Positions 1 through 64,000 of a DNA stretch of 64,000 nucleotides are shown piece by piece. Positions within the stretch are counted from its first letter, which is position 1. Every line of letters starts with the position of its first letter. Below the pieces are notes generated by a model. The model ran no database searches. It worked only from the letters and a program-made list of their open reading frames with translations, and was not told the DNA's origin. Where the stretch lies: positions 1 through 64,000 of the IMG/VR virus record IMGVR_UViG_3300044797_000034. One strand, 5' to 3'. Source of the DNA: a virus. The position numbers and the translations under genes were made by a program.

Positions 1-10
1 TGAATATCTG

Positions 11-83
11 CTTGGGGACCTGGGTTCGAACCAGGAGTTACCGACTTCAAAGGACGGGGTTTTACCAGTTAAACTATCCCCAA
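11..83 (-). tRNA. tRNA-Gln (anticodon TTG)
   Basis: On the minus strand these 73 nt fold as a cloverleaf: acceptor stem TTGGGGA/TCCCCAA, D arm GTTT/AAAC, a 7-nt anticodon loop CTTTGAA giving anticodon TTG (reads CAA), and a perfect T arm CCTGG/CCAGG around TTCGAAC. The discriminator is G. The fourth pair of the anticodon stem is a T-T mismatch. CCA is not encoded (CAG follows), so the host would have to add it. It lies just downstream of the leftward genes that follow, as phage tRNAs often do. Confidence 0.9.
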
Positions 84-96
84 ACGCCCACAAAAC

Positions 97-285
97 CTAC
101 CAAATCTCGCGATTCGGCGACGGGCGCAAAATAGGATTACCTACATCCGCCGTACGAATAGAACCGTCGTACGGACGTTCAGCTTCAATGATTATATCCG
201 TCTTTTTCTTCTTAGCCTTAGCAGCAGACGAACTAATCTTCTGTGAATACTTCTTTGTTCTCTTCTTCACAATGTAGCTTTGCAC
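97..285 (-). CDS. small basic hypothetical protein
   Basis: I do not recognise this protein of about 62 residues. The N-terminal half is strongly basic, with runs such as KKRTKK and KAKKKK, and the C-terminal part is more neutral. Two in-frame GTG codons are possible starts, at 291 and 285. A GAGG lies only 2 nt before the first but 8 nt before the second, so 285 is preferred. It follows the upstream gene, whose stop is at 296-298, and ends just before the tRNA. The charge would suit nucleic-acid binding, but that is only inference. Confidence 0.5.
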   Translation of the reverse strand: MQSYIVKKRTKKYSQKISSSAAKAKKKKTDIIIEAERPYDGSIRTADVGNPILRPSPNREIW

Positions 286-295
286 AGTCACATCC

Positions 296-586
296 TCAGG
301 TGTAGCGGGTTGCTACGTTGAACATCTGGTCCAACGCTTCTTTGGCTTGTTGGTGATCCGGTCCCCACGCGCTGAAACAACCACGAGAAGCACACTGGCC
401 CTCTACGTAGTTCTTCAGAGTTGTGGGAACACCTTTCTGTGTTTTGTCCTTTTCCCACACCGGATTCGGCGCAGGAAAACGAGCCCTTTGTGGAGCGTAC
501 GTAACTGGAAGACATGCTGCATGGGCCATACGTCCATCGCAGAAGTTACCACGTAGTTGATTGAGTTCATCGAAATTTCGGTACAT
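296..586 (-). CDS. small hypothetical protein
   Basis: No family recognised. An upstream in-frame ATG exists at 598, but GGAGG sits 5 nt before the ATG at 586, so the shorter start (96 residues) is favoured. The protein holds scattered cysteines and a proline-rich middle (residues about 25-45), with no evident membrane segment or repeat. It lies between an HNH endonuclease gene and the small basic protein, all leftward, and is probably cotranscribed with them. Confidence 0.5.
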   Translation of the reverse strand: MYRNFDELNQLRGNFCDGRMAHAACLPVTYAPQRARFPAPNPVWEKDKTQKGVPTTLKNYVEGQCASRGCFSAWGPDHQQAKEALDQMFNVATRYT

Positions 587-606
587 AGAAGCCTCCATTC
601 AGAAAC

Positions 607-1533
607 TTATACCGTATAAGTCGGGGAGATTTCGTTAATGGTTTTAGGCTGTAAACATTCTAAGTCTGCTATAATGAAATTAATCTCGGTTAAGGACGCA
701 TCCTTTTTTAGGAAATTGCATCTACAACAAATCACCCTACTATTCATCAAGCTGTAGCCCACTGTAGGATCTAAGCGATCAATAGCAGGAGATTCATAAG
801 CAGGACGTCCCTTAATGGCGTAGTTAATGACCCTGTTACAACAAGAACAATTATTTGGAGGCGCTGCTGCTAAAGAATGCAGCAACTGCTCAAAATTAAT
901 ACCATCGCGTTTAGCGCGATATGCAGCACCATACACCAAATAATGTATTTTGCTAGCAGGTGTAGTAATAAGGGCAGTTCCTTTAGTTAAATTAGCCTGC
1001 CGGATAATAATGGGAAGCTCATTAGACGCAGTCATGTAGTATGCTAGTGTTTTGAACTCTAGTAAAGTACCGTTACTTCTTAGATTATTACAGCGCCAAC
1101 AAATTATGCGCGTGTTGGCACGAGTATACCCTATAGCACTATCACGCCTATCTAATGATGGAGCACTTGGATTTTTTCCTTTATTCTGATTGTAATAGCA
1201 TCTGTAATCTAGTTGTTTGTGACAACAATCACAAGACACAGGTAATGCTTTAAGTAATTCAAACACGGATATATCAAAAATCATACCTTCAACATTAGCA
1301 CGTAGTTTTGCATCATTTAAGATTTTTGTTACTCTCTTTATAGGGGTGTCCAGATTACGTATACGGCGAGCAATTCCTTTAGGAGAACGGTTATTTACAA
1401 TAGCCTTAGCTCTTAAAATATCTTTTTGTTCTAAACGTTTCAAACGCAACTTTTCTTTATGCTGCTCTCTATAGCGAGCAGTAGCATTATGCCTGGCTAT
1501 TCTCGTTTCCTCCTCCGACTTACGAATTCTCAT
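607..1533 (-). CDS. HNH-type homing endonuclease with two zinc-binding nuclease units
   Basis: A free-standing DNA endonuclease of the phage HNH/treble-clef kind. After a lysine/arginine-rich N-terminus come two copies of one unit: C-x2-C, then SPxxD-like (PSLDR in copy 1, PAIDR in copy 2), GY, Asn, and C-x2-C-N. The copies lie at about residues 100-165 and 225-290. The open frame extends to a GTG at 1572 that overlaps the reductase stop, but the ATG at 1533 gives an N-terminus like that of the gene at 8578 and is preferred; no strong ribosome site is seen at either. Three other genes here (8578, 18719, 28464) share the motif. Placement directly after the reductase gene fits homing into conserved genes. 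Which copy cuts DNA is unknown. Confidence 0.8.
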   Translation of the reverse strand: MRIRKSEEETRIARHNATARYREQHKEKLRLKRLEQKDILRAKAIVNNRSPKGIARRIRNLDTPIKRVTKILNDAKLRANVEGMIFDISVFELLKALPVSCDCCHKQLDYRCYYNQNKGKNPSAPSLDRRDSAIGYTRANTRIICWRCNNLRSNGTLLEFKTLAYYMTASNELPIIIRQANLTKGTALITTPASKIHYLVYGAAYRAKRDGINFEQLLHSLAAAPPNNCSCCNRVINYAIKGRPAYESPAIDRLDPTVGYSLMNSRVICCRCNFLKKDASLTEINFIIADLECLQPKTINEISPTYTV

Positions 1534-1571
1534 ACTTAAACAGTACAACTTTTCTGTGTGTAAATCAAGCA

Positions 1572-3836
1572 CTAACTAATAACGTTGCCTTGGGAGATTT
1601 CACAGACACCACTGCTGCAGTACTTATCTTCAGCCGCCACTTCATGTGTGTCCCCCGTATGCCCGTTTAAGGGTCGTATTTTAGAAACTGCAAATTCATA
1701 ATCAGCTTCGGAGATCGGGATGTACGGAGCCTGCATAAACGCATGATCACTGAGCGGTAAGAATGAAGCAGTCTTCAATTGCCCTGCGTACGCCTTTAGC
1801 ACTCTCGCTACGTCTTGCTCTTCACCAGGGCGGAAATTCAAAGTAATACTTACCGCGTTATCAGCCCACCATCGTTGAACGCAAGCAAGCAAGGCTGCTT
1901 GTTCCCACAGAGAAACATCCTTTCCAGTACGAATACCATCTGGTGTCTTACAAGGAAAATAGGCCACTACTGTACGAGGGCTTACACGGTCAGGTTCCAC
2001 TCGATAACCGGCTTCCTTTAGGGACTGTGCTAACGGCGACAGATGATCAATTCGTATTGTTCTAAAGTAGAAAGGTGCAGTCGGTACCTTCAAACCTCCC
2101 TCAACCCCGCAAAGCAAAGGTACACTGCCTCCTGGTTTAGTCGTAGTCAAACGAATCGATTTGTTGATACCTAACCAGTTTGAGTATTCCCTATCCAGTT
2201 CCTTTAAGTACTTATAGCCCTCATCAAACCAACGAGTGCATTCACGCATTCCCTTGCGCTCATACATTTCAAATACGCCAGCTAACGAAATTCCAAGACG
2301 TCGCTTGGAGGCAATAATCTCATTAAAACGTGGGTTATGTGTGGGTACCAATGTTACAGTTTTGGCATACAGATACGCGTATTTCAAAGTGACTAAAAAA
2401 TCTTCCAGTGTGTCGTGAGCATTTGGAAACGTTTCTACTAGGTTGCATGTACCGCCTTTTCCTTCCAATGGAATTTCTGCGCATGGATTACACAGATCGA
2501 CTGACGGGTCTGGATTAGGAACATCCGCTAGTCGCCCGTAGGTTCTACAAATATCAAGCCACATATAACCAGGTTCACCATTACGAACTGTTTGTTCAGC
2601 AAGTTTATCATAGTCGGTATACTGGGTACAGAATACTGAGTTGTTAGACGCCCAACGAAATGCATTTAACGGCAAGGCATCATGCTTCGCTTTTAAGGCG
2701 AGCCAACTTTGATTGGCATAGGCTAATGCACCTTGCGCTTTTCGCAATGCGTCTATCTTATCTTGAGCAGAAGCATACTCCTTAGACAACACACTGTAAT
2801 TAGCCTGCTCAACTTGCTGTACGTGTAGAACTTCTGTTTCCGCAGAAACCCATTCCGGTATAGCAGATAGAATCTCTAGCATTTTCGTACGTAAGGCAAT
2901 CGCATCAGTAGGATCTTTTAATGAGACAAAGTCTGTATCACCCGGCTCACCAATTGCTATCTCAGAGCTGCGCCGGATGCCTCCCACTACAACACAACGG
3001 CCTATCAAGTTCATCATATCAGATATAACACTACCCTTAATACGCCCAAGATTATTGGATAGAAGATCAAGTAAACCATCCAATAATTGCACCAGTGGAC
3101 CGGGCCCACTTGCAATACCACCAAACGTTACAAGTGGCGCCCCCTCTGGTCGTACCTTCGATACGTCAAATTTGTACGGAAGCTCGCCCTTACCAACGAA
3201 AGCATCCAGCACAGACTTAACAGCGGCAATCCAACCCTCACGTGAGTCTTCAACAACGAAAACACTATTACCAATAACCGGTGCCGTTAGTGTAACTTTA
3301 TTGGCCCCTCTAAGGTCATAACCGCAGCCACACCCATGCATCAAAAAATCCATGACATCACAAAACGGTTGAGAGAAATCTACATCGATTTCTTTTGTGG
3401 AGCGAGCAGCGCAATTGAAAAGAGCTAAGCCACCTTTCTTCTCTACAATATCAGTTCCCATAGCAAATAGGCCCCTGCCCGGAGGAAGAAGTTTAAACGC
3501 CCACATGCGTTTGAAAAATTCTTGAGCCTTAATTTGTCCCTCTACATCGTCCCATGGACGATGATCTGTCTTCGCGCGTTGTTTCAGTATCGAGAACATC
3601 CCCTCAACAACACGCTGAGCAGTCTGCCAGAACTCCTCATTTCCTGTTAGATCTAAGCCGAAGTTTTCTTTTGCGAAAGCTTTTTGCTTATCAGTAAGAA
3701 CACGAGAATAAGTGCGAAGATAAACAACATACCCAAGTGTATCCCACTTAGGTTGTTTCCCCACATATTCCATCAAAAACGTAGGATCTAAAGTAAAGCG
3801 ATTCTCCTCTTTTATTTCAAAGATCTTCTCAGACAT
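1572..3836 (-). CDS. nrdJ: adenosylcobalamin-dependent ribonucleoside-triphosphate reductase (class II)
   Basis: Reduces ribonucleotides to deoxyribonucleotides for phage DNA synthesis, using a cobalamin-generated thiyl radical. At 754 residues it is close to the monomeric Lactobacillus-type enzyme (about 740). The N-terminus carries the family's YLRTYSR stretch. Visible catalytic residues are C142 in NCAARS and C464 in TCNLVE (the likely redox pair), C452 in NPCAEIPLE (the likely thiyl-radical Cys), and the C-terminal shuttle pair C740/C745 (CSSGVC). PGGS follows in the barrel. No radical-generating small subunit is in the window, as expected for class II. CGGAGAAACC precedes the ATG. It depends on host-derived B12. 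Confidence 0.93.
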   Translation of the reverse strand: MSEKIFEIKEENRFTLDPTFLMEYVGKQPKWDTLGYVVYLRTYSRVLTDKQKAFAKENFGLDLTGNEEFWQTAQRVVEGMFSILKQRAKTDHRPWDDVEGQIKAQEFFKRMWAFKLLPPGRGLFAMGTDIVEKKGGLALFNCAARSTKEIDVDFSQPFCDVMDFLMHGCGCGYDLRGANKVTLTAPVIGNSVFVVEDSREGWIAAVKSVLDAFVGKGELPYKFDVSKVRPEGAPLVTFGGIASGPGPLVQLLDGLLDLLSNNLGRIKGSVISDMMNLIGRCVVVGGIRRSSEIAIGEPGDTDFVSLKDPTDAIALRTKMLEILSAIPEWVSAETEVLHVQQVEQANYSVLSKEYASAQDKIDALRKAQGALAYANQSWLALKAKHDALPLNAFRWASNNSVFCTQYTDYDKLAEQTVRNGEPGYMWLDICRTYGRLADVPNPDPSVDLCNPCAEIPLEGKGGTCNLVETFPNAHDTLEDFLVTLKYAYLYAKTVTLVPTHNPRFNEIIASKRRLGISLAGVFEMYERKGMRECTRWFDEGYKYLKELDREYSNWLGINKSIRLTTTKPGGSVPLLCGVEGGLKVPTAPFYFRTIRIDHLSPLAQSLKEAGYRVEPDRVSPRTVVAYFPCKTPDGIRTGKDVSLWEQAALLACVQRWWADNAVSITLNFRPGEEQDVARVLKAYAGQLKTASFLPLSDHAFMQAPYIPISEADYEFAVSKIRPLNGHTGDTHEVAAEDKYCSSGVCEISQGNVIS

Positions 3837-3877
3837 TCGTGGTTTCTCCGTAGGGTAGGGGCTAGTGATACCGTGAA

Positions 3878-4459
3878 CTAGATGTTGGGCTCACGGCTCT
3901 TTCGTTTAGTTGGAACCCTCATCTTAGTGTCGTCCGCCTTGTCGCGCAAGGCCTTCATGACCTCTAATTTGGGTCGATCGTCTAAGGGCGCAGAAGTACA
4001 AAAGCTTCTTGAAATATTTGCTAAAATAACGGCATCAGCTTCATTATCGTTGTTTACTTTTGCACCGAAGCTTATCTTTGCGGAATTGATCATTTGAAGC
4101 TTTTCGGCCTTCGCGTTGCCAGTAGCGTACTTTTTCACTTGTGATGGCGCTACTACCAACGGATCGACCCCCAACATGTACAGCTCGGTCTGTAGTATAG
4201 CAAATATACCTCCTAAGTCAATGCCCCTGTGGACACTTCCGAAGCTAATGCCCTCCATTGCAGACGCCTTTACCGAATCCTTAAAATCATTTTCAGCTTT
4301 TACAATAAATGACTTCATCTCCTCTCGTATGTAATTTAACCGTAAAGGGCCGTTCATATTTTTGGTAAACACAGTATGTGTACGTAGACACTCGCCTTTT
4401 TCGTTAATAATCGCTAGTCCGGTTGAACGAAGACTCTGATCGATACCTAAAAAAAGCAT
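3878..4459 (-). CDS. RuvC-like Holliday junction resolvase
   Basis: A 193-residue RNase H-fold resolvase that would cut branched recombination or replication intermediates before packaging. It opens with GIDQSLRSTGLA, whose D7 is the first metal ligand. E69 (in MEGISFG) and the acidic cluster NDNEADA around 136-142 match the later RuvC ligands. The tail is basic. It is the promoter-proximal gene of the leftward block that continues into the reductase. Its ATG is only 14 bp from the ATG of the divergent gene at 4474, leaving almost no room for two promoters outside coding sequence. Confidence 0.85.
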   Translation of the reverse strand: MLFLGIDQSLRSTGLAIINEKGECLRTHTVFTKNMNGPLRLNYIREEMKSFIVKAENDFKDSVKASAMEGISFGSVHRGIDLGGIFAILQTELYMLGVDPLVVAPSQVKKYATGNAKAEKLQMINSAKISFGAKVNNDNEADAVILANISRSFCTSAPLDDRPKLEVMKALRDKADDTKMRVPTKRKSREPNI

Positions 4460-4473
4460 ATACTTAATCTAAC

Positions 4474-5382
4474 ATGGCATTCCGGCTTTGGCAACAAGGA
4501 CAAATTCTACCTACCGGCTTTTCCGGTACAGAGTATATAGATGACACAGCGGTTACCACCCCTGCGTACCTAAATGCGTTTGTAATGTCATCCGCTGGCT
4601 ATGGCATGCCTGATATGTTTTATCGTGTTGCTGTACCATCTGATTACGGAACAATGACACCGAATCCGTTAATTGCTTTCGACTATAAAGGCCCCCTGAC
4701 AAATACTACAGCCGCACCACAACCAGGTGATACCTTACGCCTGTACTCAGTGCCATTCCCACATTGGATCTTGCCTATAGACATTGACGGCACGCCTTAC
4801 ACACAAACCGATGACGGCTATAGTGAATTTACTATTACCAATATAGTGCCTTTCTTAGGTAAACAGCCCGGTGATGGTCCTACGCAAGTTAGTGGGTATA
4901 ATGTCATAGCCTCTAACTACGAATTCTCAATTAACGATATAGGTCGTATTATTACTCTTAGCGGCTTTTCATGGGACGCTAACAACGTCACCACACCGAT
5001 CATAGGTGTAAACGGTGGAATGGCGATAACCACTGTAAATTTCATCACTGAACTGATAACATCTTCGGCCAGCTGGACGTACAACCAATTTCTACTGAGT
5101 CCTGCTAAACCAATCCTGAGGATCGAAAGTGGTGTGTCATGGCAAGTTAGATCTGCTACATCGGGTTTAATCATTGCCGCCGGACCGACAGGATCTCCTA
5201 TGCGTCAAAACCCAAGGCTTGCATCCTTTAGTGATGACAGATATACTCTAGTTTCTGGCACACAAACCGTGATACAGAATCACTTTACCCTTGTACAGTC
5301 ATATCTCGAAAGTCTAGAACAAGCGCTGACAGCTGTTGCTCCAGCGTTTCAAAGTGCTGGTCCATATGACTTCGAAAGTTAA
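4474..5382 (+). CDS. hypothetical protein, probable virion component
   Basis: No family recognised. The 302-residue protein looks beta-rich, with many Thr, Ser, Asn and Gly residues and no charged coiled coil, as in phage tail or baseplate proteins; that is inference from composition. It starts a rightward run of five unknown genes that ends in TerL. There is no Shine-Dalgarno before the ATG; a TATACT at 4459-4464 would place a transcription start only a few bases upstream, so the message might be leaderless. Confidence 0.75.
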   Translation: MAFRLWQQGQILPTGFSGTEYIDDTAVTTPAYLNAFVMSSAGYGMPDMFYRVAVPSDYGTMTPNPLIAFDYKGPLTNTTAAPQPGDTLRLYSVPFPHWILPIDIDGTPYTQTDDGYSEFTITNIVPFLGKQPGDGPTQVSGYNVIASNYEFSINDIGRIITLSGFSWDANNVTTPIIGVNGGMAITTVNFITELITSSASWTYNQFLLSPAKPILRIESGVSWQVRSATSGLIIAAGPTGSPMRQNPRLASFSDDRYTLVSGTQTVIQNHFTLVQSYLESLEQALTAVAPAFQSAGPYDFES

Positions 5383-5387
5383 CAAAC

Positions 5388-5771
5388 ATGTCATTTATAG
5401 ATGTAGACCAGAAGCGTAACATTATCGTCGATGACACGACGAAAGCGTTGCTCTATCAAGTCAACACGTCTGTATTACGTGCTGTCGGCATCGATTCAAA
5501 TCTTTTTGTATATGATACTCTTCACGGTTGTTTCCAGCATGTTGCCGCTGTGTATGATTTGGTTAAGTTCCCAACAAGCCAAGACGTCGCGGCAGCATCG
5601 GGCATTGACTACTACCGGCAAGCTACGGTAAGCGTAACATTTCCCACAGCTAAGATAGCCCAGGCAGCAGCTAACGATCACTTACGTAGACTGCAATTTG
5701 TCGTAGAAAATTACGATTCCCAGCCAACCAATTTCCCAGGAGAAACCCTGGTAACTCTGAAGGGTGTCTAA
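5388..5771 (+). CDS. hypothetical protein
   Basis: A 127-residue protein, no domain recognised. It looks like a mixed alpha/beta globular protein without membrane segments. It follows the previous gene after 5 nt, and its stop overlaps the next start as TAATG (5769-5773), so the two are probably translationally coupled. The rightward position with TerL suggests a structural role, without direct evidence. Confidence 0.72.
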   Translation: MSFIDVDQKRNIIVDDTTKALLYQVNTSVLRAVGIDSNLFVYDTLHGCFQHVAAVYDLVKFPTSQDVAAASGIDYYRQATVSVTFPTAKIAQAAANDHLRRLQFVVENYDSQPTNFPGETLVTLKGV

Positions 5772-6826
5772 TGAGTTCGCCTGTATTACGCCAATACCGT
5801 GACATAGTCAAGATGACCGATGGTTCGCAGGGCTTCTTAGTTACGGCACAGGTAACAAGCTTGGGTACTGGTAGTACTTCATTGCCGTTTGCCAACGTGT
5901 TCTTAATGAACATAACTGACCCGTTGAATCCTGGCGCGGACGCATTAGCGGCTGTCGCAAGCCCCCTAGAAATACAACGTGCTAGTAATACCACTGTTTA
6001 CATAAAACTTGATCCTACTACGATAATTACGTTGGGCGCTGATCAGTTCGCAAGCGTAGCTAGTATCTCACAGTTTACCCAGCTGGCCCGAGATCGTGAT
6101 ACGGCACTAGCTCGCGGACAAACACAGTATCTATCTCCATCTGTAACCTTTCTTTACACCGACCCCGTAACTGCAACCGCTGCATACCAGACCATACTGA
6201 GCAGAGTATCAACACTTGTTTCCGCCTGGTATCAATACCAAACAAGCTTCTTACCTAACCCACCCCCGTTCATAAATTACAATCTTCCACAAGTTTCGAT
6301 TGGAGTAGAGGCTCAATTAGTCGCAGCCTATACAACTGCTAAACAAGCTACTGCAACCGCACAAACCGCTGTTAACAGTGCTCAGGCCGCTGTTACGGCT
6401 TGTAACGCTAGTTGTGCGTGTAATCAACAGATTCTGCAGCTACTAACACAAGATGTAACTGGACTACGTGCAACACTGGATTACGTAGCCACACTTGTAG
6501 AAGCCGCTACTGCTCTAGTAACCGTATATCCAAGTACAACTGTTACAGTGCCCCCTGGATATTCTGTGGCAGTAAGTCAAACCTCAGTAACAAAATCGTT
6601 TATTACTGGTGGTGACGCTCGTAGCATACAAACCTTATATTCTCAAAAGGTTAACGCGCTCTCAGCCGCTCAAGCAGCAGTTAACGCTTGCGTAGCTACT
6701 TGCCAAGGTCTCCAAACTACGTTACTTTCTACACAAGCGGCTCTCACTACCGCACAAGCAAATGAAGCCACTGCTCTAGCTGCTGTGGTAGCAGTATGTC
6801 CAACCTTCAATCCGGCTTCAGTATAG
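5771..6826 (+). CDS. coiled-coil hypothetical protein with duplicated cysteine motif
   Basis: Not recognised. Residues about 1-170 look globular; the rest is a long Ala/Thr/Gln-rich helical region typical of a coiled coil. Two matching segments, near nucleotides 6379-6415 and 6668-6703, each read SAQAAV or AAQAAV, then xAC, then a second Cys four residues on (ACNASC and ACVATC). They may be the two arms of a helical hairpin held by disulfides or metal. Such alpha-helical repeats occur in phage fibre or internal proteins; the specific role is unknown. Confidence 0.75.
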   Translation: MSSPVLRQYRDIVKMTDGSQGFLVTAQVTSLGTGSTSLPFANVFLMNITDPLNPGADALAAVASPLEIQRASNTTVYIKLDPTTIITLGADQFASVASISQFTQLARDRDTALARGQTQYLSPSVTFLYTDPVTATAAYQTILSRVSTLVSAWYQYQTSFLPNPPPFINYNLPQVSIGVEAQLVAAYTTAKQATATAQTAVNSAQAAVTACNASCACNQQILQLLTQDVTGLRATLDYVATLVEAATALVTVYPSTTVTVPPGYSVAVSQTSVTKSFITGGDARSIQTLYSQKVNALSAAQAAVNACVATCQGLQTTLLSTQAALTTAQANEATALAAVVAVCPTFNPASV

Positions 6827-6872
6827 GCTAATAATTGGGAATTGAACTTCCCAGGAGCTAAAATAGATAACC

Positions 6873-7895
6873 ATGGCAACCTTAATCGACCAAACCAATG
6901 ATTCCGGCCACAGCTACCTCGTAGCGTTACTTAAGACGCATCCTAAGGCGTACGAGCTTGTTAAGACTGCCGAGGTTGTTTCAGACTTCTCTACGTTACC
7001 TGATGACGCTTTTGCGTGGCCATCGGAACGCAAATTTCCCATACATACCCGGCATGACGCGGTTCTTTCCCATCTTTACATGAAGGTTGCGAAAGAGAAG
7101 ATTGCCAGTGAAGTACGAGAAAAGGTAGCCGAGGCCCTAGAAGCCTATGGTGTCGATACAACGGTGCTTGAGCCTGAGATGGTTAAGGAAGCTGCTATTG
7201 ATGACAAAGAGTACATCTTCCCTGACGCTAAACTGTATCGCGTAAAGACCGCCCAAGACCTCTTTAAGGCTCAGGAGCGTATGTTAGACCAGGTTGGCAA
7301 GATGAGTGCGGAGAGCCGTGCAGAGGGCTTTACGAGGCTCTATAAGCGTGCCCAGGAGCTAGGACAGCCGCTTGACCCTAGAAGCTATCAGTACGCTGGC
7401 GTGGTCGAAACTGATCTACGAGAGACCAAGCTAGCGCTTGAAGTACGGGCCGCCGCCACCAAGGATGAATCCGTTGGCGACGCCTTTATGAAACTTGCTA
7501 GTACCCTCGGAGAATACCCGCGTAAGCTACGTGACCGTTCGGTACAGGTAAAGCTTGCCCAATTGATTTCAGACTTGGATACCAAAGGGGATTTGAAGCG
7601 TCATTATGATCGTCGCCTGCCCGATCCAATTCAAACAGTATTTAATACCGACATCCGTACTAAAGTTGCGGATCAGATGGTGGAGCTTGGCCAAGATGTG
7701 TTTCCGTTAACGCAGCTGTGCGCGCTCTCACCAAATGATTACGGAGATATATTAGGCCCAGAGATTGTTTCTGAAATTTCTTTAGCCCCTGGTGGAAATG
7801 TAGATCCTGGCAAACTAATGCAGATACTACCAACGTTGCCGCAGGATCTAAAGGCAATGCTTGGCCAACGGCTTCGTTCGTTAGTAGGTGGCTAG
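6873..7895 (+). CDS. helical hypothetical protein, probable virion component
   Basis: A 340-residue, largely helical, highly charged protein of no known family. It carries several copies of the motif hydrophobic-x-Lys-x-Ala (for example LVKTAE, RVKTAQ, FMKLAS, VKLAQL, TKVADQ) that recurs in virion proteins from 36.6 to 60.3 kb, suggesting that it too belongs to the particle. A hairpin TGGGAA/TTCCCA lies just upstream in the 46-nt gap. Its stop overlaps the next gene's GTG start by 1 nt. Confidence 0.78.
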   Translation: MATLIDQTNDSGHSYLVALLKTHPKAYELVKTAEVVSDFSTLPDDAFAWPSERKFPIHTRHDAVLSHLYMKVAKEKIASEVREKVAEALEAYGVDTTVLEPEMVKEAAIDDKEYIFPDAKLYRVKTAQDLFKAQERMLDQVGKMSAESRAEGFTRLYKRAQELGQPLDPRSYQYAGVVETDLRETKLALEVRAAATKDESVGDAFMKLASTLGEYPRKLRDRSVQVKLAQLISDLDTKGDLKRHYDRRLPDPIQTVFNTDIRTKVADQMVELGQDVFPLTQLCALSPNDYGDILGPEIVSEISLAPGGNVDPGKLMQILPTLPQDLKAMLGQRLRSLVGG

Positions 7896-8566
7896 TGACC
7901 ACGTTGATAGATGCGTTGCGAGACCCTAGGGTGTCACCTTATGTGGCCTGGTCGGCACTACAAAAACTTATACCAGGGGAGACTTCGTGGGAACCTGAAG
8001 CTTTGTCTATGGCTCTAGATAAGCTACGTGTGCCGCCAACTGCGGCCTTAATGACAAAGCTGCTAGGCGCACAAACAGTAGTTACTTGTGCTGCAGTAAC
8101 CCATGACCATGAAGCACTGTTTGCATTCGCATTAGCTGGAGACGGCGTAGCAGTAGGTTATGACGAATTCAAAAAGCCAGAACCTGAGCAACTCGCATGG
8201 GCAGTTCTTCAGATAGAGAAGCTTGTAGGAAAGAAGATCACTGAAGATGATGGTTTTGAGCCTGATGAAATAGACCCAGCCATAGCAGTACTTCTAAACT
8301 ATGAAGGTTGGTTCCTGGCTCCAGAAGAACTGTCTTTCGCACAAGTGTCTTTAGAGAAGATGTCGCACGTAGATAAGGACGTCTTAGCTAAGACTAAAAA
8401 GGCTTGGGATAAACTTTCAAACGTGAGCAACACTAGTGAGTTGGCAGAAGCATTACCTGAACGCGTGGAGACAATTCAACTACAAAGACTTACGGACTGC
8501 TTGACGTACGTAAAGGAGCACCGTAAGATAGAAGAAGAACTGGTGGAATGTCTGTCGGTTAAGTAG
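7895..8566 (+). CDS. hypothetical protein
   Basis: A 223-residue protein of unknown function. The start is GTG in the junction TAGTG, overlapping the previous stop by 1 nt. The sequence is mainly helical, with an acidic middle (residues about 85-150) and no visible zinc, nuclease or membrane motif. It is separated from TerL by an HNH endonuclease gene, so before that invasion it may have lain next to TerL. A small-terminase role is conceivable but nothing in the sequence shows it. Confidence 0.75.
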   Translation: MTTLIDALRDPRVSPYVAWSALQKLIPGETSWEPEALSMALDKLRVPPTAALMTKLLGAQTVVTCAAVTHDHEALFAFALAGDGVAVGYDEFKKPEPEQLAWAVLQIEKLVGKKITEDDGFEPDEIDPAIAVLLNYEGWFLAPEELSFAQVSLEKMSHVDKDVLAKTKKAWDKLSNVSNTSELAEALPERVETIQLQRLTDCLTYVKEHRKIEEELVECLSVK

Positions 8567-8577
8567 TTGAGATTAGG

Positions 8578-9063
8578 ATGAGGACTGAAGAAGAACGGAA
8601 AGCATATAAGGCGGCGTGGTATCTTGCTAATAAAAAGCTAATTAGATTAAGAGCCAAGGAGAAGTTAAAAAACCTGAGTTCAGAAGCCCGCCTAAAAAGG
8701 AAACAAGACAGGCGTCGCTATAGGGCTACGCACAAAGAGGTAGTAGTTGCGGGCAACCGCCGGTATCAACGAGCGCATAGATACGCGTTACACAGTTTAG
8801 CTGCTAACCCACCAGACAAATGTCCTTGTTGTGGACGTACGTTAGAGTATTTTTTAAGTGCTGCTGCAGATTCCTCGCCATCCATTGACCGACATGGTAG
8901 CACCTTAGGATATACGCTAGATAACTGTGTAATTATTTGTTTACGTTGCAACCGCCTTAAGAAAAACATTACCCTACAAGAAATACAAGTCATCATCAAA
9001 GACTTTGAACGCTTAGCACGAGAGGCACAAGCCGTCACGGCGGGTACTCAATGCCCGCTATAG
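8578..9063 (+). CDS. HNH-type homing endonuclease
   Basis: A 161-residue free-standing endonuclease with one nuclease unit: C82-x2-C85, PSIDR at 101-105, GY, N116, then C121-x2-C124-N125. A basic N-terminal part (residues 1-70) resembles the DNA-contacting tails of the three relatives in this window. It sits immediately before TerL and its last 13 bases overlap the TerL start, a common pattern for phage homing genes inserted next to conserved genes. The pairing of Asp with zinc ligands in place of a classical His makes this an HNH-like variant. Confidence 0.82.
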   Translation: MRTEEERKAYKAAWYLANKKLIRLRAKEKLKNLSSEARLKRKQDRRRYRATHKEVVVAGNRRYQRAHRYALHSLAANPPDKCPCCGRTLEYFLSAAADSSPSIDRHGSTLGYTLDNCVIICLRCNRLKKNITLQEIQVIIKDFERLAREAQAVTAGTQCPL

Positions 9064-10667
9064 TCACAGCAGAGGAAATACATCTAACCAGAAGTGAGTT
9101 TACAGAAGCACTTATCTGGTTGGACGGCAAACGTTTTTCTTTGGCCGACTTCCAAATGTTCAAGGCTATATATGACGGTGACTATCCAAAGATGTTACTT
9201 AAAACATCGAGGCAGGTCGGTAAAAGTACAACCGCCAGTAATTTCATAATTGCGGAATCTATAACCCGCCCGTTTCATAAAACACTATACATAGCTCCTA
9301 CGGCTGAACAAACCCATAAGTTTAGCTCACTTAGGGTAGGCAAGTCATTAGCATACTCACCGTTTCTCTCTAAGTATGTTATACAGGACCGTGTTCTAGT
9401 GCGTCTCTATAAGAATGGTTCCGAAAATTCATTTTCATACTGTTTGGATTCTGCAGACAGGATCAGAGGTATTAGCGCAGACCGTATCTTATTAGACGAG
9501 GTTCAAGACCTAATTTTACCTGAGGTAATGCCAGTTGCCGTAGAATGTATGCGGCAGAGTGATATGCAATTTCAGATTCTAGCCGGTACGCCTAAAACCT
9601 TCGATAACGCCATAGAGGATTATTGGTTAGACAGTAGTCAGACAGAGTGGGTTATGAAATGCTCTGGCTGTTCTAAATGGACTTTCGTAGATTCTGAAAA
9701 AGGCTTAAAGCCCCATGGCCCAGTCTGCGTAGGCTGTGGAACACTTTTAAATCCCAAGAATGGTCAATGGGTAGACATGAAATCTGGGAGCGATATGAAG
9801 GGTTTTCACATATCCCAACCTATAATGCCTAGAAATATACCTATTTGTTGGCCGGAATCCACAGATCCTAGCAGTAGATATGTTAAAGCGTTAATGCGTT
9901 GGAAAGAGATTATGTCCGCGTTAGAGGGGCCTAAGGCATACCCAATAGCCAAATTTAGAAACGAAATTTTGGGGGTTTCTGATAGCCAAGGTGTGCGCTT
10001 AATTGTACGTGAAGACCTTACAAAGCTTTGTACCGGCCATCCCTCTATGCCTATACGACCTGATCCAAGATTCAATGGCGACATTATCAAAGTTAGTATT
10101 GGCGCGGACTTCTCCGGTGGTGGGATTGACCAAGTATCTACTACAGCTATCGCCGTACTAGGACTTACTAAACAGCGTAAACTACGACTACTGTACTATC
10201 GTCTGTTTATCGGTGAGCACCCTATAAAAGAGTTAGCAGCTATACGTGAAGTACTAGCCATGTACCAGCCTGAATTGGTTGCGTGTGACGCTGGGGAGGG
10301 ACTTCTTCAAATAGAAGAACTCCGTAAGCAGATGAATTGGTATCATCGTATACAGAAGATTCGCTACGGAGCTGGCGGGGCGCACATCAAATGGAATGCT
10401 GAAAACGGCAGCTATTCAGTAAATAGAACTGCCGCTATTGATTCATTCATGATGGCGGTATTACGCGCAGAGTTTATCTTTCCCAATAACATAGAAGCCA
10501 TGACTCCAGCGTTCGATCACATTCTAGCAGAATTTACAGATGTTACGAACGCAGGACGAAAGATCTGGCAGCACAGCAAGAGCGATCCTGATGACTTTCT
10601 TCATGCGATCATCTACGCACGACTAGCTATGCAGATGGCCACTGGCGAAATAGACCTGACTAGCTAA
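9051..10667 (+). CDS. terL: terminase large subunit
   Basis: The DNA packaging motor: ATPase plus headful nuclease acting at the portal. The ATPase shows Walker A RQVGKST (residues 54-60, K58), Walker B ILLDEVQD (D149/E150) and the downstream AGTP coupling motif. Between ATPase and nuclease is a zinc-ribbon-like insert with two CxxC pairs (CSGC and CVGC). The RNase H-like nuclease shows GADFSGGG, ACDAGEG and a final DPDDFLHA. The length of 538 residues is usual. The start overlaps the end of the preceding HNH gene. It ends 8 bp from the convergent gene at 10676. Confidence 0.93.
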   Translation: MPAIVTAEEIHLTRSEFTEALIWLDGKRFSLADFQMFKAIYDGDYPKMLLKTSRQVGKSTTASNFIIAESITRPFHKTLYIAPTAEQTHKFSSLRVGKSLAYSPFLSKYVIQDRVLVRLYKNGSENSFSYCLDSADRIRGISADRILLDEVQDLILPEVMPVAVECMRQSDMQFQILAGTPKTFDNAIEDYWLDSSQTEWVMKCSGCSKWTFVDSEKGLKPHGPVCVGCGTLLNPKNGQWVDMKSGSDMKGFHISQPIMPRNIPICWPESTDPSSRYVKALMRWKEIMSALEGPKAYPIAKFRNEILGVSDSQGVRLIVREDLTKLCTGHPSMPIRPDPRFNGDIIKVSIGADFSGGGIDQVSTTAIAVLGLTKQRKLRLLYYRLFIGEHPIKELAAIREVLAMYQPELVACDAGEGLLQIEELRKQMNWYHRIQKIRYGAGGAHIKWNAENGSYSVNRTAAIDSFMMAVLRAEFIFPNNIEAMTPAFDHILAEFTDVTNAGRKIWQHSKSDPDDFLHAIIYARLAMQMATGEIDLTS

Positions 10668-10675
10668 AAATAAGG

Positions 10676-10870
10676 TTATTTCTCAGTTATCTCGTAGAGA
10701 AAATCTAAGTCACTCTGACTAAGGTGTAAGTCGTAAAATACGAACGCTACCTGTAGAGCTGCAGCTCGGAACAAATCAGCCGTAGATACACGATCTGCCC
10801 GCTCAGTTACCTGAGCGAACAGATCGGCAATGAACATTTTATCATCGTCTGAGTAATCCCTATGAAACAT
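10676..10870 (-). CDS. small hypothetical protein
   Basis: A 64-residue acidic protein of unknown function. It begins inside the last 11 bases of the DNA polymerase gene, so translation is probably coupled. It appears all-helical. It is the last gene of the leftward replication block, converging with TerL; the 8-bp gap holds no clear terminator. Confidence 0.6.
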   Translation of the reverse strand: MFHRDYSDDDKMFIADLFAQVTERADRVSTADLFRAAALQVAFVFYDLHLSQSDLDFLYEITEK

Positions 10871-13800
10871 TCTCTCCGGCTCCCTCCATTAATAAATCGT
10901 GCAGTATTTCTTCTTCACTGATTACATCAGTTTCTGACTCATGTCTGAGACCCGCTAAGTAGGTGTTAATTGATGATAGTTCCCCGTAGGAGGGTCCGAC
11001 GCCAATATCCCACTTAAACGCCACAGGAAGCCAAGGACAAAGCTTAGCTACCCGCTTTGTACCATACTCATTCATGAATTCAGGTAATTGGGAGACGTAC
11101 TCTTTCTTTATCTGGAAACCTAAAGAGTCATGCACAGTCAATAGCATACGTCCACCAAAGTCTGATTTTATCACAGGAGAAGCTTCGGTCAATACCCATA
11201 GTACGATATCACTAGAACTAGACTGAATCTTGAAATTCACGGCTTGACGTTCAGCACGCGAAATCATTTCCTTAGGAGCGTTCTTCATAGAGAAACGTCG
11301 CTTACGGCCAAAATATGTTTCCACCATCCCGAATGTACGCAATTCCCATTTAGTATGTTCGATGAAAGACGGGATGGACGGGAACATCTTGAATAGCAGG
11401 TTTATAATCGCTTTAGCTTGCTCTACTTCAATACCTACAATTTCCGCTATCTTTCGACTACCAGCTCCGAAAAGAATACCGAATACAACACGTTTGACGT
11501 TATCACGATGCTTCTTCAGGCGCTTACCGTAATCACGCATATCCGCTGTTTCACCCGTTTCAGCGAACTTGTCTCTATTAACGAAATCAGAATAATTCCA
11601 CGCGTGAGAATCATCTATGCCGATCTTGTCTAACAGACGCTTACGATCTTCGCCTGTTAGACCATTCGCTACAACATCAGGATTCAATATTTTTGAACTG
11701 AAGAAGCTATGCGCGTCTAAGCCATCGTTCAAAGCTTTTATCAGCTCTTCGTCACGAGAGTAAGCCGCAAACACTGAAATTTCAGCGCCACGAGCATCAG
11801 CATTAGCAAGTATGAAAGTAGAGTCGTCCGGGATAAACATCTTTTTACAGCTAACACCCTCGCGTTGTTCAGGGGTCGCAGTAGCATACCGGGGATCTTT
11901 CTTAGAGATACCGCCCATAGGGTTACCTGAGATGTTTTGCATGTTCAGGTCAGAACTAGAAAGTCGGCCCGTTGCAGTTCCGCTAAGGTGATAACTAGTA
12001 TGCAAGAATCCGTCATATTGTGAGAGTATCAAGCCGTTAGTTAAAAACGTATCCTTCGCTTTTGAAGCTTTACGTAACAACAATAGCGAATTGGCAAATT
12101 CACACTCATACGTATTAGACAGAACACCTAGTACCTTTTCCGTTGTTTGTATAGTTCCGTTAGACGTGTAACTGTTGCTCTTATACATGACCCGCTCACC
12201 GTTGAACTTCACACGGTCTGGATACTTTTCTGCCATCTTACGAGCATGTTCTTTATCTGTCGGAATATACCCTTCACCGCTATCAAATAGGAATCTAGCT
12301 ATCTGCCCGCCACTGCCTGTTTTGAATTCTTGCCCGGCTAGCTTATAGAGCGTATTGGTTTCATTCAATACCACATGCTCAAGTTTGTCGATGGCCCGTT
12401 TGATATGATCACGGTCTACCTTTATGCCACGGTATTCCATGCTAGCCAATTCGATAGAACGTGGCATATAGTACGTCTTAACTAAGTTAGATACGGGATT
12501 AGGTATAGTACACAAAGGACGTACGTTAAAGCTGCCTCCGCCGTTACGGTTGAGCATTTCCATTAATTTAGCAGTACGATTTTGCTCAGCTTTGTAAGAA
12601 TTATCCTCAGTTAACATACGTGTATTTTGCTGTATAGCTAATTGCCGTGTTACGTCAGCATCAACTGCAGCATAGAAAAGCTGTACGCCCTTGCCTGCGG
12701 CGTCCCACAAAGGGATATTTTCGAATCCGCCACTATCCTTCTGCTTGTCCTTCTTGGGTGCCTTGGCCTTGAAGTAACTGGCATACTGTAGTACGACTTC
12801 AGCTGCAGTTAAAAACTTAACGTCAATATCAGACGGCGGGGCTTCGATATAACTGTCCGCTTTAGTATCTTGCTGAAATACAGCCGCGTCCATTTGAAAC
12901 TGTAATTCTTCGTCAGTCGCTACGTAACCATTGTGTAGTCTATCATTAAGTTCAGCAGCCCTAGTTTGAATCTTAGTTACAGCCTTCAATGTCTTTTTAG
13001 TCGACATGTCCACGGGGTAAGTTAACCCTAGTCGATCAATCGTAGTATGTAGAGGCGTCCGGCCTATCGTAATTTTTTCTTTCAATTCCGCTATTCTAGA
13101 GGCAAGTTTAGTTGGATTGAAGTTAGGCCTAATATCTGTCTCAGCAATAGCCTTCTGAGCTACCTCTGGTACGCCAACGGCAACCTCAAGTTCCTTACTC
13201 TCTTTTTTAGCGCTGTCTAACTGTCGCTCCCCCTGCGCCTCAACCAGCATATTGTGTAGCTGGTCTTCGTATCCTGCATGCGTAGGCAAGAATTGCTTAA
13301 CTAAGTACTTTAAGCCGTACTGGCCTTTCTTATCCTCTTCAAGAGCATGCTCCGCTAACATTACGTCCCAGTAAACACGATTGACGTCAGTGCCCTTTTT
13401 CCAGAACACCTTTATATCGTACTTTACGTTAAAGAAGATCTTCTTCTTAGCGCAGTGCAATACGCGTAGTACATGAGGCCACGCTTCCTCAGGATCATAA
13501 GGAGTCTGAGCGTGCCACAACGGAATGGCACATGCTTTACCGGGCGCCCAAGCAATGGACACAATAGTCAGCTTCAAACCGTCTCTGTGAGGAAATAACG
13601 TATTCGTTTCGGTGTCGATAGATATAGCCCATTCTTCTGGAGCACAATTAGGAGCAGCATAGTTGATAATGTCTTCACAAAGCTTGGCAACTTCTTCAAT
13701 TGTCTTGGGGTATACATAACCAACCTCTAATTGTTCCTGTGTAAGACGTACCACCGGTTTATTTATAGCCAGCCGAAACGCACGTTCTACGTCTGCTAGC

Positions 13801-14456
13801 AAGGACGAAAATTTACCAGGAGCGCCCACAATAGACCGCATACTGCGAGATGCTACTATCTTCACCGGAAGATCATTTAGCATTGTGTCATATACCTGTC
13901 CCATAACTTCGTTTTCAGATGGAGCTGCTATCCCTAACGCCCGTAGCGCGGCAGTACCGTGGGCCACTATTACAAGTGGCCCTTTATTACCAGCAGCTGC
14001 CCGCGCGGTAGCGATACCCTCAATCTCACCCAAAAGATGACTGTGACACGACTCAATCATCTTTTTAGTGGCAGAATCAGCAGCGCAACGTACGGCATAC
14101 GTATAACGACATTCAATGCGCGAGTAAGTAATATCACGTTGTAATTGTGTGACGGCAGACATGACAATCTTGCCGGCAGTATCAGAGAACGTTATGTGCT
14201 CCGGTTCTCTATCAGAACGTACAAGTGTTAATCGAGGAACTAGGGGTGCATCTCCTACAAAAAGAATATCACAATTTTCATGTCCTAGTGGGTTAGGAAA
14301 GTAGTGTTTATCTTTGAAAGCAGGGCAGCTTCTACAAGCTGCCGTACCCAATTTGCTCTCATGTCTACTGCAAATTCCACAAGAAAAGTCTGGGGGAGGC
14401 TCAGGGAAGGTTGTCGTCGGCATTTGTTTTGGTACGTCTTTCAGGTACCCCGTCAT
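10860..14456 (-). CDS. family A DNA polymerase with 3'-5' exonuclease and uracil-DNA-glycosylase-like N-terminal domain
   Basis: The replicative polymerase, 1198 residues. Residues about 20-235 resemble family 4/5 uracil-DNA glycosylases (cysteines CGIC and CRSC, VGDAP, then IVAHGTAA), but the usual motif-II His-Pro is replaced by ASRSMRS, so base excision may be lost. A proofreading exonuclease follows (D281/E283 in DTE, later YAAVD). The polymerase domain has motif A with D887, an O-helix KRVVFGILFG (Phe where Tyr is usual) and motif C VHDS with D1110 (usual HDE). Known precedent: the SPO1 polymerase also carries such an N-terminal domain. The gene begins within the end of the primase-helicase gene; a later Met at 14423 is an alternative start. 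Confidence 0.93.
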   Translation of the reverse strand: MTGYLKDVPKQMPTTTFPEPPPDFSCGICSRHESKLGTAACRSCPAFKDKHYFPNPLGHENCDILFVGDAPLVPRLTLVRSDREPEHITFSDTAGKIVMSAVTQLQRDITYSRIECRYTYAVRCAADSATKKMIESCHSHLLGEIEGIATARAAAGNKGPLVIVAHGTAALRALGIAAPSENEVMGQVYDTMLNDLPVKIVASRSMRSIVGAPGKFSSLLADVERAFRLAINKPVVRLTQEQLEVGYVYPKTIEEVAKLCEDIINYAAPNCAPEEWAISIDTETNTLFPHRDGLKLTIVSIAWAPGKACAIPLWHAQTPYDPEEAWPHVLRVLHCAKKKIFFNVKYDIKVFWKKGTDVNRVYWDVMLAEHALEEDKKGQYGLKYLVKQFLPTHAGYEDQLHNMLVEAQGERQLDSAKKESKELEVAVGVPEVAQKAIAETDIRPNFNPTKLASRIAELKEKITIGRTPLHTTIDRLGLTYPVDMSTKKTLKAVTKIQTRAAELNDRLHNGYVATDEELQFQMDAAVFQQDTKADSYIEAPPSDIDVKFLTAAEVVLQYASYFKAKAPKKDKQKDSGGFENIPLWDAAGKGVQLFYAAVDADVTRQLAIQQNTRMLTEDNSYKAEQNRTAKLMEMLNRNGGGSFNVRPLCTIPNPVSNLVKTYYMPRSIELASMEYRGIKVDRDHIKRAIDKLEHVVLNETNTLYKLAGQEFKTGSGGQIARFLFDSGEGYIPTDKEHARKMAEKYPDRVKFNGERVMYKSNSYTSNGTIQTTEKVLGVLSNTYECEFANSLLLLRKASKAKDTFLTNGLILSQYDGFLHTSYHLSGTATGRLSSSDLNMQNISGNPMGGISKKDPRYATATPEQREGVSCKKMFIPDDSTFILANADARGAEISVFAAYSRDEELIKALNDGLDAHSFFSSKILNPDVVANGLTGEDRKRLLDKIGIDDSHAWNYSDFVNRDKFAETGETADMRDYGKRLKKHRDNVKRVVFGILFGAGSRKIAEIVGIEVEQAKAIINLLFKMFPSIPSFIEHTKWELRTFGMVETYFGRKRRFSMKNAPKEMISRAERQAVNFKIQSSSSDIVLWVLTEASPVIKSDFGGRMLLTVHDSLGFQIKKEYVSQLPEFMNEYGTKRVAKLCPWLPVAFKWDIGVGPSYGELSSINTYLAGLRHESETDVISEEEILHDLLMEGAGENVS

Positions 14457-17400
14457 CTGCAGTAGCTTCTATAGCTGATTGCGCCACTGCTACAGTAGAT
14501 GGAGTACGGTTTAGGTTTGCATCGTTCAAGAATTCTTCGAGATTCAATACAGAGACGTCAGATTTTTTTACACCATGGATTAGGCCTTGGACGTGGGGCC
14601 ATACGCCTAGTTTCTCATAATCATCAGTGCGAATAGAACGGGGATATCGGTCAAAACTTTCCTTCAATGTTCTATGGGGCACATTGGCATATGCAGGCCA
14701 TGGGTGCAGTAAAGACGTCTGTGCCGTGATCCAATGTATTACACCGATCTTCAGTTCTGGCAAGAAGTAAAAGCCACAACCACTACGATTTATCTCACTC
14801 CATGTTGACACATCGGCTAGAAGGGTAGTTATAGAAACACGAGCACCGCCTCTACCACCATCATTAACGAGTACGTTACTTGTAAACATTACATGGTCGT
14901 ATAGAAGTTGGCTGGTGGTTTCCTTTGAAACAGCATCAAACTTCTGCTTCCGTGCAGTGCAACAATCACGTATAAACGCGCGCCAATCATCTCCTATTAA
15001 AGCTGCTATAGTAGCTGCAGGTACGAAATTCCGAAGCGTTCTATTGTCTACGTTAAAAGGTACCACTTTGTTGGTAAGTAATTCGCGTTCGATTTCTTTG
15101 CTTAAATGCCGTAGTCTGGGTATGTAACGTAGAAGACCAAGAGTTACCGCTCGTCTAATTACGTGGTACTGTTCAATTTGCATATTGCCGAGGATTCCTT
15201 GCTTTACGTCAGCATGGCCCTCGATCTTATCCATTTCAATTTCGTAACGTCGGTTAGAGTCTTGGGCTTTAGAGGGAGATTTGATCGCCGCTGTGAAAAT
15301 GAATGAACGGAGATTATATGACCGTACAGTACCCTCTTTAGTAGCACGAGTAATAGCAGTAGGTTCATCGTTGATAATTTGTCGAAGCATGTCATTGATA
15401 TCAGCGACTTGCTTTGCCTTATGTGTGGTGTCGCGTTCATCTTCATATTCGTCGAAGGCAATAGCGAGCGTAGTATTGTTACACTTTTGGTAAACAGATG
15501 CCTGTGTGAAGTTAGAAAAAGAAACGCTTTGCTCAAGTAACTGTAGTGCCTTGGATGAATGTCCTGCAAAGACATTCAAGATAGTCGTCTTACCAGAGTG
15601 AGTATCGCCCAAGAATGACACTAGAACCATTGACTGAAAGGCACGCGATACGCCGGCTGCGAATAAGTGGTAAGACAAAAACTGGGCGTCTAAGCGTTGG
15701 TGCTTGAAATTCCAATGGGTATTGAAGAGATCATATATAGTACGTACCGACGCTGTGATATCAATGTCATTGCCATCGTTCAGATCCGCTACAGAACGAA
15801 TCTCCCTTGACCAAGATTCAACAGGAGATTCGAACCCTACGTTAAATAAGAAATTACCGTCGGACGGTCCTGGTAATTTCTTCCATACGGCCGGAGGAGC
15901 CTTCTCAATGAGTTCTATCTCCGGTTCATACTCACATTTATAGACTGACGGACCGTTGACTATGTAGACAACGGTTCTGTCTGATGAGTCTTGTATTACG
16001 TGTACGCCTTGACCAAGTTCCGTGCAAAATTTTCTGTCCATTATTCCCTCGTATAGATGTTGTAGTGCGATCTTTAGGTAGCCACAAATGTCTTTGTAAG
16101 TGTTCTTGATTGTCTGTAATACCGGGCTGTCTTCCATACCTTCCGGTGGAGCAAGAAAGCCAGGTAGACCAATAGATGATTGAAAAAATTCATATATAGG
16201 ACCGTATATACCGGCCAACTGAATAGCCGCTGCCTCACCATCATGCATCGGCAGTTTTACGACACGATCCTTCTCTCGACTGAAAAGCAATAGATACGAG
16301 TTACGATTATCCTCTTCTTTACAGACAATATGACAGTCGCGCTTCAGGGTCTCAGCTATACGAAGAATAAATGATTCCTCTGTATCCTGACGCTTGAGAA
16401 TCTCCTGCTGAACTACACCTGAGTTGATATCGAATGCTTTAGAAATGTCCTTGATGTACTGTTGTTGTAATGCTGGATGCCGTACATACTTACCAAAATC
16501 ACTGGCAATGCGTGTTTTCTCACGTACGTCCGTTTGATCATCAAGTAAGTGGTACGCAGCCATAGCGTATTCACGTGCCCACGTATCTATAGTAACTAAA
16601 TTAGCTGGAGTCTCTATTACGGCTTTGTATACCGCATCAAAGCCTTGTACTTGAATAGCGTCGTCTGGATCTTTAACGCCTACTGTACGCAGTATCGGCC
16701 ATGCGTTGAAGATACGTACGTCTAATTCAAAGGCGGTCGCCAAACGACCCTTGATGTAATCGTTACCGTTACCTGTAAGTGGATCATCGGCAAATAAAAT
16801 GATCTTGTTGAAACCGGCGCTGACCAGGTCATCAAGATCATTTTTAGAGCCTCCTGTAGCCATGACAAGAGGTTCTGTTCGTCCCGCGTGGACAAGTCCT
16901 TCCAGGAATGAAATGCAGTCATTTTCACCTTCGACAACTACAGGCGTCATACTACGAAGATCACCAGCACTATACAACGAGAAAGGACGATACAAACCAA
17001 AGAATCCTACGCGCTCGTTGTCGTCGAACGCTTCAGTAACAAAAATGTCCTTATGGCCGTGCGGCTTTCGAAGGACTATACGGCCTGGGATGTTATGAGA
17101 GTGCCCACTAAAAAAGCACACGGAGTACACCCAAGAAATATCGATCCTATCTATGATCTCGTGAGCGCGTCTTGAAACTGCTTCAGCGCGTGTACTAGGA
17201 ATCATCATACGGCCAGCAATACGATTACGTTCAAGTAGTTCTGCAAGGCGATTGCTAACTAGATGCTTAAGAACATTGGGAGACGGTAACACGCCATAAG
17301 GAAATTTGTTAACTAAGCCAGGGTCATGCTTACGTTCCTCGAATAGCCATACGAGCGTAGGCGTTACACTTTCTAGTACGCTGGTACTATAGTTCGTAGG

Positions 17401-17862
17401 GTCGCTTGTCTCACCGGACTTCCAATAAAGGATCATGTCCTGCAAAAATTTGTTACAGGCAGCCATAAGAATAGACATGGCCATTCGGTGAGTGTCTAGC
17501 TTATCTAACTGCTCAGATTGCTTACCGTTGAATATACGAACGTTAGTTTGATCCTGTACGGCCTTAGCACTGTCTGAGTAAGACCATCCTAGTGCATCCT
17601 GTAGGAACTGTAGGAGATCTCTTTCATGATAAAGACAACCGTAGCAGTGTATAGTGTTACTGATTACATCGAAATCAAGAGAAGGCGTGGAGTCGCCATG
17701 AATCGGGCAGCACATGCGGATTGCAGTGTTACCACGAGACTTTGGGTTCTGAGTTGTAAAATGACGTTGTAGAAAAGTTAGAAGTGATGGTTGTCCAATG
17801 AGCGATAATAATTTTGTAGTTTGTGCACGTGATGCGCCTTCGTTTGATTTCTTCTTAGCCAT
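14401..17862 (-). CDS. primase-helicase
   Basis: A 1153-residue bifunctional replication protein. The N-terminus has a zinc-binding primase domain (C-x2-H in CCPIH, then CYGC) at about 45-85. A TOPRIM domain follows, with VVEGENDC and LFADD near 315-370. The C-terminal NTPase has Walker A GDTHSGKT (K758) and Walker B AIAFDEYED, then an arginine-bearing motif, resembling superfamily-3/D5-type helicases. Priming and unwinding at the fork are therefore probably joined in one chain. It overlaps the polymerase start by 56 nt and lies 9 nt from the nuclease gene upstream, indicating one replication operon. Confidence 0.88.
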   Translation of the reverse strand: MAKKKSNEGASRAQTTKLLSLIGQPSLLTFLQRHFTTQNPKSRGNTAIRMCCPIHGDSTPSLDFDVISNTIHCYGCLYHERDLLQFLQDALGWSYSDSAKAVQDQTNVRIFNGKQSEQLDKLDTHRMAMSILMAACNKFLQDMILYWKSGETSDPTNYSTSVLESVTPTLVWLFEERKHDPGLVNKFPYGVLPSPNVLKHLVSNRLAELLERNRIAGRMMIPSTRAEAVSRRAHEIIDRIDISWVYSVCFFSGHSHNIPGRIVLRKPHGHKDIFVTEAFDDNERVGFFGLYRPFSLYSAGDLRSMTPVVVEGENDCISFLEGLVHAGRTEPLVMATGGSKNDLDDLVSAGFNKIILFADDPLTGNGNDYIKGRLATAFELDVRIFNAWPILRTVGVKDPDDAIQVQGFDAVYKAVIETPANLVTIDTWAREYAMAAYHLLDDQTDVREKTRIASDFGKYVRHPALQQQYIKDISKAFDINSGVVQQEILKRQDTEESFILRIAETLKRDCHIVCKEEDNRNSYLLLFSREKDRVVKLPMHDGEAAAIQLAGIYGPIYEFFQSSIGLPGFLAPPEGMEDSPVLQTIKNTYKDICGYLKIALQHLYEGIMDRKFCTELGQGVHVIQDSSDRTVVYIVNGPSVYKCEYEPEIELIEKAPPAVWKKLPGPSDGNFLFNVGFESPVESWSREIRSVADLNDGNDIDITASVRTIYDLFNTHWNFKHQRLDAQFLSYHLFAAGVSRAFQSMVLVSFLGDTHSGKTTILNVFAGHSSKALQLLEQSVSFSNFTQASVYQKCNNTTLAIAFDEYEDERDTTHKAKQVADINDMLRQIINDEPTAITRATKEGTVRSYNLRSFIFTAAIKSPSKAQDSNRRYEIEMDKIEGHADVKQGILGNMQIEQYHVIRRAVTLGLLRYIPRLRHLSKEIERELLTNKVVPFNVDNRTLRNFVPAATIAALIGDDWRAFIRDCCTARKQKFDAVSKETTSQLLYDHVMFTSNVLVNDGGRGGARVSITTLLADVSTWSEINRSGCGFYFLPELKIGVIHWITAQTSLLHPWPAYANVPHRTLKESFDRYPRSIRTDDYEKLGVWPHVQGLIHGVKKSDVSVLNLEEFLNDANLNRTPSTVAVAQSAIEATADDGVPERRTKTNADDNLP

Positions 17863-17871
17863 TGGGTGGAT

Positions 17872-18726
17872 CTAGAGGTTAGTACTCGTCGGAGCAATTG
17901 GCAAGCGTTTCTTCTTTTTTAGATACGAAATTCCTTCGTCGCAATCAGGGTCCTTCAGGTAGCTACACCAGCTGCAAAGCACACTAGGGATAGCGGGTGC
18001 TATACCTGCCTCTACTTGCTCTAAACGACCAGTGAGACTGTTCAAATGTTTCACCATCCACGGACGTAGTTCACTTTGAATCTTGTCCCGCGAAATGACT
18101 TGCATTCTAGACAATTCAGGTTCGCCTACATAATGGATTATACACTGCACGCCTTTTATATCTGAGTTAACCTCAGATAATACGGCATACGTATACATCT
18201 GTGAGTAGTGGAAACTTATGTCCTTTGGCTTCCCGGTCTTGTGATCAAAGGCAAGTAAGATGTTGTCATTGGTCAACACACTTAGGTCTACAATGCCCCG
18301 CATGAAGGCATTCGGAGATTTGTAATCGCACGGAGTGAAATTAGACAACATTGCCAGCTTATTTTCAACCAGCAATTGTTTTACGCCGTGCTTTAACTTG
18401 AAGCTGCGTATACGTTCGATAAACGATACACAGCCAACCATGAACGTTGTTGCCTCCAAGAAATCTTCCTGTAGCAAGCTGTCTTTATTAGCGGCTTCTT
18501 CCAACCGAGCTAAAAGAAACGGCTCATCACAATTATCATTCAACAGCCCGCGCTCTAATACATAATGAACCGCGGTCCCCACCTTACCTGTCTTAGCTGA
18601 AATCCCTTTTTCTGCCTTGTCTATATATTGACGTACGTAGTTACGAGGACAGCGCTCTAATGTACCAGCTTTGCTAGTAGACCAAGGCGCGTACTTTAGT
18701 ACGATCTCAGAAAAGAATTCAGTCAT
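17872..18726 (-). CDS. RecB/Cas4-like PD-(D/E)XK exonuclease
   Basis: A 284-residue nuclease expected to trim DNA ends in recombination-dependent replication or host DNA breakdown. The family's opening is present (ERCPRNY, C at about residue 26), then His in TAVHYVLERG, Asp in GIVDLS, the catalytic FDHKTGK and the QMYTYA helix. The tail C-x2-C-x6-C (CSWC then C) together with the N-terminal Cys could ligate a 4Fe-4S cluster as in Cas4 and AddB. The start overlaps the upstream HNH gene by 8 nt. A second, divergent nuclease of this class lies at 23379. Confidence 0.85.
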   Translation of the reverse strand: MTEFFSEIVLKYAPWSTSKAGTLERCPRNYVRQYIDKAEKGISAKTGKVGTAVHYVLERGLLNDNCDEPFLLARLEEAANKDSLLQEDFLEATTFMVGCVSFIERIRSFKLKHGVKQLLVENKLAMLSNFTPCDYKSPNAFMRGIVDLSVLTNDNILLAFDHKTGKPKDISFHYSQMYTYAVLSEVNSDIKGVQCIIHYVGEPELSRMQVISRDKIQSELRPWMVKHLNSLTGRLEQVEAGIAPAIPSVLCSWCSYLKDPDCDEGISYLKKKKRLPIAPTSTNL

Positions 18727-19600
18727 TTGAATGCCTTTTTATATAGTCAGCTATCATTTCGTGGTCCTCCGCCGTCCCTGTATGTTTTACAGTGTTACAG
18801 CCATTACATATAACACTTATATTACCGGAGACGTATCCTTTTTCTGGAAGTCGCTTATCCAATGACGGCGACGCCATTACATCTTTGTGCCCGTTTCCTG
18901 TAACGTAATTGATTACATTATTACAGCAAGGACAGCGCATTGGCAATGCAAGGACCAACGATTTACAAGCCAATTTATCAAATGGTAATTTGTAGAGCGT
19001 TGCCCTACGTTTAGCAGCACTAACGGCCCCATTTAACCTATTTAGTGGGACTGTATGGTTAAGCTCAAAGCTTATTGGTGACCCTGTTCGTATGTATGAG
19101 GCTATTCCTAAATGTATCATCGCTCCACCAATAGACTTTATAGTATTACACCGGTTACACACAATTGCTACGTTATAGGGGATATAACCTTTATTGTTGT
19201 CAATTCTATCTAGTGTTGGAGACAGATCGCGTACATACTTGTACCCTACTGTATAATCTAGTTCTCTATTGCAACAGGCGCAAAGCAAATAGTTACTTAA
19301 GATCAATAGTTCGTATATTGTATCGTCAAAAGCGAGTTTCTTTTTTAGTGCGCGTCGTCTCGCATGCGATACCATCTTGCTAATTCTATTAACAGGTAGT
19401 TGTAGTCTATTCTGCGCTCTATTGCATATATCTTTTCTATGTGTTTCTCTGTAATGCTTCTGATACGATGCCATAGCTAATAGCATTTTCTTAGAATTAC
19501 GAGCATAATAGAATCGCATATATGCGGCTTTATATGCTCGTTTTTCGAATAACGTTAGAAACATAGTATTGACTATTGCGGTGCCACTAATTCTATTCAT
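18719..19600 (-). CDS. HNH-type homing endonuclease with two nuclease units
   Basis: A 293-residue protein with two copies of the unit seen at 607, 8578 and 28464: C-x2-C (CACC; CPCC), SPTLDR or SPSLDK, GY, Asn, then C-x2-C-N (CNRCN; CNGCN). A basic N-terminus precedes them. It sits between the possible DNA-binding protein and the RecB-like nuclease, overlapping the latter's start by 8 nt, and so looks like an insertion into the replication operon. No good ribosome site is seen for the ATG at 19600; a later Met at 19564 is possible. Confidence 0.8.
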   Translation of the reverse strand: MNRISGTAIVNTMFLTLFEKRAYKAAYMRFYYARNSKKMLLAMASYQKHYRETHRKDICNRAQNRLQLPVNRISKMVSHARRRALKKKLAFDDTIYELLILSNYLLCACCNRELDYTVGYKYVRDLSPTLDRIDNNKGYIPYNVAIVCNRCNTIKSIGGAMIHLGIASYIRTGSPISFELNHTVPLNRLNGAVSAAKRRATLYKLPFDKLACKSLVLALPMRCPCCNNVINYVTGNGHKDVMASPSLDKRLPEKGYVSGNISVICNGCNTVKHTGTAEDHEMIADYIKRHSND

Positions 19601-19639
19601 GAATTAGTTTATGTCTGGCTAACACCGCTATAGATTTTC

Positions 19640-20800
19640 TCACAGATTGGAAGCGGGGTCTTGATCTAGCGCTTTATTGACATCATCTAGATTAGCTACG
19701 TTTTCTTCACCACCGGCTTCAACAGCCTTTGAACGCGAGTACGCAGTTGCAAGAGAAGGAAAATATACAGCAGATTCGATCTTACGTGCAAACAACTCTA
19801 GTACCTTGCGCGCTGCAGGAGATGTCGGAATACCCGCAGGATTATCACGATCGACGGCTACAGCTGACTTCCATACCTGATAAGTATTTATTCCCTTGGT
19901 AACAGATAACGTTTCAAACACAAACAAACGATCCCACATGGTGTTCCACCCACCCTCAATACGAGTGCGAATAGGTTTTACACCAGTAGCATTGGATGCT
20001 GTGCTCATTGTCAGCTTGTACAGAGAGCTAAACGGTTTGATATCTCCGTTCGGGTCCATACGCATTACGTATACATCAGTATTGTCCTTACACTGGCTTC
20101 GCCATTGTACGGAAGGACTGTTCGGACGGAAGTTACAACGTTCACAATCACCGAAACGCGAACCAACCTTACGGTCCATGCTTGTACATAGAGGCTGATT
20201 CTTCTGCGGAGGACCCCCCTTCAGACCAGGCATGGGAATAGGTTCCCCGCTTTCGTCCTTAGGTGCCCATAGAATGCGCGTTTCATGTATTCCAACTACA
20301 GCACCATAAATGCGCTCCACTACGCCTAATGCAAGAGCACTTTGGCCCGGAGCTGTGACTAGATTTCCATCTGAGTCATACGAACAGCCTGCCTTAGAGT
20401 TGACGGGCTTCTTATCTTCCTTACCCTTACCTTGATCCAAGCTCAGAGTAGGAATACGGAAGTCAGTTGTAGCTACGTGATAGCCAATTTTACGGGTATA
20501 GTTTTTCTCTACCCAAGTACGAAATCCTTCTTTAGAACGAACATCCAATGCCTGCGAAGCAGTATTGAAATCGTTGAAATCGGGGTTGCTCAAGTCTTGA
20601 ATGGCAGGGTGATACTCCTGCGGCAATACTTCTAAATACTTGCGGCCAACGAATTCATCTGTCACACTATCTTGTGCAGTCACAGATAAACTGGTCTCGT
20701 CATTTACGACCACTACTTCGGGTTCTGTTGTCACGGCTACTGTTTCCATTGGTGCTTTTGTTTCTGGTTGGGTATTTGGTTTATTGTGATGTTTACTCAT
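19640..20800 (-). CDS. cysteine-bearing replication-block protein, possible ssDNA-binding protein
   Basis: 386 residues. Both ends are acidic and probably disordered, with a folded core from about residue 50 to 350. The core holds a zinc-like cluster: LCTSMDRK, then DCERC about 14 residues on and one more Cys (SQC). Acidic tails, a zinc site and first place in the replication operon recall phage ssDNA-binding proteins such as T4 gp32, but I see no OB-fold signature that proves it. The gene is divergent from the sigma factor across 40 bp. AAAGG lies 10 nt before the ATG. Confidence 0.75.
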   Translation of the reverse strand: MSKHHNKPNTQPETKAPMETVAVTTEPEVVVVNDETSLSVTAQDSVTDEFVGRKYLEVLPQEYHPAIQDLSNPDFNDFNTASQALDVRSKEGFRTWVEKNYTRKIGYHVATTDFRIPTLSLDQGKGKEDKKPVNSKAGCSYDSDGNLVTAPGQSALALGVVERIYGAVVGIHETRILWAPKDESGEPIPMPGLKGGPPQKNQPLCTSMDRKVGSRFGDCERCNFRPNSPSVQWRSQCKDNTDVYVMRMDPNGDIKPFSSLYKLTMSTASNATGVKPIRTRIEGGWNTMWDRLFVFETLSVTKGINTYQVWKSAVAVDRDNPAGIPTSPAARKVLELFARKIESAVYFPSLATAYSRSKAVEAGGEENVANLDDVNKALDQDPASNL

Positions 20801-20840
20801 TGTTTTTGTACCTTTTCTCTTTCGAGAGGTGAATGTAATT

Positions 20841-21683
20841 ATGGCACGTAAATCTGAGATGTCAAGCGTAAAACCGAATCACACACAACAAAATCATTCG
20901 GGCAATCGACTCATCAATACTTACTTCAAAGAAGTTGCTGCGTTACCTATCCCTACTGCCGCCAAAGAAAAAGAACTCTTTACAGCATATGCTGCGGCTC
21001 CTGATAGGAACCCTGATGCTTATGGCACAGACGGTCCTATAGCCGGAAAGATCAAACAGGAGATCGCCCAAGGATATTTACGTTTCGTGATGAAACAGGC
21101 TCTTGCTAGAACTAAAGACGAGCACCTACTCTTAGATCTCTTGGCTGCGGGGAATGAGGGTCTCCTCATAGGAATAAAGAAATTCGACGTAAATCGCGGA
21201 ACAAGGTTTTTGACTTACGGTGCCTCATGGGTGAAGGTTTTGATACAAAACGCTCTACATGCGGCAGGACTTGGTCGACAGCCGATTATACATGAGAGTT
21301 TCGAGGAGATTGACACTGATGCTGATCCAGAGCCATTTCCTGATAAGCCCGCCCGAAGTCAGATGATATACATGTCCGATCACACCCAATTAGCAGTTGT
21401 GGATGCCAATATAGAATCGGACATGTCGGTGGCCCACTTCAATATGTTACGTGAGCTAAAGGAGGCGTGTCTTACACGGAAGGAAACACTTATCTTGATT
21501 TATTATTATGGACTTCGTGGCGGGGTACGTCAGACGTTTGGTCAACTATCAAAAATTCTTCTTGACCTTGAAGGCGTATACATAAGCTCTGAGCGCGTAA
21601 GACAAATCAAAGAGCACGCACTTCGTAACTTACGTAAGGCCTTCAAGCGCAAGAAGATAAGCAGTGTTACTGACGTCTTCTAA
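20841..21683 (+). CDS. RNA polymerase sigma-70 family factor
   Basis: A promoter-recognition factor of 280 residues. An N-terminal stretch (NTYFKEVAALPI) resembles sigma region 1.2. Region 2 follows (DLLAAGNEGLLIGIKKFD, then RGTRFLTYGASWV). Near the C-terminus, region 4 has a helix-turn-helix ending SSERVRQIKEHALRNLRKA, close to the canonical ERVRQIE-ALRKLR. The frame opens at a GTG at 20829, but GAGAGGTGA (20824-20832) sits 8 nt before the ATG at 20841, so that start is chosen. It could direct host RNA polymerase or the phage's own polymerase (31449 and 37631) to phage promoters. It stands alone, rightward, between leftward blocks. Confidence 0.9.
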   Translation: MARKSEMSSVKPNHTQQNHSGNRLINTYFKEVAALPIPTAAKEKELFTAYAAAPDRNPDAYGTDGPIAGKIKQEIAQGYLRFVMKQALARTKDEHLLLDLLAAGNEGLLIGIKKFDVNRGTRFLTYGASWVKVLIQNALHAAGLGRQPIIHESFEEIDTDADPEPFPDKPARSQMIYMSDHTQLAVVDANIESDMSVAHFNMLRELKEACLTRKETLILIYYYGLRGGVRQTFGQLSKILLDLEGVYISSERVRQIKEHALRNLRKAFKRKKISSVTDVF

Positions 21684-21684
21684 C

Positions 21685-22896
21685 TTACTTGCTGTAGCCG
21701 CCCGCCAACTTAATCCCCTTCAACACACCGCGTAATTCAGCTAACTTAGCAGGTTCGTAGTCCGTATCCTTACGCGCTTCCTTGAACTTGGTAGTCCAAG
21801 TTGCGTATGTTTCAGCTACCTTTGACGCAGATAACGGTTTGAATGTATACTTAGCAGAGGGTGTTTCCACCTCTTGGTCTGTTTCATCGTCTACTATACC
21901 CGCTGAGTGGCGTTTAGCAGTGCTAACCCACTCATTAAGTGTATCTATATCAGGAGGAGTCTCTCCCTTGCGTATACATGTATACGTATCTTTAGATAGA
22001 ATCTTGGCAAGCTCGAACTGTTGCTCAGAATTCTTTAACTTAGCTAACGTCTTTACGCGTTCAGCGGAGTTGGGTTCTAAATCACCGTGGAGAATCAACT
22101 CTATCACGCGTGAGTCAACCCCTGAGCCTTCATCTATTGCAAACAGGTAAGCATCGATAATACGTTGAAGTGCTGCAAGATGTACTCTCTTAGCCGTACG
22201 CGCTAGTAAGAACTGAATAGAAACGTCCTTAACTTTACGCATATAACGCAGTTTATTCTGCGCACTTTCACCGTAGTCTCCGTCTGCCCACTCTTTCACA
22301 ATCTCGGGTGGAAGAGTAAACAAAGACAGTATCTGACTTATATACGCTTCTGAAACTGCCAGGCGCTTGGCAATGTCTTTATTGGACATACTGTTATCGA
22401 CTGACAGTTTTTGAATCATCATAGCGAAATCGTATGACTTGAGATTCTCACGATGTTGGTTTGCTTGTATAGCAAAAACAAGAAGTTCAGACAGGTCCTT
22501 GGGTGGCGGACGTAACATAGCCTTTATATGCGTAGCACCATTGTGCTTTAAACCGTTATAGCGTCCACGCCCATCGATAATTAGGTACGTACCGTCTTCT
22601 AACATACACACGTGAATCGGAGTGTGTTGTTCCTCACTAAGTGAGTCCAGAAATTCTGGGAGTAATGGACGTGGAGCAAGACGCGAATCAAACGTAGGTA
22701 GTACACAATCCTTGAGCTTCAAGGTCATGTACCGACGGGGGTCGTCTTCACTCAGTTCATACTTTGAAAACTTATACGGCAGGGCGGTGGTTACTTCTGC
22801 AGGTGGTAATACCGGAATTGTTCTAGTTTTTGGACTTTTTTCGTTTTCCATGGGGCTTGTCATCGTGACTTCGCTCGTCGAATGCGCTGTCGTCAT
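21685..22896 (-). CDS. ParB/Spo0J-like DNA-binding protein
   Basis: About 403 residues. The ParB N-domain is visible in the stretch IDGRGRYNGLKHNG followed by ANQHRENLKSYDFA. After it comes a helix-turn-helix (SNKDIAKRLAVSEAYISQIL) of KorB/ParB type. The rest is helical. In phages such proteins may bind phage DNA for partition, regulation or nuclease-like functions; no ParA partner is in the window. The open frame extends to 22956, but the Met at 22896 follows a purine-rich AAAAGAGAAAAGAAA and gives a typical N-terminus. It overlaps the upstream gene and ends 1 bp from the sigma gene stop. Confidence 0.82.
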   Translation of the reverse strand: MTTAHSTSEVTMTSPMENEKSPKTRTIPVLPPAEVTTALPYKFSKYELSEDDPRRYMTLKLKDCVLPTFDSRLAPRPLLPEFLDSLSEEQHTPIHVCMLEDGTYLIIDGRGRYNGLKHNGATHIKAMLRPPPKDLSELLVFAIQANQHRENLKSYDFAMMIQKLSVDNSMSNKDIAKRLAVSEAYISQILSLFTLPPEIVKEWADGDYGESAQNKLRYMRKVKDVSIQFLLARTAKRVHLAALQRIIDAYLFAIDEGSGVDSRVIELILHGDLEPNSAERVKTLAKLKNSEQQFELAKILSKDTYTCIRKGETPPDIDTLNEWVSTAKRHSAGIVDDETDQEVETPSAKYTFKPLSASKVAETYATWTTKFKEARKDTDYEPAKLAELRGVLKGIKLAGGYSK

Positions 22897-23281
22897 TTTC
22901 TTTTCTCTTTTGTTCAGTACGGAGTTCCATTCCGTCAACTGCAAACTTGACTGCACTAAAAAATGAGAGAAATTCTTCTTTATCGACTAGATCTAACGGA
23001 AGTTCTGCCAGTGGTCTACTTTCAACTAGGTGCCGGTAGGCCCTGTAAAATTCCTTAGCGATAGCGTCCTCGCTGTGATGAGACGTAAAAAGCATTACAA
23101 ATAAATGGTTTAACACCTGCTTATGAACTAAAGAATCATGCAGGTGCAGATCCTCAGATAAACTTGCTGGCGCGATTGTTACTTTTTTGTTGGGGACGGT
23201 GTCCGTTTGTGGCGTTGACAAACGTGTGAGCTTTCGTAGCTCCCGTGAAGTGAGTCTTCGTTTAGTTGGCATACTTTGCAT
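22823..23281 (-). CDS. hypothetical protein
   Basis: 152 residues, unknown. Basic N-terminus (KRRLTSRELRKLTRL), a helical centre, and a very charged, probably disordered tail rich in Lys, Glu and Asp. The last 74 nt overlap the ParB-like gene in another frame. Both frames look coding there, although the tail is low in complexity. It is part of the leftward block with the nuclease and SNF2 helicase. Confidence 0.65.
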   Translation of the reverse strand: MQSMPTKRRLTSRELRKLTRLSTPQTDTVPNKKVTIAPASLSEDLHLHDSLVHKQVLNHLFVMLFTSHHSEDAIAKEFYRAYRHLVESRPLAELPLDLVDKEEFLSFFSAVKFAVDGMELRTEQKRKENDDSAFDERSHDDKPHGKRKKSKN

Positions 23282-23364
23282 TTTACATCGTCAGACGTAT
23301 TCTGCAAAGTATTCGCTTGCTTTTCCAAGTGCGCCTCTTCTTCTACCACACCGTATTTCAACAT
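23179..23364 (-). CDS. possible small zinc-ribbon protein
   Basis: A 61-residue frame with C-x2-C (CKVC) and, 17 residues later, C-x2-H (CQRH): a plausible zinc-binding pair. It starts 14 nt after the nuclease gene's stop, filling a gap that would otherwise be about 97 nt, but its second half overlaps the next gene by 103 nt in another frame. No strong ribosome site is seen. It may be real or chance. Confidence 0.4.
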   Translation of the reverse strand: MLKYGVVEEEAHLEKQANTLQNTSDDVKCKVCQLNEDSLHGSYESSHVCQRHKRTPSPTKK

Positions 23365-23378
23365 GACTGTACTTAATA

Positions 23379-24230
23379 TTAAGTCCGTTTACCGCGACAT
23401 TTAAACCAATAACCGCAAAACTTCTCTGAGCATCCCCAGCTATCAATTGATGTTTTTGGGTATATTTCGTTATGGATCAGCTCAATCGTCTCAGCCATGT
23501 GTTCTACTACAGTTAGGTGCGCGTGGCCATCCCTAACAGCAATCTGCTGTTTGAATACCGGTCCAGCTTTGAGATTTACTATGTTATCTACCCGTACTGT
23601 AGGTATTCCTGTTACTTTGGAATACAGGGTAAACTGTGGGTCCTTCTCTAGATCAGCTTTAGACCATGTCTGCTTACTCAACTTCAGATCAGCTACTACT
23701 AACTGCTCTGGAGCTGCTACACCGTTATACGCCGGGCCAGCTACATTGTCAATGAGATCTATGTAACCTATGACCGGCGTTCTGTTGATATAAAAAACAA
23801 AGGACTTCTCGACTGCAATCGGATTCACCGCCGGCAAGGCACGTTGATGATACATTGAGTACGAGCGTATAGCAGTATCTTTTATCTGTCCCGCGGTCTC
23901 ACCATCATCACCCCACTGCTCTACCGCCTCTTTACCCTTATCAAACTCATCAGCTACTAAAGCCATTCCCTCCTCAACAGGGAACGGTTGTTTCTCCATT
24001 ACACTTCGATGCCCGGCTTCTACGCCACGGTGAACTACCTGGCCTTTGTACTGCAATCCACCCGGCGGAATCTTCAAATTTTCAACGTAGGAAAACCAGT
24101 AAGCCTTAGGGCACTTTTGATAAAGAGAGTATTGTGAATAGCTAAAAGTACCCTTAGGTAGTTTACCGTCTAAGTCAGATTCTGGTACCAAGCCACTAAC
24201 ACGATCATGTAAGAAATCCTTAGCTGCCAT
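23379..24230 (-). CDS. RecB/Cas4-like PD-(D/E)XK nuclease
   Basis: About 283 residues. It shows the RecB-nuclease signature: SYSQYSLYQKCPKAYWF near the N-terminus, His in QVVHRGVEAG, Asp in GYIDLID, catalytic VVADLKLSK and a QFTLYS helix. The tail C-x4-C-x5-C (CSEKFC then C) with the N-terminal Cys may hold an Fe-S cluster. Upstream in-frame Met codons exist at 24275 and 24260, but GAGG lies 5 nt before the ATG at 24230, which is chosen. It overlaps the 134-residue gene upstream by 11 nt. Likely partner: the SNF2 helicase two genes upstream. Confidence 0.83.
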   Translation of the reverse strand: MAAKDFLHDRVSGLVPESDLDGKLPKGTFSYSQYSLYQKCPKAYWFSYVENLKIPPGGLQYKGQVVHRGVEAGHRSVMEKQPFPVEEGMALVADEFDKGKEAVEQWGDDGETAGQIKDTAIRSYSMYHQRALPAVNPIAVEKSFVFYINRTPVIGYIDLIDNVAGPAYNGVAAPEQLVVADLKLSKQTWSKADLEKDPQFTLYSKVTGIPTVRVDNIVNLKAGPVFKQQIAVRDGHAHLTVVEHMAETIELIHNEIYPKTSIDSWGCSEKFCGYWFKCRGKRT

Positions 24231-24624
24231 TATTTCCTCGGTATGCGAAAGCGGTTGCATTGCCGCTGATTTCATCTAAAAAATCAGACGGATCGCCCCT
24301 TCCCAGGGACGATAAATCAGATGACATTATTGCTTGTGAGCTCCAATCTATTTTGTCTCTGTGTGCGTCTAAAGCCTTATCTAGTGGAAGTGGTCCTGTC
24401 TTTGGAGGCGAAATTCCTATCGGCTCGTCTTTTACCACAGAAGTAATAGTTTCTTTGACGACAGGTTTAGTTGAGGGCGTTGTACCTGTTACGTGCGCTG
24501 TCAAGTGTTTTTTCTTACACGTAATTTCAATTTTGGAATCCGTTTCTACCTCTAAGTTCAATACATTTTTCAAGTAGCCGTATATCGCCTTCTCAATGTC
24601 CGCATGTTCCAGTACGAGTTTCAT
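24220..24624 (-). CDS. hypothetical protein
   Basis: 134 residues, unknown. Residues 1-45 look folded, as a small alpha/beta domain ending in a basic ITCKKKHLTAHV strand; the rest is Pro/Ser/Thr-rich and probably disordered. It is placed between the SNF2 helicase (9 nt upstream) and the nuclease (11-nt overlap), so it may be an accessory factor of that pair. Confidence 0.65.
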   Translation of the reverse strand: MKLVLEHADIEKAIYGYLKNVLNLEVETDSKIEITCKKKHLTAHVTGTTPSTKPVVKETITSVVKDEPIGISPPKTGPLPLDKALDAHRDKIDWSSQAIMSSDLSSLGRGDPSDFLDEISGNATAFAYRGNNGS

Positions 24625-24633
24625 ACGCCTATA

Positions 24634-26715
24634 CTACTTCACTATTGCCGCTCTAGCAACAGGTCGATCTACAGTGCTTTGATATTTGCACCCAGGTTGA
24701 AACGGTCTAACCTCAGCTATGCCACATTTAGTCTTCCACTCACAAGGGGCACATGCTACTTTTTCACTCAGTGTATAGGCCAGTGTATCTTTGTAGTTGA
24801 GTGTTCTAGAAACGAATTCGTCCAGTGTATCTTTACCTAACAACCTGTAAACAGTTACGTGTCTAGTCTGACCTATACGAACATTTCGGTCAAATGACTG
24901 TCGATAAGTAGTTCGATCCCAAGGCAAGGAGTAGTAGATTGTATAGTTAGCCGCCGTTAAAGTAACTCCTATGCCGGAGGATACTTGACCTAAATAAATA
25001 CGGCAACCGGGGTTTGTCTGAAACTCTTTTTCAATAGAAGCAATCTTGTTTGTATTAGAGCCATCTACCCGCACGTATGTCCATTTATTCTCCTTGCATA
25101 CTGCCTCAAGGTCATCTAGTTCAGGTAGATAGGTAGCCCACACAATGAGCTTATTGGAAGAGTCTTCCTCAAGGATATTCTCAGCCAAGTCCTTGAAGAC
25201 TTCTAGTTTTGGATTTTCTACGTCCCGTAATATTTTTCTCGGTGGATAAGTAGGTTGAACCTTGCAATCCTTGGTGTACGGGTTTATCCCGCTATCTACA
25301 CAACCCTGTAAATATTCGCATCCGTTACAAATGGTTTTATCAGGTTCGATTATCAAGAATCCGCTAGTGATCTGTAGAAGTTTATTTACCCTAACTGCTC
25401 CGTGTGCAATTGAAAGAATTGTGTTATCGGTTGCATTATCCACCACAGGTAAGTGCCTAGTAAATGGAGATTCACTAGCGGACATTTCTTCTACTAATTG
25501 ATTGTAACGCACCTTCTGTTTTGGCTGAAGTGAAAATAGTACATCACTTACTACTACGGGAGGCAAGTCTAAACATTCAGATTTTTTCATACGACTTGCT
25601 ATCAAGTTTACCTTGGCATTTATCTCATGAAGATTTTTCCATCCAAGTATCAAATACTTGTTGTAAGGATCTTGTTCTGTATGATGTTGTTTGAACTGCC
25701 AAAACGGGCGTTTCTCTAGCCATGGATGGAGTATGCGTAAGAGAGAGTAGTACTTCAACGGATCATTGCCAGCAGTACCCGTTAGAATATACCTACGCGC
25801 AGCTTTAGTGGATAATTGAAGACAAGCCTTGGTTACCTCTGAGTCGTAAGTGCCTAATACGTGTCCTTCGTCGAAAACAACTACATCGTAATCAATTAAT
25901 GTGAATATATCCGATGGTGGCACCCCGCCTGTTTGAAGAGTTTTCATTGTCTTGTCGTACAGGGCAGGATTTGCTTTAGCTAGTGCAGTGAGCTTCCTTT
26001 TTAAGGCTTTATCTGACGCGGCACCGCCAACTTTCCAATCCTCTGGTAATACGTGGTTAACGGCCGACTTGTACTCAGATCGAGCAATACCGTACGTAGT
26101 TAGTACTACATCCGCAGCATTCGCCTCCTGTATCCTCTTATCCCTGTCACCATGTGTGAGATCAATACACGTCAGTTCTCCACCGCCATACTCTAATACC
26201 TGCCTCTCCCAGGTTGGGAGTACCACTCTCGGGCACACTACAAGGACTCTCTTCACACAGCCTATAGCCTTTAACCAACGCAGGAGTTCGATTATGACAC
26301 GGGTCTTGCCGGTACCCATTTCCCAGAGAAGTAGCATCCGGTAATAGGCGTACGCCTTAGCTAGCCCCATTCTCTGATGGGCGAACAATGGTGGTCCATG
26401 AAAAATATGATCCTTGGGTAATGGCAGGATTACCTCTTCCTTTGTTGCGTATTGGGCTTCAGCTTCGGCCCACAATGACCCTGTTATACGGGCGGCACGT
26501 ATGAAAGCTTCCGCGGAAGCGTCTGTCGGGGTGCTACCTACGGCAGTTAGGTCTTTTACAACCCAATCAACGAAGGGAAAATAGGCAGGGAAGGCCCACT
26601 TACCTTCTTTTTGTAGATAAGTGGCGCCCCAAACCTTGTCCCAAGGTGCTAACTGGTCGCTGGAAAGGGTCAGAATAGGTGTAGAACCTAGTACAGAACC
26701 GTTTAATACTGGCAT
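24634..26715 (-). CDS. SNF2-family helicase with two Cys4 modules
   Basis: 693-residue superfamily-2 translocase. Motif I is EMGTGKTR, motif Ia VVCPRVVLPTW, motif II FDEGH, motif III LTGTAG. The C-terminal RecA lobe shows QVSSGIGVTLTAA and the motif VI-like SFDRNVRIGQ. Two inserts share the exact spacing C-x2-C-x5-C-x11-C: C463/C466/C472/C484 and C655/C658/C664/C676. They look like paired metal sites (zinc or Fe-S), which I do not know from ordinary SNF2 proteins. Likely roles are branch migration, fork remodelling or transcription-linked functions. It is the first gene of its leftward block, divergent from portal across 30 bp. Confidence 0.88.
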   Translation of the reverse strand: MPVLNGSVLGSTPILTLSSDQLAPWDKVWGATYLQKEGKWAFPAYFPFVDWVVKDLTAVGSTPTDASAEAFIRAARITGSLWAEAEAQYATKEEVILPLPKDHIFHGPPLFAHQRMGLAKAYAYYRMLLLWEMGTGKTRVIIELLRWLKAIGCVKRVLVVCPRVVLPTWERQVLEYGGGELTCIDLTHGDRDKRIQEANAADVVLTTYGIARSEYKSAVNHVLPEDWKVGGAASDKALKRKLTALAKANPALYDKTMKTLQTGGVPPSDIFTLIDYDVVVFDEGHVLGTYDSEVTKACLQLSTKAARRYILTGTAGNDPLKYYSLLRILHPWLEKRPFWQFKQHHTEQDPYNKYLILGWKNLHEINAKVNLIASRMKKSECLDLPPVVVSDVLFSLQPKQKVRYNQLVEEMSASESPFTRHLPVVDNATDNTILSIAHGAVRVNKLLQITSGFLIIEPDKTICNGCEYLQGCVDSGINPYTKDCKVQPTYPPRKILRDVENPKLEVFKDLAENILEEDSSNKLIVWATYLPELDDLEAVCKENKWTYVRVDGSNTNKIASIEKEFQTNPGCRIYLGQVSSGIGVTLTAANYTIYYSLPWDRTTYRQSFDRNVRIGQTRHVTVYRLLGKDTLDEFVSRTLNYKDTLAYTLSEKVACAPCEWKTKCGIAEVRPFQPGCKYQSTVDRPVARAAIVK

Positions 26716-26745
26716 GTTGTACTTTTTAGGTGATAAACTTGTTGC

Positions 26746-28464
26746 ATGAGTGGCGATCCTACGTTTTCAGATTTAGCGTTGAACAGCAAAGATGCTGCAC
26801 ACCCCAACCCTCTTTTCGATTTCCTAACTGGCTTCGTGCCACGAAAACTAAAGGATTTATTCAAGTGGGCAGAATATCTTGTGTTCAATTCTGCACAGGT
26901 ATATGCCGTTGTAAAGAAATTTGGAGAATTTCCAATAACTAAGATAGTTTACGAGTCTGCGGTACCAGGTGTTTTAGCAGTACATAGAAAAATTTTTGAG
27001 AAAAATCTAGGAGTCCTTAGCTTTTTGACCAAGGCCTCATTCGATAAGTTTATTTATGGCAATGGTTTTTACTCCATTTATACACCATTCAAGCGTTTTC
27101 TTGAGTGTAAAAGCTGTAAATCACGTAAGGACATTAACTATATAGACTATAAATTCAAAGTCAAGAGCCTTGAGTTTACATATACCTGTACGAACTGTAA
27201 AAAGCTCACTAAAGGTAGGATGGTTGATCTTAAGTTAAAGGACGCCAGTAAGCTCAGAATGATTCGCTGGGATCCAAAACTAATTGACATTGAACATAAC
27301 CCTATTACGGATGAGAGCGTCTACTACTACACAATTCCAAAGTCAATGAAAGAGCAGATTGATAAAGGGAACAAAGTCCTGATCAACTCAATGCCAAAGG
27401 GATTTTTGGAAGCGGTTAAGGAGAACAAGATTTTCCGTTTTGAAAAAGATGCCTTGTATCACATGAAGGTGCCCGGTCCGGCAGGGGTAGAAGCGCACTG
27501 GGGCTTCCCACCCATTACGTCGTCTATCAAACTGTTCCTATTTGCTGCGATTCTGCGAAAGGCAAATGAAGCTATCGCCCTGGAGCATATTGTTCCATTC
27601 CGCGTGTTATTTCCACAAATGAATAGTCCAAACGGCGACCCACTTACGACGATATCTTTGGCTAAATGGAGAACTGAACTCGAACATAATCTAAAACGGT
27701 GGCGACGTGACCCGTTGGCTATACAATTTGCCCCTGTACCATTAGGCGTAACGAATTTAGGCGGCGAGGGGCGTGCGCTGATGGTATCTGCTGAAATCAA
27801 GGACGCAGAGAGTAACATTGTCACCGCTATGGGTGTTCCAATGGAATTTATTACTGGGGGATTAGGGCAAACTCGTGGTGAAATTTCATTGCGCATGTTG
27901 GAAAATCAATTGCGATGCCACACTGAGGATTTGAACAAGTTATTACAGTGGATAGAAGATAAAGTTGCTCGTTATATGGGTTTTGAACCTGTGCCAGTAC
28001 ATCTATCTGATTTTAAGATGATAGACGATTCTGAGAAAAAGCAATTGGTCATGCAACTTTGGGCCCAAGGAAAAGTATCAGATTCGACAATAGCAGAGAT
28101 GTTTGAGCTTGACTTGGACAAGGAACGTGATTTAATACTTGAGAACGCAATTGCTCAAGCTAAGGCTCAGCAAAAGACTGAGGCTGAGATGAAGAAGATA
28201 CAGGGTTCGTTAGTGCAGCAAGTACAGCAACAAGCTTCTGCAACAGGGTTGGATTATAACGATCCGCAACAGGTAATTGCTGCCGCGGATCAAAAGGTAC
28301 AGGAGTTTATGGCGCTGGATCCAAATACAAGGAGATCACAATTAGACGGCCTGAAAACTGAAGATATCATCATGTTCAGCGTCGTAAAAGAGCGTATGGA
28401 GCAGGCGCAGCAAACACAAGAGGCAGAAGTGAAGCAACAAGTCCGACAAGGTCAAGGGCAATAA
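26746..28464 (+). CDS. portal protein
   Basis: 572 residues, the expected size for the dodecameric portal at the capsid vertex through which TerL packages DNA. The N-terminal wing includes a zinc-ribbon-like insert (CKSC, then CTNC about 23 residues on). The middle shows the portal-like stretch VPMEFITGGLGQTRGEISLR followed by a long helix, and the C-terminal third is Gln-rich and helical (crown/barrel). I assign portal from this layout and context rather than from a catalytic motif. There is no clear Shine-Dalgarno. It overlaps the next gene by 1 nt (TAATG). Confidence 0.78.
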   Translation: MSGDPTFSDLALNSKDAAHPNPLFDFLTGFVPRKLKDLFKWAEYLVFNSAQVYAVVKKFGEFPITKIVYESAVPGVLAVHRKIFEKNLGVLSFLTKASFDKFIYGNGFYSIYTPFKRFLECKSCKSRKDINYIDYKFKVKSLEFTYTCTNCKKLTKGRMVDLKLKDASKLRMIRWDPKLIDIEHNPITDESVYYYTIPKSMKEQIDKGNKVLINSMPKGFLEAVKENKIFRFEKDALYHMKVPGPAGVEAHWGFPPITSSIKLFLFAAILRKANEAIALEHIVPFRVLFPQMNSPNGDPLTTISLAKWRTELEHNLKRWRRDPLAIQFAPVPLGVTNLGGEGRALMVSAEIKDAESNIVTAMGVPMEFITGGLGQTRGEISLRMLENQLRCHTEDLNKLLQWIEDKVARYMGFEPVPVHLSDFKMIDDSEKKQLVMQLWAQGKVSDSTIAEMFELDLDKERDLILENAIAQAKAQQKTEAEMKKIQGSLVQQVQQQASATGLDYNDPQQVIAAADQKVQEFMALDPNTRRSQLDGLKTEDIIMFSVVKERMEQAQQTQEAEVKQQVRQGQGQ

Positions 28465-29156
28465 TGCAAACACTAGAAGAAAGATTATTACGTAAACGAG
28501 AGAATAACAGAAACTACAGGCTTAGGAATAAGGACAAACTTAAAGAGTCTTATCGCATGTCCAGGGACAAACACATCGCGCAAAAAGCTATATACCGTGA
28601 GACACACAGACTGGAGATAAAGGAATCGCAGCGCAAACACTATCTCAAAAATAGGGATGTTATACTTGAAAAAACCAAGGCAAAGCGTAAGGCTAACCCT
28701 GAAAAACTCAGGTTACAAAAAGCGGCCTATACAATCAGAGCACGTGTTAAAATAAGAAATCATACAATAGCGTTTTATTCTGTACCTGAAAATAAAATAA
28801 AACGTCTTGTGAGTAGTGCTCGGCGACGCGCTAAAGATAAGGTATTATCTTTTGATGCTTCGATTGAGGAATTTCTAATAGCCAGCGCCCCGACGCACTG
28901 TCCTATATGTGAAATCGCTATCGATTATACTTCAGGCAGAGGTACTGCCTGGGAGAATAAAAAAGATTCCCCTGCTATCGATCGCATTGACTCCTCATTA
29001 GGGTATATAGTGGGAAATGTAGCTATTACTTGTCTAGAGTGTAACACTATCAAATCTTGTGGTACAATTGAACGACACGAAGCTGTCATTGTCTACATGA
29101 AAAAACATCTTAAACGGTCACATCTCACACTAGTACCACAGGTTAACAATGGCTAA
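28464..29156 (+). CDS. HNH-type homing endonuclease
   Basis: 230 residues. A very basic N-terminal two-thirds holds several Tyr/Arg/Lys-rich helices (for example HRLEIKESQRKHYLKN) that probably lie along DNA. One C-terminal nuclease unit follows: CPIC, SPAIDRID, GY, Asn, then CLECN. It is wedged between portal and the next gene, sharing 1 nt with portal and 8 nt with the downstream gene, so an invasion that kept neighbour translation coupled is likely. It belongs to the same family as the genes at 607, 8578 and 18719. Confidence 0.83.
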   Translation: MQTLEERLLRKRENNRNYRLRNKDKLKESYRMSRDKHIAQKAIYRETHRLEIKESQRKHYLKNRDVILEKTKAKRKANPEKLRLQKAAYTIRARVKIRNHTIAFYSVPENKIKRLVSSARRRAKDKVLSFDASIEEFLIASAPTHCPICEIAIDYTSGRGTAWENKKDSPAIDRIDSSLGYIVGNVAITCLECNTIKSCGTIERHEAVIVYMKKHLKRSHLTLVPQVNNG

Positions 29157-29667
29157 AAGACAAATGATCCCTCAAACCGGACCCTCATTCTCAGACGTAG
29201 TCGAATCTACATTACCGTCTCCGCCTACTCTAGACAACGTCTTTGGTTCTAGCTCGGCAGCTCAAATTCCAGGTATAGAGACGGTTCCAGTCGAGTCACC
29301 TAAAAATCCGTACGCGGTTCCATATCAGGCTATGGACTATACCTACCATCATGAGGTATTTCTAATCCATAAGCCGTGGAATCAGTGTAATCAATGTAAG
29401 GACGACCTCAATAGTGGAATTCTAAAACTACCTGAAACTGGTACGCCTAAGTGTCCGCACACTGACAAAGATGCTTACATAAAGCAGGTAAACTCATTCC
29501 TCTCGAAGGGTCATATCAAGCAAACCCTAAAAGAAGACTTACTGATAGATGGCAGCGTTGTAGTATCCCTGTCATGGTTAGTTCCACACGTAGATCCTAA
29601 AAAATTAGAGGCAATGCGTAAGAATGCCGAGGATCACGGAAGCAATAGTTCTGAGGGACGTAATTAA
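29149..29667 (+). CDS. hypothetical protein downstream of portal
   Basis: 172 residues, unknown. The Ser/Pro-rich N-terminus (about 1-55) is probably disordered. A small metal-binding site is suggested by CNQC, then KCPH about 22 residues later. The C-terminus is charged. Its position one gene after portal hints at a head or connector role. It ends 4 nt before a large palindrome that separates it from the convergent gene at 29782. Confidence 0.68.
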   Translation: MAKRQMIPQTGPSFSDVVESTLPSPPTLDNVFGSSSAAQIPGIETVPVESPKNPYAVPYQAMDYTYHHEVFLIHKPWNQCNQCKDDLNSGILKLPETGTPKCPHTDKDAYIKQVNSFLSKGHIKQTLKEDLLIDGSVVVSLSWLVPHVDPKKLEAMRKNAEDHGSNSSEGRN

Positions 29668-29671
29668 GAAA

Positions 29672-29774
29672 GTAGGCGCAGAATTGTAGCACTGGGCGCT
29701 ATGCGATGACAGCTTATTAGTAGCTAGGCGGGCACCTCCCTACTAACTATCCAGTGCTACAACTCTGCGCCTAC
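29672..29774. repeat. 103-nt near-perfect palindrome between convergent genes
   Basis: Arms 29672-29695 and 29751-29774 pair over 24 bases with a single mismatch (A versus G at arm position 12). Inside, 29717-29723 (TTAGTAG) pairs with 29740-29746 (CTACTAA), leaving a 16-nt tip and a 21-nt one-sided bulge. There is no T-run on either strand, so it is not a standard intrinsic terminator. It could block or process transcripts from both converging genes, or be a structured RNA. Confidence 0.8.
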
Positions 29775-29781
29775 CTCATGA

Positions 29782-30405
29782 CTAGAACCCTAGAAACTCT
29801 AGTTCGTCTGTAGATAGATCGAAGTGCGTTTGTTCGTACTTGGTTCCATCGCCTGAGGCAAAGCGCGTAATTGGTCCGAGATTACGGGCTACCAGCTCCA
29901 AACGCTTGACTTGATCTTTCTCTGATTCGATGAAGTCATTCTCCGTCAACAAGTCGTTGACCGCGCCAGCACCGATTGTACGCTCCTCCATCCGATTTCC
30001 ACTGCCCACTGGAGCATTAGATGTGGATGAATACGAGTACATGTTATTCGCAGCGTGGTTGGCAGCGTTCTTACGCGCTTCGGTTAGAAGCTGAATGAGC
30101 GCTCCATCATCGATACTGTACTCTTTACGCAAACGCGCAATACGTGTTTGCCGCTCCTCAATCTTGGCCTTGATTTTGCCAATCTTAGCGTGTGTCTTAT
30201 CTATGATTTCATGATACGACTTCTCGTATGAGAACACGAACAGATGCTGAATGTTTCTTGCTTGCCTGCGAATCTCCAATCGGCGAAATTGCCGTACATG
30301 GTAACGGACGTAGAGAGTAGGCGCAACTCTACACGGCGGATTTACTGCAGATTTACCGACGTCTCTAATGGCCTTTGCGTTCGACCGAGTCCTAGCCGTT
30401 ACCAT
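29782..30405 (-). CDS. coiled-coil hypothetical protein
   Basis: 207 residues, unknown. Residues about 60-110 form a strongly charged helix (HAKIGKIKAKIEERQTRIA) likely to be a coiled coil; the C-terminus is acidic. The first 40 residues are basic and coincide with an inverted repeat that covers the ATG itself, so the coding start is uncertain; no later in-frame ATG lies near the N-terminus. It is flanked on both sides by structured intergenic DNA. Confidence 0.6.
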   Translation of the reverse strand: MVTARTRSNAKAIRDVGKSAVNPPCRVAPTLYVRYHVRQFRRLEIRRQARNIQHLFVFSYEKSYHEIIDKTHAKIGKIKAKIEERQTRIARLRKEYSIDDGALIQLLTEARKNAANHAANNMYSYSSTSNAPVGSGNRMEERTIGAGAVNDLLTENDFIESEKDQVKRLELVARNLGPITRFASGDGTKYEQTHFDLSTDELEFLGF

Positions 30406-30410
30406 GTACG
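30293..30410. repeat. 15-bp exact inverted repeat covering a start codon
   Basis: CGTACATGGTAACGG at 30293-30307 is the exact reverse complement of the 15 bases at 30396-30410, 88 bp apart. On the minus strand the ATG of the coiled-coil gene (30403-30405) lies within the upstream arm, so in RNA the start could be sequestered. Inside the loop a smaller hairpin GTAGAG/CTCTAC is present. Confidence 0.75.
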
Positions 30411-30428
30411 AAAATCTCTAGATACCTA

Positions 30429-30600
30429 TGGGTGCATTGTAAAGAACGCCCGGCGATTCTAACGCCGTGACGGGTCACAGTGCACCCACAGAAATCCAAG
30501 TTGGAACGCATAACCGGGACAGGCAAATGCCCCGGTTATGCCTCCATAGATAGTCGCCCAGTTGGATAGCACACTCAAGTGCTAGGAAATCCAAACGGGG
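30429..30600. ncRNA. candidate structured RNA with three hairpins
   Basis: This gap of about 200 nt between two leftward genes has no open frame worth calling but holds three strong folds. First, TGGGTGCA (30429-30436) pairs with 30481-30488 and encloses a 5-bp stem with a 7-nt loop (CGGCG-ATTCTAA-CGCCG, 30451-30467) plus a short GTGA/TCAC stem, somewhat like a tRNA lacking normal D and T arms. Second, an 11-bp perfect stem joins 30508-30518 to 30531-30541. Third, CCCAGTTGGAT (30557-30567) pairs with 30589-30599 and contains AGCAC/GTGCT. An ATCCAA near 30494 could pair instead with the third hairpin. The strand is not certain; minus is likelier given the neighbours. Confidence 0.55.
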
Positions 30601-30611
30601 CCGATGACCAT

Positions 30612-31340
30612 TTATCCTGTTGCTTTCTCGTTGTTGTTAGCTTGCGGAATGTTGATACGATGTGCAATAGATGATGTTGATTGAAGCTTTTTCATCTCGT
30701 GTTCATTGCGCTTCCGGTCCTTACAAGGAGTGCATTGAACACGGATACGATAGTGATCAGGGCTGCCACTTATCTTAAGGTACTTCGCCACCCGCAAGAT
30801 TTCTCCAATGTTTACGTGAAAAACGCTTTCGCATTCACGGCACGCGCCACTGTAAACATGCGTAGCTAAGTAGGCTGCTGCTTCCCGCGTTCCCGCAGTA
30901 CGTACTTCCTTGCCCTTATCGTCCTTCTCCCATACCCCTCCAAGTGATTCCCACTTAATGAGAAACTCGTCAGGTTTTACAGGAAGATACTCCATGTACC
31001 CGATTCCGTACTGGCGATAACACGAACAGAGCACTCCGCCGACACCAGTGATCATACGAGAGTCACAGAGCATGCAGCGCTTCTCGCGCCACACCATAGC
31101 CTTCTCTATATCACCGTTTTTCTCGGCTTGTTCCGCCTTCTTCCAACGCCAGGCATTGTGTGCCTCTTGGCGATCGTGGAATTGGGCGGCTATTTCCTCA
31201 AGTTCTTCTTTTTCGAGGCCCAGCATATTACTGAGCATCTTCCAATGCCCTTGCTGTATACCACGGATATAACACAACACACTTATTCGACTACCGGCCT
31301 CCAAACTAGTGGCGGCCTGAGCGCTAACTTCACTTGACAT
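30612..31340 (-). CDS. cysteine-rich hypothetical protein
   Basis: 242 residues, unknown. It has three CxxC pairs: RCMLCD near residue 89, ACREC near 167 and QCTPC near 203, plus CSC in the middle, so one or two zinc sites are likely. A helical, Glu-rich N-terminal part precedes them. AGGAAGG lies 8 nt before the ATG. It is divergent from the RNA polymerase gene across 108 bp and might act in regulation or DNA binding; this is inference from the zinc motifs and position only. Confidence 0.68.
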   Translation of the reverse strand: MSSEVSAQAATSLEAGSRISVLCYIRGIQQGHWKMLSNMLGLEKEELEEIAAQFHDRQEAHNAWRWKKAEQAEKNGDIEKAMVWREKRCMLCDSRMITGVGGVLCSCYRQYGIGYMEYLPVKPDEFLIKWESLGGVWEKDDKGKEVRTAGTREAAAYLATHVYSGACRECESVFHVNIGEILRVAKYLKISGSPDHYRIRVQCTPCKDRKRNEHEMKKLQSTSSIAHRINIPQANNNEKATG

Positions 31341-31448
31341 TACGACACCTTCCTACAGAACAGTGTTAGTCGCGACAGCCGTAACAGCCGTATCACTAAA
31401 TATTCCTAACATTATCTTCTACCGAAAAATATTGCTATTATTTGCAAT

Positions 31449-34400
31449 ATGACTGGCGATCTTCGACCTGTCCTTACTACTGCGGCAAATATCCGTAAGG
31501 ACATACATACAAAAATAAAAGCAGCGCTGCACAATATTTTTCCGTTAGACCTGAAAGGTCGTACGCTGGAGCTAAAGGATGTTGCTGTTTTCCCACAAAA
31601 CTTTTCTCCAGATGAAGAGAAACACGCATTGCTAACAGGCGGTGGCCTACATGAGCCGGTTAAGGGCACACTTGTACTACGCGGTGGTGATGGAAAAATA
31701 ATTGACGAGGCCAGAAACTTTACGTTAATGAAGCTGCCGTTTTTTACCGATAGACACACGGTCATAGTGGACGGTAATGAATACCAGGTAGCTAACCAGT
31801 TGCGTCGTAAGCCGGGTATTTATACACAACGCTCCGCTAACGGCGAATTAAGTACCCTATTCAACCTTTCTAAGGGCGGTAGTTTCTATGTAACGATGGT
31901 GCCAGAAACCGGCAAGTTCAACTTAGAGTACGACAACACAAAGATTCCACTATACCCTATTCTACGTGCCCTAAGTGTTCCTCACGCAGATATAGCAAAA
32001 CACTGGGGTGCAGGTGTTGCCGATGAGAATAAGAACATCTCAGAGGTACAATCAACCCAGGCTATAAACAAGCTTTACAAAAAACTAGTACACCCGCACG
32101 TACAAAACTTGAGTGCGCCTATAGAAGACAAGATTAAGGCGATAGCCGACAAGTATGCGGCTACAGAAATAACAGGCGGTGTTACCGAACAGACTGTTGG
32201 AGCTCATCACTCAAAGGTTTCGCCGTCAGCATTACTTGATGCATCTAGGAAGCTTTTATCTGTGCATGAGGGTAAGTCAGAAATAGATGATGCAGATAGT
32301 CTTACGTTCAAGTCCTTTCATGCAGTAGATGATTTCTTGAAGGAACGACTTGAACTTTTTGCTCGTACATGGGGGCCTAAGACACGACTTAGATTCACAG
32401 GTAAAGACAAGATAAGAGATGCTCTCGCACCACAACCTTTTACTGAAAACATCAAACGATTTGTAACTACGTCTACACTTACGGCGGTTCCTACTGGTAT
32501 AAATCCAATAGAACTTCTTGACCACTCTGTAAAAGTTACGTCTCTTGGCGAAGGTGGCATTAGCTCAGATAGAGCCATTCCCTATGAATCACGATTAGTG
32601 CACAATTCCCATTATGGAGTTATTGATCCTATCCGTAGCCCTGACTCGTCACATGCTGGCGTAGACGTTCGTATTACAATCGCAGCTAAGCATGATGATC
32701 AAGGTAACCTCTATACCCCGGTTAAAAATCTAAAGACCGGTAAGACAGAATTCTTACCTGCCGGCGATCAACATAAGTACATCATCGCTTTTCCACACCA
32801 GGAAATGAAAGGTCAAGTAGACGCATTTGTTCACGGTAAGGTGGAAAAGATAGACGCTAAAAAAGTAGAACACCAATACGTGCACAATGCGCAGGCGTAC
32901 TCGCCCGCAACGTCTCTGATTCCATTTTTGCACAATATTCAGGGGAATCGTGCTATCATGGCGTCAAAGATGCAAACACAGGCGTTACCTCTCGTAGAAC
33001 GAGAGGCGCCGTTAGTACAGGTAAAATCACATCGTGGAAATGAAAGTTATGAAAAACTATATGCCAAATTGGTTGTTCCGACTGCTCCTTTTGATGGTGT
33101 TATCTCTCGTATTGAGGGTGGACGAATATATGTTTCGCCGACTGGAAAAGCGTCAACGACTCCTACCGAAGCGTTAAAGATTGCTTCTGATGACGTAGGC
33201 GTGCCATACCAAACAGACTTCCCATTTCCGTCTAAGACATTCTTGAATCACACGGTCTCGGTTAAAGTCGGGGATAAAGTAAAAGCGGGTCAGACGCTGG
33301 CCGGATCTAACTTCACTAAAGATGACACCCTCGCCCTAGGTAAAAACCTTCGTGTCGCGTATATGGCATACCACGGTTTGAATTCAAATGACGCCATTGT
33401 AATTAGTGAAGGCGCTGCCAAGAAGCTAACGTCTGAGCACGGGTACCGAGAGGTATTTCCGATTAACCCAAAAACAGAACTTAGCAAGGAGAAGCACCGA
33501 GTATATTACTCAAGTAAGTATGATCCCACACAGTACACACGCTTGGATGAACACGGTGTAATAAAGAAGGGTGAAAAAGTAAACCCACATGATCTCTTAG
33601 TTGCGGCTCTTACTAAGAGCGCTCCCTCAGGAGCTGACTTGATGTTAGGTAGGATATCTAAGGCGCTAACCCGTCCGTACAAAGACATGGCGCTGACTTG
33701 GGAACATAGTTTTCCTGGCGAAGTAGTAGAAGTTGTGCGTACTCCTAATCAGATTGCGTTGCTGATAAAAACAAATGAGCCTATGCAGATTGGAGATAAG
33801 CTAGCCGCACGTTACGCTAACAAGGGTGTAGTAGCAAAGATAATTCCCGATCATGAGATGGTACAGGATGAATCGGGTGCACCTATAGATGTGGTTATGA
33901 CATCAGCCGGTATTACGAGCCGTATTAACCCTGGTCAGTTAGTAGAATCAGCACTTGGTAAGGTAGCTGAGAAGACAGGTAAGCCTATTCTAGTAGACAA
34001 TGCTGATCCACATGACGCCGTAGAATATGCGTCTAAGATGCTTAAGGATCACGGGCTAAAAGACAAAGAAGTTCTTTACGACCCCGTTAACAAACGCAGC
34101 ATTACTGGTCCCGACGGTAAGGGCGTATTCGTAGGACGTAGTTACATTCTCAAGTTGTTTAAAAGTACAGATACAAACTTTTCAGCTCACGGGATATCAG
34201 GATATGATTTGAATGAGCAGCCATTAAAGCACGGCGGTGAGGAAACACCAAAGGGCATTGCTAAGATGGAGTTCGATGCTCTAATAGCACATAATGCTCG
34301 TAACGTGTTGAAGGAATCTAGTACAATACGTTCGCAGAAAAATGAAGAGTTTTGGCGTGCACTGCAGTTAGGTCACCCACTACCTGCCAGCAAACCGTCG

Positions 34401-35846
34401 TTTGTATGGAACAAATTCTTAGCTCTACTTGAGGGTGCAGGCGTAAAGGTGGATAAGACTGGTAGCAAGATCCGTTTACTACCTATGACTGACAAGGACA
34501 TTATTGGTAAGTCTTCTGGTGTAATAGAAAACAACAAAACCATAGTCGCTAAGAATTTACAACCTGAACGCGGTGGTTTATTTGATGCAAATGCTACTGG
34601 CGGTCCGCAAGGTACTAAGTTCTCACACATACCACTGTCAGAGTCTTTGCCCAATCCTGTATTCGAAGAACCTATACGCCGCTTACTAGGACTGACCGGG
34701 CCACAGTTTGATAAGTTAGTTAAGGAACACGGTGGTGCACATTTTCACAAGGAGCTCTCTAAGATAAACATAGACGAGCGGTTAGGTGAGTTACACACTG
34801 AGCTTTCTACAGCTAAGGGTGCTGATATAAACAGCAAGGTAAAGCAGATAAAGTATCTGATGGCATTAAAAGCTGAGGGACTACGTCCAGAGGACGCTTA
34901 CATACTCAACAATGTACCTGTTGTACCGCCGGTATTCAGACCGATTCTGCCTATGGTTCACGACCCTAAGCAATTGATGGTATCTGATGCTAACAAGCTA
35001 TACATTCACTTAATGGACGCGAACCATACGCTGAAAACTACTTTACTTCCATCTGACATGGCTGCTAATAGAGAGCATCTTTACAATGCCGTAGGGGCCT
35101 TATTTGGTACGCATGATGTGGCTGATGATGAATTACGTGGACAAAAAGTAAAAGGCTTTTTGTCTTCTATATCTGGTGTAACTTCTCCTAAGTCAGGTTT
35201 CTTTCAGAAGAAAATCATGCGTAAAACCATGGATATTTCAGGCCGTGGTACGATTGTACCTGATGTAAACATATCTATGGACCAGGTAGGCATACCTGAA
35301 GAAATGCTATGGAAGATGTACGAACCGTTCTTGGTATCACGGCTTGTAAAGACAGGCTACCCTGCAATCCAGGCTAAAGAAATGGTCAAGGACCGCGTAC
35401 CGGCAGCTAAAACAGCTCTCTTAATCGAGTGTAAGGAACGCCCGGTTTACATTAACCGTGCTCCGACTTTACATAGATGGTCAATCGTTGGAGGTTACCC
35501 TATTCCAGTAGAAGGCAAGACTCTTAGGATCTCGCCTCTTATAGAAAAAGGAATGAACGCCGACTATGACGGCGACGCCCTACAAATACACGCCCCTGTA
35601 ACAGCGGCTGCAGTACGTGACGTACGTAACATGTTGCCGTCTAATCTGTTGTTACAAGACCAAAAACGTAACAGTCTTACGTCATTCCCTCAGCATGAGG
35701 CTATTCTAGGGGTGGCTCACGCATCTAACGCTAAAGCAACAGGCCCCGAGAAAACGTTCAAAACTACAGAAGAAATGACTGCGGCATACCGCCGAGGCGA
35801 GCTTAAGTTGTCGGATTCTGTAAAGATAGATCCAGGGCACAAGTAA
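31449..35846 (+). CDS. fused RNA polymerase beta / N-terminal beta-prime subunit
   Basis: 1465 residues of cellular-type multisubunit RNA polymerase. Residues about 1-990 follow the beta subunit: RKPGIYT, GNRAIMASKMQTQALPL near 500, a SNDAIVISEG stretch, GDKLAARYANKGV at 782-794 (K784 and K792 match the active-site lysines) and INPGQLVESALG. From about 1050 the chain continues as beta-prime: HIPLSESLPNP, VVPPVFRPI, MDISGRGTIVPD near 1261, NRAPTLHRW and the catalytic loop NADYDGD at 1370-1376, whose three Asp bind magnesium. It stops before the bridge helix; the remainder is encoded at 37631. No beta-prime N-terminal zinc ribbon is seen, and no alpha subunit is present in the window. It is the first gene of the long rightward virion block, with no Shine-Dalgarno. 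Confidence 0.93.
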   Translation: MTGDLRPVLTTAANIRKDIHTKIKAALHNIFPLDLKGRTLELKDVAVFPQNFSPDEEKHALLTGGGLHEPVKGTLVLRGGDGKIIDEARNFTLMKLPFFTDRHTVIVDGNEYQVANQLRRKPGIYTQRSANGELSTLFNLSKGGSFYVTMVPETGKFNLEYDNTKIPLYPILRALSVPHADIAKHWGAGVADENKNISEVQSTQAINKLYKKLVHPHVQNLSAPIEDKIKAIADKYAATEITGGVTEQTVGAHHSKVSPSALLDASRKLLSVHEGKSEIDDADSLTFKSFHAVDDFLKERLELFARTWGPKTRLRFTGKDKIRDALAPQPFTENIKRFVTTSTLTAVPTGINPIELLDHSVKVTSLGEGGISSDRAIPYESRLVHNSHYGVIDPIRSPDSSHAGVDVRITIAAKHDDQGNLYTPVKNLKTGKTEFLPAGDQHKYIIAFPHQEMKGQVDAFVHGKVEKIDAKKVEHQYVHNAQAYSPATSLIPFLHNIQGNRAIMASKMQTQALPLVEREAPLVQVKSHRGNESYEKLYAKLVVPTAPFDGVISRIEGGRIYVSPTGKASTTPTEALKIASDDVGVPYQTDFPFPSKTFLNHTVSVKVGDKVKAGQTLAGSNFTKDDTLALGKNLRVAYMAYHGLNSNDAIVISEGAAKKLTSEHGYREVFPINPKTELSKEKHRVYYSSKYDPTQYTRLDEHGVIKKGEKVNPHDLLVAALTKSAPSGADLMLGRISKALTRPYKDMALTWEHSFPGEVVEVVRTPNQIALLIKTNEPMQIGDKLAARYANKGVVAKIIPDHEMVQDESGAPIDVVMTSAGITSRINPGQLVESALGKVAEKTGKPILVDNADPHDAVEYASKMLKDHGLKDKEVLYDPVNKRSITGPDGKGVFVGRSYILKLFKSTDTNFSAHGISGYDLNEQPLKHGGEETPKGIAKMEFDALIAHNARNVLKESSTIRSQKNEEFWRALQLGHPLPASKPSFVWNKFLALLEGAGVKVDKTGSKIRLLPMTDKDIIGKSSGVIENNKTIVAKNLQPERGGLFDANATGGPQGTKFSHIPLSESLPNPVFEEPIRRLLGLTGPQFDKLVKEHGGAHFHKELSKINIDERLGELHTELSTAKGADINSKVKQIKYLMALKAEGLRPEDAYILNNVPVVPPVFRPILPMVHDPKQLMVSDANKLYIHLMDANHTLKTTLLPSDMAANREHLYNAVGALFGTHDVADDELRGQKVKGFLSSISGVTSPKSGFFQKKIMRKTMDISGRGTIVPDVNISMDQVGIPEEMLWKMYEPFLVSRLVKTGYPAIQAKEMVKDRVPAAKTALLIECKERPVYINRAPTLHRWSIVGGYPIPVEGKTLRISPLIEKGMNADYDGDALQIHAPVTAAAVRDVRNMLPSNLLLQDQKRNSLTSFPQHEAILGVAHASNAKATGPEKTFKTTEEMTAAYRRGELKLSDSVKIDPGHK

Positions 35847-35872
35847 TTAAGGCTTATCCTTAACCTAAGCAG

Positions 35873-36595
35873 ATGAGTTCCAAAGAAGCATTACATCCGT
35901 ATCTGCAAACCATAATGGGTAACCTACCGCCGACTATAGGTGAGGGTGAGGGTTCGCCTGATATGGAGCCACCGCCTGAGCCAGTACCGCCGGGTATGAC
36001 TACTGAGCAGCCTATGGAGGGTGAGCAGGCTGCGACGACTGATATGCCACCCCAACAGCCTGGTATGGGTGGGCAGCTTCCGCCAGAGGCTCAGATGTTA
36101 GCGGCTATGGGTCAGACACCTGGTATGCCTGATCCAAATGATCCTCTACGCAATACCAAAGATGAAGGTGTGTATAGCGTAGATGAAATGGGTATTCTTG
36201 AGATACTCAGTAAAATATTAACTGGCAAGTATGCCATTTTGATAATGTACTATCACTACGGTGCTACGATGCTGTCTTTATCACGAGATAGCATTTACAA
36301 ACACTTTTTAGAACACGCAAAAGAGGAACGTGAATCTGCTTACATGGTGGCTAAGCTGATTGTTGCTATGGGAGGGCAAGCTGCGCCTAAGGTTGGTCCA
36401 GTACGTCCTGCGGTTGATATGGCTTCTATGTTTTCAGAACTGCTGAAGGCGGAACAGAAGGTACAAGGCTTTTGGCGAGAATTGAATATGGCAGCTGGAC
36501 AGAACTTAGGGTTGCAGGCATTCGCGCAGGATCAATGTCAGCTAGACTTTCAACACGCAAACGATTTGCGACGGTGGATTAGAAGCGAATGTTAA
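35873..36595 (+). CDS. ferritin-like four-helix protein
   Basis: 240 residues. Residues 1-95 are Pro/Gly/Met-rich and probably disordered. From about 105 come helices resembling bacterioferritin/Dps-type diiron proteins: KYAILIMYYHYG, HFLEHAKEERESA (Glu and His in E-x2-H register), a third helix with KAEQKVQGFWREL, and DFQHANDL. Compared with the family, the helix-1 metal Glu appears as Lys (LTGKYA) and the helix-4 Glu as Asp, so ferroxidase activity is doubtful. It lies between the two polymerase genes; a TTAAGG/CCTTAA hairpin (35847-35863) separates it from the first. The role may be structural or redox. Confidence 0.7.
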   Translation: MSSKEALHPYLQTIMGNLPPTIGEGEGSPDMEPPPEPVPPGMTTEQPMEGEQAATTDMPPQQPGMGGQLPPEAQMLAAMGQTPGMPDPNDPLRNTKDEGVYSVDEMGILEILSKILTGKYAILIMYYHYGATMLSLSRDSIYKHFLEHAKEERESAYMVAKLIVAMGGQAAPKVGPVRPAVDMASMFSELLKAEQKVQGFWRELNMAAGQNLGLQAFAQDQCQLDFQHANDLRRWIRSEC

Positions 36596-37236
36596 AGGTA
36601 GCTCTATTTGGATTAGATAAGACACCAAAGTTAGACGCAGCACATGCAGAACTAATTAGGAGTCATGCGTCACCAGAACACGTAGCCGCAATCAATGCTT
36701 TGCCTACAGATGCAAAGGGCATTGCTGCTTATCCATTTTCTGATATCGAAGGGCATCACACTTTAGTATTCTACAGTCCTACTAAAGGCAATTTAGAAGT
36801 TCCTGTACCAAAAGATTTAATGCTTCACATGTTTCCTGAACTTAAAGATGAAAACACAGTACTATATCAGGAGGGACATGAAGGGCTTAACAGAGCTACT
36901 AATTACCTGTCAGAAAAAAATAAAGTTAAAGCAAAAACAGCTTCAGATTTCAATTATATGTTTGAAAACATAATCAAGATGGCTGCGGCGGACGCGCGTT
37001 GTCAATACGGCATTGGACAAGAGGAGCAGAATCCTAACCCCGTGGAACAGCTTACTCATGCTATGCAAAACATGGGTGATGATGCTAAGCCATTCTGGCT
37101 GTATGATTCTAAGAAAAATGATCCGAGTCGGTCAGATACGTCTTGGGGTCCGGCTACACCACTGAACTCTGGCGATGCAGCTGATAGAAATACTCCGTTT
37201 TCAGCAGGCTTGAACATTGTATTTGGAGGCGTGTAA
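36589..37236 (+). CDS. hypothetical virion-block protein
   Basis: 215 residues, no domain recognised. It has a mixed alpha/beta N-terminus with a His-rich patch (EGHHTLVFY), then a helical segment containing the recurrent hydrophobic-x-Lys-x-Ala motif (IIKMAAAD), and a Gly/Asn-rich tail ending IVFGGV. It overlaps the ferritin-like gene by 7 nt and the next gene by 1 nt (TAATG), so coupled expression with the RNA polymerase genes is likely. Confidence 0.7.
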   Translation: MLKVALFGLDKTPKLDAAHAELIRSHASPEHVAAINALPTDAKGIAAYPFSDIEGHHTLVFYSPTKGNLEVPVPKDLMLHMFPELKDENTVLYQEGHEGLNRATNYLSEKNKVKAKTASDFNYMFENIIKMAAADARCQYGIGQEEQNPNPVEQLTHAMQNMGDDAKPFWLYDSKKNDPSRSDTSWGPATPLNSGDAADRNTPFSAGLNIVFGGV

Positions 37237-37631
37237 TGTCGCAGCAAAAATTGATAAACGTGTTTGCTCAATTTTATCCAGAAACTTCAAAGTATGGAAA
37301 GCTGTTGAAAACTGCTGTAGACTTCGGTGTAGTCGCCAAACACATCGTAACGCCTCCGGCTAACCTTCTTCAGGCAATGGGCGCTGGCCTTCGTGGTGCC
37401 GGTAATGCCGCTCATGCAGTTACATCTTCCATGCCAGATCACGGGCAACTAGCACGTATGCTGGCGTCTCTACCATCAGCCGTTGCTGGTGGCGCTAAGA
37501 GCTTCTATGATGCTGGTGGCGTTGGTGCTGGCGCACTGACAGGACTAGGTGCTTCAGCACTATACGGTGGCAAAAAACTATACGATGAATACGCATCACC
37601 TGCGGGGTACTACAAGCCGGGCGGATACTAA
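37236..37631 (+). CDS. small glycine/alanine-rich protein
   Basis: 131 residues. The N-terminus carries the virion motif (LLKTAVDF). Residues 45-110 are rich in Gly and Ala with small-residue spacing (GAGLRGAGNAAHA; GVGAGALTGLGASALYGG), as in glycine-zipper or membrane-active phage internal proteins, but no long hydrophobic helix is clear. The C-terminus is Tyr/Pro/Gly-rich. Its start overlaps the previous stop and its stop overlaps the next ATG (TAATG in both cases). Function unknown. Confidence 0.7.
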   Translation: MSQQKLINVFAQFYPETSKYGKLLKTAVDFGVVAKHIVTPPANLLQAMGAGLRGAGNAAHAVTSSMPDHGQLARMLASLPSAVAGGAKSFYDAGGVGAGALTGLGASALYGGKKLYDEYASPAGYYKPGGY

Positions 37632-39439
37632 TGGCATCTGTTGGTCACCTGCTGGTAAATGAGGTCTTGCCGGATAAGTACAAGATCACTGGACCAGTAA
37701 CAGCTAAGAGTTTACATGATTCAATGGTCAGCCTGGCCAAGGAAGACCCGCAGCTATACGCCCATGTTGTACACAAGCTAAAGCAGCGTGGTGATGAGAT
37801 AGCAACACTCGAAGGTATATCAGTAGGCCTTGATGACATTAGACCTGAGTATGCCGCCCGCGATGCAATTCTAAACCCTGTCATCAAAGCGTTCAACGCT
37901 ACGAAGAATCCAAAAGAGCAAGTGAAGCTTGTTGTAGATGCGCAGAAAAAATTACTTGATTACACAAAGCAACACAAAGGCTCCATGACCGAAATGGCGG
38001 CTACAGGGGCTCGTGGGAGCTTTCCTCAATTGATGAAGATGATAGGTACGCCACTGGCTTCACAATTACCTGGTAAAGACGTAACGCCATGGCTTGTTAC
38101 AAAAAGCTATTCAGAGGGTTTGAGTCCCGCTGATTACTGGGTGATGGCCCCTGAATCCCGTGCAAACAGCATTGCAACTACGGTATCTACTGCTGAGCCG
38201 GGTGAAATGGCGAAGGTGTTAGTTGCTAACATGACTAGTCAGGTAATCACACAGCATGATTGTGGTACGCACAATGGTGTACGTATGATGATAGATGACC
38301 CACACAGTATTGATCGCTATCTTGCTAGTGAACAACATGGGCAGGCACACAACACGTTGGTTACGCCTGAACTCATAAATATCCTAAAGGCTAAAAAAGC
38401 AGAATGGTTACTTGTGCGAAGTCCTATGACCTGCGTTGATCCTCACGGTGTTTGTCAGATGTGTTATGGATTAAATGAAAAGGGTCATTTACACGCAATA
38501 GGGATTAACGTAGGTACGCGCAGTGCTCAGGCAATGGCAGAACCACTTACACAGATGGCCCTCGGATCTAAGCACGCAATTCTTACTGTTAAAGAAAAAA
38601 CACTTACACCGACAGGTTTTAAAGGTGTACGTCAGATTTTGGAAATACCGAAGATCTTTCAAGGTGAAGCGGTACTAGCCCCTGCCGCTGACACAGTGTC
38701 TGAAATACGTAGTGCACCACAGGGCGGTAGTTACGTAAAACTGAAGCAACATAAAAAAGAACTCTACGTTAATCCAGCCTTAGATTTACACGTTAAGGTA
38801 GGTGATCATGTTGAAGCCGGTGATGCTATGACAAATGGCTTGCCACGACCAGATGAAATCACGCAACACAAAGGTATTGGCGCTGGCAGACAATATTTCG
38901 TAAACGCGCTGCATGACATGTACAATGGTTCGGGGGTAAACCTTGATAAGCGGCATTACGAACTTTTAGCTAAATCAGCTCTTAACCACGTACAGTTCGT
39001 AGATTCAGATCCTAACCATCCTGAATTTCTCAGAGGCGATGTTGTAGCATACAATACTTTTGCGGATGCTTATAGAAAGGATGCCGAAACTGTCTCTACT
39101 GACAAAGCTGAGGGCCACCGTCTTGCAGCAGACGTTCATCACCACACTGTAGGTACGTTGATTACCCCGTCTCTAGTAAAGGAACTGAAGTCCCACGGCG
39201 TAAAGGAAGTTTCAGTTTCTAGAGTCGCTCCCAATGTAACATTTGTACACAGATCCTTCGTGATGAATCCTTTACTAGATCACGATTGGTTAGGACGTCT
39301 AGCACATAGATTTTTACGAAACTCTATCCAACAGGCTGCACATACACGAGAAGAGAGCAATTTACACGGTACACACCCTGTGCCGGCTTATGCTTTTGGT
39401 GCGGAAATGCAAGAAGGTTTAGATGGCGGAACCTACTAA
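37631..39439 (+). CDS. RNA polymerase beta-prime C-terminal subunit
   Basis: 602 residues that continue beta-prime from where the 31449 gene stops. It opens with GHLLVNEVLPDKY (cellular GRVLFN-ILP), then ATLEGISVGLDDI. TGARGSFPQLMKMIG and SYSEGLSPADYW lie in the bridge-helix region. Four zinc ligands are kept: DCGTHNG and TCVDPHGVCQMCYG. The trigger loop reads AEPLTQMALGSKH, keeping the position of catalytic His936 of E. coli while the preceding Arg933 is Gly. A beta-prime C-terminal VRQILEI stretch follows. It would need to pair with the 1465-residue subunit. It overlaps the next gene by 17 nt. Confidence 0.92.
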   Translation: MASVGHLLVNEVLPDKYKITGPVTAKSLHDSMVSLAKEDPQLYAHVVHKLKQRGDEIATLEGISVGLDDIRPEYAARDAILNPVIKAFNATKNPKEQVKLVVDAQKKLLDYTKQHKGSMTEMAATGARGSFPQLMKMIGTPLASQLPGKDVTPWLVTKSYSEGLSPADYWVMAPESRANSIATTVSTAEPGEMAKVLVANMTSQVITQHDCGTHNGVRMMIDDPHSIDRYLASEQHGQAHNTLVTPELINILKAKKAEWLLVRSPMTCVDPHGVCQMCYGLNEKGHLHAIGINVGTRSAQAMAEPLTQMALGSKHAILTVKEKTLTPTGFKGVRQILEIPKIFQGEAVLAPAADTVSEIRSAPQGGSYVKLKQHKKELYVNPALDLHVKVGDHVEAGDAMTNGLPRPDEITQHKGIGAGRQYFVNALHDMYNGSGVNLDKRHYELLAKSALNHVQFVDSDPNHPEFLRGDVVAYNTFADAYRKDAETVSTDKAEGHRLAADVHHHTVGTLITPSLVKELKSHGVKEVSVSRVAPNVTFVHRSFVMNPLLDHDWLGRLAHRFLRNSIQQAAHTREESNLHGTHPVPAYAFGAEMQEGLDGGTY

Positions 39440-39962
39440 ATTCCTGGATAAAGTGGTATTCGCCGCTAAAGAAGCTGCTCATGAGAAGTACGCTGACATA
39501 CCTGATTTTTTAGGTCATGTGTTTAGCTCACACCAATTACCGCAAAATGCACCATTTCATCACCATGTAGGTGAGGGGCTACGACAAATGGCATTTGGCG
39601 ATCCTTTGACGGTACATAATGAATTTCGGCAAGGTGGGCTTGGACACGTTCTTAGTAAGACCTTGAGGCCACAGGGGCTACTTGACGCAGGTATGCGTTA
39701 CGGTTTGCCTGCGGCTCTTACAGCGAATATGTACCGTAAGTTGTCACCAGAACAACGATCTAACTCCGGCGGCGCTATATTAGGTAACGCGGCCGGTGGT
39801 TTACTAGGTGGACATGTCGGGGGTAGGTTTGGAATGTTAGGTCAGTCAGTGCTCGCGCCTCTAGGAGCCCGTGCTGGACAATGGTTAGGTAGTAAATTCG
39901 ACAAACCAGCGCCCCAACAGCAACAACCGCCCGTACACCAAGTTAACGTTCCACCAACTTAA
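39423..39962 (+). CDS. glycine-zipper hypothetical virion protein
   Basis: 179 residues. His-rich N-terminal half (HHHVGEGLRQ). Residues about 120-155 are Gly/Ala-rich with regular small residues (GGAILGNAAGGLLGGHVGG), as in glycine-zipper segments of proteins that oligomerise in or cross membranes. The C-terminus is Pro/Gln-rich. It begins within the end of the beta-prime gene. There is no catalytic motif. It may be an internal or ejected protein by analogy with similar compositions; unproven. Confidence 0.68.
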   Translation: MAEPTKFLDKVVFAAKEAAHEKYADIPDFLGHVFSSHQLPQNAPFHHHVGEGLRQMAFGDPLTVHNEFRQGGLGHVLSKTLRPQGLLDAGMRYGLPAALTANMYRKLSPEQRSNSGGAILGNAAGGLLGGHVGGRFGMLGQSVLAPLGARAGQWLGSKFDKPAPQQQQPPVHQVNVPPT

Positions 39963-39964
39963 TT

Positions 39965-39993
39965 TTGATTTTTCGTCGGTTTCACAATATACT
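39965..39993 (+). promoter_or_regulatory. sigma-70-like promoter upstream of 40020 gene
   Basis: TTGATT (39965-39970), a 17-bp spacer and TATACT (39988-39993) match the -35/-10 arrangement in 5 and 5 of 6 positions. It directly follows the previous stop and would start transcription about 20 nt before the well-placed GGAG of the next gene. Confidence 0.6.
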
Positions 39994-40019
39994 AGGTGAA
40001 GTACACTTTAGGAGTTTAC

Positions 40020-41579
40020 ATGTCGACCCCCCACTTGAATACAAAAGAAGCTGTCCGTGGAGTAAATGCTTACCTCGGAGCGAATTACGGAATTACTTGG
40101 GCAAATGAGAAAGTAGCGTCGGATGTCTGTGCTTTTGTAGCTTCTCAGCTGCAGGGTCCGACAACGCTACCGGAGACCGGGCTCAGCCCCGACTCGGCAG
40201 TGAAGATTGCGCAACTGATTGTAAATGCGCACGAATCACTGAAAGCGAAGGGTTATGCCGGGGAACCGGACTCACTTCGTAAGGTAGCGGCTGGTTGGTC
40301 AGTTGCGGATCTTGCGGTTGCCACTACGCGTTTTGATATGGCGGATATGGCGAAGCAGGCAGATGCGCTGATTACTACTGGTGGACAGCACACGAATCGT
40401 CCGGGTGAATCACCCGAGGCGCTCGCGAAGCTGGATCAGCACAATCGTCCGCAGGGTGAGTATCTAGTGGGCATGGGCAACACAGATATGCGAGCCCACG
40501 GTTCGGCTGTGATTGGTAAAGAGGAAGTGCATCCGAAGGCGCCGGAGAATACGTCGCCTACGCCGAATAGTCTGCTTGAGCAGTCAAAGGCTGCTTTTGA
40601 TATGCAGAGTATGATGCAAGGTGCAAAAAACATGGGAGGCCGTGCTATGCAGGGCATGCAGAATGCCGGCAATAACGCTATGTCAGGGTTACAAGGTGCT
40701 GGTAAAGCCATAGGGGGAGCGGCGCAAAGCGCCGGTCAAGCGGTGTCGAATGCACCAGCTGATTTAGCTAGTCTTTGGGCGAGTCTCTCGCCTGAGGCAA
40801 GGGGTGCTCTAGTGGGTGGTGGTGCTGGTGCTGCGTTAGGTGGTGCTGGCGGAGCGATGATGGATGATGAGAGTCCGCTACGCGGTGGTTTGATGGGCGC
40901 TGCTGGTGGAGGCCTTCTAGGTGCTGGCGCGGGCGCTATGTATCAGCACGGTATGCCAAGTGGTAAAGCGTGGCCAGGTTCGTCGGCTGCGGGACATGAC
41001 GCAGCGAACTCACGTAATATGGTAGGAATGTCGGATCCGGCGCTTGATACCGGATATGCGTCGCCCTACGCCCTTGCTCAGATGGGCAAAGGCGCGAGCG
41101 ACTCGATGGCTCTTGCGTTCAAGAGTGCCCAAGAAATTGGTCTCTCAAATGATCAAACGGTTGCTCTTCTTTCCAAGATGGCGGCTGGTGGATCACTGAC
41201 GGATAGCAAAACAAACACTCCCGAGGAAGCGGCTAAGCACGACTCAGTTGCTAAACTAGATCACAAAAATCGTTCCCCGGAAAAGTATCTTGAAGGTGTG
41301 GGAAAGACTGAACTGCCTAATGTAGGCCGCGTTGAACATGCGTCCAAGCGCCCGGATCAGCCGGGTACTAAGGAGAAGGAGCCGGACACGACTCCTTCAC
41401 GCGAAGTGAAGTCGGCGGCGGATGAGGCCTTTATGGCGATCTTCAAGAAGACAGCAGAGGAAGTTGGTCCGTATCTTCCGACAGCCCTATCTGCAGATGA
41501 TAAAGTTGCGCACGTACGTCGCATGATGGGTCTCAATGAATCAGAACGCGGCGAGTATCTAAAGGCGCTAGCTAAGTAA
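40020..41579 (+). CDS. abundant-type virion protein with internal duplication
   Basis: 519 residues from the ATG at 40020, chosen over a GTG at 39996 because GGAG lies 5 nt before it. The middle (about 205-310) is Gly/Ala-rich with a glycine-zipper core. Two related segments, AKLDQHNRPQGEYLVGMG (encoded from 40425) and AKLDHKNRSPEKYLEGVG (from 41250), flank it. It carries many hydrophobic-x-Lys-x-Ala motifs (KVASD, VKIAQL, LRKVAA, LSKMAA, FKKTAEE). It has its own promoter-like sequence and a terminator, and a codon choice resembling the capsid and tail tube genes, which suggests strong expression. Function unknown; an internal capsid protein is plausible. Confidence 0.78.
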   Translation: MSTPHLNTKEAVRGVNAYLGANYGITWANEKVASDVCAFVASQLQGPTTLPETGLSPDSAVKIAQLIVNAHESLKAKGYAGEPDSLRKVAAGWSVADLAVATTRFDMADMAKQADALITTGGQHTNRPGESPEALAKLDQHNRPQGEYLVGMGNTDMRAHGSAVIGKEEVHPKAPENTSPTPNSLLEQSKAAFDMQSMMQGAKNMGGRAMQGMQNAGNNAMSGLQGAGKAIGGAAQSAGQAVSNAPADLASLWASLSPEARGALVGGGAGAALGGAGGAMMDDESPLRGGLMGAAGGGLLGAGAGAMYQHGMPSGKAWPGSSAAGHDAANSRNMVGMSDPALDTGYASPYALAQMGKGASDSMALAFKSAQEIGLSNDQTVALLSKMAAGGSLTDSKTNTPEEAAKHDSVAKLDHKNRSPEKYLEGVGKTELPNVGRVEHASKRPDQPGTKEKEPDTTPSREVKSAADEAFMAIFKKTAEEVGPYLPTALSADDKVAHVRRMMGLNESERGEYLKALAK

Positions 41580-41600
41580 GTTTGTACGACAAGGAATGGT

Positions 41601-41636
41601 AAAAAGCCTGTGGTCTGGTGAGACCATGGGCTTTTT
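41601..41636 (+). terminator. intrinsic terminator
   Basis: AAAAAGCC and TGGTCT pair with AGACCA and GGCTTTTT across a GGTG loop, ending in a T-run. It lies 21 nt after the 40020 gene. The A-run before the stem could let it act on the other strand too. A TATACT at 41652-41657 just beyond may restart transcription. Confidence 0.85.
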
Positions 41637-41674
41637 ACTTTGGTGCGGTGCTATACTTGTAAATAGGGTACCAC

Positions 41675-44209
41675 ATGACAATGCAGGGCTTACCAGTTTC
41701 GAACTCTCCGCGAACACAAGGTTTTCAAGCTCAAAACCAGGATGCTCAGGTTGAGGAACTGTTCAATGATGGTTTCACGCAACGTGCTTACGATACATTT
41801 GGTAAGGCGTATCCTGATCTTGTAGCTGAGATTGTAACGCTGAAAATAATTGACTCAGATCCAGATGATGGTACGGCTTGTGGCGTATTCATACTAGACC
41901 ACGGACAGGAAATTTTCTATGTCCCTGTAGTCTTTGGTAATAATGAAATAAAACCGATTGATGTATTTTATTCAAAGCGTTTAGACCGATATCTTCCACT
42001 TTCAAGTGAGTGGCTAAACGAGGCTACTAAGGGTGCAATTTCTGAATTAGGTCATGCAGTACAGACGCCTAAGACACTGCAGACGGACGTGGACATCCGT
42101 AACTTGGTAGTGCCTCCCACGACAGGCCGTTACTCATACGCGTCTGCTAACGACGAAGATCCGGCTTTTATTCAAATGCTTGAGAAAGCGCCTGCCGCTG
42201 TAAAGCAAGGTACGGTTATTTTTTTCGCCAAGCACGCGGCTCTCTTTAAGAAGGCAGTAGAAGTATTCGGTAAGGAGAGTCTTAGCCGTGCACTGACGAT
42301 AAAGAAGGCATCAATTGAAGATACTTCTAGCGTAAAGGAAGAAAAGGCTAAACACGAAAATTACAAAAGTCCTCGCGAAGGAAATGTAATTACTGCTGAC
42401 AAGGCGACTAAGCCTGCTAAATTAAAAGAGATGTTCGGTGAGGAAGCCGGTGTAGCGTATTCAACTATACGCACACAAGGTTTTTACGCTAAGGATTACC
42501 GTAAAGAAACCAAAGCTGTAATATCTACGCCTGAACGAATGATTAATCTTGAGGAACCGTCTACCTCAGGTCTTTACCGTGTTTATATGGCGGATGGTTC
42601 CTCTGAGAAGGCACTTGTAATCAAGGACGTAGTTCGTCTAGGTGATGGCTACGGTAGTCATAAGTTTGAATTACGTAATCAAACAAATGATCATCCGCAT
42701 TCGGCGCCTGGTTACAAGGATGACGTATTTCCTCCGTCACGGGCAGCAGCACATAAGAAATTCTGGTTAGTGATATTTAAAGATGGCCGTTACTGTGAAA
42801 CAAAATCTTTGCAGGCTGAACCGGTTGTGTCTAGCCACGCGGCATGTGAGGCTTTTATGAAAGATTCAGAACCTAAGAGTGGCGATGAAGGCTTTTTTGT
42901 CTCTACTACTGGTCTTTCACTGCGAGCTACTGACGTAGGATATCTTCATGAGGTACGTAGCTCCAATGGACGTACATCTATGGTAATGCACGGTACTAAA
43001 GTAGTACGCAATGACGATGTGCGCGGTAAAACGATACTTTTTCCTGCGGATCAAGACGCTGTTTTTCTACCTGGAAATTACCGATTCATCAAAGTATCAA
43101 AGCGTTTAGATCCGGCTGATATCTGCATTGATCCTAAGGGGGTCTACGCACACGTGGAGGATAAGCTGAAGAAGGAGGGTGCGGTCAAACTTCAGGTTAC
43201 CTATAAGATGGACGGTTACTATGTTGGTCGTGGTGGACCGTCACTATCTAAGGCGGCAGCTCTTAAACAAGTAGCCGAAAAGTATGACCTCACATTAGGT
43301 CATTCTGAGCATATTCTCAAACTTGCCGAAGAAGATAAGGTCAAGAATGTATGGGCGCTTACCGCTAAAACCATCGCTAAATTGGCTGCTGATAGCGCCC
43401 CTCCCAAGAAGGACAAAGCTCCTGCCCAACCTGCCCAACAAGACCCTGCGGCTCAAGGTGGAATGGATCCTTCGATGGGCGGCGATCCAGCGGCTATGGG
43501 TATGGGAATGCCTGCTGGTCCTCCGCAGCCTAGCTCTATAGAACTAGCGGCGGCTGAAATGCTACAGCAACTACAATCGCAGCAAGATTCTCTTGCTCAG
43601 CAAATGCAATTACTTCAGCAAGTAGCTGCACGCGCTCAACAAATAGAAGCTTCAGGTGCGGGCGTAATGGCTGCTCCGTTAGCGGCGCAAATGATTGCCC
43701 CTCCGCCTCAGGCTGGTGCTCCTGCTCCTGCAGCTCCACCTGACCCTGCCGCACAACCACAGGATCCATCACAAGGGCAAATAGACCCTAATACGGGCAT
43801 GCCTATGCAACAGCAACAACCTATGGGACGTATGAATCCTGGATCGAAAGACTTAACGCCTGATAATATGGCGCAGTCTATAAATCCACAGTTCATGCAA
43901 GACGCCGCTGCCCTATCCGATGCTCAAGTATTTGATGCGGCTTCAGTAGCATCTCTCGCTCAAAACAGCGATACAATGGAGCTAGCTCAAGCCTATACCC
44001 CTAAAATTGAATCAGCCCTAGACTCCATTTGTCGTCTATTGACGCTCTTCAACATCAAAGAAGATGTCATCAAAGAACAGTTTGGCCAAGAATCCTACAG
44101 TATGACCGTTCAAAAACTACGCGATCTTGTTAAAGGAATGGGGGATACCCTTCTTAAGGTCGAACAAATGGGACAGCACCGGGCACCCGAGTATGCTGAT
44201 GCACGGTAA
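41675..44209 (+). CDS. large hypothetical virion protein with Pro/Gln/Ala linker
   Basis: 844 residues, unknown. Residues about 1-590 look folded (alpha/beta, no catalytic motif). About 590-730 is low-complexity Pro/Gln/Ala/Met, interrupted by a Gln-rich helix (QQLQSQQDSLAQQMQLLQQV), and the last 110 residues are helical. The virion motif occurs several times (LKLAEED, IAKLAAD, FAKHAA, FKKAVE). The size and position before other particle genes suggest a major structural or internal protein. The ATG follows a terminator and a TATACT by about 17 nt; AGGG is the only ribosome-site candidate. Confidence 0.78.
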   Translation: MTMQGLPVSNSPRTQGFQAQNQDAQVEELFNDGFTQRAYDTFGKAYPDLVAEIVTLKIIDSDPDDGTACGVFILDHGQEIFYVPVVFGNNEIKPIDVFYSKRLDRYLPLSSEWLNEATKGAISELGHAVQTPKTLQTDVDIRNLVVPPTTGRYSYASANDEDPAFIQMLEKAPAAVKQGTVIFFAKHAALFKKAVEVFGKESLSRALTIKKASIEDTSSVKEEKAKHENYKSPREGNVITADKATKPAKLKEMFGEEAGVAYSTIRTQGFYAKDYRKETKAVISTPERMINLEEPSTSGLYRVYMADGSSEKALVIKDVVRLGDGYGSHKFELRNQTNDHPHSAPGYKDDVFPPSRAAAHKKFWLVIFKDGRYCETKSLQAEPVVSSHAACEAFMKDSEPKSGDEGFFVSTTGLSLRATDVGYLHEVRSSNGRTSMVMHGTKVVRNDDVRGKTILFPADQDAVFLPGNYRFIKVSKRLDPADICIDPKGVYAHVEDKLKKEGAVKLQVTYKMDGYYVGRGGPSLSKAAALKQVAEKYDLTLGHSEHILKLAEEDKVKNVWALTAKTIAKLAADSAPPKKDKAPAQPAQQDPAAQGGMDPSMGGDPAAMGMGMPAGPPQPSSIELAAAEMLQQLQSQQDSLAQQMQLLQQVAARAQQIEASGAGVMAAPLAAQMIAPPPQAGAPAPAAPPDPAAQPQDPSQGQIDPNTGMPMQQQQPMGRMNPGSKDLTPDNMAQSINPQFMQDAAALSDAQVFDAASVASLAQNSDTMELAQAYTPKIESALDSICRLLTLFNIKEDVIKEQFGQESYSMTVQKLRDLVKGMGDTLLKVEQMGQHRAPEYADAR

Positions 44210-44212
44210 TAC

Positions 44213-44911
44213 ATGCTTAGAGAAGCGCTTGACCATAACGCTAATAGGATAAAATCACTAGTTGAATCTGGTGCGTCCTTTTCTAGCGAACAGCCGATAG
44301 AAACGTCCTTTTATCAACTACTCACGTCTGGTAAGTGTGATATAGAACAGGTGATTGACGCTTACGTATTGTACTTAGCTACTGAGGAACGGCATATTAT
44401 GGACGCTTTGATAATCGCTAAGGCTAGCGATATCAATATAGCAGAGGCGTTAAGTATGTCACAGCCAATGATATCGGCGTATAGATATCTTTTCTGTGAC
44501 CGAACAGTATTTAGACATGACCTAGAAATACGTCAGTATGTTCGTACTTTAAAGGTCTTGCCGCAACATAAGCTATTTTATGACGAAGCCTTTCTCAAGG
44601 GTTACAAATACTTCGCAGACAGATTTCGTATAGGTGAAAAGCCTACATTATCTCCCAAACAGGTAATCGAGCAAATAATGCTTGACGCTTCGGATAGGGC
44701 TATTGCTCATAGAGGAGAGGTTATAACGTCTGAGATTGCTAAGGAGGCCTTACGTTGGGCCAGCGCTGCGGTTTCGTCAGCGCAAGCACTAATACGTGTA
44801 GGCGCGGAGTCTAAAAACATCAGCGATGACTTACGACTTGCTTTACGGATAGAGGATCATACAACTACTGTAGAAGACCTAGGAATTGAACCTGGTCAAA
44901 TGGTACACTAA
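44213..44911 (+). CDS. hypothetical protein
   Basis: 232 residues, all-helical in appearance and without the virion Lys-x-Ala motif. No family recognised. It begins 3 nt after the previous stop. The C-terminal helix-rich part (about 140-205) is acidic. A head-tail or internal role is possible by position only. Confidence 0.7.
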   Translation: MLREALDHNANRIKSLVESGASFSSEQPIETSFYQLLTSGKCDIEQVIDAYVLYLATEERHIMDALIIAKASDINIAEALSMSQPMISAYRYLFCDRTVFRHDLEIRQYVRTLKVLPQHKLFYDEAFLKGYKYFADRFRIGEKPTLSPKQVIEQIMLDASDRAIAHRGEVITSEIAKEALRWASAAVSSAQALIRVGAESKNISDDLRLALRIEDHTTTVEDLGIEPGQMVH

Positions 44912-44945
44912 TAACAGCTTATACTTACCTAGCGAGGCACGGCTA

Positions 44946-45818
44946 ATGGCTCTGTGGGACAACAAAAAATACGACGAAGAGGCTACTAAAATAGCGAAAG
45001 CTTTTGTTGCCGGAGAAAAGCAGAAGGGTGCAAGCCTAACGGCATTGGTGGAGAAAACTGCCCGTGACAATGGCCTTAATCCTGAGCAAATACGTCGTCT
45101 TGTCCGCGTGTCAAATATACGCTCTTGGGAAGAAAAATTCGAAGGTATGAAGACAGCTGAAGCCCCTGACCGCAATGTTGAGTTCTCGTTGGGCGATGAG
45201 AACGCAGTTATTCGCACACTTCACGGCGAAGCGGCGGCTATGGTATCTATGGCCATTAAAACAGGTGAAGACGTGGCAATATGTGACTTTCCTGACTTGA
45301 CAGATGAAATGGCGGACGTTCGTCAGCCAGTACCGAAAGATTCGGGCACGTATAAGAAAGGTTCGATAGAACCGGTTGATGCTCCTCGCCATTATGACGT
45401 AGATGCATTGAAACTTGAGAAACTTGCTGAGGATATTGATGTAAAAATCGCTACGGCTCGTTTTGAGTGGAAGGATGCTATGCAGGGTCTTTTAGATGAA
45501 AGCCGTAAGATATCTTGGACACCTGAAACTGCAGCCGAGTTTGAAAAGTCAGCTATAGCTCTTCATGGCGTATCAATAGTTCCTGAGATAAACGCGCTTC
45601 GTAAGATGCGTGGTGAAACTACGCTTGCCTTGACTAATGAAAAGGCCGCTGCCCTACGTAATCGTATTTACGCACAAGCTACTATTGCAACTGAGCTCGT
45701 TAAGGCCGCTTCAGTGGCGCGACATGATCACGCGTTACTTGAAAGTGCTAAAGTAAAGGCTACTGCTAAACTGGCAGAGCTTATATCAAAGATGGGCCTG
45801 AAGAAAGCAGCTGGGTAA
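44946..45818 (+). CDS. helical hypothetical virion protein
   Basis: 290 residues from the ATG at 44946, preferred over an in-frame ATG at 44886 because GAGG lies 8 nt before it and the longer form would overlap the previous gene. It is mainly charged helices with repeated Lys-x-Ala motifs (VEKTARD, LEKLAED, FEKSAIA, LVKAASV). Residues around LAEDIDVKIATARFEW resemble FAEDIDSQIKTASLRY in the next gene, pointing to shared origin or a shared binding element. Function unknown. Confidence 0.7.
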   Translation: MALWDNKKYDEEATKIAKAFVAGEKQKGASLTALVEKTARDNGLNPEQIRRLVRVSNIRSWEEKFEGMKTAEAPDRNVEFSLGDENAVIRTLHGEAAAMVSMAIKTGEDVAICDFPDLTDEMADVRQPVPKDSGTYKKGSIEPVDAPRHYDVDALKLEKLAEDIDVKIATARFEWKDAMQGLLDESRKISWTPETAAEFEKSAIALHGVSIVPEINALRKMRGETTLALTNEKAAALRNRIYAQATIATELVKAASVARHDHALLESAKVKATAKLAELISKMGLKKAAG

Positions 45819-45819
45819 T

Positions 45820-46488
45820 ATGGGTATACTAAATGCTATCAAGGCGCATCCGGTTGCAACATTAGGTATAGCCGCCGCTGGTACGGCTGGTGTGCGTGGA
45901 GCTATGGACGCGGGTAAACAAAAGGATCAAGTACGAAATCAGATTGAGGCCATGAAGCATGACGTCAGTACACCCGTACGTAAATTCGCTGAGGACATTG
46001 ATTCACAGATCAAAACAGCTTCATTGCGATATGATGCGTTTGTAGAGAAGATGGCTGATGGTTTTGGTGATTATTCAAAACCGCATGCTAATTCTTTTGC
46101 ATCGGCGGCCTTGAGTGGATTTGGCGGAAAGGTAGTTTCTACGCTCGCTGACAAATTGTTTCAACGACCCATAAACAAGGTTTTTGATATCATAGACAAA
46201 AAGTTCTACATGGAGCCACAGCAGAAGAATGTATTTCAGCAAGTGACTCAGTCTGATCCGATTCTAGCGAAGGCTATGCACGACACCCCTGAGATCGTCA
46301 TGGATGCGTACAACTCTATCAAACGATTTGCACCAACCCTAACCGTTGATACCAATGCGCTAAGAAACTTTTTGCGTCAAGCAGTTGCTCTTGGTGGACA
46401 ACTAGACCCAATGTCAATTAAGCTCTTAGCTGAGACAGAAAAAGCTGTAAGACAGTCTCGTGGACAACTAGATAATAGGATGCAATAA
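45820..46488 (+). CDS. hypothetical virion protein
   Basis: 222 residues. The first 25 residues are Ala/Gly-rich and moderately hydrophobic (a possible membrane or core segment), followed by charged helices. It holds the AEDID-type segment shared with the preceding gene and an adjacent VEKMADGF motif. It starts right after the previous stop (TAATATG). No enzymatic motif. Likely part of the same particle sub-assembly as its neighbour. Confidence 0.68.
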   Translation: MGILNAIKAHPVATLGIAAAGTAGVRGAMDAGKQKDQVRNQIEAMKHDVSTPVRKFAEDIDSQIKTASLRYDAFVEKMADGFGDYSKPHANSFASAALSGFGGKVVSTLADKLFQRPINKVFDIIDKKFYMEPQQKNVFQQVTQSDPILAKAMHDTPEIVMDAYNSIKRFAPTLTVDTNALRNFLRQAVALGGQLDPMSIKLLAETEKAVRQSRGQLDNRMQ

Positions 46489-46490
46489 CA

Positions 46491-46712
46491 ATGAACAACT
46501 TACCCTTAAGCCGAATCACTCGTGCCGTTAATTCACACGGTCTGCACACCATTACGTCTGAGTTACTTAAACAGGCTGGTGCGCCTTACCCTGAGGAATG
46601 GAGTCTTCGTACTGCGGCTTTAGCTATCACATTGAAGATGGCTGAGAATCGTGAATCTGAGAAAAGCATACGTGCTGGTGTAAGTAGCTATATAAAAGCA
46701 GTGGGTGCGTAA
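46491..46712 (+). CDS. small hypothetical virion protein
   Basis: 73 residues, helical, with two Lys-x-Ala motifs (LLKQAGA, LKMAEN). It follows the previous gene by 2 nt and ends 1 nt before the next ATG. Function unknown. The length and spacing suit a small accessory head protein, which is inference. Confidence 0.65.
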   Translation: MNNLPLSRITRAVNSHGLHTITSELLKQAGAPYPEEWSLRTAALAITLKMAENRESEKSIRAGVSSYIKAVGA

Positions 46713-46713
46713 C

Positions 46714-47574
46714 ATGAATTACTTTCGACAGTTGTTTACGATTGGTCGCATGGAAAGCATGATGGCTAAGCATGCTGGCGAAGGTGCGGGTTTATCCAGC
46801 GTAAGGGAGTTAAAACAAACCTTATGGACAGGTATGAAAGCGGCTTCGCGCGGTGAACTAGTAGACTTAGCTAAGATGGCATTGAAGGTAGCCAACGAAG
46901 TCAGTATTTGTAACCAGACTAAGCTAGCTAATGCTATAGACCGTGATTTACTAGCTGTGAGTTTTGCTACTGCTAAAACAGTGGATGACGTCATATGCAA
47001 ACAAGCTTATAACCATGAAATATCTTCGGCGGACGCTGAAAAGTTACTCAAGTTAAATGCCGAAAGCGCTATTGATGATCTACTAGATATAGCTAAATTA
47101 GCTGCGCCAGACTGGTTAACCCACCCTGCTACTCTTGGTGCAATGGGCGGAGGACTGATAGGTGCTGGTGTCGGAGCATGGACAGACCCTGAACAAAATA
47201 GAGGGCGAGGCGCGTTGTTTGGTGGCGTAGGCGGTGCAGCATTAGGCGGTTTAGGTGGGTTAGCCTACAAACACTTCAAGGACTTAGCGATTGACAATGC
47301 GGCTGCCGCAGAAAAGATACTGGCAAATGAGACTGCTGAAAAAATAGAGCAGGCTCGCGCAGGTTATACAAATATGGGCATCAAACCTGAAACGATGCCA
47401 CAAGAAGAACTGGCGTTTTCAGCTAAAGACTTAATGCCTAATATATCAGGGGAAAGCGCGTATAAACCTAAGTCACACTCGGGCGCGGCTTCTAGCGTAG
47501 AGCCCCCTTCGCACTTTGGTGCGAACCCGTCTAAACCTGAAGTTTATAAGGCACCTAAGCATCCTGGTCAATAA
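46714..47574 (+). CDS. hypothetical virion protein with glycine zipper
   Basis: 287 residues from the ATG at 46714; a GTG at 46705 overlapping the previous gene is less likely. The N-terminal half is helical with several Lys-x-Ala motifs (LAKMALK, CKQAYN, IAKLAAP). Residues about 145-190 form a Gly/Ala-rich glycine-zipper stretch (GAMGGGLIGAGVGAW; GGVGGAALGGLGGLAY). The tail is Pro/Ser-rich. The stop overlaps the protease start (TAATG). It could be an internal protein later processed by that protease; not shown. Confidence 0.7.
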   Translation: MNYFRQLFTIGRMESMMAKHAGEGAGLSSVRELKQTLWTGMKAASRGELVDLAKMALKVANEVSICNQTKLANAIDRDLLAVSFATAKTVDDVICKQAYNHEISSADAEKLLKLNAESAIDDLLDIAKLAAPDWLTHPATLGAMGGGLIGAGVGAWTDPEQNRGRGALFGGVGGAALGGLGGLAYKHFKDLAIDNAAAAEKILANETAEKIEQARAGYTNMGIKPETMPQEELAFSAKDLMPNISGESAYKPKSHSGAASSVEPPSHFGANPSKPEVYKAPKHPGQ

Positions 47575-49556
47575 TGAAAAAGATAGTCACATTACCAGAA
47601 CGATTCATCACTGGTGAGCCGACTATATTAGTTGTTGCTCATTGGAATGGGCACCACCATGTGATAGAGAAGGCGGCTAGTTATCGCTCTTCTGGCGTAA
47701 GCACTAAATTAGCGTCAGAAGCTTTTGATTACGTAGCTGCTGTTACGCCAAAAGACGGCGAGACCATGATACTCGTAAACGCGTTAGGTGCGTTTGAGTT
47801 CTATGACGATAACCGCAACGGTGATGGGTTTAATGAACTCCCTTACAAGGTTGGCGTTAAACCACTGTGTGATTGTGAGAAGTGTCAGAATATAGATTGG
47901 AAACATGGCTGGATAAGCGAAAAAGAAACAACGCGCAATCACTACAAGTCTTTCGAAAGCGGTGGGATTTATCAAAGCCATCAGAACAAAGACAACACTA
48001 AGTCACTTGGTAGAGTTGAAAAAGCATTCTGGAATGACTCGATGCATAGAGTCGAACTTCTTTTAGCCATCGTTAACTCACGAGCACCAGAGTGGATAAA
48101 CGAACTAGAAAACGGCATTTATTCAGCATTATCAATGGGTTGCCATGTACGTTGGGACGTTTGTGCTAATTGTGGTCACCGAGCTCCAACGCGCAAAGAA
48201 TATTGTGATCACTGCAAATTTGAGATGCGTAAGATTGATCCAGTCACGGGTACGCGAAATGCCGCGTTGAATCCATCACCTAGATTTTTCGATATATCTA
48301 AGGTGTTTCGTCCTGCAGACCGACAAGCCTACATGATAAAGAAAGTAGCTGAAGAGGCGCCGTTAGAAATCTATTCATCTGCAGAACTCGGTGAGAAGGT
48401 TGCTACGTTTGAAGCTAAGCAAGCTAGTATCCGTAAGCTATGCACCATACAAAAAATCTTAACAGGTGAAATTGAATACTCTAAGTTAGACCCGTCTAAA
48501 CAATTGCTTCAGCGCTATCGTCACAACATGATGTCAGCGGAAGTAAACGAGATGACACCTGCCGGGAAACCTGAAATAGACGCGATGGCAGAGCACTCTT
48601 TGCCAGAGATAGCTTCTACATTAGCTGAAAAGGGTGCTGGGTTAACTACTAGTGAGCTAATATCGGTCCTGTTCAAGAAGGCCGGGCTGGGTACACCTGA
48701 TAAAGATTTACTTGATCGTGCTGTAGCTCTTCAACCGACCGTATCTAGTTTCTTGGCTAGATTCCCTGACGTAGCTGAAAAATTGGCGGGTGCCGTTGCT
48801 ATAGCTGATGAATTTGTTGTGCCTGCTCTCGCTGATAAGTTAGGAGCCTGGCTAGAGAAACGGGCAGGCATTGGTGACTATTTAACGTCTGCTTTAGGTC
48901 GTACAGGTTTACCGGGTACGCAATTTATACGAGATCGAGAACCTCCGCGTACTGACGTATTGTCAGTAACAGATCCTAATACTGGCGGAAGATACACTAC
49001 TACGCGTGGTGCTGTTATGTCAGCGCACGATGAGCATGCTAAGGCTGATTTACTGCGAAGAGCAGGAGGCACGTTACTGCTATCTGGGGCTTACAGAGCT
49101 GGTCTGGGAAAAATGATCCCTGGATTTAATCAAGCCGGTGGTATGTTGCGCCACGGGTTACCCCTTGCCGCAGGCGCATATACTGCCAATAAACTACTTA
49201 ATCATTACCCTATAGGACAACACTTTGTATCAGATGAAGGTTACTCAGTACCAGGCAATGCTGAGATGATGAAGGAGTCATCAGAACTAAACCCAGCCAT
49301 AAGCGTACCAGCCTATCTAAACCTTATAGCCTTCGATTATGCAGAACGAACTGGTCAGATAAAGGCAGCTCAAAATCTACAAAAGACTTTAATTGCTAAA
49401 ATTCCTGATAGTTATGTCGCTAAAAACTTTCCATTAGAGGAAAAAGTTGCTATTCTATTCGAAGATTTAGAGAAACGGGCAACGGATCCTACTGATCCTC
49501 CCGAAGTGGATTTTGACCAAGTCTGTCAGAGACTTGGGTTATTGCTTGTAAACTAA
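47574..49556 (+). CDS. prohead protease (HK97-fold serine protease)
   Basis: 660 residues, longer than simple proheads. The N-terminal part carries the phage capsid-maturation protease pattern: DDNRNGDGFNE, a His in GGIYQSHQN (H136), LGRVEKAFWN, VELLLAI, and the Ser in LSMGC (S187). His and Ser would be the catalytic pair. Just after comes a zinc-like CANCGHRA and CDHC cluster typical of this family. Residues beyond about 260 are helical with Lys-x-Ala motifs and may be scaffold-like or cleaved off. It lies two kilobases before the capsid gene, with small genes between, in the usual protease-scaffold-capsid order. Confidence 0.82.
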   Translation: MKKIVTLPERFITGEPTILVVAHWNGHHHVIEKAASYRSSGVSTKLASEAFDYVAAVTPKDGETMILVNALGAFEFYDDNRNGDGFNELPYKVGVKPLCDCEKCQNIDWKHGWISEKETTRNHYKSFESGGIYQSHQNKDNTKSLGRVEKAFWNDSMHRVELLLAIVNSRAPEWINELENGIYSALSMGCHVRWDVCANCGHRAPTRKEYCDHCKFEMRKIDPVTGTRNAALNPSPRFFDISKVFRPADRQAYMIKKVAEEAPLEIYSSAELGEKVATFEAKQASIRKLCTIQKILTGEIEYSKLDPSKQLLQRYRHNMMSAEVNEMTPAGKPEIDAMAEHSLPEIASTLAEKGAGLTTSELISVLFKKAGLGTPDKDLLDRAVALQPTVSSFLARFPDVAEKLAGAVAIADEFVVPALADKLGAWLEKRAGIGDYLTSALGRTGLPGTQFIRDREPPRTDVLSVTDPNTGGRYTTTRGAVMSAHDEHAKADLLRRAGGTLLLSGAYRAGLGKMIPGFNQAGGMLRHGLPLAAGAYTANKLLNHYPIGQHFVSDEGYSVPGNAEMMKESSELNPAISVPAYLNLIAFDYAERTGQIKAAQNLQKTLIAKIPDSYVAKNFPLEEKVAILFEDLEKRATDPTDPPEVDFDQVCQRLGLLLVN

Positions 49557-49605
49557 CCAAAAAGCCCTTAACCTTTAGAAAGTCAAGGCACAAGGAAAAA
49601 TCATC

Positions 49606-50223
49606 ATGACAGCACCCGCGCGAATTGAAGACATAATGCGTTTCCTGGATTCAGAGGAAACTTCAACTAAGGTAGCCGAGGAAAAAGTAGCGGTAGCGCC
49701 TGTTGCGCCTCCGGCTTTGCGGACGGCTCTCGCTGATGCGATGGCGTCGGTGGGCCTTACTAAGGCGGCTTCTGCCGTGGCTCCGGTTACAGCGCCGACA
49801 GCGCCTGTGGCGGATCTGGTGAAGATGGCCAATGAAGTTGTTGCTATTGATCGTGACGGCGAAATCAAGCATGCGCAGTTAGTTGGAACTGCGATGGCTG
49901 ATGCGTTTGTTTCGAGAATTAATCAATGGGATTCAGCGTCAGCATCCGTTGAAAAAACGGCGTCGGAAGGTACTGAGGTAGAGCAGCTTCAGAAATTTGC
50001 GGAAGCTAACCCTGAAGCGTATGAGTCAGCTGTTCGTCAGGGCTACACGGATGCAAAGAGCCTGATCGAGAAGGTTGGTCAGGATCTATACGCGCAGAGT
50101 TTCGAAGCTGAGAAGTCACGTATTGAAAAGGTTGCTGCGGAGCACTTCATCTATGGTTGGAATGCGATTCAAGCAGCCGACAAATACCTTACTGAGCAAT
50201 CGAAGTCGCAAGCGAGCGCGTAA
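49606..50223 (+). CDS. probable scaffold-like head protein
   Basis: 205 residues, Ala/Glu/Lys/Val-rich and mostly helical, lying between protease and capsid genes where scaffolds occur. It holds the densest set of the virion motif (TKVAEE, LTKAAS, LVKMAN, VEKTAS, LQKFAE, IEKVAA). Codon use resembles the capsid gene. The stop overlaps the next small gene (TAATG). Scaffold is inferred from position and composition, not from a recognised domain. Confidence 0.7.
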   Translation: MTAPARIEDIMRFLDSEETSTKVAEEKVAVAPVAPPALRTALADAMASVGLTKAASAVAPVTAPTAPVADLVKMANEVVAIDRDGEIKHAQLVGTAMADAFVSRINQWDSASASVEKTASEGTEVEQLQKFAEANPEAYESAVRQGYTDAKSLIEKVGQDLYAQSFEAEKSRIEKVAAEHFIYGWNAIQAADKYLTEQSKSQASA

Positions 50224-50324
50224 TGAGCGATAAAGAGTTACTGCAAAAGTATGCAGAGTTACGTAAGATTGTTTTTGAGACGCTAGCTAAACCGATACTG
50301 GAAACACTAAGAAGTACTAAGTAA
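50223..50324 (+). CDS. 33-residue micro-protein
   Basis: A short frame of 33 codons (begins MSDKELLQKYAEL, ends LETLRSTK). Its ATG overlaps the stop of the preceding gene and its stop overlaps the ATG of the next, both as TAATG, so it fits a chain of coupled translation without gaps. It would be one amphipathic helix or two. It could be a real small protein or a coupling spacer; the perfect tiling favours real. Confidence 0.55.
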   Translation: MSDKELLQKYAELRKIVFETLAKPILETLRSTK

Positions 50325-50548
50325 TGAAAAAGGCTCCTCGATCAACACTGGAAAGCGCGATAGGTCAGATGATGACCGACGGCGCTCCATTAGCGAAAGT
50401 TGCGGCCCCTATTCGCCAATCTAACCAGCTTACAAATGACTTGCGTAAGTTAGCGTCAGAGTTAAATGGCGATTGCCTTGGTGGCGAGCTGTACATCACA
50501 TACGACATGCTAAACCTGGTTAAGGACACTATTTATGGCAGTCGATAA
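50324..50548 (+). CDS. small hypothetical head protein
   Basis: 74 residues. It has two Lys-x-Ala motifs (LAKVAAP, LRKLASE) and a hydrophobic C-terminal half. It begins on the stop of the micro-gene and overlaps the next gene by 14 nt. The function is unknown; it belongs to the protease-capsid cluster. Confidence 0.6.
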   Translation: MKKAPRSTLESAIGQMMTDGAPLAKVAAPIRQSNQLTNDLRKLASELNGDCLGGELYITYDMLNLVKDTIYGSR

Positions 50549-50720
50549 TACATCTACGGAGCTTCGCAAGTTGGCTGCCATACTTCGTGAAGAAGATTCG
50601 AAGTTAGATAAACAGACTGCGCATTCAACGCTTGTCAAAGTTGGTCACATACTTTGTGCAGGTAAGGGTCTCTCTATATTGGGACAAAAAGTACGAGGTT
50701 GGTATGAGCCTTCTATCTAA
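50535..50720 (+). CDS. small hypothetical head protein
   Basis: 61 residues with two related motifs (LRKLAAIL, LVKVGHIL). It overlaps the genes on both sides (14 nt upstream, 17 nt downstream) in different frames. The LRKLA segment closely matches LRKLASE in the preceding small protein, suggesting relatedness. No function assigned. Confidence 0.55.
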   Translation: MAVDNTSTELRKLAAILREEDSKLDKQTAHSTLVKVGHILCAGKGLSILGQKVRGWYEPSI

Positions 50721-51081
50721 AGTAGCTACTGTATTAGAGGCAACGGCAGACCATCTGGATGAACAGATGAAACTTGCTCTTGTTGTAGCATCAACACCGG
50801 TACCTGTACAAGAAAAAGTGGCCGCGAAAAGTGGTGATGCGCATATAGCAGAACTATTTCAAGCGGTAACAGGTAACGCTCCTGATGAGGAATTGCTTTC
50901 CAAGCTCTCGTCAGATGAAAAACTTCGTGATGCGTTTCTGAAGGTTGCAGAACACGCTGCTGGGGCCGAATCTCTCGGTGGTCCTGGTGATAGAACTGAT
51001 CAACCGGCGGAGCCGAAGACGGCTGAGGAACGTATCAAAGCATCAGAAGATCGATTTGGTGATTGGATTTTGAACGGTTAA
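50704..51081 (+). CDS. hypothetical head protein
   Basis: 125 residues from the ATG at 50704, chosen because GAGG lies 5 nt upstream; the frame reaches back to 50632 inside the previous gene. Acidic and helical, with Lys-x-Ala motifs (LSKVAT, QEKVAA, FLKVAE). It might be a scaffold or minor head protein. It is the last gene before a 67-bp gap containing TACCGA/TCGGTA and TATCACT. Confidence 0.62.
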   Translation: MSLLSKVATVLEATADHLDEQMKLALVVASTPVPVQEKVAAKSGDAHIAELFQAVTGNAPDEELLSKLSSDEKLRDAFLKVAEHAAGAESLGGPGDRTDQPAEPKTAEERIKASEDRFGDWILNG

Positions 51082-51148
51082 TTCACTTTTAGTACCGATT
51101 TACTTTCGGTATCACTAGTATTTCACACAGGCACTCGGAGAAAACACA

Positions 51149-51670
51149 ATGACTATTCTTAGTAGCAACTTTAACATCGTAAACAAGGACGGCCCCGGAT
51201 TCGCGCTGGGCGGAATTTGGGACTCACTTGAGCCTGCGGAAGTCGCGACGGCTATCGCGGCTGGTTCGGGTGCGGGCGTACCTGATTCAACTGGTACGAT
51301 TACCCTTGGCGCCATTCAAGCAGGTCATATCTGCTCGATGGATACCAACGGTCACCTTGTGCTTGGATCGAGCCCGACGCTGTCGGCTTCGCTCTCACAA
51401 ATGTTCTTCGTGGTGTTCGAAGGGGACAATGACTTTTCGGGTGCTGCTGCTGGACAGGTCTCGTGTGTACACGGCGGTGTGCGTATTGAAACTACACTGT
51501 TCTCGACAGGCCAGGTTTGGACACCCGGAGCGCCGGTCATCTGCGTAAGCGGATTGATTCAGCCTGAGGCGACGGCTAACGACCAAGTACAAGTAATTGG
51601 CTGGGTAGGCCCGAACGGCTTGAACTCAAGCGGTATTCTGGACGTATATCTTTGTCAGGGACGCGGCTAA
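51149..51670 (+). CDS. probable capsid decoration protein
   Basis: 173 residues, beta-rich, Gly/Ser/Thr-rich, without the Lys-x-Ala motif and without a hydrophobic segment. Two or three Gly-centred strands resemble small head-decoration proteins. It is directly upstream of the capsid gene with codon usage suggesting strong expression, and its 67-bp upstream gap contains a candidate promoter element (TATCACT at 51110-51116). Decoration is inferred from position, size and composition. Confidence 0.65.
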   Translation: MTILSSNFNIVNKDGPGFALGGIWDSLEPAEVATAIAAGSGAGVPDSTGTITLGAIQAGHICSMDTNGHLVLGSSPTLSASLSQMFFVVFEGDNDFSGAAAGQVSCVHGGVRIETTLFSTGQVWTPGAPVICVSGLIQPEATANDQVQVIGWVGPNGLNSSGILDVYLCQGRG

Positions 51671-51719
51671 TAGTTTCGCAGTAGAAGTTGTTAACTAGAA
51701 GGACTTTTGGAGTAAACAG

Positions 51720-52640
51720 ATGAGTTACAAAACAGAAACCACGAATGTAAGCGCTCAGTATCTGAATGCAGCGTTTGTCCGTAAAATTGCGGATGAAGGA
51801 AAGATCAAAGAAGCTGCGGTAGAAGGTACTGCCTTCGTTCGCGAGAAGGTCCGTCAGGAATCCTTCGCTCGTGAAATCATTGTTCCTGTGGGGTTACAGG
51901 ATGATGAGATTGATCGTGACGTGAGTACTGATCAGCCAAAAAAGATAGTGGAAAAAGAACCGGCATCGTTTGCTACCTACGTACCTTTTACAGGCCAGGG
52001 TCCTCGCGTATGGTTCCGTGGGCCACGCTATCAGATTTACTTCTATAAGGTTGAAAGCCAGCGCTTTACGAAGTCGAAGTTCGAGCTTATGACATATCAG
52101 AACGATATTCGTAAGATTCTCTCGGATAACAGCGTTAAAGATATGGCGGACGTAGAGGATATACGATTCCTCACGACCATTAGCGAAATCATAGCACTGA
52201 ACCCTGCGCAGGTAACTCCTGCTCCTGCGTTCAACTCAGTTGCTTGGTCAAAGGCACAGCAATCAATGGCGAATCGTCGTCGTCCGGTTGGCAAGTTCCT
52301 TATGACTAAGGAACTTTACTACGATGCGATTAACCTTCCGGCTACTGCGGTTGGTAATGAGATTGCGGAAGGCCACTACCGTGAGGGCATTGAGAAAGAG
52401 GAACGTCTCTTTGGTATGCCTGTAGTGACTACTGTGAAGTCAGATGTATTTCAGACAGTACTTGGCAGTTCACGTACAGCATTCGTGTTCTCACCTGAGA
52501 ACTTCCTTGGTAACTTCTTCCTGCTTCAGGACGCAACGCTATTCATAAAGCAGGAAGCAGATATTATAACCTTCTATACTTACGAGTCAATTGGTCTTGG
52601 TATAGGTAATCGTCTCAGCTTCCAGCAAATCAACTTCTAA
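51720..52640 (+). CDS. major capsid protein
   Basis: 306 residues, HK97-fold size. An N-terminal arm with VRKIADEGK precedes a central globular part. Features typical of phage capsid proteins include a Phe/Tyr-rich stretch (VWFRGPRYQIYFYKV), the KFLMTKELYYDA region and a long C-terminal beta-rich end (ESIGLGIGNRLSF). GGAG is 7 nt before the ATG. It lies downstream of protease and decoration genes and is followed by a strong terminator at 52682, all fitting the capsid. The protein must self-assemble with portal and be trimmed or expanded during maturation. Confidence 0.82.
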   Translation: MSYKTETTNVSAQYLNAAFVRKIADEGKIKEAAVEGTAFVREKVRQESFAREIIVPVGLQDDEIDRDVSTDQPKKIVEKEPASFATYVPFTGQGPRVWFRGPRYQIYFYKVESQRFTKSKFELMTYQNDIRKILSDNSVKDMADVEDIRFLTTISEIIALNPAQVTPAPAFNSVAWSKAQQSMANRRRPVGKFLMTKELYYDAINLPATAVGNEIAEGHYREGIEKEERLFGMPVVTTVKSDVFQTVLGSSRTAFVFSPENFLGNFFLLQDATLFIKQEADIITFYTYESIGLGIGNRLSFQQINF

Positions 52641-52681
52641 GAAGAGACATCCGAACATCATCTTTCGGAGTTGACAAGAAG

Positions 52682-52715
52682 AAACCCATGTTGTACACTA
52701 CAACATGGGTTTTTT
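52682..52715 (+). terminator. intrinsic terminator after capsid gene
   Basis: A 14-bp perfect stem (82-95 paired with 99-112 of this 52.6-kb block) with a 3-nt CAC loop and a run of six T. It is the clearest terminator in the window and separates the capsid transcript from the homing endonuclease and neck genes. Confidence 0.92.
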
Positions 52716-52733
52716 CATTGGTGTTGGTTTACA

Positions 52734-54347
52734 GTGATTCCTACAAAAGAACAAATTATCTCTGCTATAGATGAAGTAGAAACCCTTAAACAATTTGGCT
52801 ACCATCCTTCTTCACTGAAGCAGTGTTCCGAAAAATCAGTTATATTAAGGTGTCCTACTTGTTCAAAGCTATTTGAACGTATGTATAAAACTGTCAAGGC
52901 AAGTGTCTATTGTTTTAGCTGCTCTAGACACACAAAACCTATTTCAGATAGTGTACTCTCTGCTGTTAATACCCCAGAGACATTGAGTGCCTTTGGTTAT
53001 TCGCCAAATACCTTACTAAGGACTTCACATAGTTTTGTAGTGGTTAACTGTAGTTTTTGTGGTAATTTATTTAGACGTAGATTTTATCAGTTGATGGCTA
53101 GTACTTATTGTAAGAAGTGTGGCCAGCCTGGCAATCGGGTGTTAGTTTCGGAAGACATAACAACTGCAATCAATATCATTGCCACTATTGACAGACTCAA
53201 CTATCATCCAAATACGCTGTCTCCTAATTCCATAAAACACGTAGTTATCAACTGTATTGATTGTGGAGAGCTTGTGACTAGACAGCGTAATCTATTAATA
53301 ACTACATTACGCTGTAAATCTTGTGGCCATAAAAACTGTGATACAGTGGCTATAAATACCAAACGGCTAAAGACCATAAAAGAAAGACACGGAGGAATGA
53401 ATAATCCTGTAATTTTAGCTAAAAAAGCAGAGACTTTGTATAAACATTACGGTGAAGGAGGGCCTCCTCAAAACCACAAATATAGCGCTACAGCCAACAA
53501 AATAGGTGAGATGATTGAGTCCTGGGGACTTGAAGTAATATATGAAAAAGCCTTAAAAACAGGCCAGTACCTTGACATAACAGTTCCATCTAAAAACTTC
53601 TCTCTTGAATATTGTGGTTTATATTGGCACAATGAAATGAGTAAATCTCCAAGATTACGTAACTATCACATCAGTAAAATGAAGGCTGCTAATGCAGAGG
53701 GCCTCCGGCTAATGACTCTCTTCGAAGATGAATGGAAGGACAATCCTGACGGAGTAATCAATTTACTAAAGTCCATATTGCTTCCTCCTGAGACACGGCT
53801 ATTTGCTCGTAAGTGTGAAGTTCGTATGTTAGACAAGAAGATTGCCAAGGCATTCTTAAATAAAAATCACTATCAAGGCTCTGCTAACAGCATATACATG
53901 GCTGCTGGGCTATTTCAGGGAGAAGAGTTATTAGGTGTGATGAGCATGGCAAAACATCACAGGCAAAACCATGAGCATTGTTTGATTCTTTCTCGTATGG
54001 CTTTTAAAATGGGGGTTCAAATAGTCGGTGGTGCTGGTAGATTACTCAAATTTTTGCTGGCTCAACCTGAAGCAGCTACTTTCACAGAGCTGATATCCTG
54101 GTCAGACAATCGTTATAGTGAAGGGCATGTCTACGAAGCTATAGGAATGACGTTAACTAAAGAACTAGGCCCAGACTATTCATACGTAATGGGCGGTAAG
54201 GATCGCCGGGAAAGCAAACAGGCACATCGTAAGGTATGCACTGGCTGCCCTAAGGAGATAACGGAACGAGACTGGGAGTTACAGCATGGTAACCCTCGTA
54301 TATGGGATTGTGGAAAGAAAGTCTGGACTATGCCGTTACTACGTTAA
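52734..54347 (+). CDS. Vsr-like homing endonuclease with three zinc-ribbon repeats
   Basis: 537 residues from a GTG at 52734; the frame continues back to 52671 but runs through the terminator. Three tandem units of about 65 residues each read: helix, then a YxPxxL stretch, C-x2-C, a spacer of about 16 residues, C-x2-C. They look like serial zinc-ribbon DNA-binding modules. Further on comes a Vsr/EDxHD-type nuclease region: LDITVPSKNFSLEYCGLYWH with D and E as metal ligands, then FEDEW. The rest includes a GNAT-like stretch. The gene is free-standing beside the capsid gene, typical of homing. There is no strong ribosome site. Confidence 0.83.
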   Translation: MIPTKEQIISAIDEVETLKQFGYHPSSLKQCSEKSVILRCPTCSKLFERMYKTVKASVYCFSCSRHTKPISDSVLSAVNTPETLSAFGYSPNTLLRTSHSFVVVNCSFCGNLFRRRFYQLMASTYCKKCGQPGNRVLVSEDITTAINIIATIDRLNYHPNTLSPNSIKHVVINCIDCGELVTRQRNLLITTLRCKSCGHKNCDTVAINTKRLKTIKERHGGMNNPVILAKKAETLYKHYGEGGPPQNHKYSATANKIGEMIESWGLEVIYEKALKTGQYLDITVPSKNFSLEYCGLYWHNEMSKSPRLRNYHISKMKAANAEGLRLMTLFEDEWKDNPDGVINLLKSILLPPETRLFARKCEVRMLDKKIAKAFLNKNHYQGSANSIYMAAGLFQGEELLGVMSMAKHHRQNHEHCLILSRMAFKMGVQIVGGAGRLLKFLLAQPEAATFTELISWSDNRYSEGHVYEAIGMTLTKELGPDYSYVMGGKDRRESKQAHRKVCTGCPKEITERDWELQHGNPRIWDCGKKVWTMPLLR

Positions 54348-54356
54348 ACTTACAGC

Positions 54357-54686
54357 ATGAGTCTCACGTATCTTCAAAAGATAGCAGCGGCTGGCGCCTT
54401 CGCAGCATCTAATCAATTTCTAGGTACTGGCAGTATGGGTACACCTGGGGCTGGTGCTGCTGGCGCTAAACTGCCTCAACTGAACAGCAAGATAACCACT
54501 CCTGGTCTAGGTGGAGCAGGTAGTGGAATGGGCACTGGCGGGCCTATTAGCGCCCCTGCCTTAGCCGGTGGGACAGGTGCCACATTACAACAAGAAACCA
54601 TTACACATGGTGACTCACAGAACAAAATTAATACTGCTCCTATAACACCGGGAATGATTCACCCTACACATCCAAAGTTCTCATAA
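54357..54686 (+). CDS. small Gly/Ala/Pro-rich virion protein
   Basis: 109 residues. A short N-terminal helix with LQKIAAAG, then a Gly/Ala/Pro/Thr-rich low-complexity tail. The stop overlaps the next ATG (TAATG). It is probably a minor neck or head protein by position; no domain seen. Confidence 0.6.
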   Translation: MSLTYLQKIAAAGAFAASNQFLGTGSMGTPGAGAAGAKLPQLNSKITTPGLGGAGSGMGTGGPISAPALAGGTGATLQQETITHGDSQNKINTAPITPGMIHPTHPKFS

Positions 54687-55246
54687 TGCCCAATTATCCT
54701 GTTGATACCCAAAACGCTGCTACAAATAACTACGGTACCGATCGAGAAATTGACGAACTGTGGCCAGGGTTGAGCCATTGGTATCTATCACAATCAACTG
54801 GTGATGGTTATCCGGGCCGTCGAAATTCTAGAGCTAGACCTGCTGGTGATGAGGCAGCCAGTTACATGAGGGATCATGACTTCTTTCAGGATTACAATGG
54901 CTGGGAACCTACCAATGCATTGGACGCTAACGATAAGCTGTATAACACAAGTGATCAGCAACCCGTTAACCAAATGGAGATAACAGGATCACTACAAGAC
55001 TATTCCGGTCTTTTTGATACGGATCATATTGACCCCCGTATGCCTGAATCACAACAAAACCTTTTGAACCAACCATTTCGTACAGGCATGGGAGTAGAAC
55101 AAGACCAAGCCATATCAAAAATGTTCAGTGATTTAAAAGCTATGGGTGGTGATAATCAAACAATGAATACTCAGGGTGAAGGTACTATAGGGGACAGTTT
55201 TGGTAAATCGGGAGCGCTTGCAGCAAGGCGTCTATATGGCATATGA
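54686..55246 (+). CDS. hypothetical neck-region protein
   Basis: 186 residues, rich in Asp, Asn, Gln and Gly; probably partly disordered, with no known domain. It overlaps both neighbours (1 nt upstream, 4 nt downstream) as in a translationally coupled cluster. The position between capsid and neck/tail genes suggests a head-completion or connector role, by context only. Confidence 0.65.
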   Translation: MPNYPVDTQNAATNNYGTDREIDELWPGLSHWYLSQSTGDGYPGRRNSRARPAGDEAASYMRDHDFFQDYNGWEPTNALDANDKLYNTSDQQPVNQMEITGSLQDYSGLFDTDHIDPRMPESQQNLLNQPFRTGMGVEQDQAISKMFSDLKAMGGDNQTMNTQGEGTIGDSFGKSGALAARRLYGI

Positions 55247-56076
55247 ATTTCAAAGTAGAATTTACAAAAACAACGCCTTTAATCCCACAATCAAATTTTG
55301 TGCAGTGGACGCTATCACATGCTACTACGTCAGGGGATTATTGGTTTAAGCTGTACCGTGCTGGTTCACTAGATGGTCCGTGGGAATGTGTTGCCGAAAA
55401 TCTACAAAACGTATACTGCTATGTCGATAGCTTTCCGCAGCCATCAAATACAGATCCTACGGTGTATCTACGCCCTAATTATCTGTCTGTAACTAGAAAC
55501 TTCTTTTACAAGGTGGTCGCTACTGGTCCAGACGGTACAACAGTAGAAGATATCACCGAAGTAAGTGCTACCTTAGCCCCAAAACAAAAACAAATACTAC
55601 GTAAATTAATACACGATGAGTACCGGGCGTTAAGCAAATTCACAGGCGTACCTGTAGCTGTTTTAAAGCGTCGTCAATGGGGTAAACGGTGCCAACGCTG
55701 CACAGATAAAATCACTAAAGAGATTACTAGAGCTCACTGTACTGACTGTTGGGGCACTGGTTTTATCGGTGGGTATTGGGATCCTCTATTAACTTACGCT
55801 CGACGTGCTCCGTTACAAACAACGATACAAATCGCACAGGAAAATAAGGTAGAATCCACTACTGCTAAATTCACTATGTTAAACATACCTCGCTTGGAGC
55901 AAAGCGATGTGGTAGTATTCTTGTCTGACAATCGACGTTTTTTAGTTGATCAACAGTCTGAAACAGGTCTACGTACTGTAGCAGTACATCAAACTGTATT
56001 TGCCTTAGAGATACCACGTTCCAATATATTGTTTCGTTTCCCTGTTGATATAATAACCATACCGCCGTTGATATAA
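55243..56076 (+). CDS. neck/head-completion protein with zinc motif
   Basis: 277 residues. The first 105 residues look like a beta-sandwich (fibronectin III-like). The middle carries RCQRC and HCTDCWGTGF, a zinc-binding CxxC/CxxC with a GTGF-type loop often seen in phage head-tail connector proteins. The C-terminus is beta-rich. The stop overlaps the next ATG (TAATG). Connector or tail-completion is the best guess. Confidence 0.65.
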   Translation: MNFKVEFTKTTPLIPQSNFVQWTLSHATTSGDYWFKLYRAGSLDGPWECVAENLQNVYCYVDSFPQPSNTDPTVYLRPNYLSVTRNFFYKVVATGPDGTTVEDITEVSATLAPKQKQILRKLIHDEYRALSKFTGVPVAVLKRRQWGKRCQRCTDKITKEITRAHCTDCWGTGFIGGYWDPLLTYARRAPLQTTIQIAQENKVESTTAKFTMLNIPRLEQSDVVVFLSDNRRFLVDQQSETGLRTVAVHQTVFALEIPRSNILFRFPVDIITIPPLI

Positions 56077-56837
56077 TGACTACGCCGCCAACAAATCTAG
56101 ATCCAGGTCCTCTCTCTGAGGGTCGATTAGCTAAAGTTAAGGGCCAAAACCCCGATATTTTTTACGGTAGTTCTTTAGCTATACAGGGAGTATTTGTTGA
56201 GGTTATGCGCGCACGGTTTAGAGGTATAAATACCAATACTGACATACCGTACTACTGGGACGCCGATCCTACGCCATTGCCTACTGAGAATAACGAGGCG
56301 GGCAACCCTAGAAAACTCTATATAGAGAGTGAATATTTAGAGTTCCCCGACGCTAAGAATTATCGACCTGCTATTCTTGTGGATGCCGCGGAGTGTGTAC
56401 CCATTAAGGATGTGGTAACGAATAGAGCTGGTGTCTATCGTCCACAGGGCATAGAAGGTTTCTACTCACGATGTCAAACATCTATGGAAGTTCTTGTAAT
56501 TGATGATACCCGCGGTGCCTGCTCTGTTTTAGGTGATATTGCCTGGTTCCACTTATTAGCTTGTCGCATGCTTATACGTCAGGAATTTCGTATCCATGAG
56601 ATGACAGAGCCAGTTAAAGGCCGTGTAATACCGTTTCGAAGGGATCAGGACATATGGGAATGCCCGATAACATTCAATGTTCAGGTAGAGATGCGGTGGC
56701 TCACCAAGGAAATCGCTCCACTTTTACGGTCTGTTAGGGCTAATTTGACTGCTAAGGGTAATGGCGATGTGTCTATAGGTGCCATACAAGTAGCCTTGTA
56801 TAACGAGAATACGCCTCGTATAAAGGTGAAGGGCTAA
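56076..56837 (+). CDS. tail-terminator-like or connector protein
   Basis: 253 residues, mixed alpha/beta, no enzymatic motif. Coupled to the previous gene and placed right before the tail sheath, where myoviruses usually have connector or tail-terminator genes. The sequence shows no family signature I can name. It is followed by 80 bp with a weak hairpin (AGGCC/GGCCT) and no T-run, so read-through to the sheath gene is expected. Confidence 0.62.
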   Translation: MTTPPTNLDPGPLSEGRLAKVKGQNPDIFYGSSLAIQGVFVEVMRARFRGINTNTDIPYYWDADPTPLPTENNEAGNPRKLYIESEYLEFPDAKNYRPAILVDAAECVPIKDVVTNRAGVYRPQGIEGFYSRCQTSMEVLVIDDTRGACSVLGDIAWFHLLACRMLIRQEFRIHEMTEPVKGRVIPFRRDQDIWECPITFNVQVEMRWLTKEIAPLLRSVRANLTAKGNGDVSIGAIQVALYNENTPRIKVKG

Positions 56838-56917
56838 ATAGTTTTCATTGTAGGATCTCGCCATCTTACTATCCTTATGGTCAAGGCCCCTTCTTTGGCC
56901 TCCTTGGAGTTAAGAAA

Positions 56918-59776
56918 ATGGCACGTCCTATTGTAATCGTTTATCAGGAAGTGACTAACACTAGCGTTACGCCGATCACACCTGATCTGCAGACGATAAT
57001 TGTTGGTCCGGCTTACGTTATTAACGATTACCCTGACGACGCTGCGAACATACTTCTGCCTACAGGATATGGTACAGCGGGAGGCGCGGCACAAACAGCT
57101 GGAAGTGCGACGGTATATCAACCTCCGGTACAGAACGTTATTCAGCAAACAGTAAATGCCTTTCCGAATAACGCACCTGGTGCTATTGTAGATCAATCAA
57201 GTGTGGCGCTATGGCTACAAACGCCGAGCGTAATCCTTGGTTCGACCACCGCCAACTCAGGCATCGGTGGAACTATCTATGCCCCTAGCCTAGGGACATC
57301 AGTAACGACAGTTAACTCGTCTAGCAGCCTGAACCTGATTCAATTTACCGGTGGTATTTCACTTGCCGCTACGTTTGGAGTGCAAGCAGGAGACCTGATC
57401 TACCTTACGGACTCGGCTGGTAATACACTCAAGCGCACAGTTCTTTCTGTTGGCGAAGGCGGGTCTGCGCTGTACGATCTTCGCGTTACGCAAAATCTTC
57501 CTTCTTCGGGTTGGGTATTTGACGCCAACGGTTCAGCGCGTATTGAACGCGTACTAGCAACACAACTGGCGCCTAACCCCAATGGCACGATCCTTCAATT
57601 CCCGAATCCTGCAGCGAATCCCATGAACATCATGGGCTTTATTCAGGTATCTGTATCGATTGCAGGTACACCTACGCTACTTACGGTTTCATATGCCGGC
57701 CTGTACTTAGTTTACACTGCACTTCGACAAGATCTTCAGACAATTAATAGCTGTAACTTTACACAAATAACGACACTAGTAGGAAAAATTGATGCGCGCA
57801 ATCCTCTAGCAGTTGGGCTCTCGGTAGCGTTGCAAAACTCAGGTAGCGCACCGATGCTATTTTACGGTGTAGCATCTGATGACCTCGCAGGTTACGCACT
57901 TTTCCGCGATGCCGTAAATGCTCGTAAGGATCTTTATGCTGTTGTACCGTTGATTGCGGACACGAGTACCCTGCTTGGTTTTAGCATCGATAACACGAAC
58001 CTAGCTGATCCTACACAAGCAGCTGCTACCGGTGTGGTACAGAAATTTCGTATGGTTCTCGGTTCAGGTACGTTACCTACAGATCAAATTACGGCTGCGG
58101 GATCTACCGATGGTGTTCCCCATCAATCAGGAGCTAGTTCTGGTAAGTATCAGACCATAAATATACTTGAGCCTGGTGGAAGTGATATCTCAACGTCTCT
58201 ACCTGGTGACTTAGTAACAATCGGATTGGTTCCAACGACAGGTCCTGACATAGGTACATGGACCACACGTCGTGGCGTACATCAGATTTCGCACGTCAAT
58301 ACTACGACGCAGTTTGAGATTCTTCCTAGTAACCCTGCTTCGTGGAATAACACTGCTGGTGATACGACTGGTATTGGTGGCGGTGAACCTGGCGCTGAAA
58401 TCATGATCACCGACCCAACGGGATACACGGTGAAGTTCAAAAAAATAGCAACCCTATCTATCACGTATGGCTCATCAACTCTACTGATATCACATCGGGT
58501 ACCGGTCACATCGGGCGGCCCGTATCAAGTAGCATTCGTGGGCGGGGCCGGTACGCTTAACGTAACTCTTTCAGGTTTCAATATTACTGTTAACTTTGTA
58601 ACAGCTTCATCCACGGTCAGCCAGGTTATAGCCGCGCTACAGGCAAATGCTGCTATTAACGCAGTTATAACTACCACCTTAACTGGTCCGGGTACTGACC
58701 ACGTAACAGCATCAAGTCTTACGCCTCTAGCAATTGATGATCTTACCGGTTGCGGAGTCTCAGTAGTCATTAATGACAACTACTACGATATCTTGGAAGA
58801 TGATACTGCGACCTTCCTTACGGATGGTGTACTTCCGGGTGATATAGTTCAAATCCCTGCTAACCCGAATAACTACTCTAACTCAGCTTTTACTGGACTG
58901 ATTACGTCGTATGTTGTTACGAATGTTATTAGTGAAAACCGTGTAGAACTAACTCCTGCTACGGATGATCTTCCCTCAGTTGCTACTGAATTCCCACACG
59001 GTTACAGTCGCTCTGGGTCAGGACTTGTAGACGTTACTACGCCTACAGCTATTCGCTATCAGATAGTTCGAGTACTTAATGCGACAGCTCAAGTGACAGC
59101 TCTTCAAGAATATGCACAAAGCTTTATGAATGCGCGTGCTACGCTTGTGTGGCCGGATCTTTGTCTAGTCTCAGGGCTAGTCGATGGTAGTCTGCCGCGT
59201 ACATCACCTGCAGTTCCTGCGGTAGCTGGTAACCAACCTGGTTACTACGCCGCTTGCGCTGTAGGCGGAGCGATGGCTGGTCTACCCGCGCAGCAAGGTC
59301 TTACAAACATCGCGTTTGCAGGCCTGACGTCAGTTACCCACTCTACGGACTACTTCACGGATCCGCAAATCTCGCAGATCTCAGACGGTGGTTGGTTTGT
59401 GCTTCAGCAAGACAATCCGATCGCAGCTCCGTATTGTGTACATCAGCTTACGACTAACCCGTCTGCGGTTGAGACTGGTGAAATATCAGTTGTTAAGGAC
59501 ATTGACTTCGTGTCTCTGTACTTAGTCAACGTACTCGACCCGTTCATCGGACAGTACAACGTAACGGAAGATACCCTTACAGAAATAAATCAGGCTCTTG
59601 TTCAAGCGATGGAACAATTGGTAATTCGTAAGGTCGCTCGTATCGGGGCACCGCTTATTTCAGGAAGTGTTACTTCTCTAGCTGTGTCTCCGGTGAGTTC
59701 AGATCAGGTAGATATTTACCTAGATCTAGATGTTCCGCGGCCCCTTAACCGCATCGGCCTGCACCTGGTGGTGTAG
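56918..59776 (+). CDS. contractile tail sheath protein
   Basis: 952 residues. N-terminus VIVYQEVTNTSVTPI and Thr/Gly-rich strands, a large variable middle, and a C-terminal conserved sheath-like region (SLPRTSPAVPAVAGNQPGYY; a beta-strand with helix LTEINQALVQAMEQLVIRKVA) that makes the handshake strands linking sheath subunits. The size is larger than most sheaths (roughly 400-700), so an inserted domain is present. GGAG lies 8 nt before the ATG. It makes this a myovirus. The tube gene follows after one small gene. Confidence 0.82.
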   Translation: MARPIVIVYQEVTNTSVTPITPDLQTIIVGPAYVINDYPDDAANILLPTGYGTAGGAAQTAGSATVYQPPVQNVIQQTVNAFPNNAPGAIVDQSSVALWLQTPSVILGSTTANSGIGGTIYAPSLGTSVTTVNSSSSLNLIQFTGGISLAATFGVQAGDLIYLTDSAGNTLKRTVLSVGEGGSALYDLRVTQNLPSSGWVFDANGSARIERVLATQLAPNPNGTILQFPNPAANPMNIMGFIQVSVSIAGTPTLLTVSYAGLYLVYTALRQDLQTINSCNFTQITTLVGKIDARNPLAVGLSVALQNSGSAPMLFYGVASDDLAGYALFRDAVNARKDLYAVVPLIADTSTLLGFSIDNTNLADPTQAAATGVVQKFRMVLGSGTLPTDQITAAGSTDGVPHQSGASSGKYQTINILEPGGSDISTSLPGDLVTIGLVPTTGPDIGTWTTRRGVHQISHVNTTTQFEILPSNPASWNNTAGDTTGIGGGEPGAEIMITDPTGYTVKFKKIATLSITYGSSTLLISHRVPVTSGGPYQVAFVGGAGTLNVTLSGFNITVNFVTASSTVSQVIAALQANAAINAVITTTLTGPGTDHVTASSLTPLAIDDLTGCGVSVVINDNYYDILEDDTATFLTDGVLPGDIVQIPANPNNYSNSAFTGLITSYVVTNVISENRVELTPATDDLPSVATEFPHGYSRSGSGLVDVTTPTAIRYQIVRVLNATAQVTALQEYAQSFMNARATLVWPDLCLVSGLVDGSLPRTSPAVPAVAGNQPGYYAACAVGGAMAGLPAQQGLTNIAFAGLTSVTHSTDYFTDPQISQISDGGWFVLQQDNPIAAPYCVHQLTTNPSAVETGEISVVKDIDFVSLYLVNVLDPFIGQYNVTEDTLTEINQALVQAMEQLVIRKVARIGAPLISGSVTSLAVSPVSSDQVDIYLDLDVPRPLNRIGLHLVV

Positions 59777-59777
59777 T

Positions 59778-60272
59778 ATGCGACTGACTGAGAAGTTAGC
59801 TAAATACCACGCCGGGTTTCCTTATATGTCTGATAATGAGCGTCAGACAAAATGGGCGTCTTTAGAAGAAGATGAAAAAGTAGCGTTCACTGCTATACTG
59901 AATGCTGCCAAGCCTGTCCTAGGACGTATAGGTGGTGCAGTGTCTAATGTGGCTGGTAAAGCTAGCAAGGCTGTCGGCATGGGCATGACAGGCTTGGGCC
60001 TTTATGGGGCTGCGCAGGCTGCTGGGCAGGCGGCGAACGTTAACCCTAAGATGGCTGGCTTAATGGCCCTAGGTAAGGGAATGAAGATCCCAGCGTTAGG
60101 CCCAGGAATGCGCAATGCCGTTGATTTAGGCGGGTACGGATTACTTGCGGCGGGTCCGGCGGCGGAGATGGTTGCCCCTAATTTTGCGGAAAAACATCAC
60201 AAGGCTCTGGCCCTTGCTGATTTACTTGGGTTAGGCGTAGTTTCGCGTGACCATTGGATGCCAGGACACTAA
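59778..60272 (+). CDS. small virion protein with glycine-rich core
   Basis: 164 residues from the ATG at 59778, 1 nt after the sheath stop; the frame runs further back into the sheath gene. The N-terminus carries LTEKLAKYH and DEKVAF (Lys-x-Ala motif). Residues about 55-130 are Gly/Ala/Met-rich (GMGMTGLGLYGAAQAAG), resembling other glycine-zipper proteins in this block. Its place between sheath and tube is unusual for such a protein. Function unknown. Confidence 0.62.
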   Translation: MRLTEKLAKYHAGFPYMSDNERQTKWASLEEDEKVAFTAILNAAKPVLGRIGGAVSNVAGKASKAVGMGMTGLGLYGAAQAAGQAANVNPKMAGLMALGKGMKIPALGPGMRNAVDLGGYGLLAAGPAAEMVAPNFAEKHHKALALADLLGLGVVSRDHWMPGH

Positions 60273-60296
60273 CCATTACAATTAGGAACAATAAAC

Positions 60297-61076
60297 ATGG
60301 CGACTTATCCAATCGGAGTTACAAAAGGGTTAGGAACGTGGGCTTTTCAGCAACACCACGTAGAGCGTTTGCTTGACAATGCGTCGTATGATGCGGCGCA
60401 CCCGGATGATACGCTGCTGTTAGCAGGACCGGCACGTGCTGGCGTAGCGAATGCTACGTCTGCTGCGGGAGGCCATACACTACTTGCACTTGGAATGTTC
60501 CAGGGTTTCAACTGGTCAACGACGGCTCCAGTACAGCCAATGATGGCAATTGGTTCTGGTCGTAGCTTCTACCTTCGAGGTAAAAGCCAAACGCAATGGC
60601 AGATGACTCGCGTTCTTCTGAATGGCCGTAACCTTCTTCGTGCTCTTTACCACAGTGCAGTTGAATCGGGTATTGATGTCTCGCAATTCGATGACACCCC
60701 CGCGTTTAGCACGCAGGATGCCTTTTATACGAACCTCGACTCAGAACTTTACTACGTTCCGTTTGGTCTGGGACTCATCATGCGTTCAAAGGCGCACAGC
60801 CTTATCGCATCGATGTACTTTGAGCTTTGTTGCATTGGAACTTGGGGCGCTGGCGTTCAGGCTGGTCAGGCACTCATTGTTGAATCAGTTTCAGGTCTAT
60901 GCGACCGCGTTAATCGTTTTGCGCCTTCGGACGCAGGCCGCTTCTACAACGTACCACGTAAGACAATTGACGCGATTCTTGGAATCGGTCCGACAGCAAT
61001 GCCCCCAGCATCACTGAACGCGATTTCAACTTTCGATGATTCTGATTTTAGCGTGGCTGATGTTCCTGCAGTGTAA
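60297..61076 (+). CDS. probable tail tube protein
   Basis: 259 residues, beta-rich with few Lys, no catalytic motif. AGGAAC lies 8 nt upstream. Codon use resembles the capsid and 40020 genes, suggesting abundance. Its position soon after the sheath gene, with an HNH endonuclease and spike following, fits tail tube. A domain search is needed to exclude another abundant tail protein. Confidence 0.65.
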   Translation: MATYPIGVTKGLGTWAFQQHHVERLLDNASYDAAHPDDTLLLAGPARAGVANATSAAGGHTLLALGMFQGFNWSTTAPVQPMMAIGSGRSFYLRGKSQTQWQMTRVLLNGRNLLRALYHSAVESGIDVSQFDDTPAFSTQDAFYTNLDSELYYVPFGLGLIMRSKAHSLIASMYFELCCIGTWGAGVQAGQALIVESVSGLCDRVNRFAPSDAGRFYNVPRKTIDAILGIGPTAMPPASLNAISTFDDSDFSVADVPAV

Positions 61077-61083
61077 GTCACTA

Positions 61084-61112
61084 TTGACATAGTCAAATAT
61101 GTGAGTTACAGT
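61084..61112 (+). promoter_or_regulatory. sigma-70-like promoter before HNH gene
   Basis: TTGACA (61084-61089), 17-bp spacing, TACAGT (61107-61112). The -35 is perfect. The expected start would fall near the ATG at 61119, so the message would be almost leaderless. The -35 forms part of a small inverted repeat TTGAC-ATA-GTCAA. Confidence 0.5.
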
Positions 61113-61118
61113 TCTTGT

Positions 61119-61847
61119 ATGAAAAAATGTGTTCGTTGTTCTAACGACAACTTTACCAAAACACAATGTTGCGCGACTTGCTGTGAAGCAGCACGTCTTA
61201 GAACTAAGCACCGGCGTAAACAACGCAAAGACAACGGCATTTGTATTAACTGCCCTGCTATAGCTACTAGAGGCGCTAATTGTGATAACTGTTATGGGCG
61301 TAAGGAACAAGCTAGAGCCTTTAGAGACAAAAGAAAAACTAAGGGACTTTGTTCTAGGTGCAGTAACACAATTGGCATCTCTAGAACATCTTTATGTGAT
61401 GTGTGTGGAGAAAAAGATAGCGCACTTCATAAAACTAAACGGCGTGCTCACATGTCTAATGGGCTGTGCACCCACTGTTCTAACCCGGCTACAATAGGAA
61501 ATTATTGCGAACGTCATTGGTTTGGCGCCAGAGCATCTGAAACAGCACGCGGCACTTCTGGTGATGCTATACGAAAACTATTGATTAATCAGAATTATAC
61601 TTGTCCTTACTCAGGTGATATGCTAATACCTGGTAAAAACGCTAGTTTAGATCACAAAATTCCAAAATCTCGCGGAGGTACACATACTGTTGCGAACTTA
61701 CAGTGGATCACTCTCGTAGTCAACAGGGCTAAAAGCGATCTTTCTGATGCGGAATTCATTGAGATGTGTCGCAAGGTAGTAAGCAAAAGAGATACGCTAA
61801 ACTTTATGACAAAGGATTCGAATGATACCGCGCCTTCCACAAAATAA
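61119..61847 (+). CDS. HNH homing endonuclease with zinc-ribbon array
   Basis: About 242 residues. The N-terminal 130 residues hold four C-x2-C pair sets (CVRCSND; CINCPA/CDNC; CSRCSN/CDVC; CTHCSN/CERH), probably a string of zinc ribbons reading DNA. The C-terminal HNH is classical: SLDHKIPKSRGGTH, NLQWI, VNRAKSD, a different subfamily from the four treble-clef relatives. The start is uncertain between a GTG at 61101 and the ATG at 61119. It overlaps the spike gene by 26 nt. A site beside tube and spike genes fits homing. Confidence 0.8.
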   Translation: MKKCVRCSNDNFTKTQCCATCCEAARLRTKHRRKQRKDNGICINCPAIATRGANCDNCYGRKEQARAFRDKRKTKGLCSRCSNTIGISRTSLCDVCGEKDSALHKTKRRAHMSNGLCTHCSNPATIGNYCERHWFGARASETARGTSGDAIRKLLINQNYTCPYSGDMLIPGKNASLDHKIPKSRGGTHTVANLQWITLVVNRAKSDLSDAEFIEMCRKVVSKRDTLNFMTKDSNDTAPSTK

Positions 61848-63330
61848 CTTCTCCGGCCAGCCTTCTAACCTAGGTCCAGAGGCTAATGGTGGAGATCCAC
61901 TAAGTAGCACCCAGCGGTCTATTAGACGCGGTGACGTGTGGACTGAGCCAGGACGCGCGGTTCGAGAACGTGGGCGTATAGTAGCCGTAGATGCCAATAG
62001 ACGTTCTTATAGAGTTGTAACGCTTGGTGGCCGTAACATTACCTGCTTACGCATAATGGATTCTCCACAGGACCATGCTTTACTGCCTATCGGCACAGAT
62101 GTCCGAGTAGATTGGTCACTCGGTGCTCCTTATATAGATGGCATTCTTCCGGCTGAAGGAGACGTGCCTTCAGCAGCAAGTAATGCTGTAGATAATCCTA
62201 CGGGCACGGAAGGATTTGTAATAAATGACCCTGTACTTGATAGAAACTATGGTGCTAATGCTAGACCGATAGGCGCACCGACCGATATACTTCCAGGTGA
62301 CTTTTTACAACAAGGTCCAGACGGAGCATCAGTGGGCGCACTAGGTGGCCAAGTGGCAATGCTTCACGGCGGGCACTTAGCTCAATTGATGTTGTTTGGT
62401 GCGCAAGATCGTGCTGAACTCATAGCTGGTGTTCTACGCATTATCACTTGGATGGGTGAGTCAAAAACAGTAAATGAGAATGGTAGAACTTCTTTTATAT
62501 GGCGCGGTGGTGCGAATCAACTAAGTGAAACTGGAGCTGATGAAGAAAACTATACCATTCAATTAGACGTAGGTGCCACCGGTGATCTAGTAAATTTACG
62601 AGTGACAACAGTCGATCAGCAAACCTTGTTTCAAGCGCACATAACTGCTGATGGCCACATTGAACTATTCGGCATAGCAGGTGTAAACGCTACATACAAT
62701 GACCGATTAAACACAGGTCATACTATCCGCTACGCCGGTGATATCGATAAACGAGTAGAGGGGTCGGTTACTGACTATGTTACCGGTAATCAAACTAATA
62801 CTGTTGAAGGTGATTTCTCTGAAGAACTTTCAAACAACATGGCCCAACGCATTGGTAATGACTGGAACGTAAGAGCTAACCGTAATATAGAGTTAAATGC
62901 TGGTGGAGGGATGTCACGCCAAATCGTTGGCGATGAATTAAAGAGCGTTGGCGGCAAAAGTGAGGAGACTATAACAGGGCATAAACAAAGCTATGCTGAT
63001 GACTATAACGAAGTCAAATCAACAAATGGCAGCGTAAAACTTACATGTCAAAACGCGAATATGACCTTCGATGCAGGTAGTAACACAGTTGTGGTTACCT
63101 GCGATAGTATGGAAGTAAGCGGTAATAGTGATAATGCGGTTCTATACACACCGCTTCAAAATCTTCTAAATACCTTCATAACCAACTATTCTGTTCATAC
63201 ACATGAAGTTGCTACTTCTGGTACTGCAGTAGCCCAATCAGGTCTAGCTGCACCACCTATTGACAGTACCTCTTCACTTACTGGGCAGTTACAACAATTA
63301 CAATCGCAAAGTTTGAAGTTGGGCAGTTAA
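61822..63330 (+). CDS. baseplate spike / gpV-like protein
   Basis: 502 residues. An N-terminal OB-fold-like domain (RRGDVWTEPGRAVRERGRI, then VDWSLGAPYIDGILP) is followed by a long repetitive beta region (DYVTGNQTNTVEGDF; NRNIELNAGGGMSRQIVG) resembling the trimeric beta-helix of T4 gp5 and related spikes. Near the end H459-x-H461 (VHTHEV) could bind iron at the tip, as in short spikes of P2-like proteins. It would close the tube and pierce the host envelope. The ATG lies inside the HNH gene end. Confidence 0.72.
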   Translation: MIPRLPQNNFSGQPSNLGPEANGGDPLSSTQRSIRRGDVWTEPGRAVRERGRIVAVDANRRSYRVVTLGGRNITCLRIMDSPQDHALLPIGTDVRVDWSLGAPYIDGILPAEGDVPSAASNAVDNPTGTEGFVINDPVLDRNYGANARPIGAPTDILPGDFLQQGPDGASVGALGGQVAMLHGGHLAQLMLFGAQDRAELIAGVLRIITWMGESKTVNENGRTSFIWRGGANQLSETGADEENYTIQLDVGATGDLVNLRVTTVDQQTLFQAHITADGHIELFGIAGVNATYNDRLNTGHTIRYAGDIDKRVEGSVTDYVTGNQTNTVEGDFSEELSNNMAQRIGNDWNVRANRNIELNAGGGMSRQIVGDELKSVGGKSEETITGHKQSYADDYNEVKSTNGSVKLTCQNANMTFDAGSNTVVVTCDSMEVSGNSDNAVLYTPLQNLLNTFITNYSVHTHEVATSGTAVAQSGLAAPPIDSTSSLTGQLQQLQSQSLKLGS

Positions 63331-63384
63331 TGCGCGGTCTTATACTTTGACTAAGCCGCGGGTCGGCCAAGGAAACAAATCATC

Positions 63385-64000
63385 ATGTATATGAACGTAA
63401 CAGTTACTGCTAATGCCCCTTTCGCCGTAATGGATTATCTCGGGCTTGAGGCTCAGGACATCGGTCGTGGGTATCCCTTCGTAAGTGCTTCATTTAATGC
63501 TGGTGATGTTAAGTCATTTCAGCTTACGGAATCACAATGGAGTCGTATGCGCGCTGTGCTTGATAAACTTGCGCAGTCACAGTTTCTGCCGCAGACAAGT
63601 GCTACGAGCGGTGTAAACATTGGTACATGGCAGTCAGTACTTACGTATATAGCAGTACCGGTTCCGGGGTCATACGCGGGCATTGAGCAGGTAAAGGGTG
63701 CTATTAGTTTGGGCTCAGCGACGAACGCTATTGTTCTGAATGGTCAGCAATTCCTTCGCGGTAATACAGCAGTCGCAACTATTGGTGCGGGCACGTCTCT
63801 TTTAACTATCACGTCCTCACGCAAAGGTCCCGAAGCTAACAACATCTCGGTTACGATTGCTGCAGCTATCTCTGGTGGTTCCGTTGTAACAACTGTTACA
63901 CCGTCACGTCAGGGATGGTTTACATCGATTGTAGTATCACCTGCTACAGGGTCATTGGGAGCTAACGCGATAGCTTCTCAGATTGCTGCAAACGCACTAG
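63385..64000 (+). CDS. hypothetical tail protein (partial, runs off the right edge)
   Basis: An open frame of at least 205 codons from the ATG at 63385 with no stop before the edge of the window; only the N-terminal part can be seen. It is Gly/Ala/Ser/Thr-rich and beta-like, with codon use of the abundant structural genes. AAGGAA lies 11 nt upstream, and a TATACT at 63341-63346 could drive it. It may be a tail or baseplate component. Confidence 0.65.
   Translation, partial: MYMNVTVTANAPFAVMDYLGLEAQDIGRGYPFVSASFNAGDVKSFQLTESQWSRMRAVLDKLAQSQFLPQTSATSGVNIGTWQSVLTYIAVPVPGSYAGIEQVKGAISLGSATNAIVLNGQQFLRGNTAVATIGAGTSLLTITSSRKGPEANNISVTIAAAISGGSVVTTVTPSRQGWFTSIVVSPATGSLGANAIASQIAANAL

Follow-up and report, generated by a model that had tools for sequence, protein, structure and literature searches.

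A beta-beta' fusion RNA polymerase encoded between the portal and capsid genes of a phage, and its possible packaging with a sigma factor

Introduction

Why does a phage carry, in the midst of the genes for its particle, an RNA polymerase (RNAP) in which beta and the first half of beta' are joined in one chain, and could such an enzyme be packed into the particle and delivered to the cell along with the DNA? The locus that raises this question lies in 64 kb of a linear, 64,246-base virus record from IMG/VR (hereafter the window, which is the whole stretch of DNA analysed). The phage multisubunit RNAPs described so far either occur in two copies and lack sigma factors or consist of one strongly diverged chain. 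The lineage described here keeps a nearly bacterial core together with sigma factors, and this core appears to be borne by the particle, although packaging is inferred for all members other than Salmonella phage Arash.

Core subunits and catalytic residues

Two genes on the plus strand make up the enzyme, one of 1465 residues (31449-35846) and one of 602 residues (37631-39439). The first-pass annotation had read them as beta fused to the N-terminal part of beta' and as a separate C-terminal part (beta'C), and the open reading frames, the Pfam domains and the alignment to E. coli all agree with that reading. The fusion carries Rpb2_2, Rpb2_3, Rpb2_6, Rpb1_1 and Rpb1_2 in sequence, and aligns as beta up to about residue 1000 and as beta' up to about 560. 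The 602-residue protein has an Rpb1_5 match (PF04998, 1e-20), starts at about E. coli beta' 569 and reaches near the end of beta'. At the junction, near residue 1000 (about nucleotide 34446), beta ends in ...LLEGAGVKVDKTG and beta' starts with SKIRLLPMTDKDI without a linker; a linker or insertion at this point was considered and is ruled out by the alignment. A chance match can be excluded because tblastn homologues span 99% of the fusion, at 33-34% identity in four isolated phages (Arash and Vibrio phages D69, D148 and D181) and at 72% in a 191-kb IMG/VR contig. In this contig, beta'C is 75% identical and both genes are intact; the Arash homologues of the fusion and of beta'C are 34% and 30% identical, respectively.

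The catalytic loop, zinc cysteines and trigger-loop histidine that had been recognised from the letters alone could all be located by alignment to E. coli. The lysines of the beta catalytic barrel, K784 and K792 (E. coli beta K1065 and K1073), fall in the aligned segment GDKLAARYANKG (33798-33824, plus strand), and the beta' catalytic loop NADYDGD (fusion residues 1370-1376) lies at 35556-35576 on the same strand. A DxDGD loop on the beta' barrel and two lysines on the beta barrel are among the features that define a bacterial-type core, and both are present. The Zn2 site of beta'C (C211, C268, C275 and C278), the bridge helix and the trigger-loop histidine (H315) are present as well; the bridge helix and trigger loop have diverged, and the R933 of the trigger loop is not kept (G in the window's beta'C). 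All clade rows inspected in the alignment lack another feature of bacterial-type cores, the N-terminal zinc ribbon of beta' (E. coli C70-C88), and the bacterial inserts are missing from the window's RNAP. AlphaFold models of fusion residues 270-1465 and of beta'C reached a mean pLDDT of 79 and 83 (82.7), respectively. In fold searches, from which no active-site distances were obtained, the fusion model resembled bacterial beta (Z 34.8 over 649 residues) and the beta'C model resembled S. aureus beta' (Z 31.6 over 448 residues).

Copy number was low throughout the relatives: by Pfam, a single beta DPBB match was found per record in 4 near-complete relatives, and a single beta'C gene per record in 11. 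No alpha subunit (PF01193), which as a dimer also belongs to bacterial-type cores, was detected in 7 near-complete relatives, with the control positive in 13 of 14. As one part of the joint explanation that we favour below, and judging from sequence, we think it probable that the two genes encode a complete core of a bacterial-type, sigma-dependent RNAP, for which no alpha was found; its activity and its pairing with sigma are inferred.

Gene order and packaging

It had been proposed that the RNAP stands at the head of the virion block. The genes are inside that block, but between portal and capsid and not at its very head. Reading through the window, a sigma factor gene is followed by a gene for an SNF2-type helicase (24634-26715, minus strand; PF00176, 3e-21) that adjoins the portal gene and has homologues in 53 loci, and by the gene for the portal protein, a homologue of Arash Gp204 (26746-28464, plus strand; phmmer 9e-100) with homologues in 92 loci. 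The fusion is next, then three small genes and beta'C, followed by homologues of the Arash virion proteins Gp218 (41675-44209) and Gp222 (47574-49556, a probable head maturation protease), a homologue of the Arash major capsid protein (MCP) Gp226 (51720-52640), all on the plus strand, and a gene for a sheath-like protein starting at 56918. The small genes between the RNAP genes, also on the plus strand, encode a ferritin-like protein (35873-36595; PF00210, 9e-10) found in 11 other loci and two uncharacterised proteins (36589-37236 and 37236-37631) kept in the closest relative only. Arash retains the order portal, RNAP, beta'C, Gp218, Gp222 and MCP, and the position of RNAP between portal and MCP is common to the window, the 191-kb relative and Arash. 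In YerA41, Rhizobium phage RHph_TM21B and IME392, RNAP subunit genes are found in replication gene neighbourhoods.

The possibility of packaging, also raised by the first-pass annotation, has support from published mass spectrometry, which detects the Arash homologues in virions; for the window's phage, for which there is no proteomics, packaging can only be inferred from homology, at no more than 34% and 30% identity, and from synteny. According to the Arash paper (PMC10585845), virions from a sucrose gradient were analysed by LC-MS with a search against a phage-only database. The most-detected virion protein there is Gp206, the homologue of the fusion (128 unique peptides, 3516 spectra), and both it and Gp216, the beta'C homologue (40 and 1210), are among the five most-detected; the sigma factor Gp10 has 24 and 467, the portal protein 32 and 877, and MCP 30 and 1333. 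Calculated from these counts, spectra per residue are 2.31 for Gp206, 2.00 for Gp216 and 2.00 for Gp10. Other enzymes detected there include DNA primase, DNA ligase and helicase Gp197, each with 2 unique peptides; RNA ligase Gp143 (14) and ribonucleotide reductase (RNR) Gp27 (11) are higher. These counts are crude, because some entries have 2 unique peptides yet hundreds of spectra. Since both RNAP proteins and a sigma factor are packed in virions of a cultured relative, it is probable that this virus brings a transcription apparatus of its own into the cell.

Sigma factors and transcription scheme

The window's sigma-70 family factor, 'sigma-A' (20829-21683, plus strand; PF04542 4e-8, PF04545 weak), is conserved and matches the Gp196 type of Arash (1.5e-12), which is not the type detected in Arash virions. 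Arash has two sigma factors, Gp10 of 234 aa, which was detected in the virion, and Gp196 of 345 aa, which is absent from the virion list (PMC10585845). Both are widely kept: all 12 near-complete relatives have a Gp10-type gene, and homology or Pfam identifies a Gp196-type or other region-2 sigma gene in 11 of the 12. The Gp10-type gene sits in a virion module, gp6-gp15, that is syntenic between Arash and the 191-kb relative. No Gp10-type sigma is found in the window's 64-kb record. In the 191-kb relative such a gene lies upstream of that for the terminase large subunit (TerL), at a distance of about 19 kb, and it would fall outside the window's record because TerL (9051-10667, plus strand; phrog_675, 9e-51; homologue of Arash Gp1) is just 9 kb from the end.

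A strand-biased motif accompanies these genes in part of the lineage. The presumed early genes of Arash are on the minus strand, as are all 18 exact copies of TGGTATAAG, most of them just upstream of genes; with up to one mismatch there are 46 copies (about 18 expected), 40 of them on the minus strand. A -35 box is lacking, there is a weak TGTA downstream, and an apparent plus-strand motif in Arash turned out to reflect mainly copies of the early motif that lie in divergent gaps and were read from the other strand. Across seven Arash-side loci, 36 of 37 copies of GGTATAAG are on the minus strand, with about 5 copies expected. The Arash early motif is absent from the Vibrio D69 and D181 loci, and a search for promoter motifs in the 191-kb relative and the window gave nothing convincing. 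The window has 2 motif copies, both on the minus strand, one of which (GGTATAAG, 606-613) lies just upstream of an ORF at 296-598; with 2.3 copies expected by chance, this is weak evidence.

We favour, with some confidence, a scheme with one packaged and injected core and two sigma factors, in which a Gp10-type holoenzyme acts early and the second sigma later. RNAP would be made late, alongside the head proteins, and the core packed into the particle with the Gp10-type phage sigma, as the published mass spectrometry shows for the Arash homologues and as we infer for the window's phage. The holoenzyme would then be injected with the DNA and begin on the early genes with no wait for host RNAP, and a second sigma (20829-21683), made in the cell, would turn the same core to later genes; injection, early use, the pairing of this sigma with the core and the switch are all inferred. 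What the genomes themselves establish is the completeness of the core, its single copy, the synteny and the two conserved sigma genes. More generally, the idea that these phages pack and inject a ready sigma holoenzyme, whose core is afterwards redirected by a second sigma, is put forward only tentatively, as sigma-core pairing is inferred. If true, a one-core, two-sigma scheme would stand in place of the phiKZ-like two-core scheme.

It is also conceivable, though unlikely, that the core is packaged while the phage sigmas act on host RNAP, leaving the phage core to find promoters alone or with another factor. A non-sigma factor is used by the non-virion RNAP of AR9, and in jumbo phages that lack an RNAP the sigma factors act with the host enzyme (PMC7598289). 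However, in the Arash data the Gp10 sigma is itself in the particle, in amounts close to those of the core, and the clamp-helix region of beta', which binds sigma region 2, can still be recognised in the phage clade in a shortened form and is far more degraded in AR9.

We are about as doubtful of a non-virion enzyme, which would transcribe middle and late genes only while host RNAP served the early genes, its presence in Arash particles being carry-over. The Arash authors themselves allow that highly expressed enzymes may merely persist in the preparation (PMC10585845), and each genome has a single core, as opposed to the separate virion and non-virion enzymes of phiKZ. In addition, host RNAP might read TGGTATAAG, because this strand-biased motif resembles an extended -10 (host TGnTATAAT), a point that also tells against the scheme we favour. 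The motif, however, ends in G where sigma-70 wants T at -7 (for the role of T-7, see PMC7598289). Carry-over would also have to account for the top rank of Gp206 by unique peptides as against the 2 each of primase, ligase and helicase Gp197 (though not all other enzymes were so low), for the near equality per residue of the subunits and sigma Gp10 in the same data, and for the location of the RNAP genes in the portal-capsid block.

Chain architecture and phylogeny of the lineage

A single-sequence search of IMG/VR with the fusion gave no match, its patterns being too specific, so that alignments were required; with these, 101 stretches were confirmed and 80 loci retained. The fusion had been called unusual, a view that does not hold within its own lineage, where the two-chain design occurs in at least 41 of the 80 loci (9 of the 41 with inserts of more than 250 aa) as well as in Arash and D69. 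A single chain of 2027-2057 aa (about 2030) is found in 5 loci, a three-piece form with a second cut near residue 1092 in 17, a fusion ending near residue 1092 in a further 8, and an interruption near residue 500 in 1; the remaining loci run off the contig end. Chain boundaries have been rearranged into one, two or three chains and the enzyme has not been lost.

A maximum-likelihood tree, built by a quick method from 33 rows of the lineage, eight bacteria and other phage RNAPs, groups the 33 rows together with 100% SH-aLRT, apart from cellular RNAPs and with a stem roughly 1 change per site long. All other members are sister to those with a single chain, and the three-piece form falls within the Arash side; a minimum of four changes suffices for the group labels together. 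The positions of YerA41 and AR9 are unreliable owing to their long branches. A phylogeny placing the genes as a recent host fragment would have refuted the phage-enzyme reading, and this outcome is rejected, because the clade stands apart from cells on a long stem. Recent acquisition of host rpoBC, or a decaying and inactive fragment, has little beyond the bacterial type of the sequence features to recommend it and is scarcely credible given the separate, fully supported clade, a relative in which both genes, 72-75% identical, are intact, and conserved catalytic residues.

Comparison with known enzymes

The kind of enzyme and the Arash proteomics are already known (PMC10585845). Arash ('Arashvirus', OQ632216; Gp206 and Gp216) and Vibrio D69, D148 and D181 have the same fusion and beta'C, the same portal-RNAP-capsid order and two sigma types. 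They differ from the window in sequence (30-34% identity) and in the intervening genes; a helicase, Gp217, follows beta'C in Arash and is absent from the window, and the beta part is interrupted by a homing-endonuclease insertion in D181 and D148. Gp206 is named 'beta' in the Arash paper, the available part of which does not mention the fusion or the two-sigma arrangement (PMC10585845). A single packaged core with two sigmas, one of them packaged, appears undescribed in the searchable literature, and so does a lineage-wide fusion architecture with one- and three-chain variants. Because some members can be cultured (Arash on the laboratory Salmonella strain ATCC 14028, and the Vibrio phages), holoenzyme injection and the history of subunit fusion and splitting are directly testable.

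The mReC phages (Weinheimer and Aylward 2020, PMC7481178) are like the window in being tailed, in their alignable beta and beta', in forming a clade apart from cells, in having RNAP genes near virion genes and in their IMG/VR source. Their selection demanded NADxDGD and a minimum of 800 aa for each subunit, criteria that would exclude Arash (AADYDGD) and a beta'C of 602 aa. The MCPs of mReC phages match PF07068, a family without a match in 19 records searched, although control genomes had none either; the window's MCP is without a Pfam match. The window's TerL matches PF03237 only weakly and below the cut-off (20.7 against 22 bits), and PF05876 better. Fusions, splits, sigma factors and packaging are not described in the part of the mReC paper available to us (PMC7481178).

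In phiKZ and AR9, as in the window, a multisubunit RNAP lacks alpha and beta' is also cut after the catalytic barrel, and one of the two RNAP versions is packaged and injected. The phiKZ layout was said to differ from that of the window, and it does, with two cores of 4-5 chains and no sigma (PMC7598289, PMC7824862). Unlike the window, these phages have beta in 2-3 chains, no sigma (PMC7824862) and no beta-beta' fusion. With a single core instead of two paralogous ones, and with sigma genes present, the window's lineage meets neither of the two defining features of the phiKZ type. The virion RNAPs of crAss-like phages and P23-45 resemble the enzyme proposed here in being packaged, injected and of the double-barrel class, but are single, highly diverged chains, that of P23-45 being fused to the tape measure protein (PMC10770324).

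A beta' split point shared with other phages was also considered. The cut lies in the same region and not in the same place, because the number of residues left after DGD differs, at 87-95 in the clade versus 128 in YerA41, 55 in IME392 and 161 in L147. Among cellular enzymes, Helicobacter has a beta-beta' fusion, and cyanobacteria and plastids have an rpoC1-rpoC2 split. Each of these has either the junction or a split in the same general region, whereas the window has both together, and its split is upstream of the cyanobacterial and plastid gamma/beta' split. A gamma subunit was among the database matches.

The RNA polymerase (RNAP) core of this phage lineage, which in the window is a beta-beta'N fusion with a separate beta'C, is naturally one beta-beta' chain of 2027-2057 aa at five loci (L041, L044, L045, L054, and L057), on phage genomes reaching 184 kb. 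More distant fused RNAPs, one of them a single chain of ~2028 aa, are found on contigs binned as bacteria (L147, L155, L156, and L157), and possibly represent other phage lineages.

Within the fusion of relatives, additional domains were identified. The 1930-aa fusion at L098:9350-15142 holds an inorganic pyrophosphatase domain (PF18823, 5e-30) inserted in its beta part, and LAGLIDADG endonuclease domains lie within inserts of ~300-500 aa, at differing positions, in the fusion ORFs of L030, L033, L058, and L069; the latter inserts are probably inteins. Vibrio phage D181 (L005:11527-12477) and locus L092 (11530-12481) share an interruption of the beta part at the same site (query residues 496/504). 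The D181 interruption is a stretch with a homing endonuclease, and another Vibrio phage, D69, has the same RNAP gene without it, and we interpret the interruption in both loci as probably a self-splicing intron.

In Salmonella phage Arash, gp217 (L003:31151-32569), encoding an SNF2-type helicase, immediately follows beta'C, whereas its homologue in the 191-kb IMG/VR relative is placed elsewhere (30417-31877, minus strand). Gp217 is abundant in Arash virions, with 38 unique peptides in the published proteomics (PMC10585845).

In the window itself, a ferritin-like protein gene (35873-36595), with homologues at 11 other loci, lies between the genes for the RNAP fusion and beta'C. Four HNH/homing-endonuclease genes are also present (607-1572, 18719-19600, 28464-29156, and 52671-54347), one directly following the portal gene and another the capsid gene.

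Four isolate-genome contigs (L144, L145, L172, and L173) hold the lineage's fusion and beta'C; L144 and L145 come from assemblies of Desulfovibrio piger and Desulfovibrio sp. An276. This is a hint that the hosts may be Desulfovibrio, or that the phage can persist in a carrier state.
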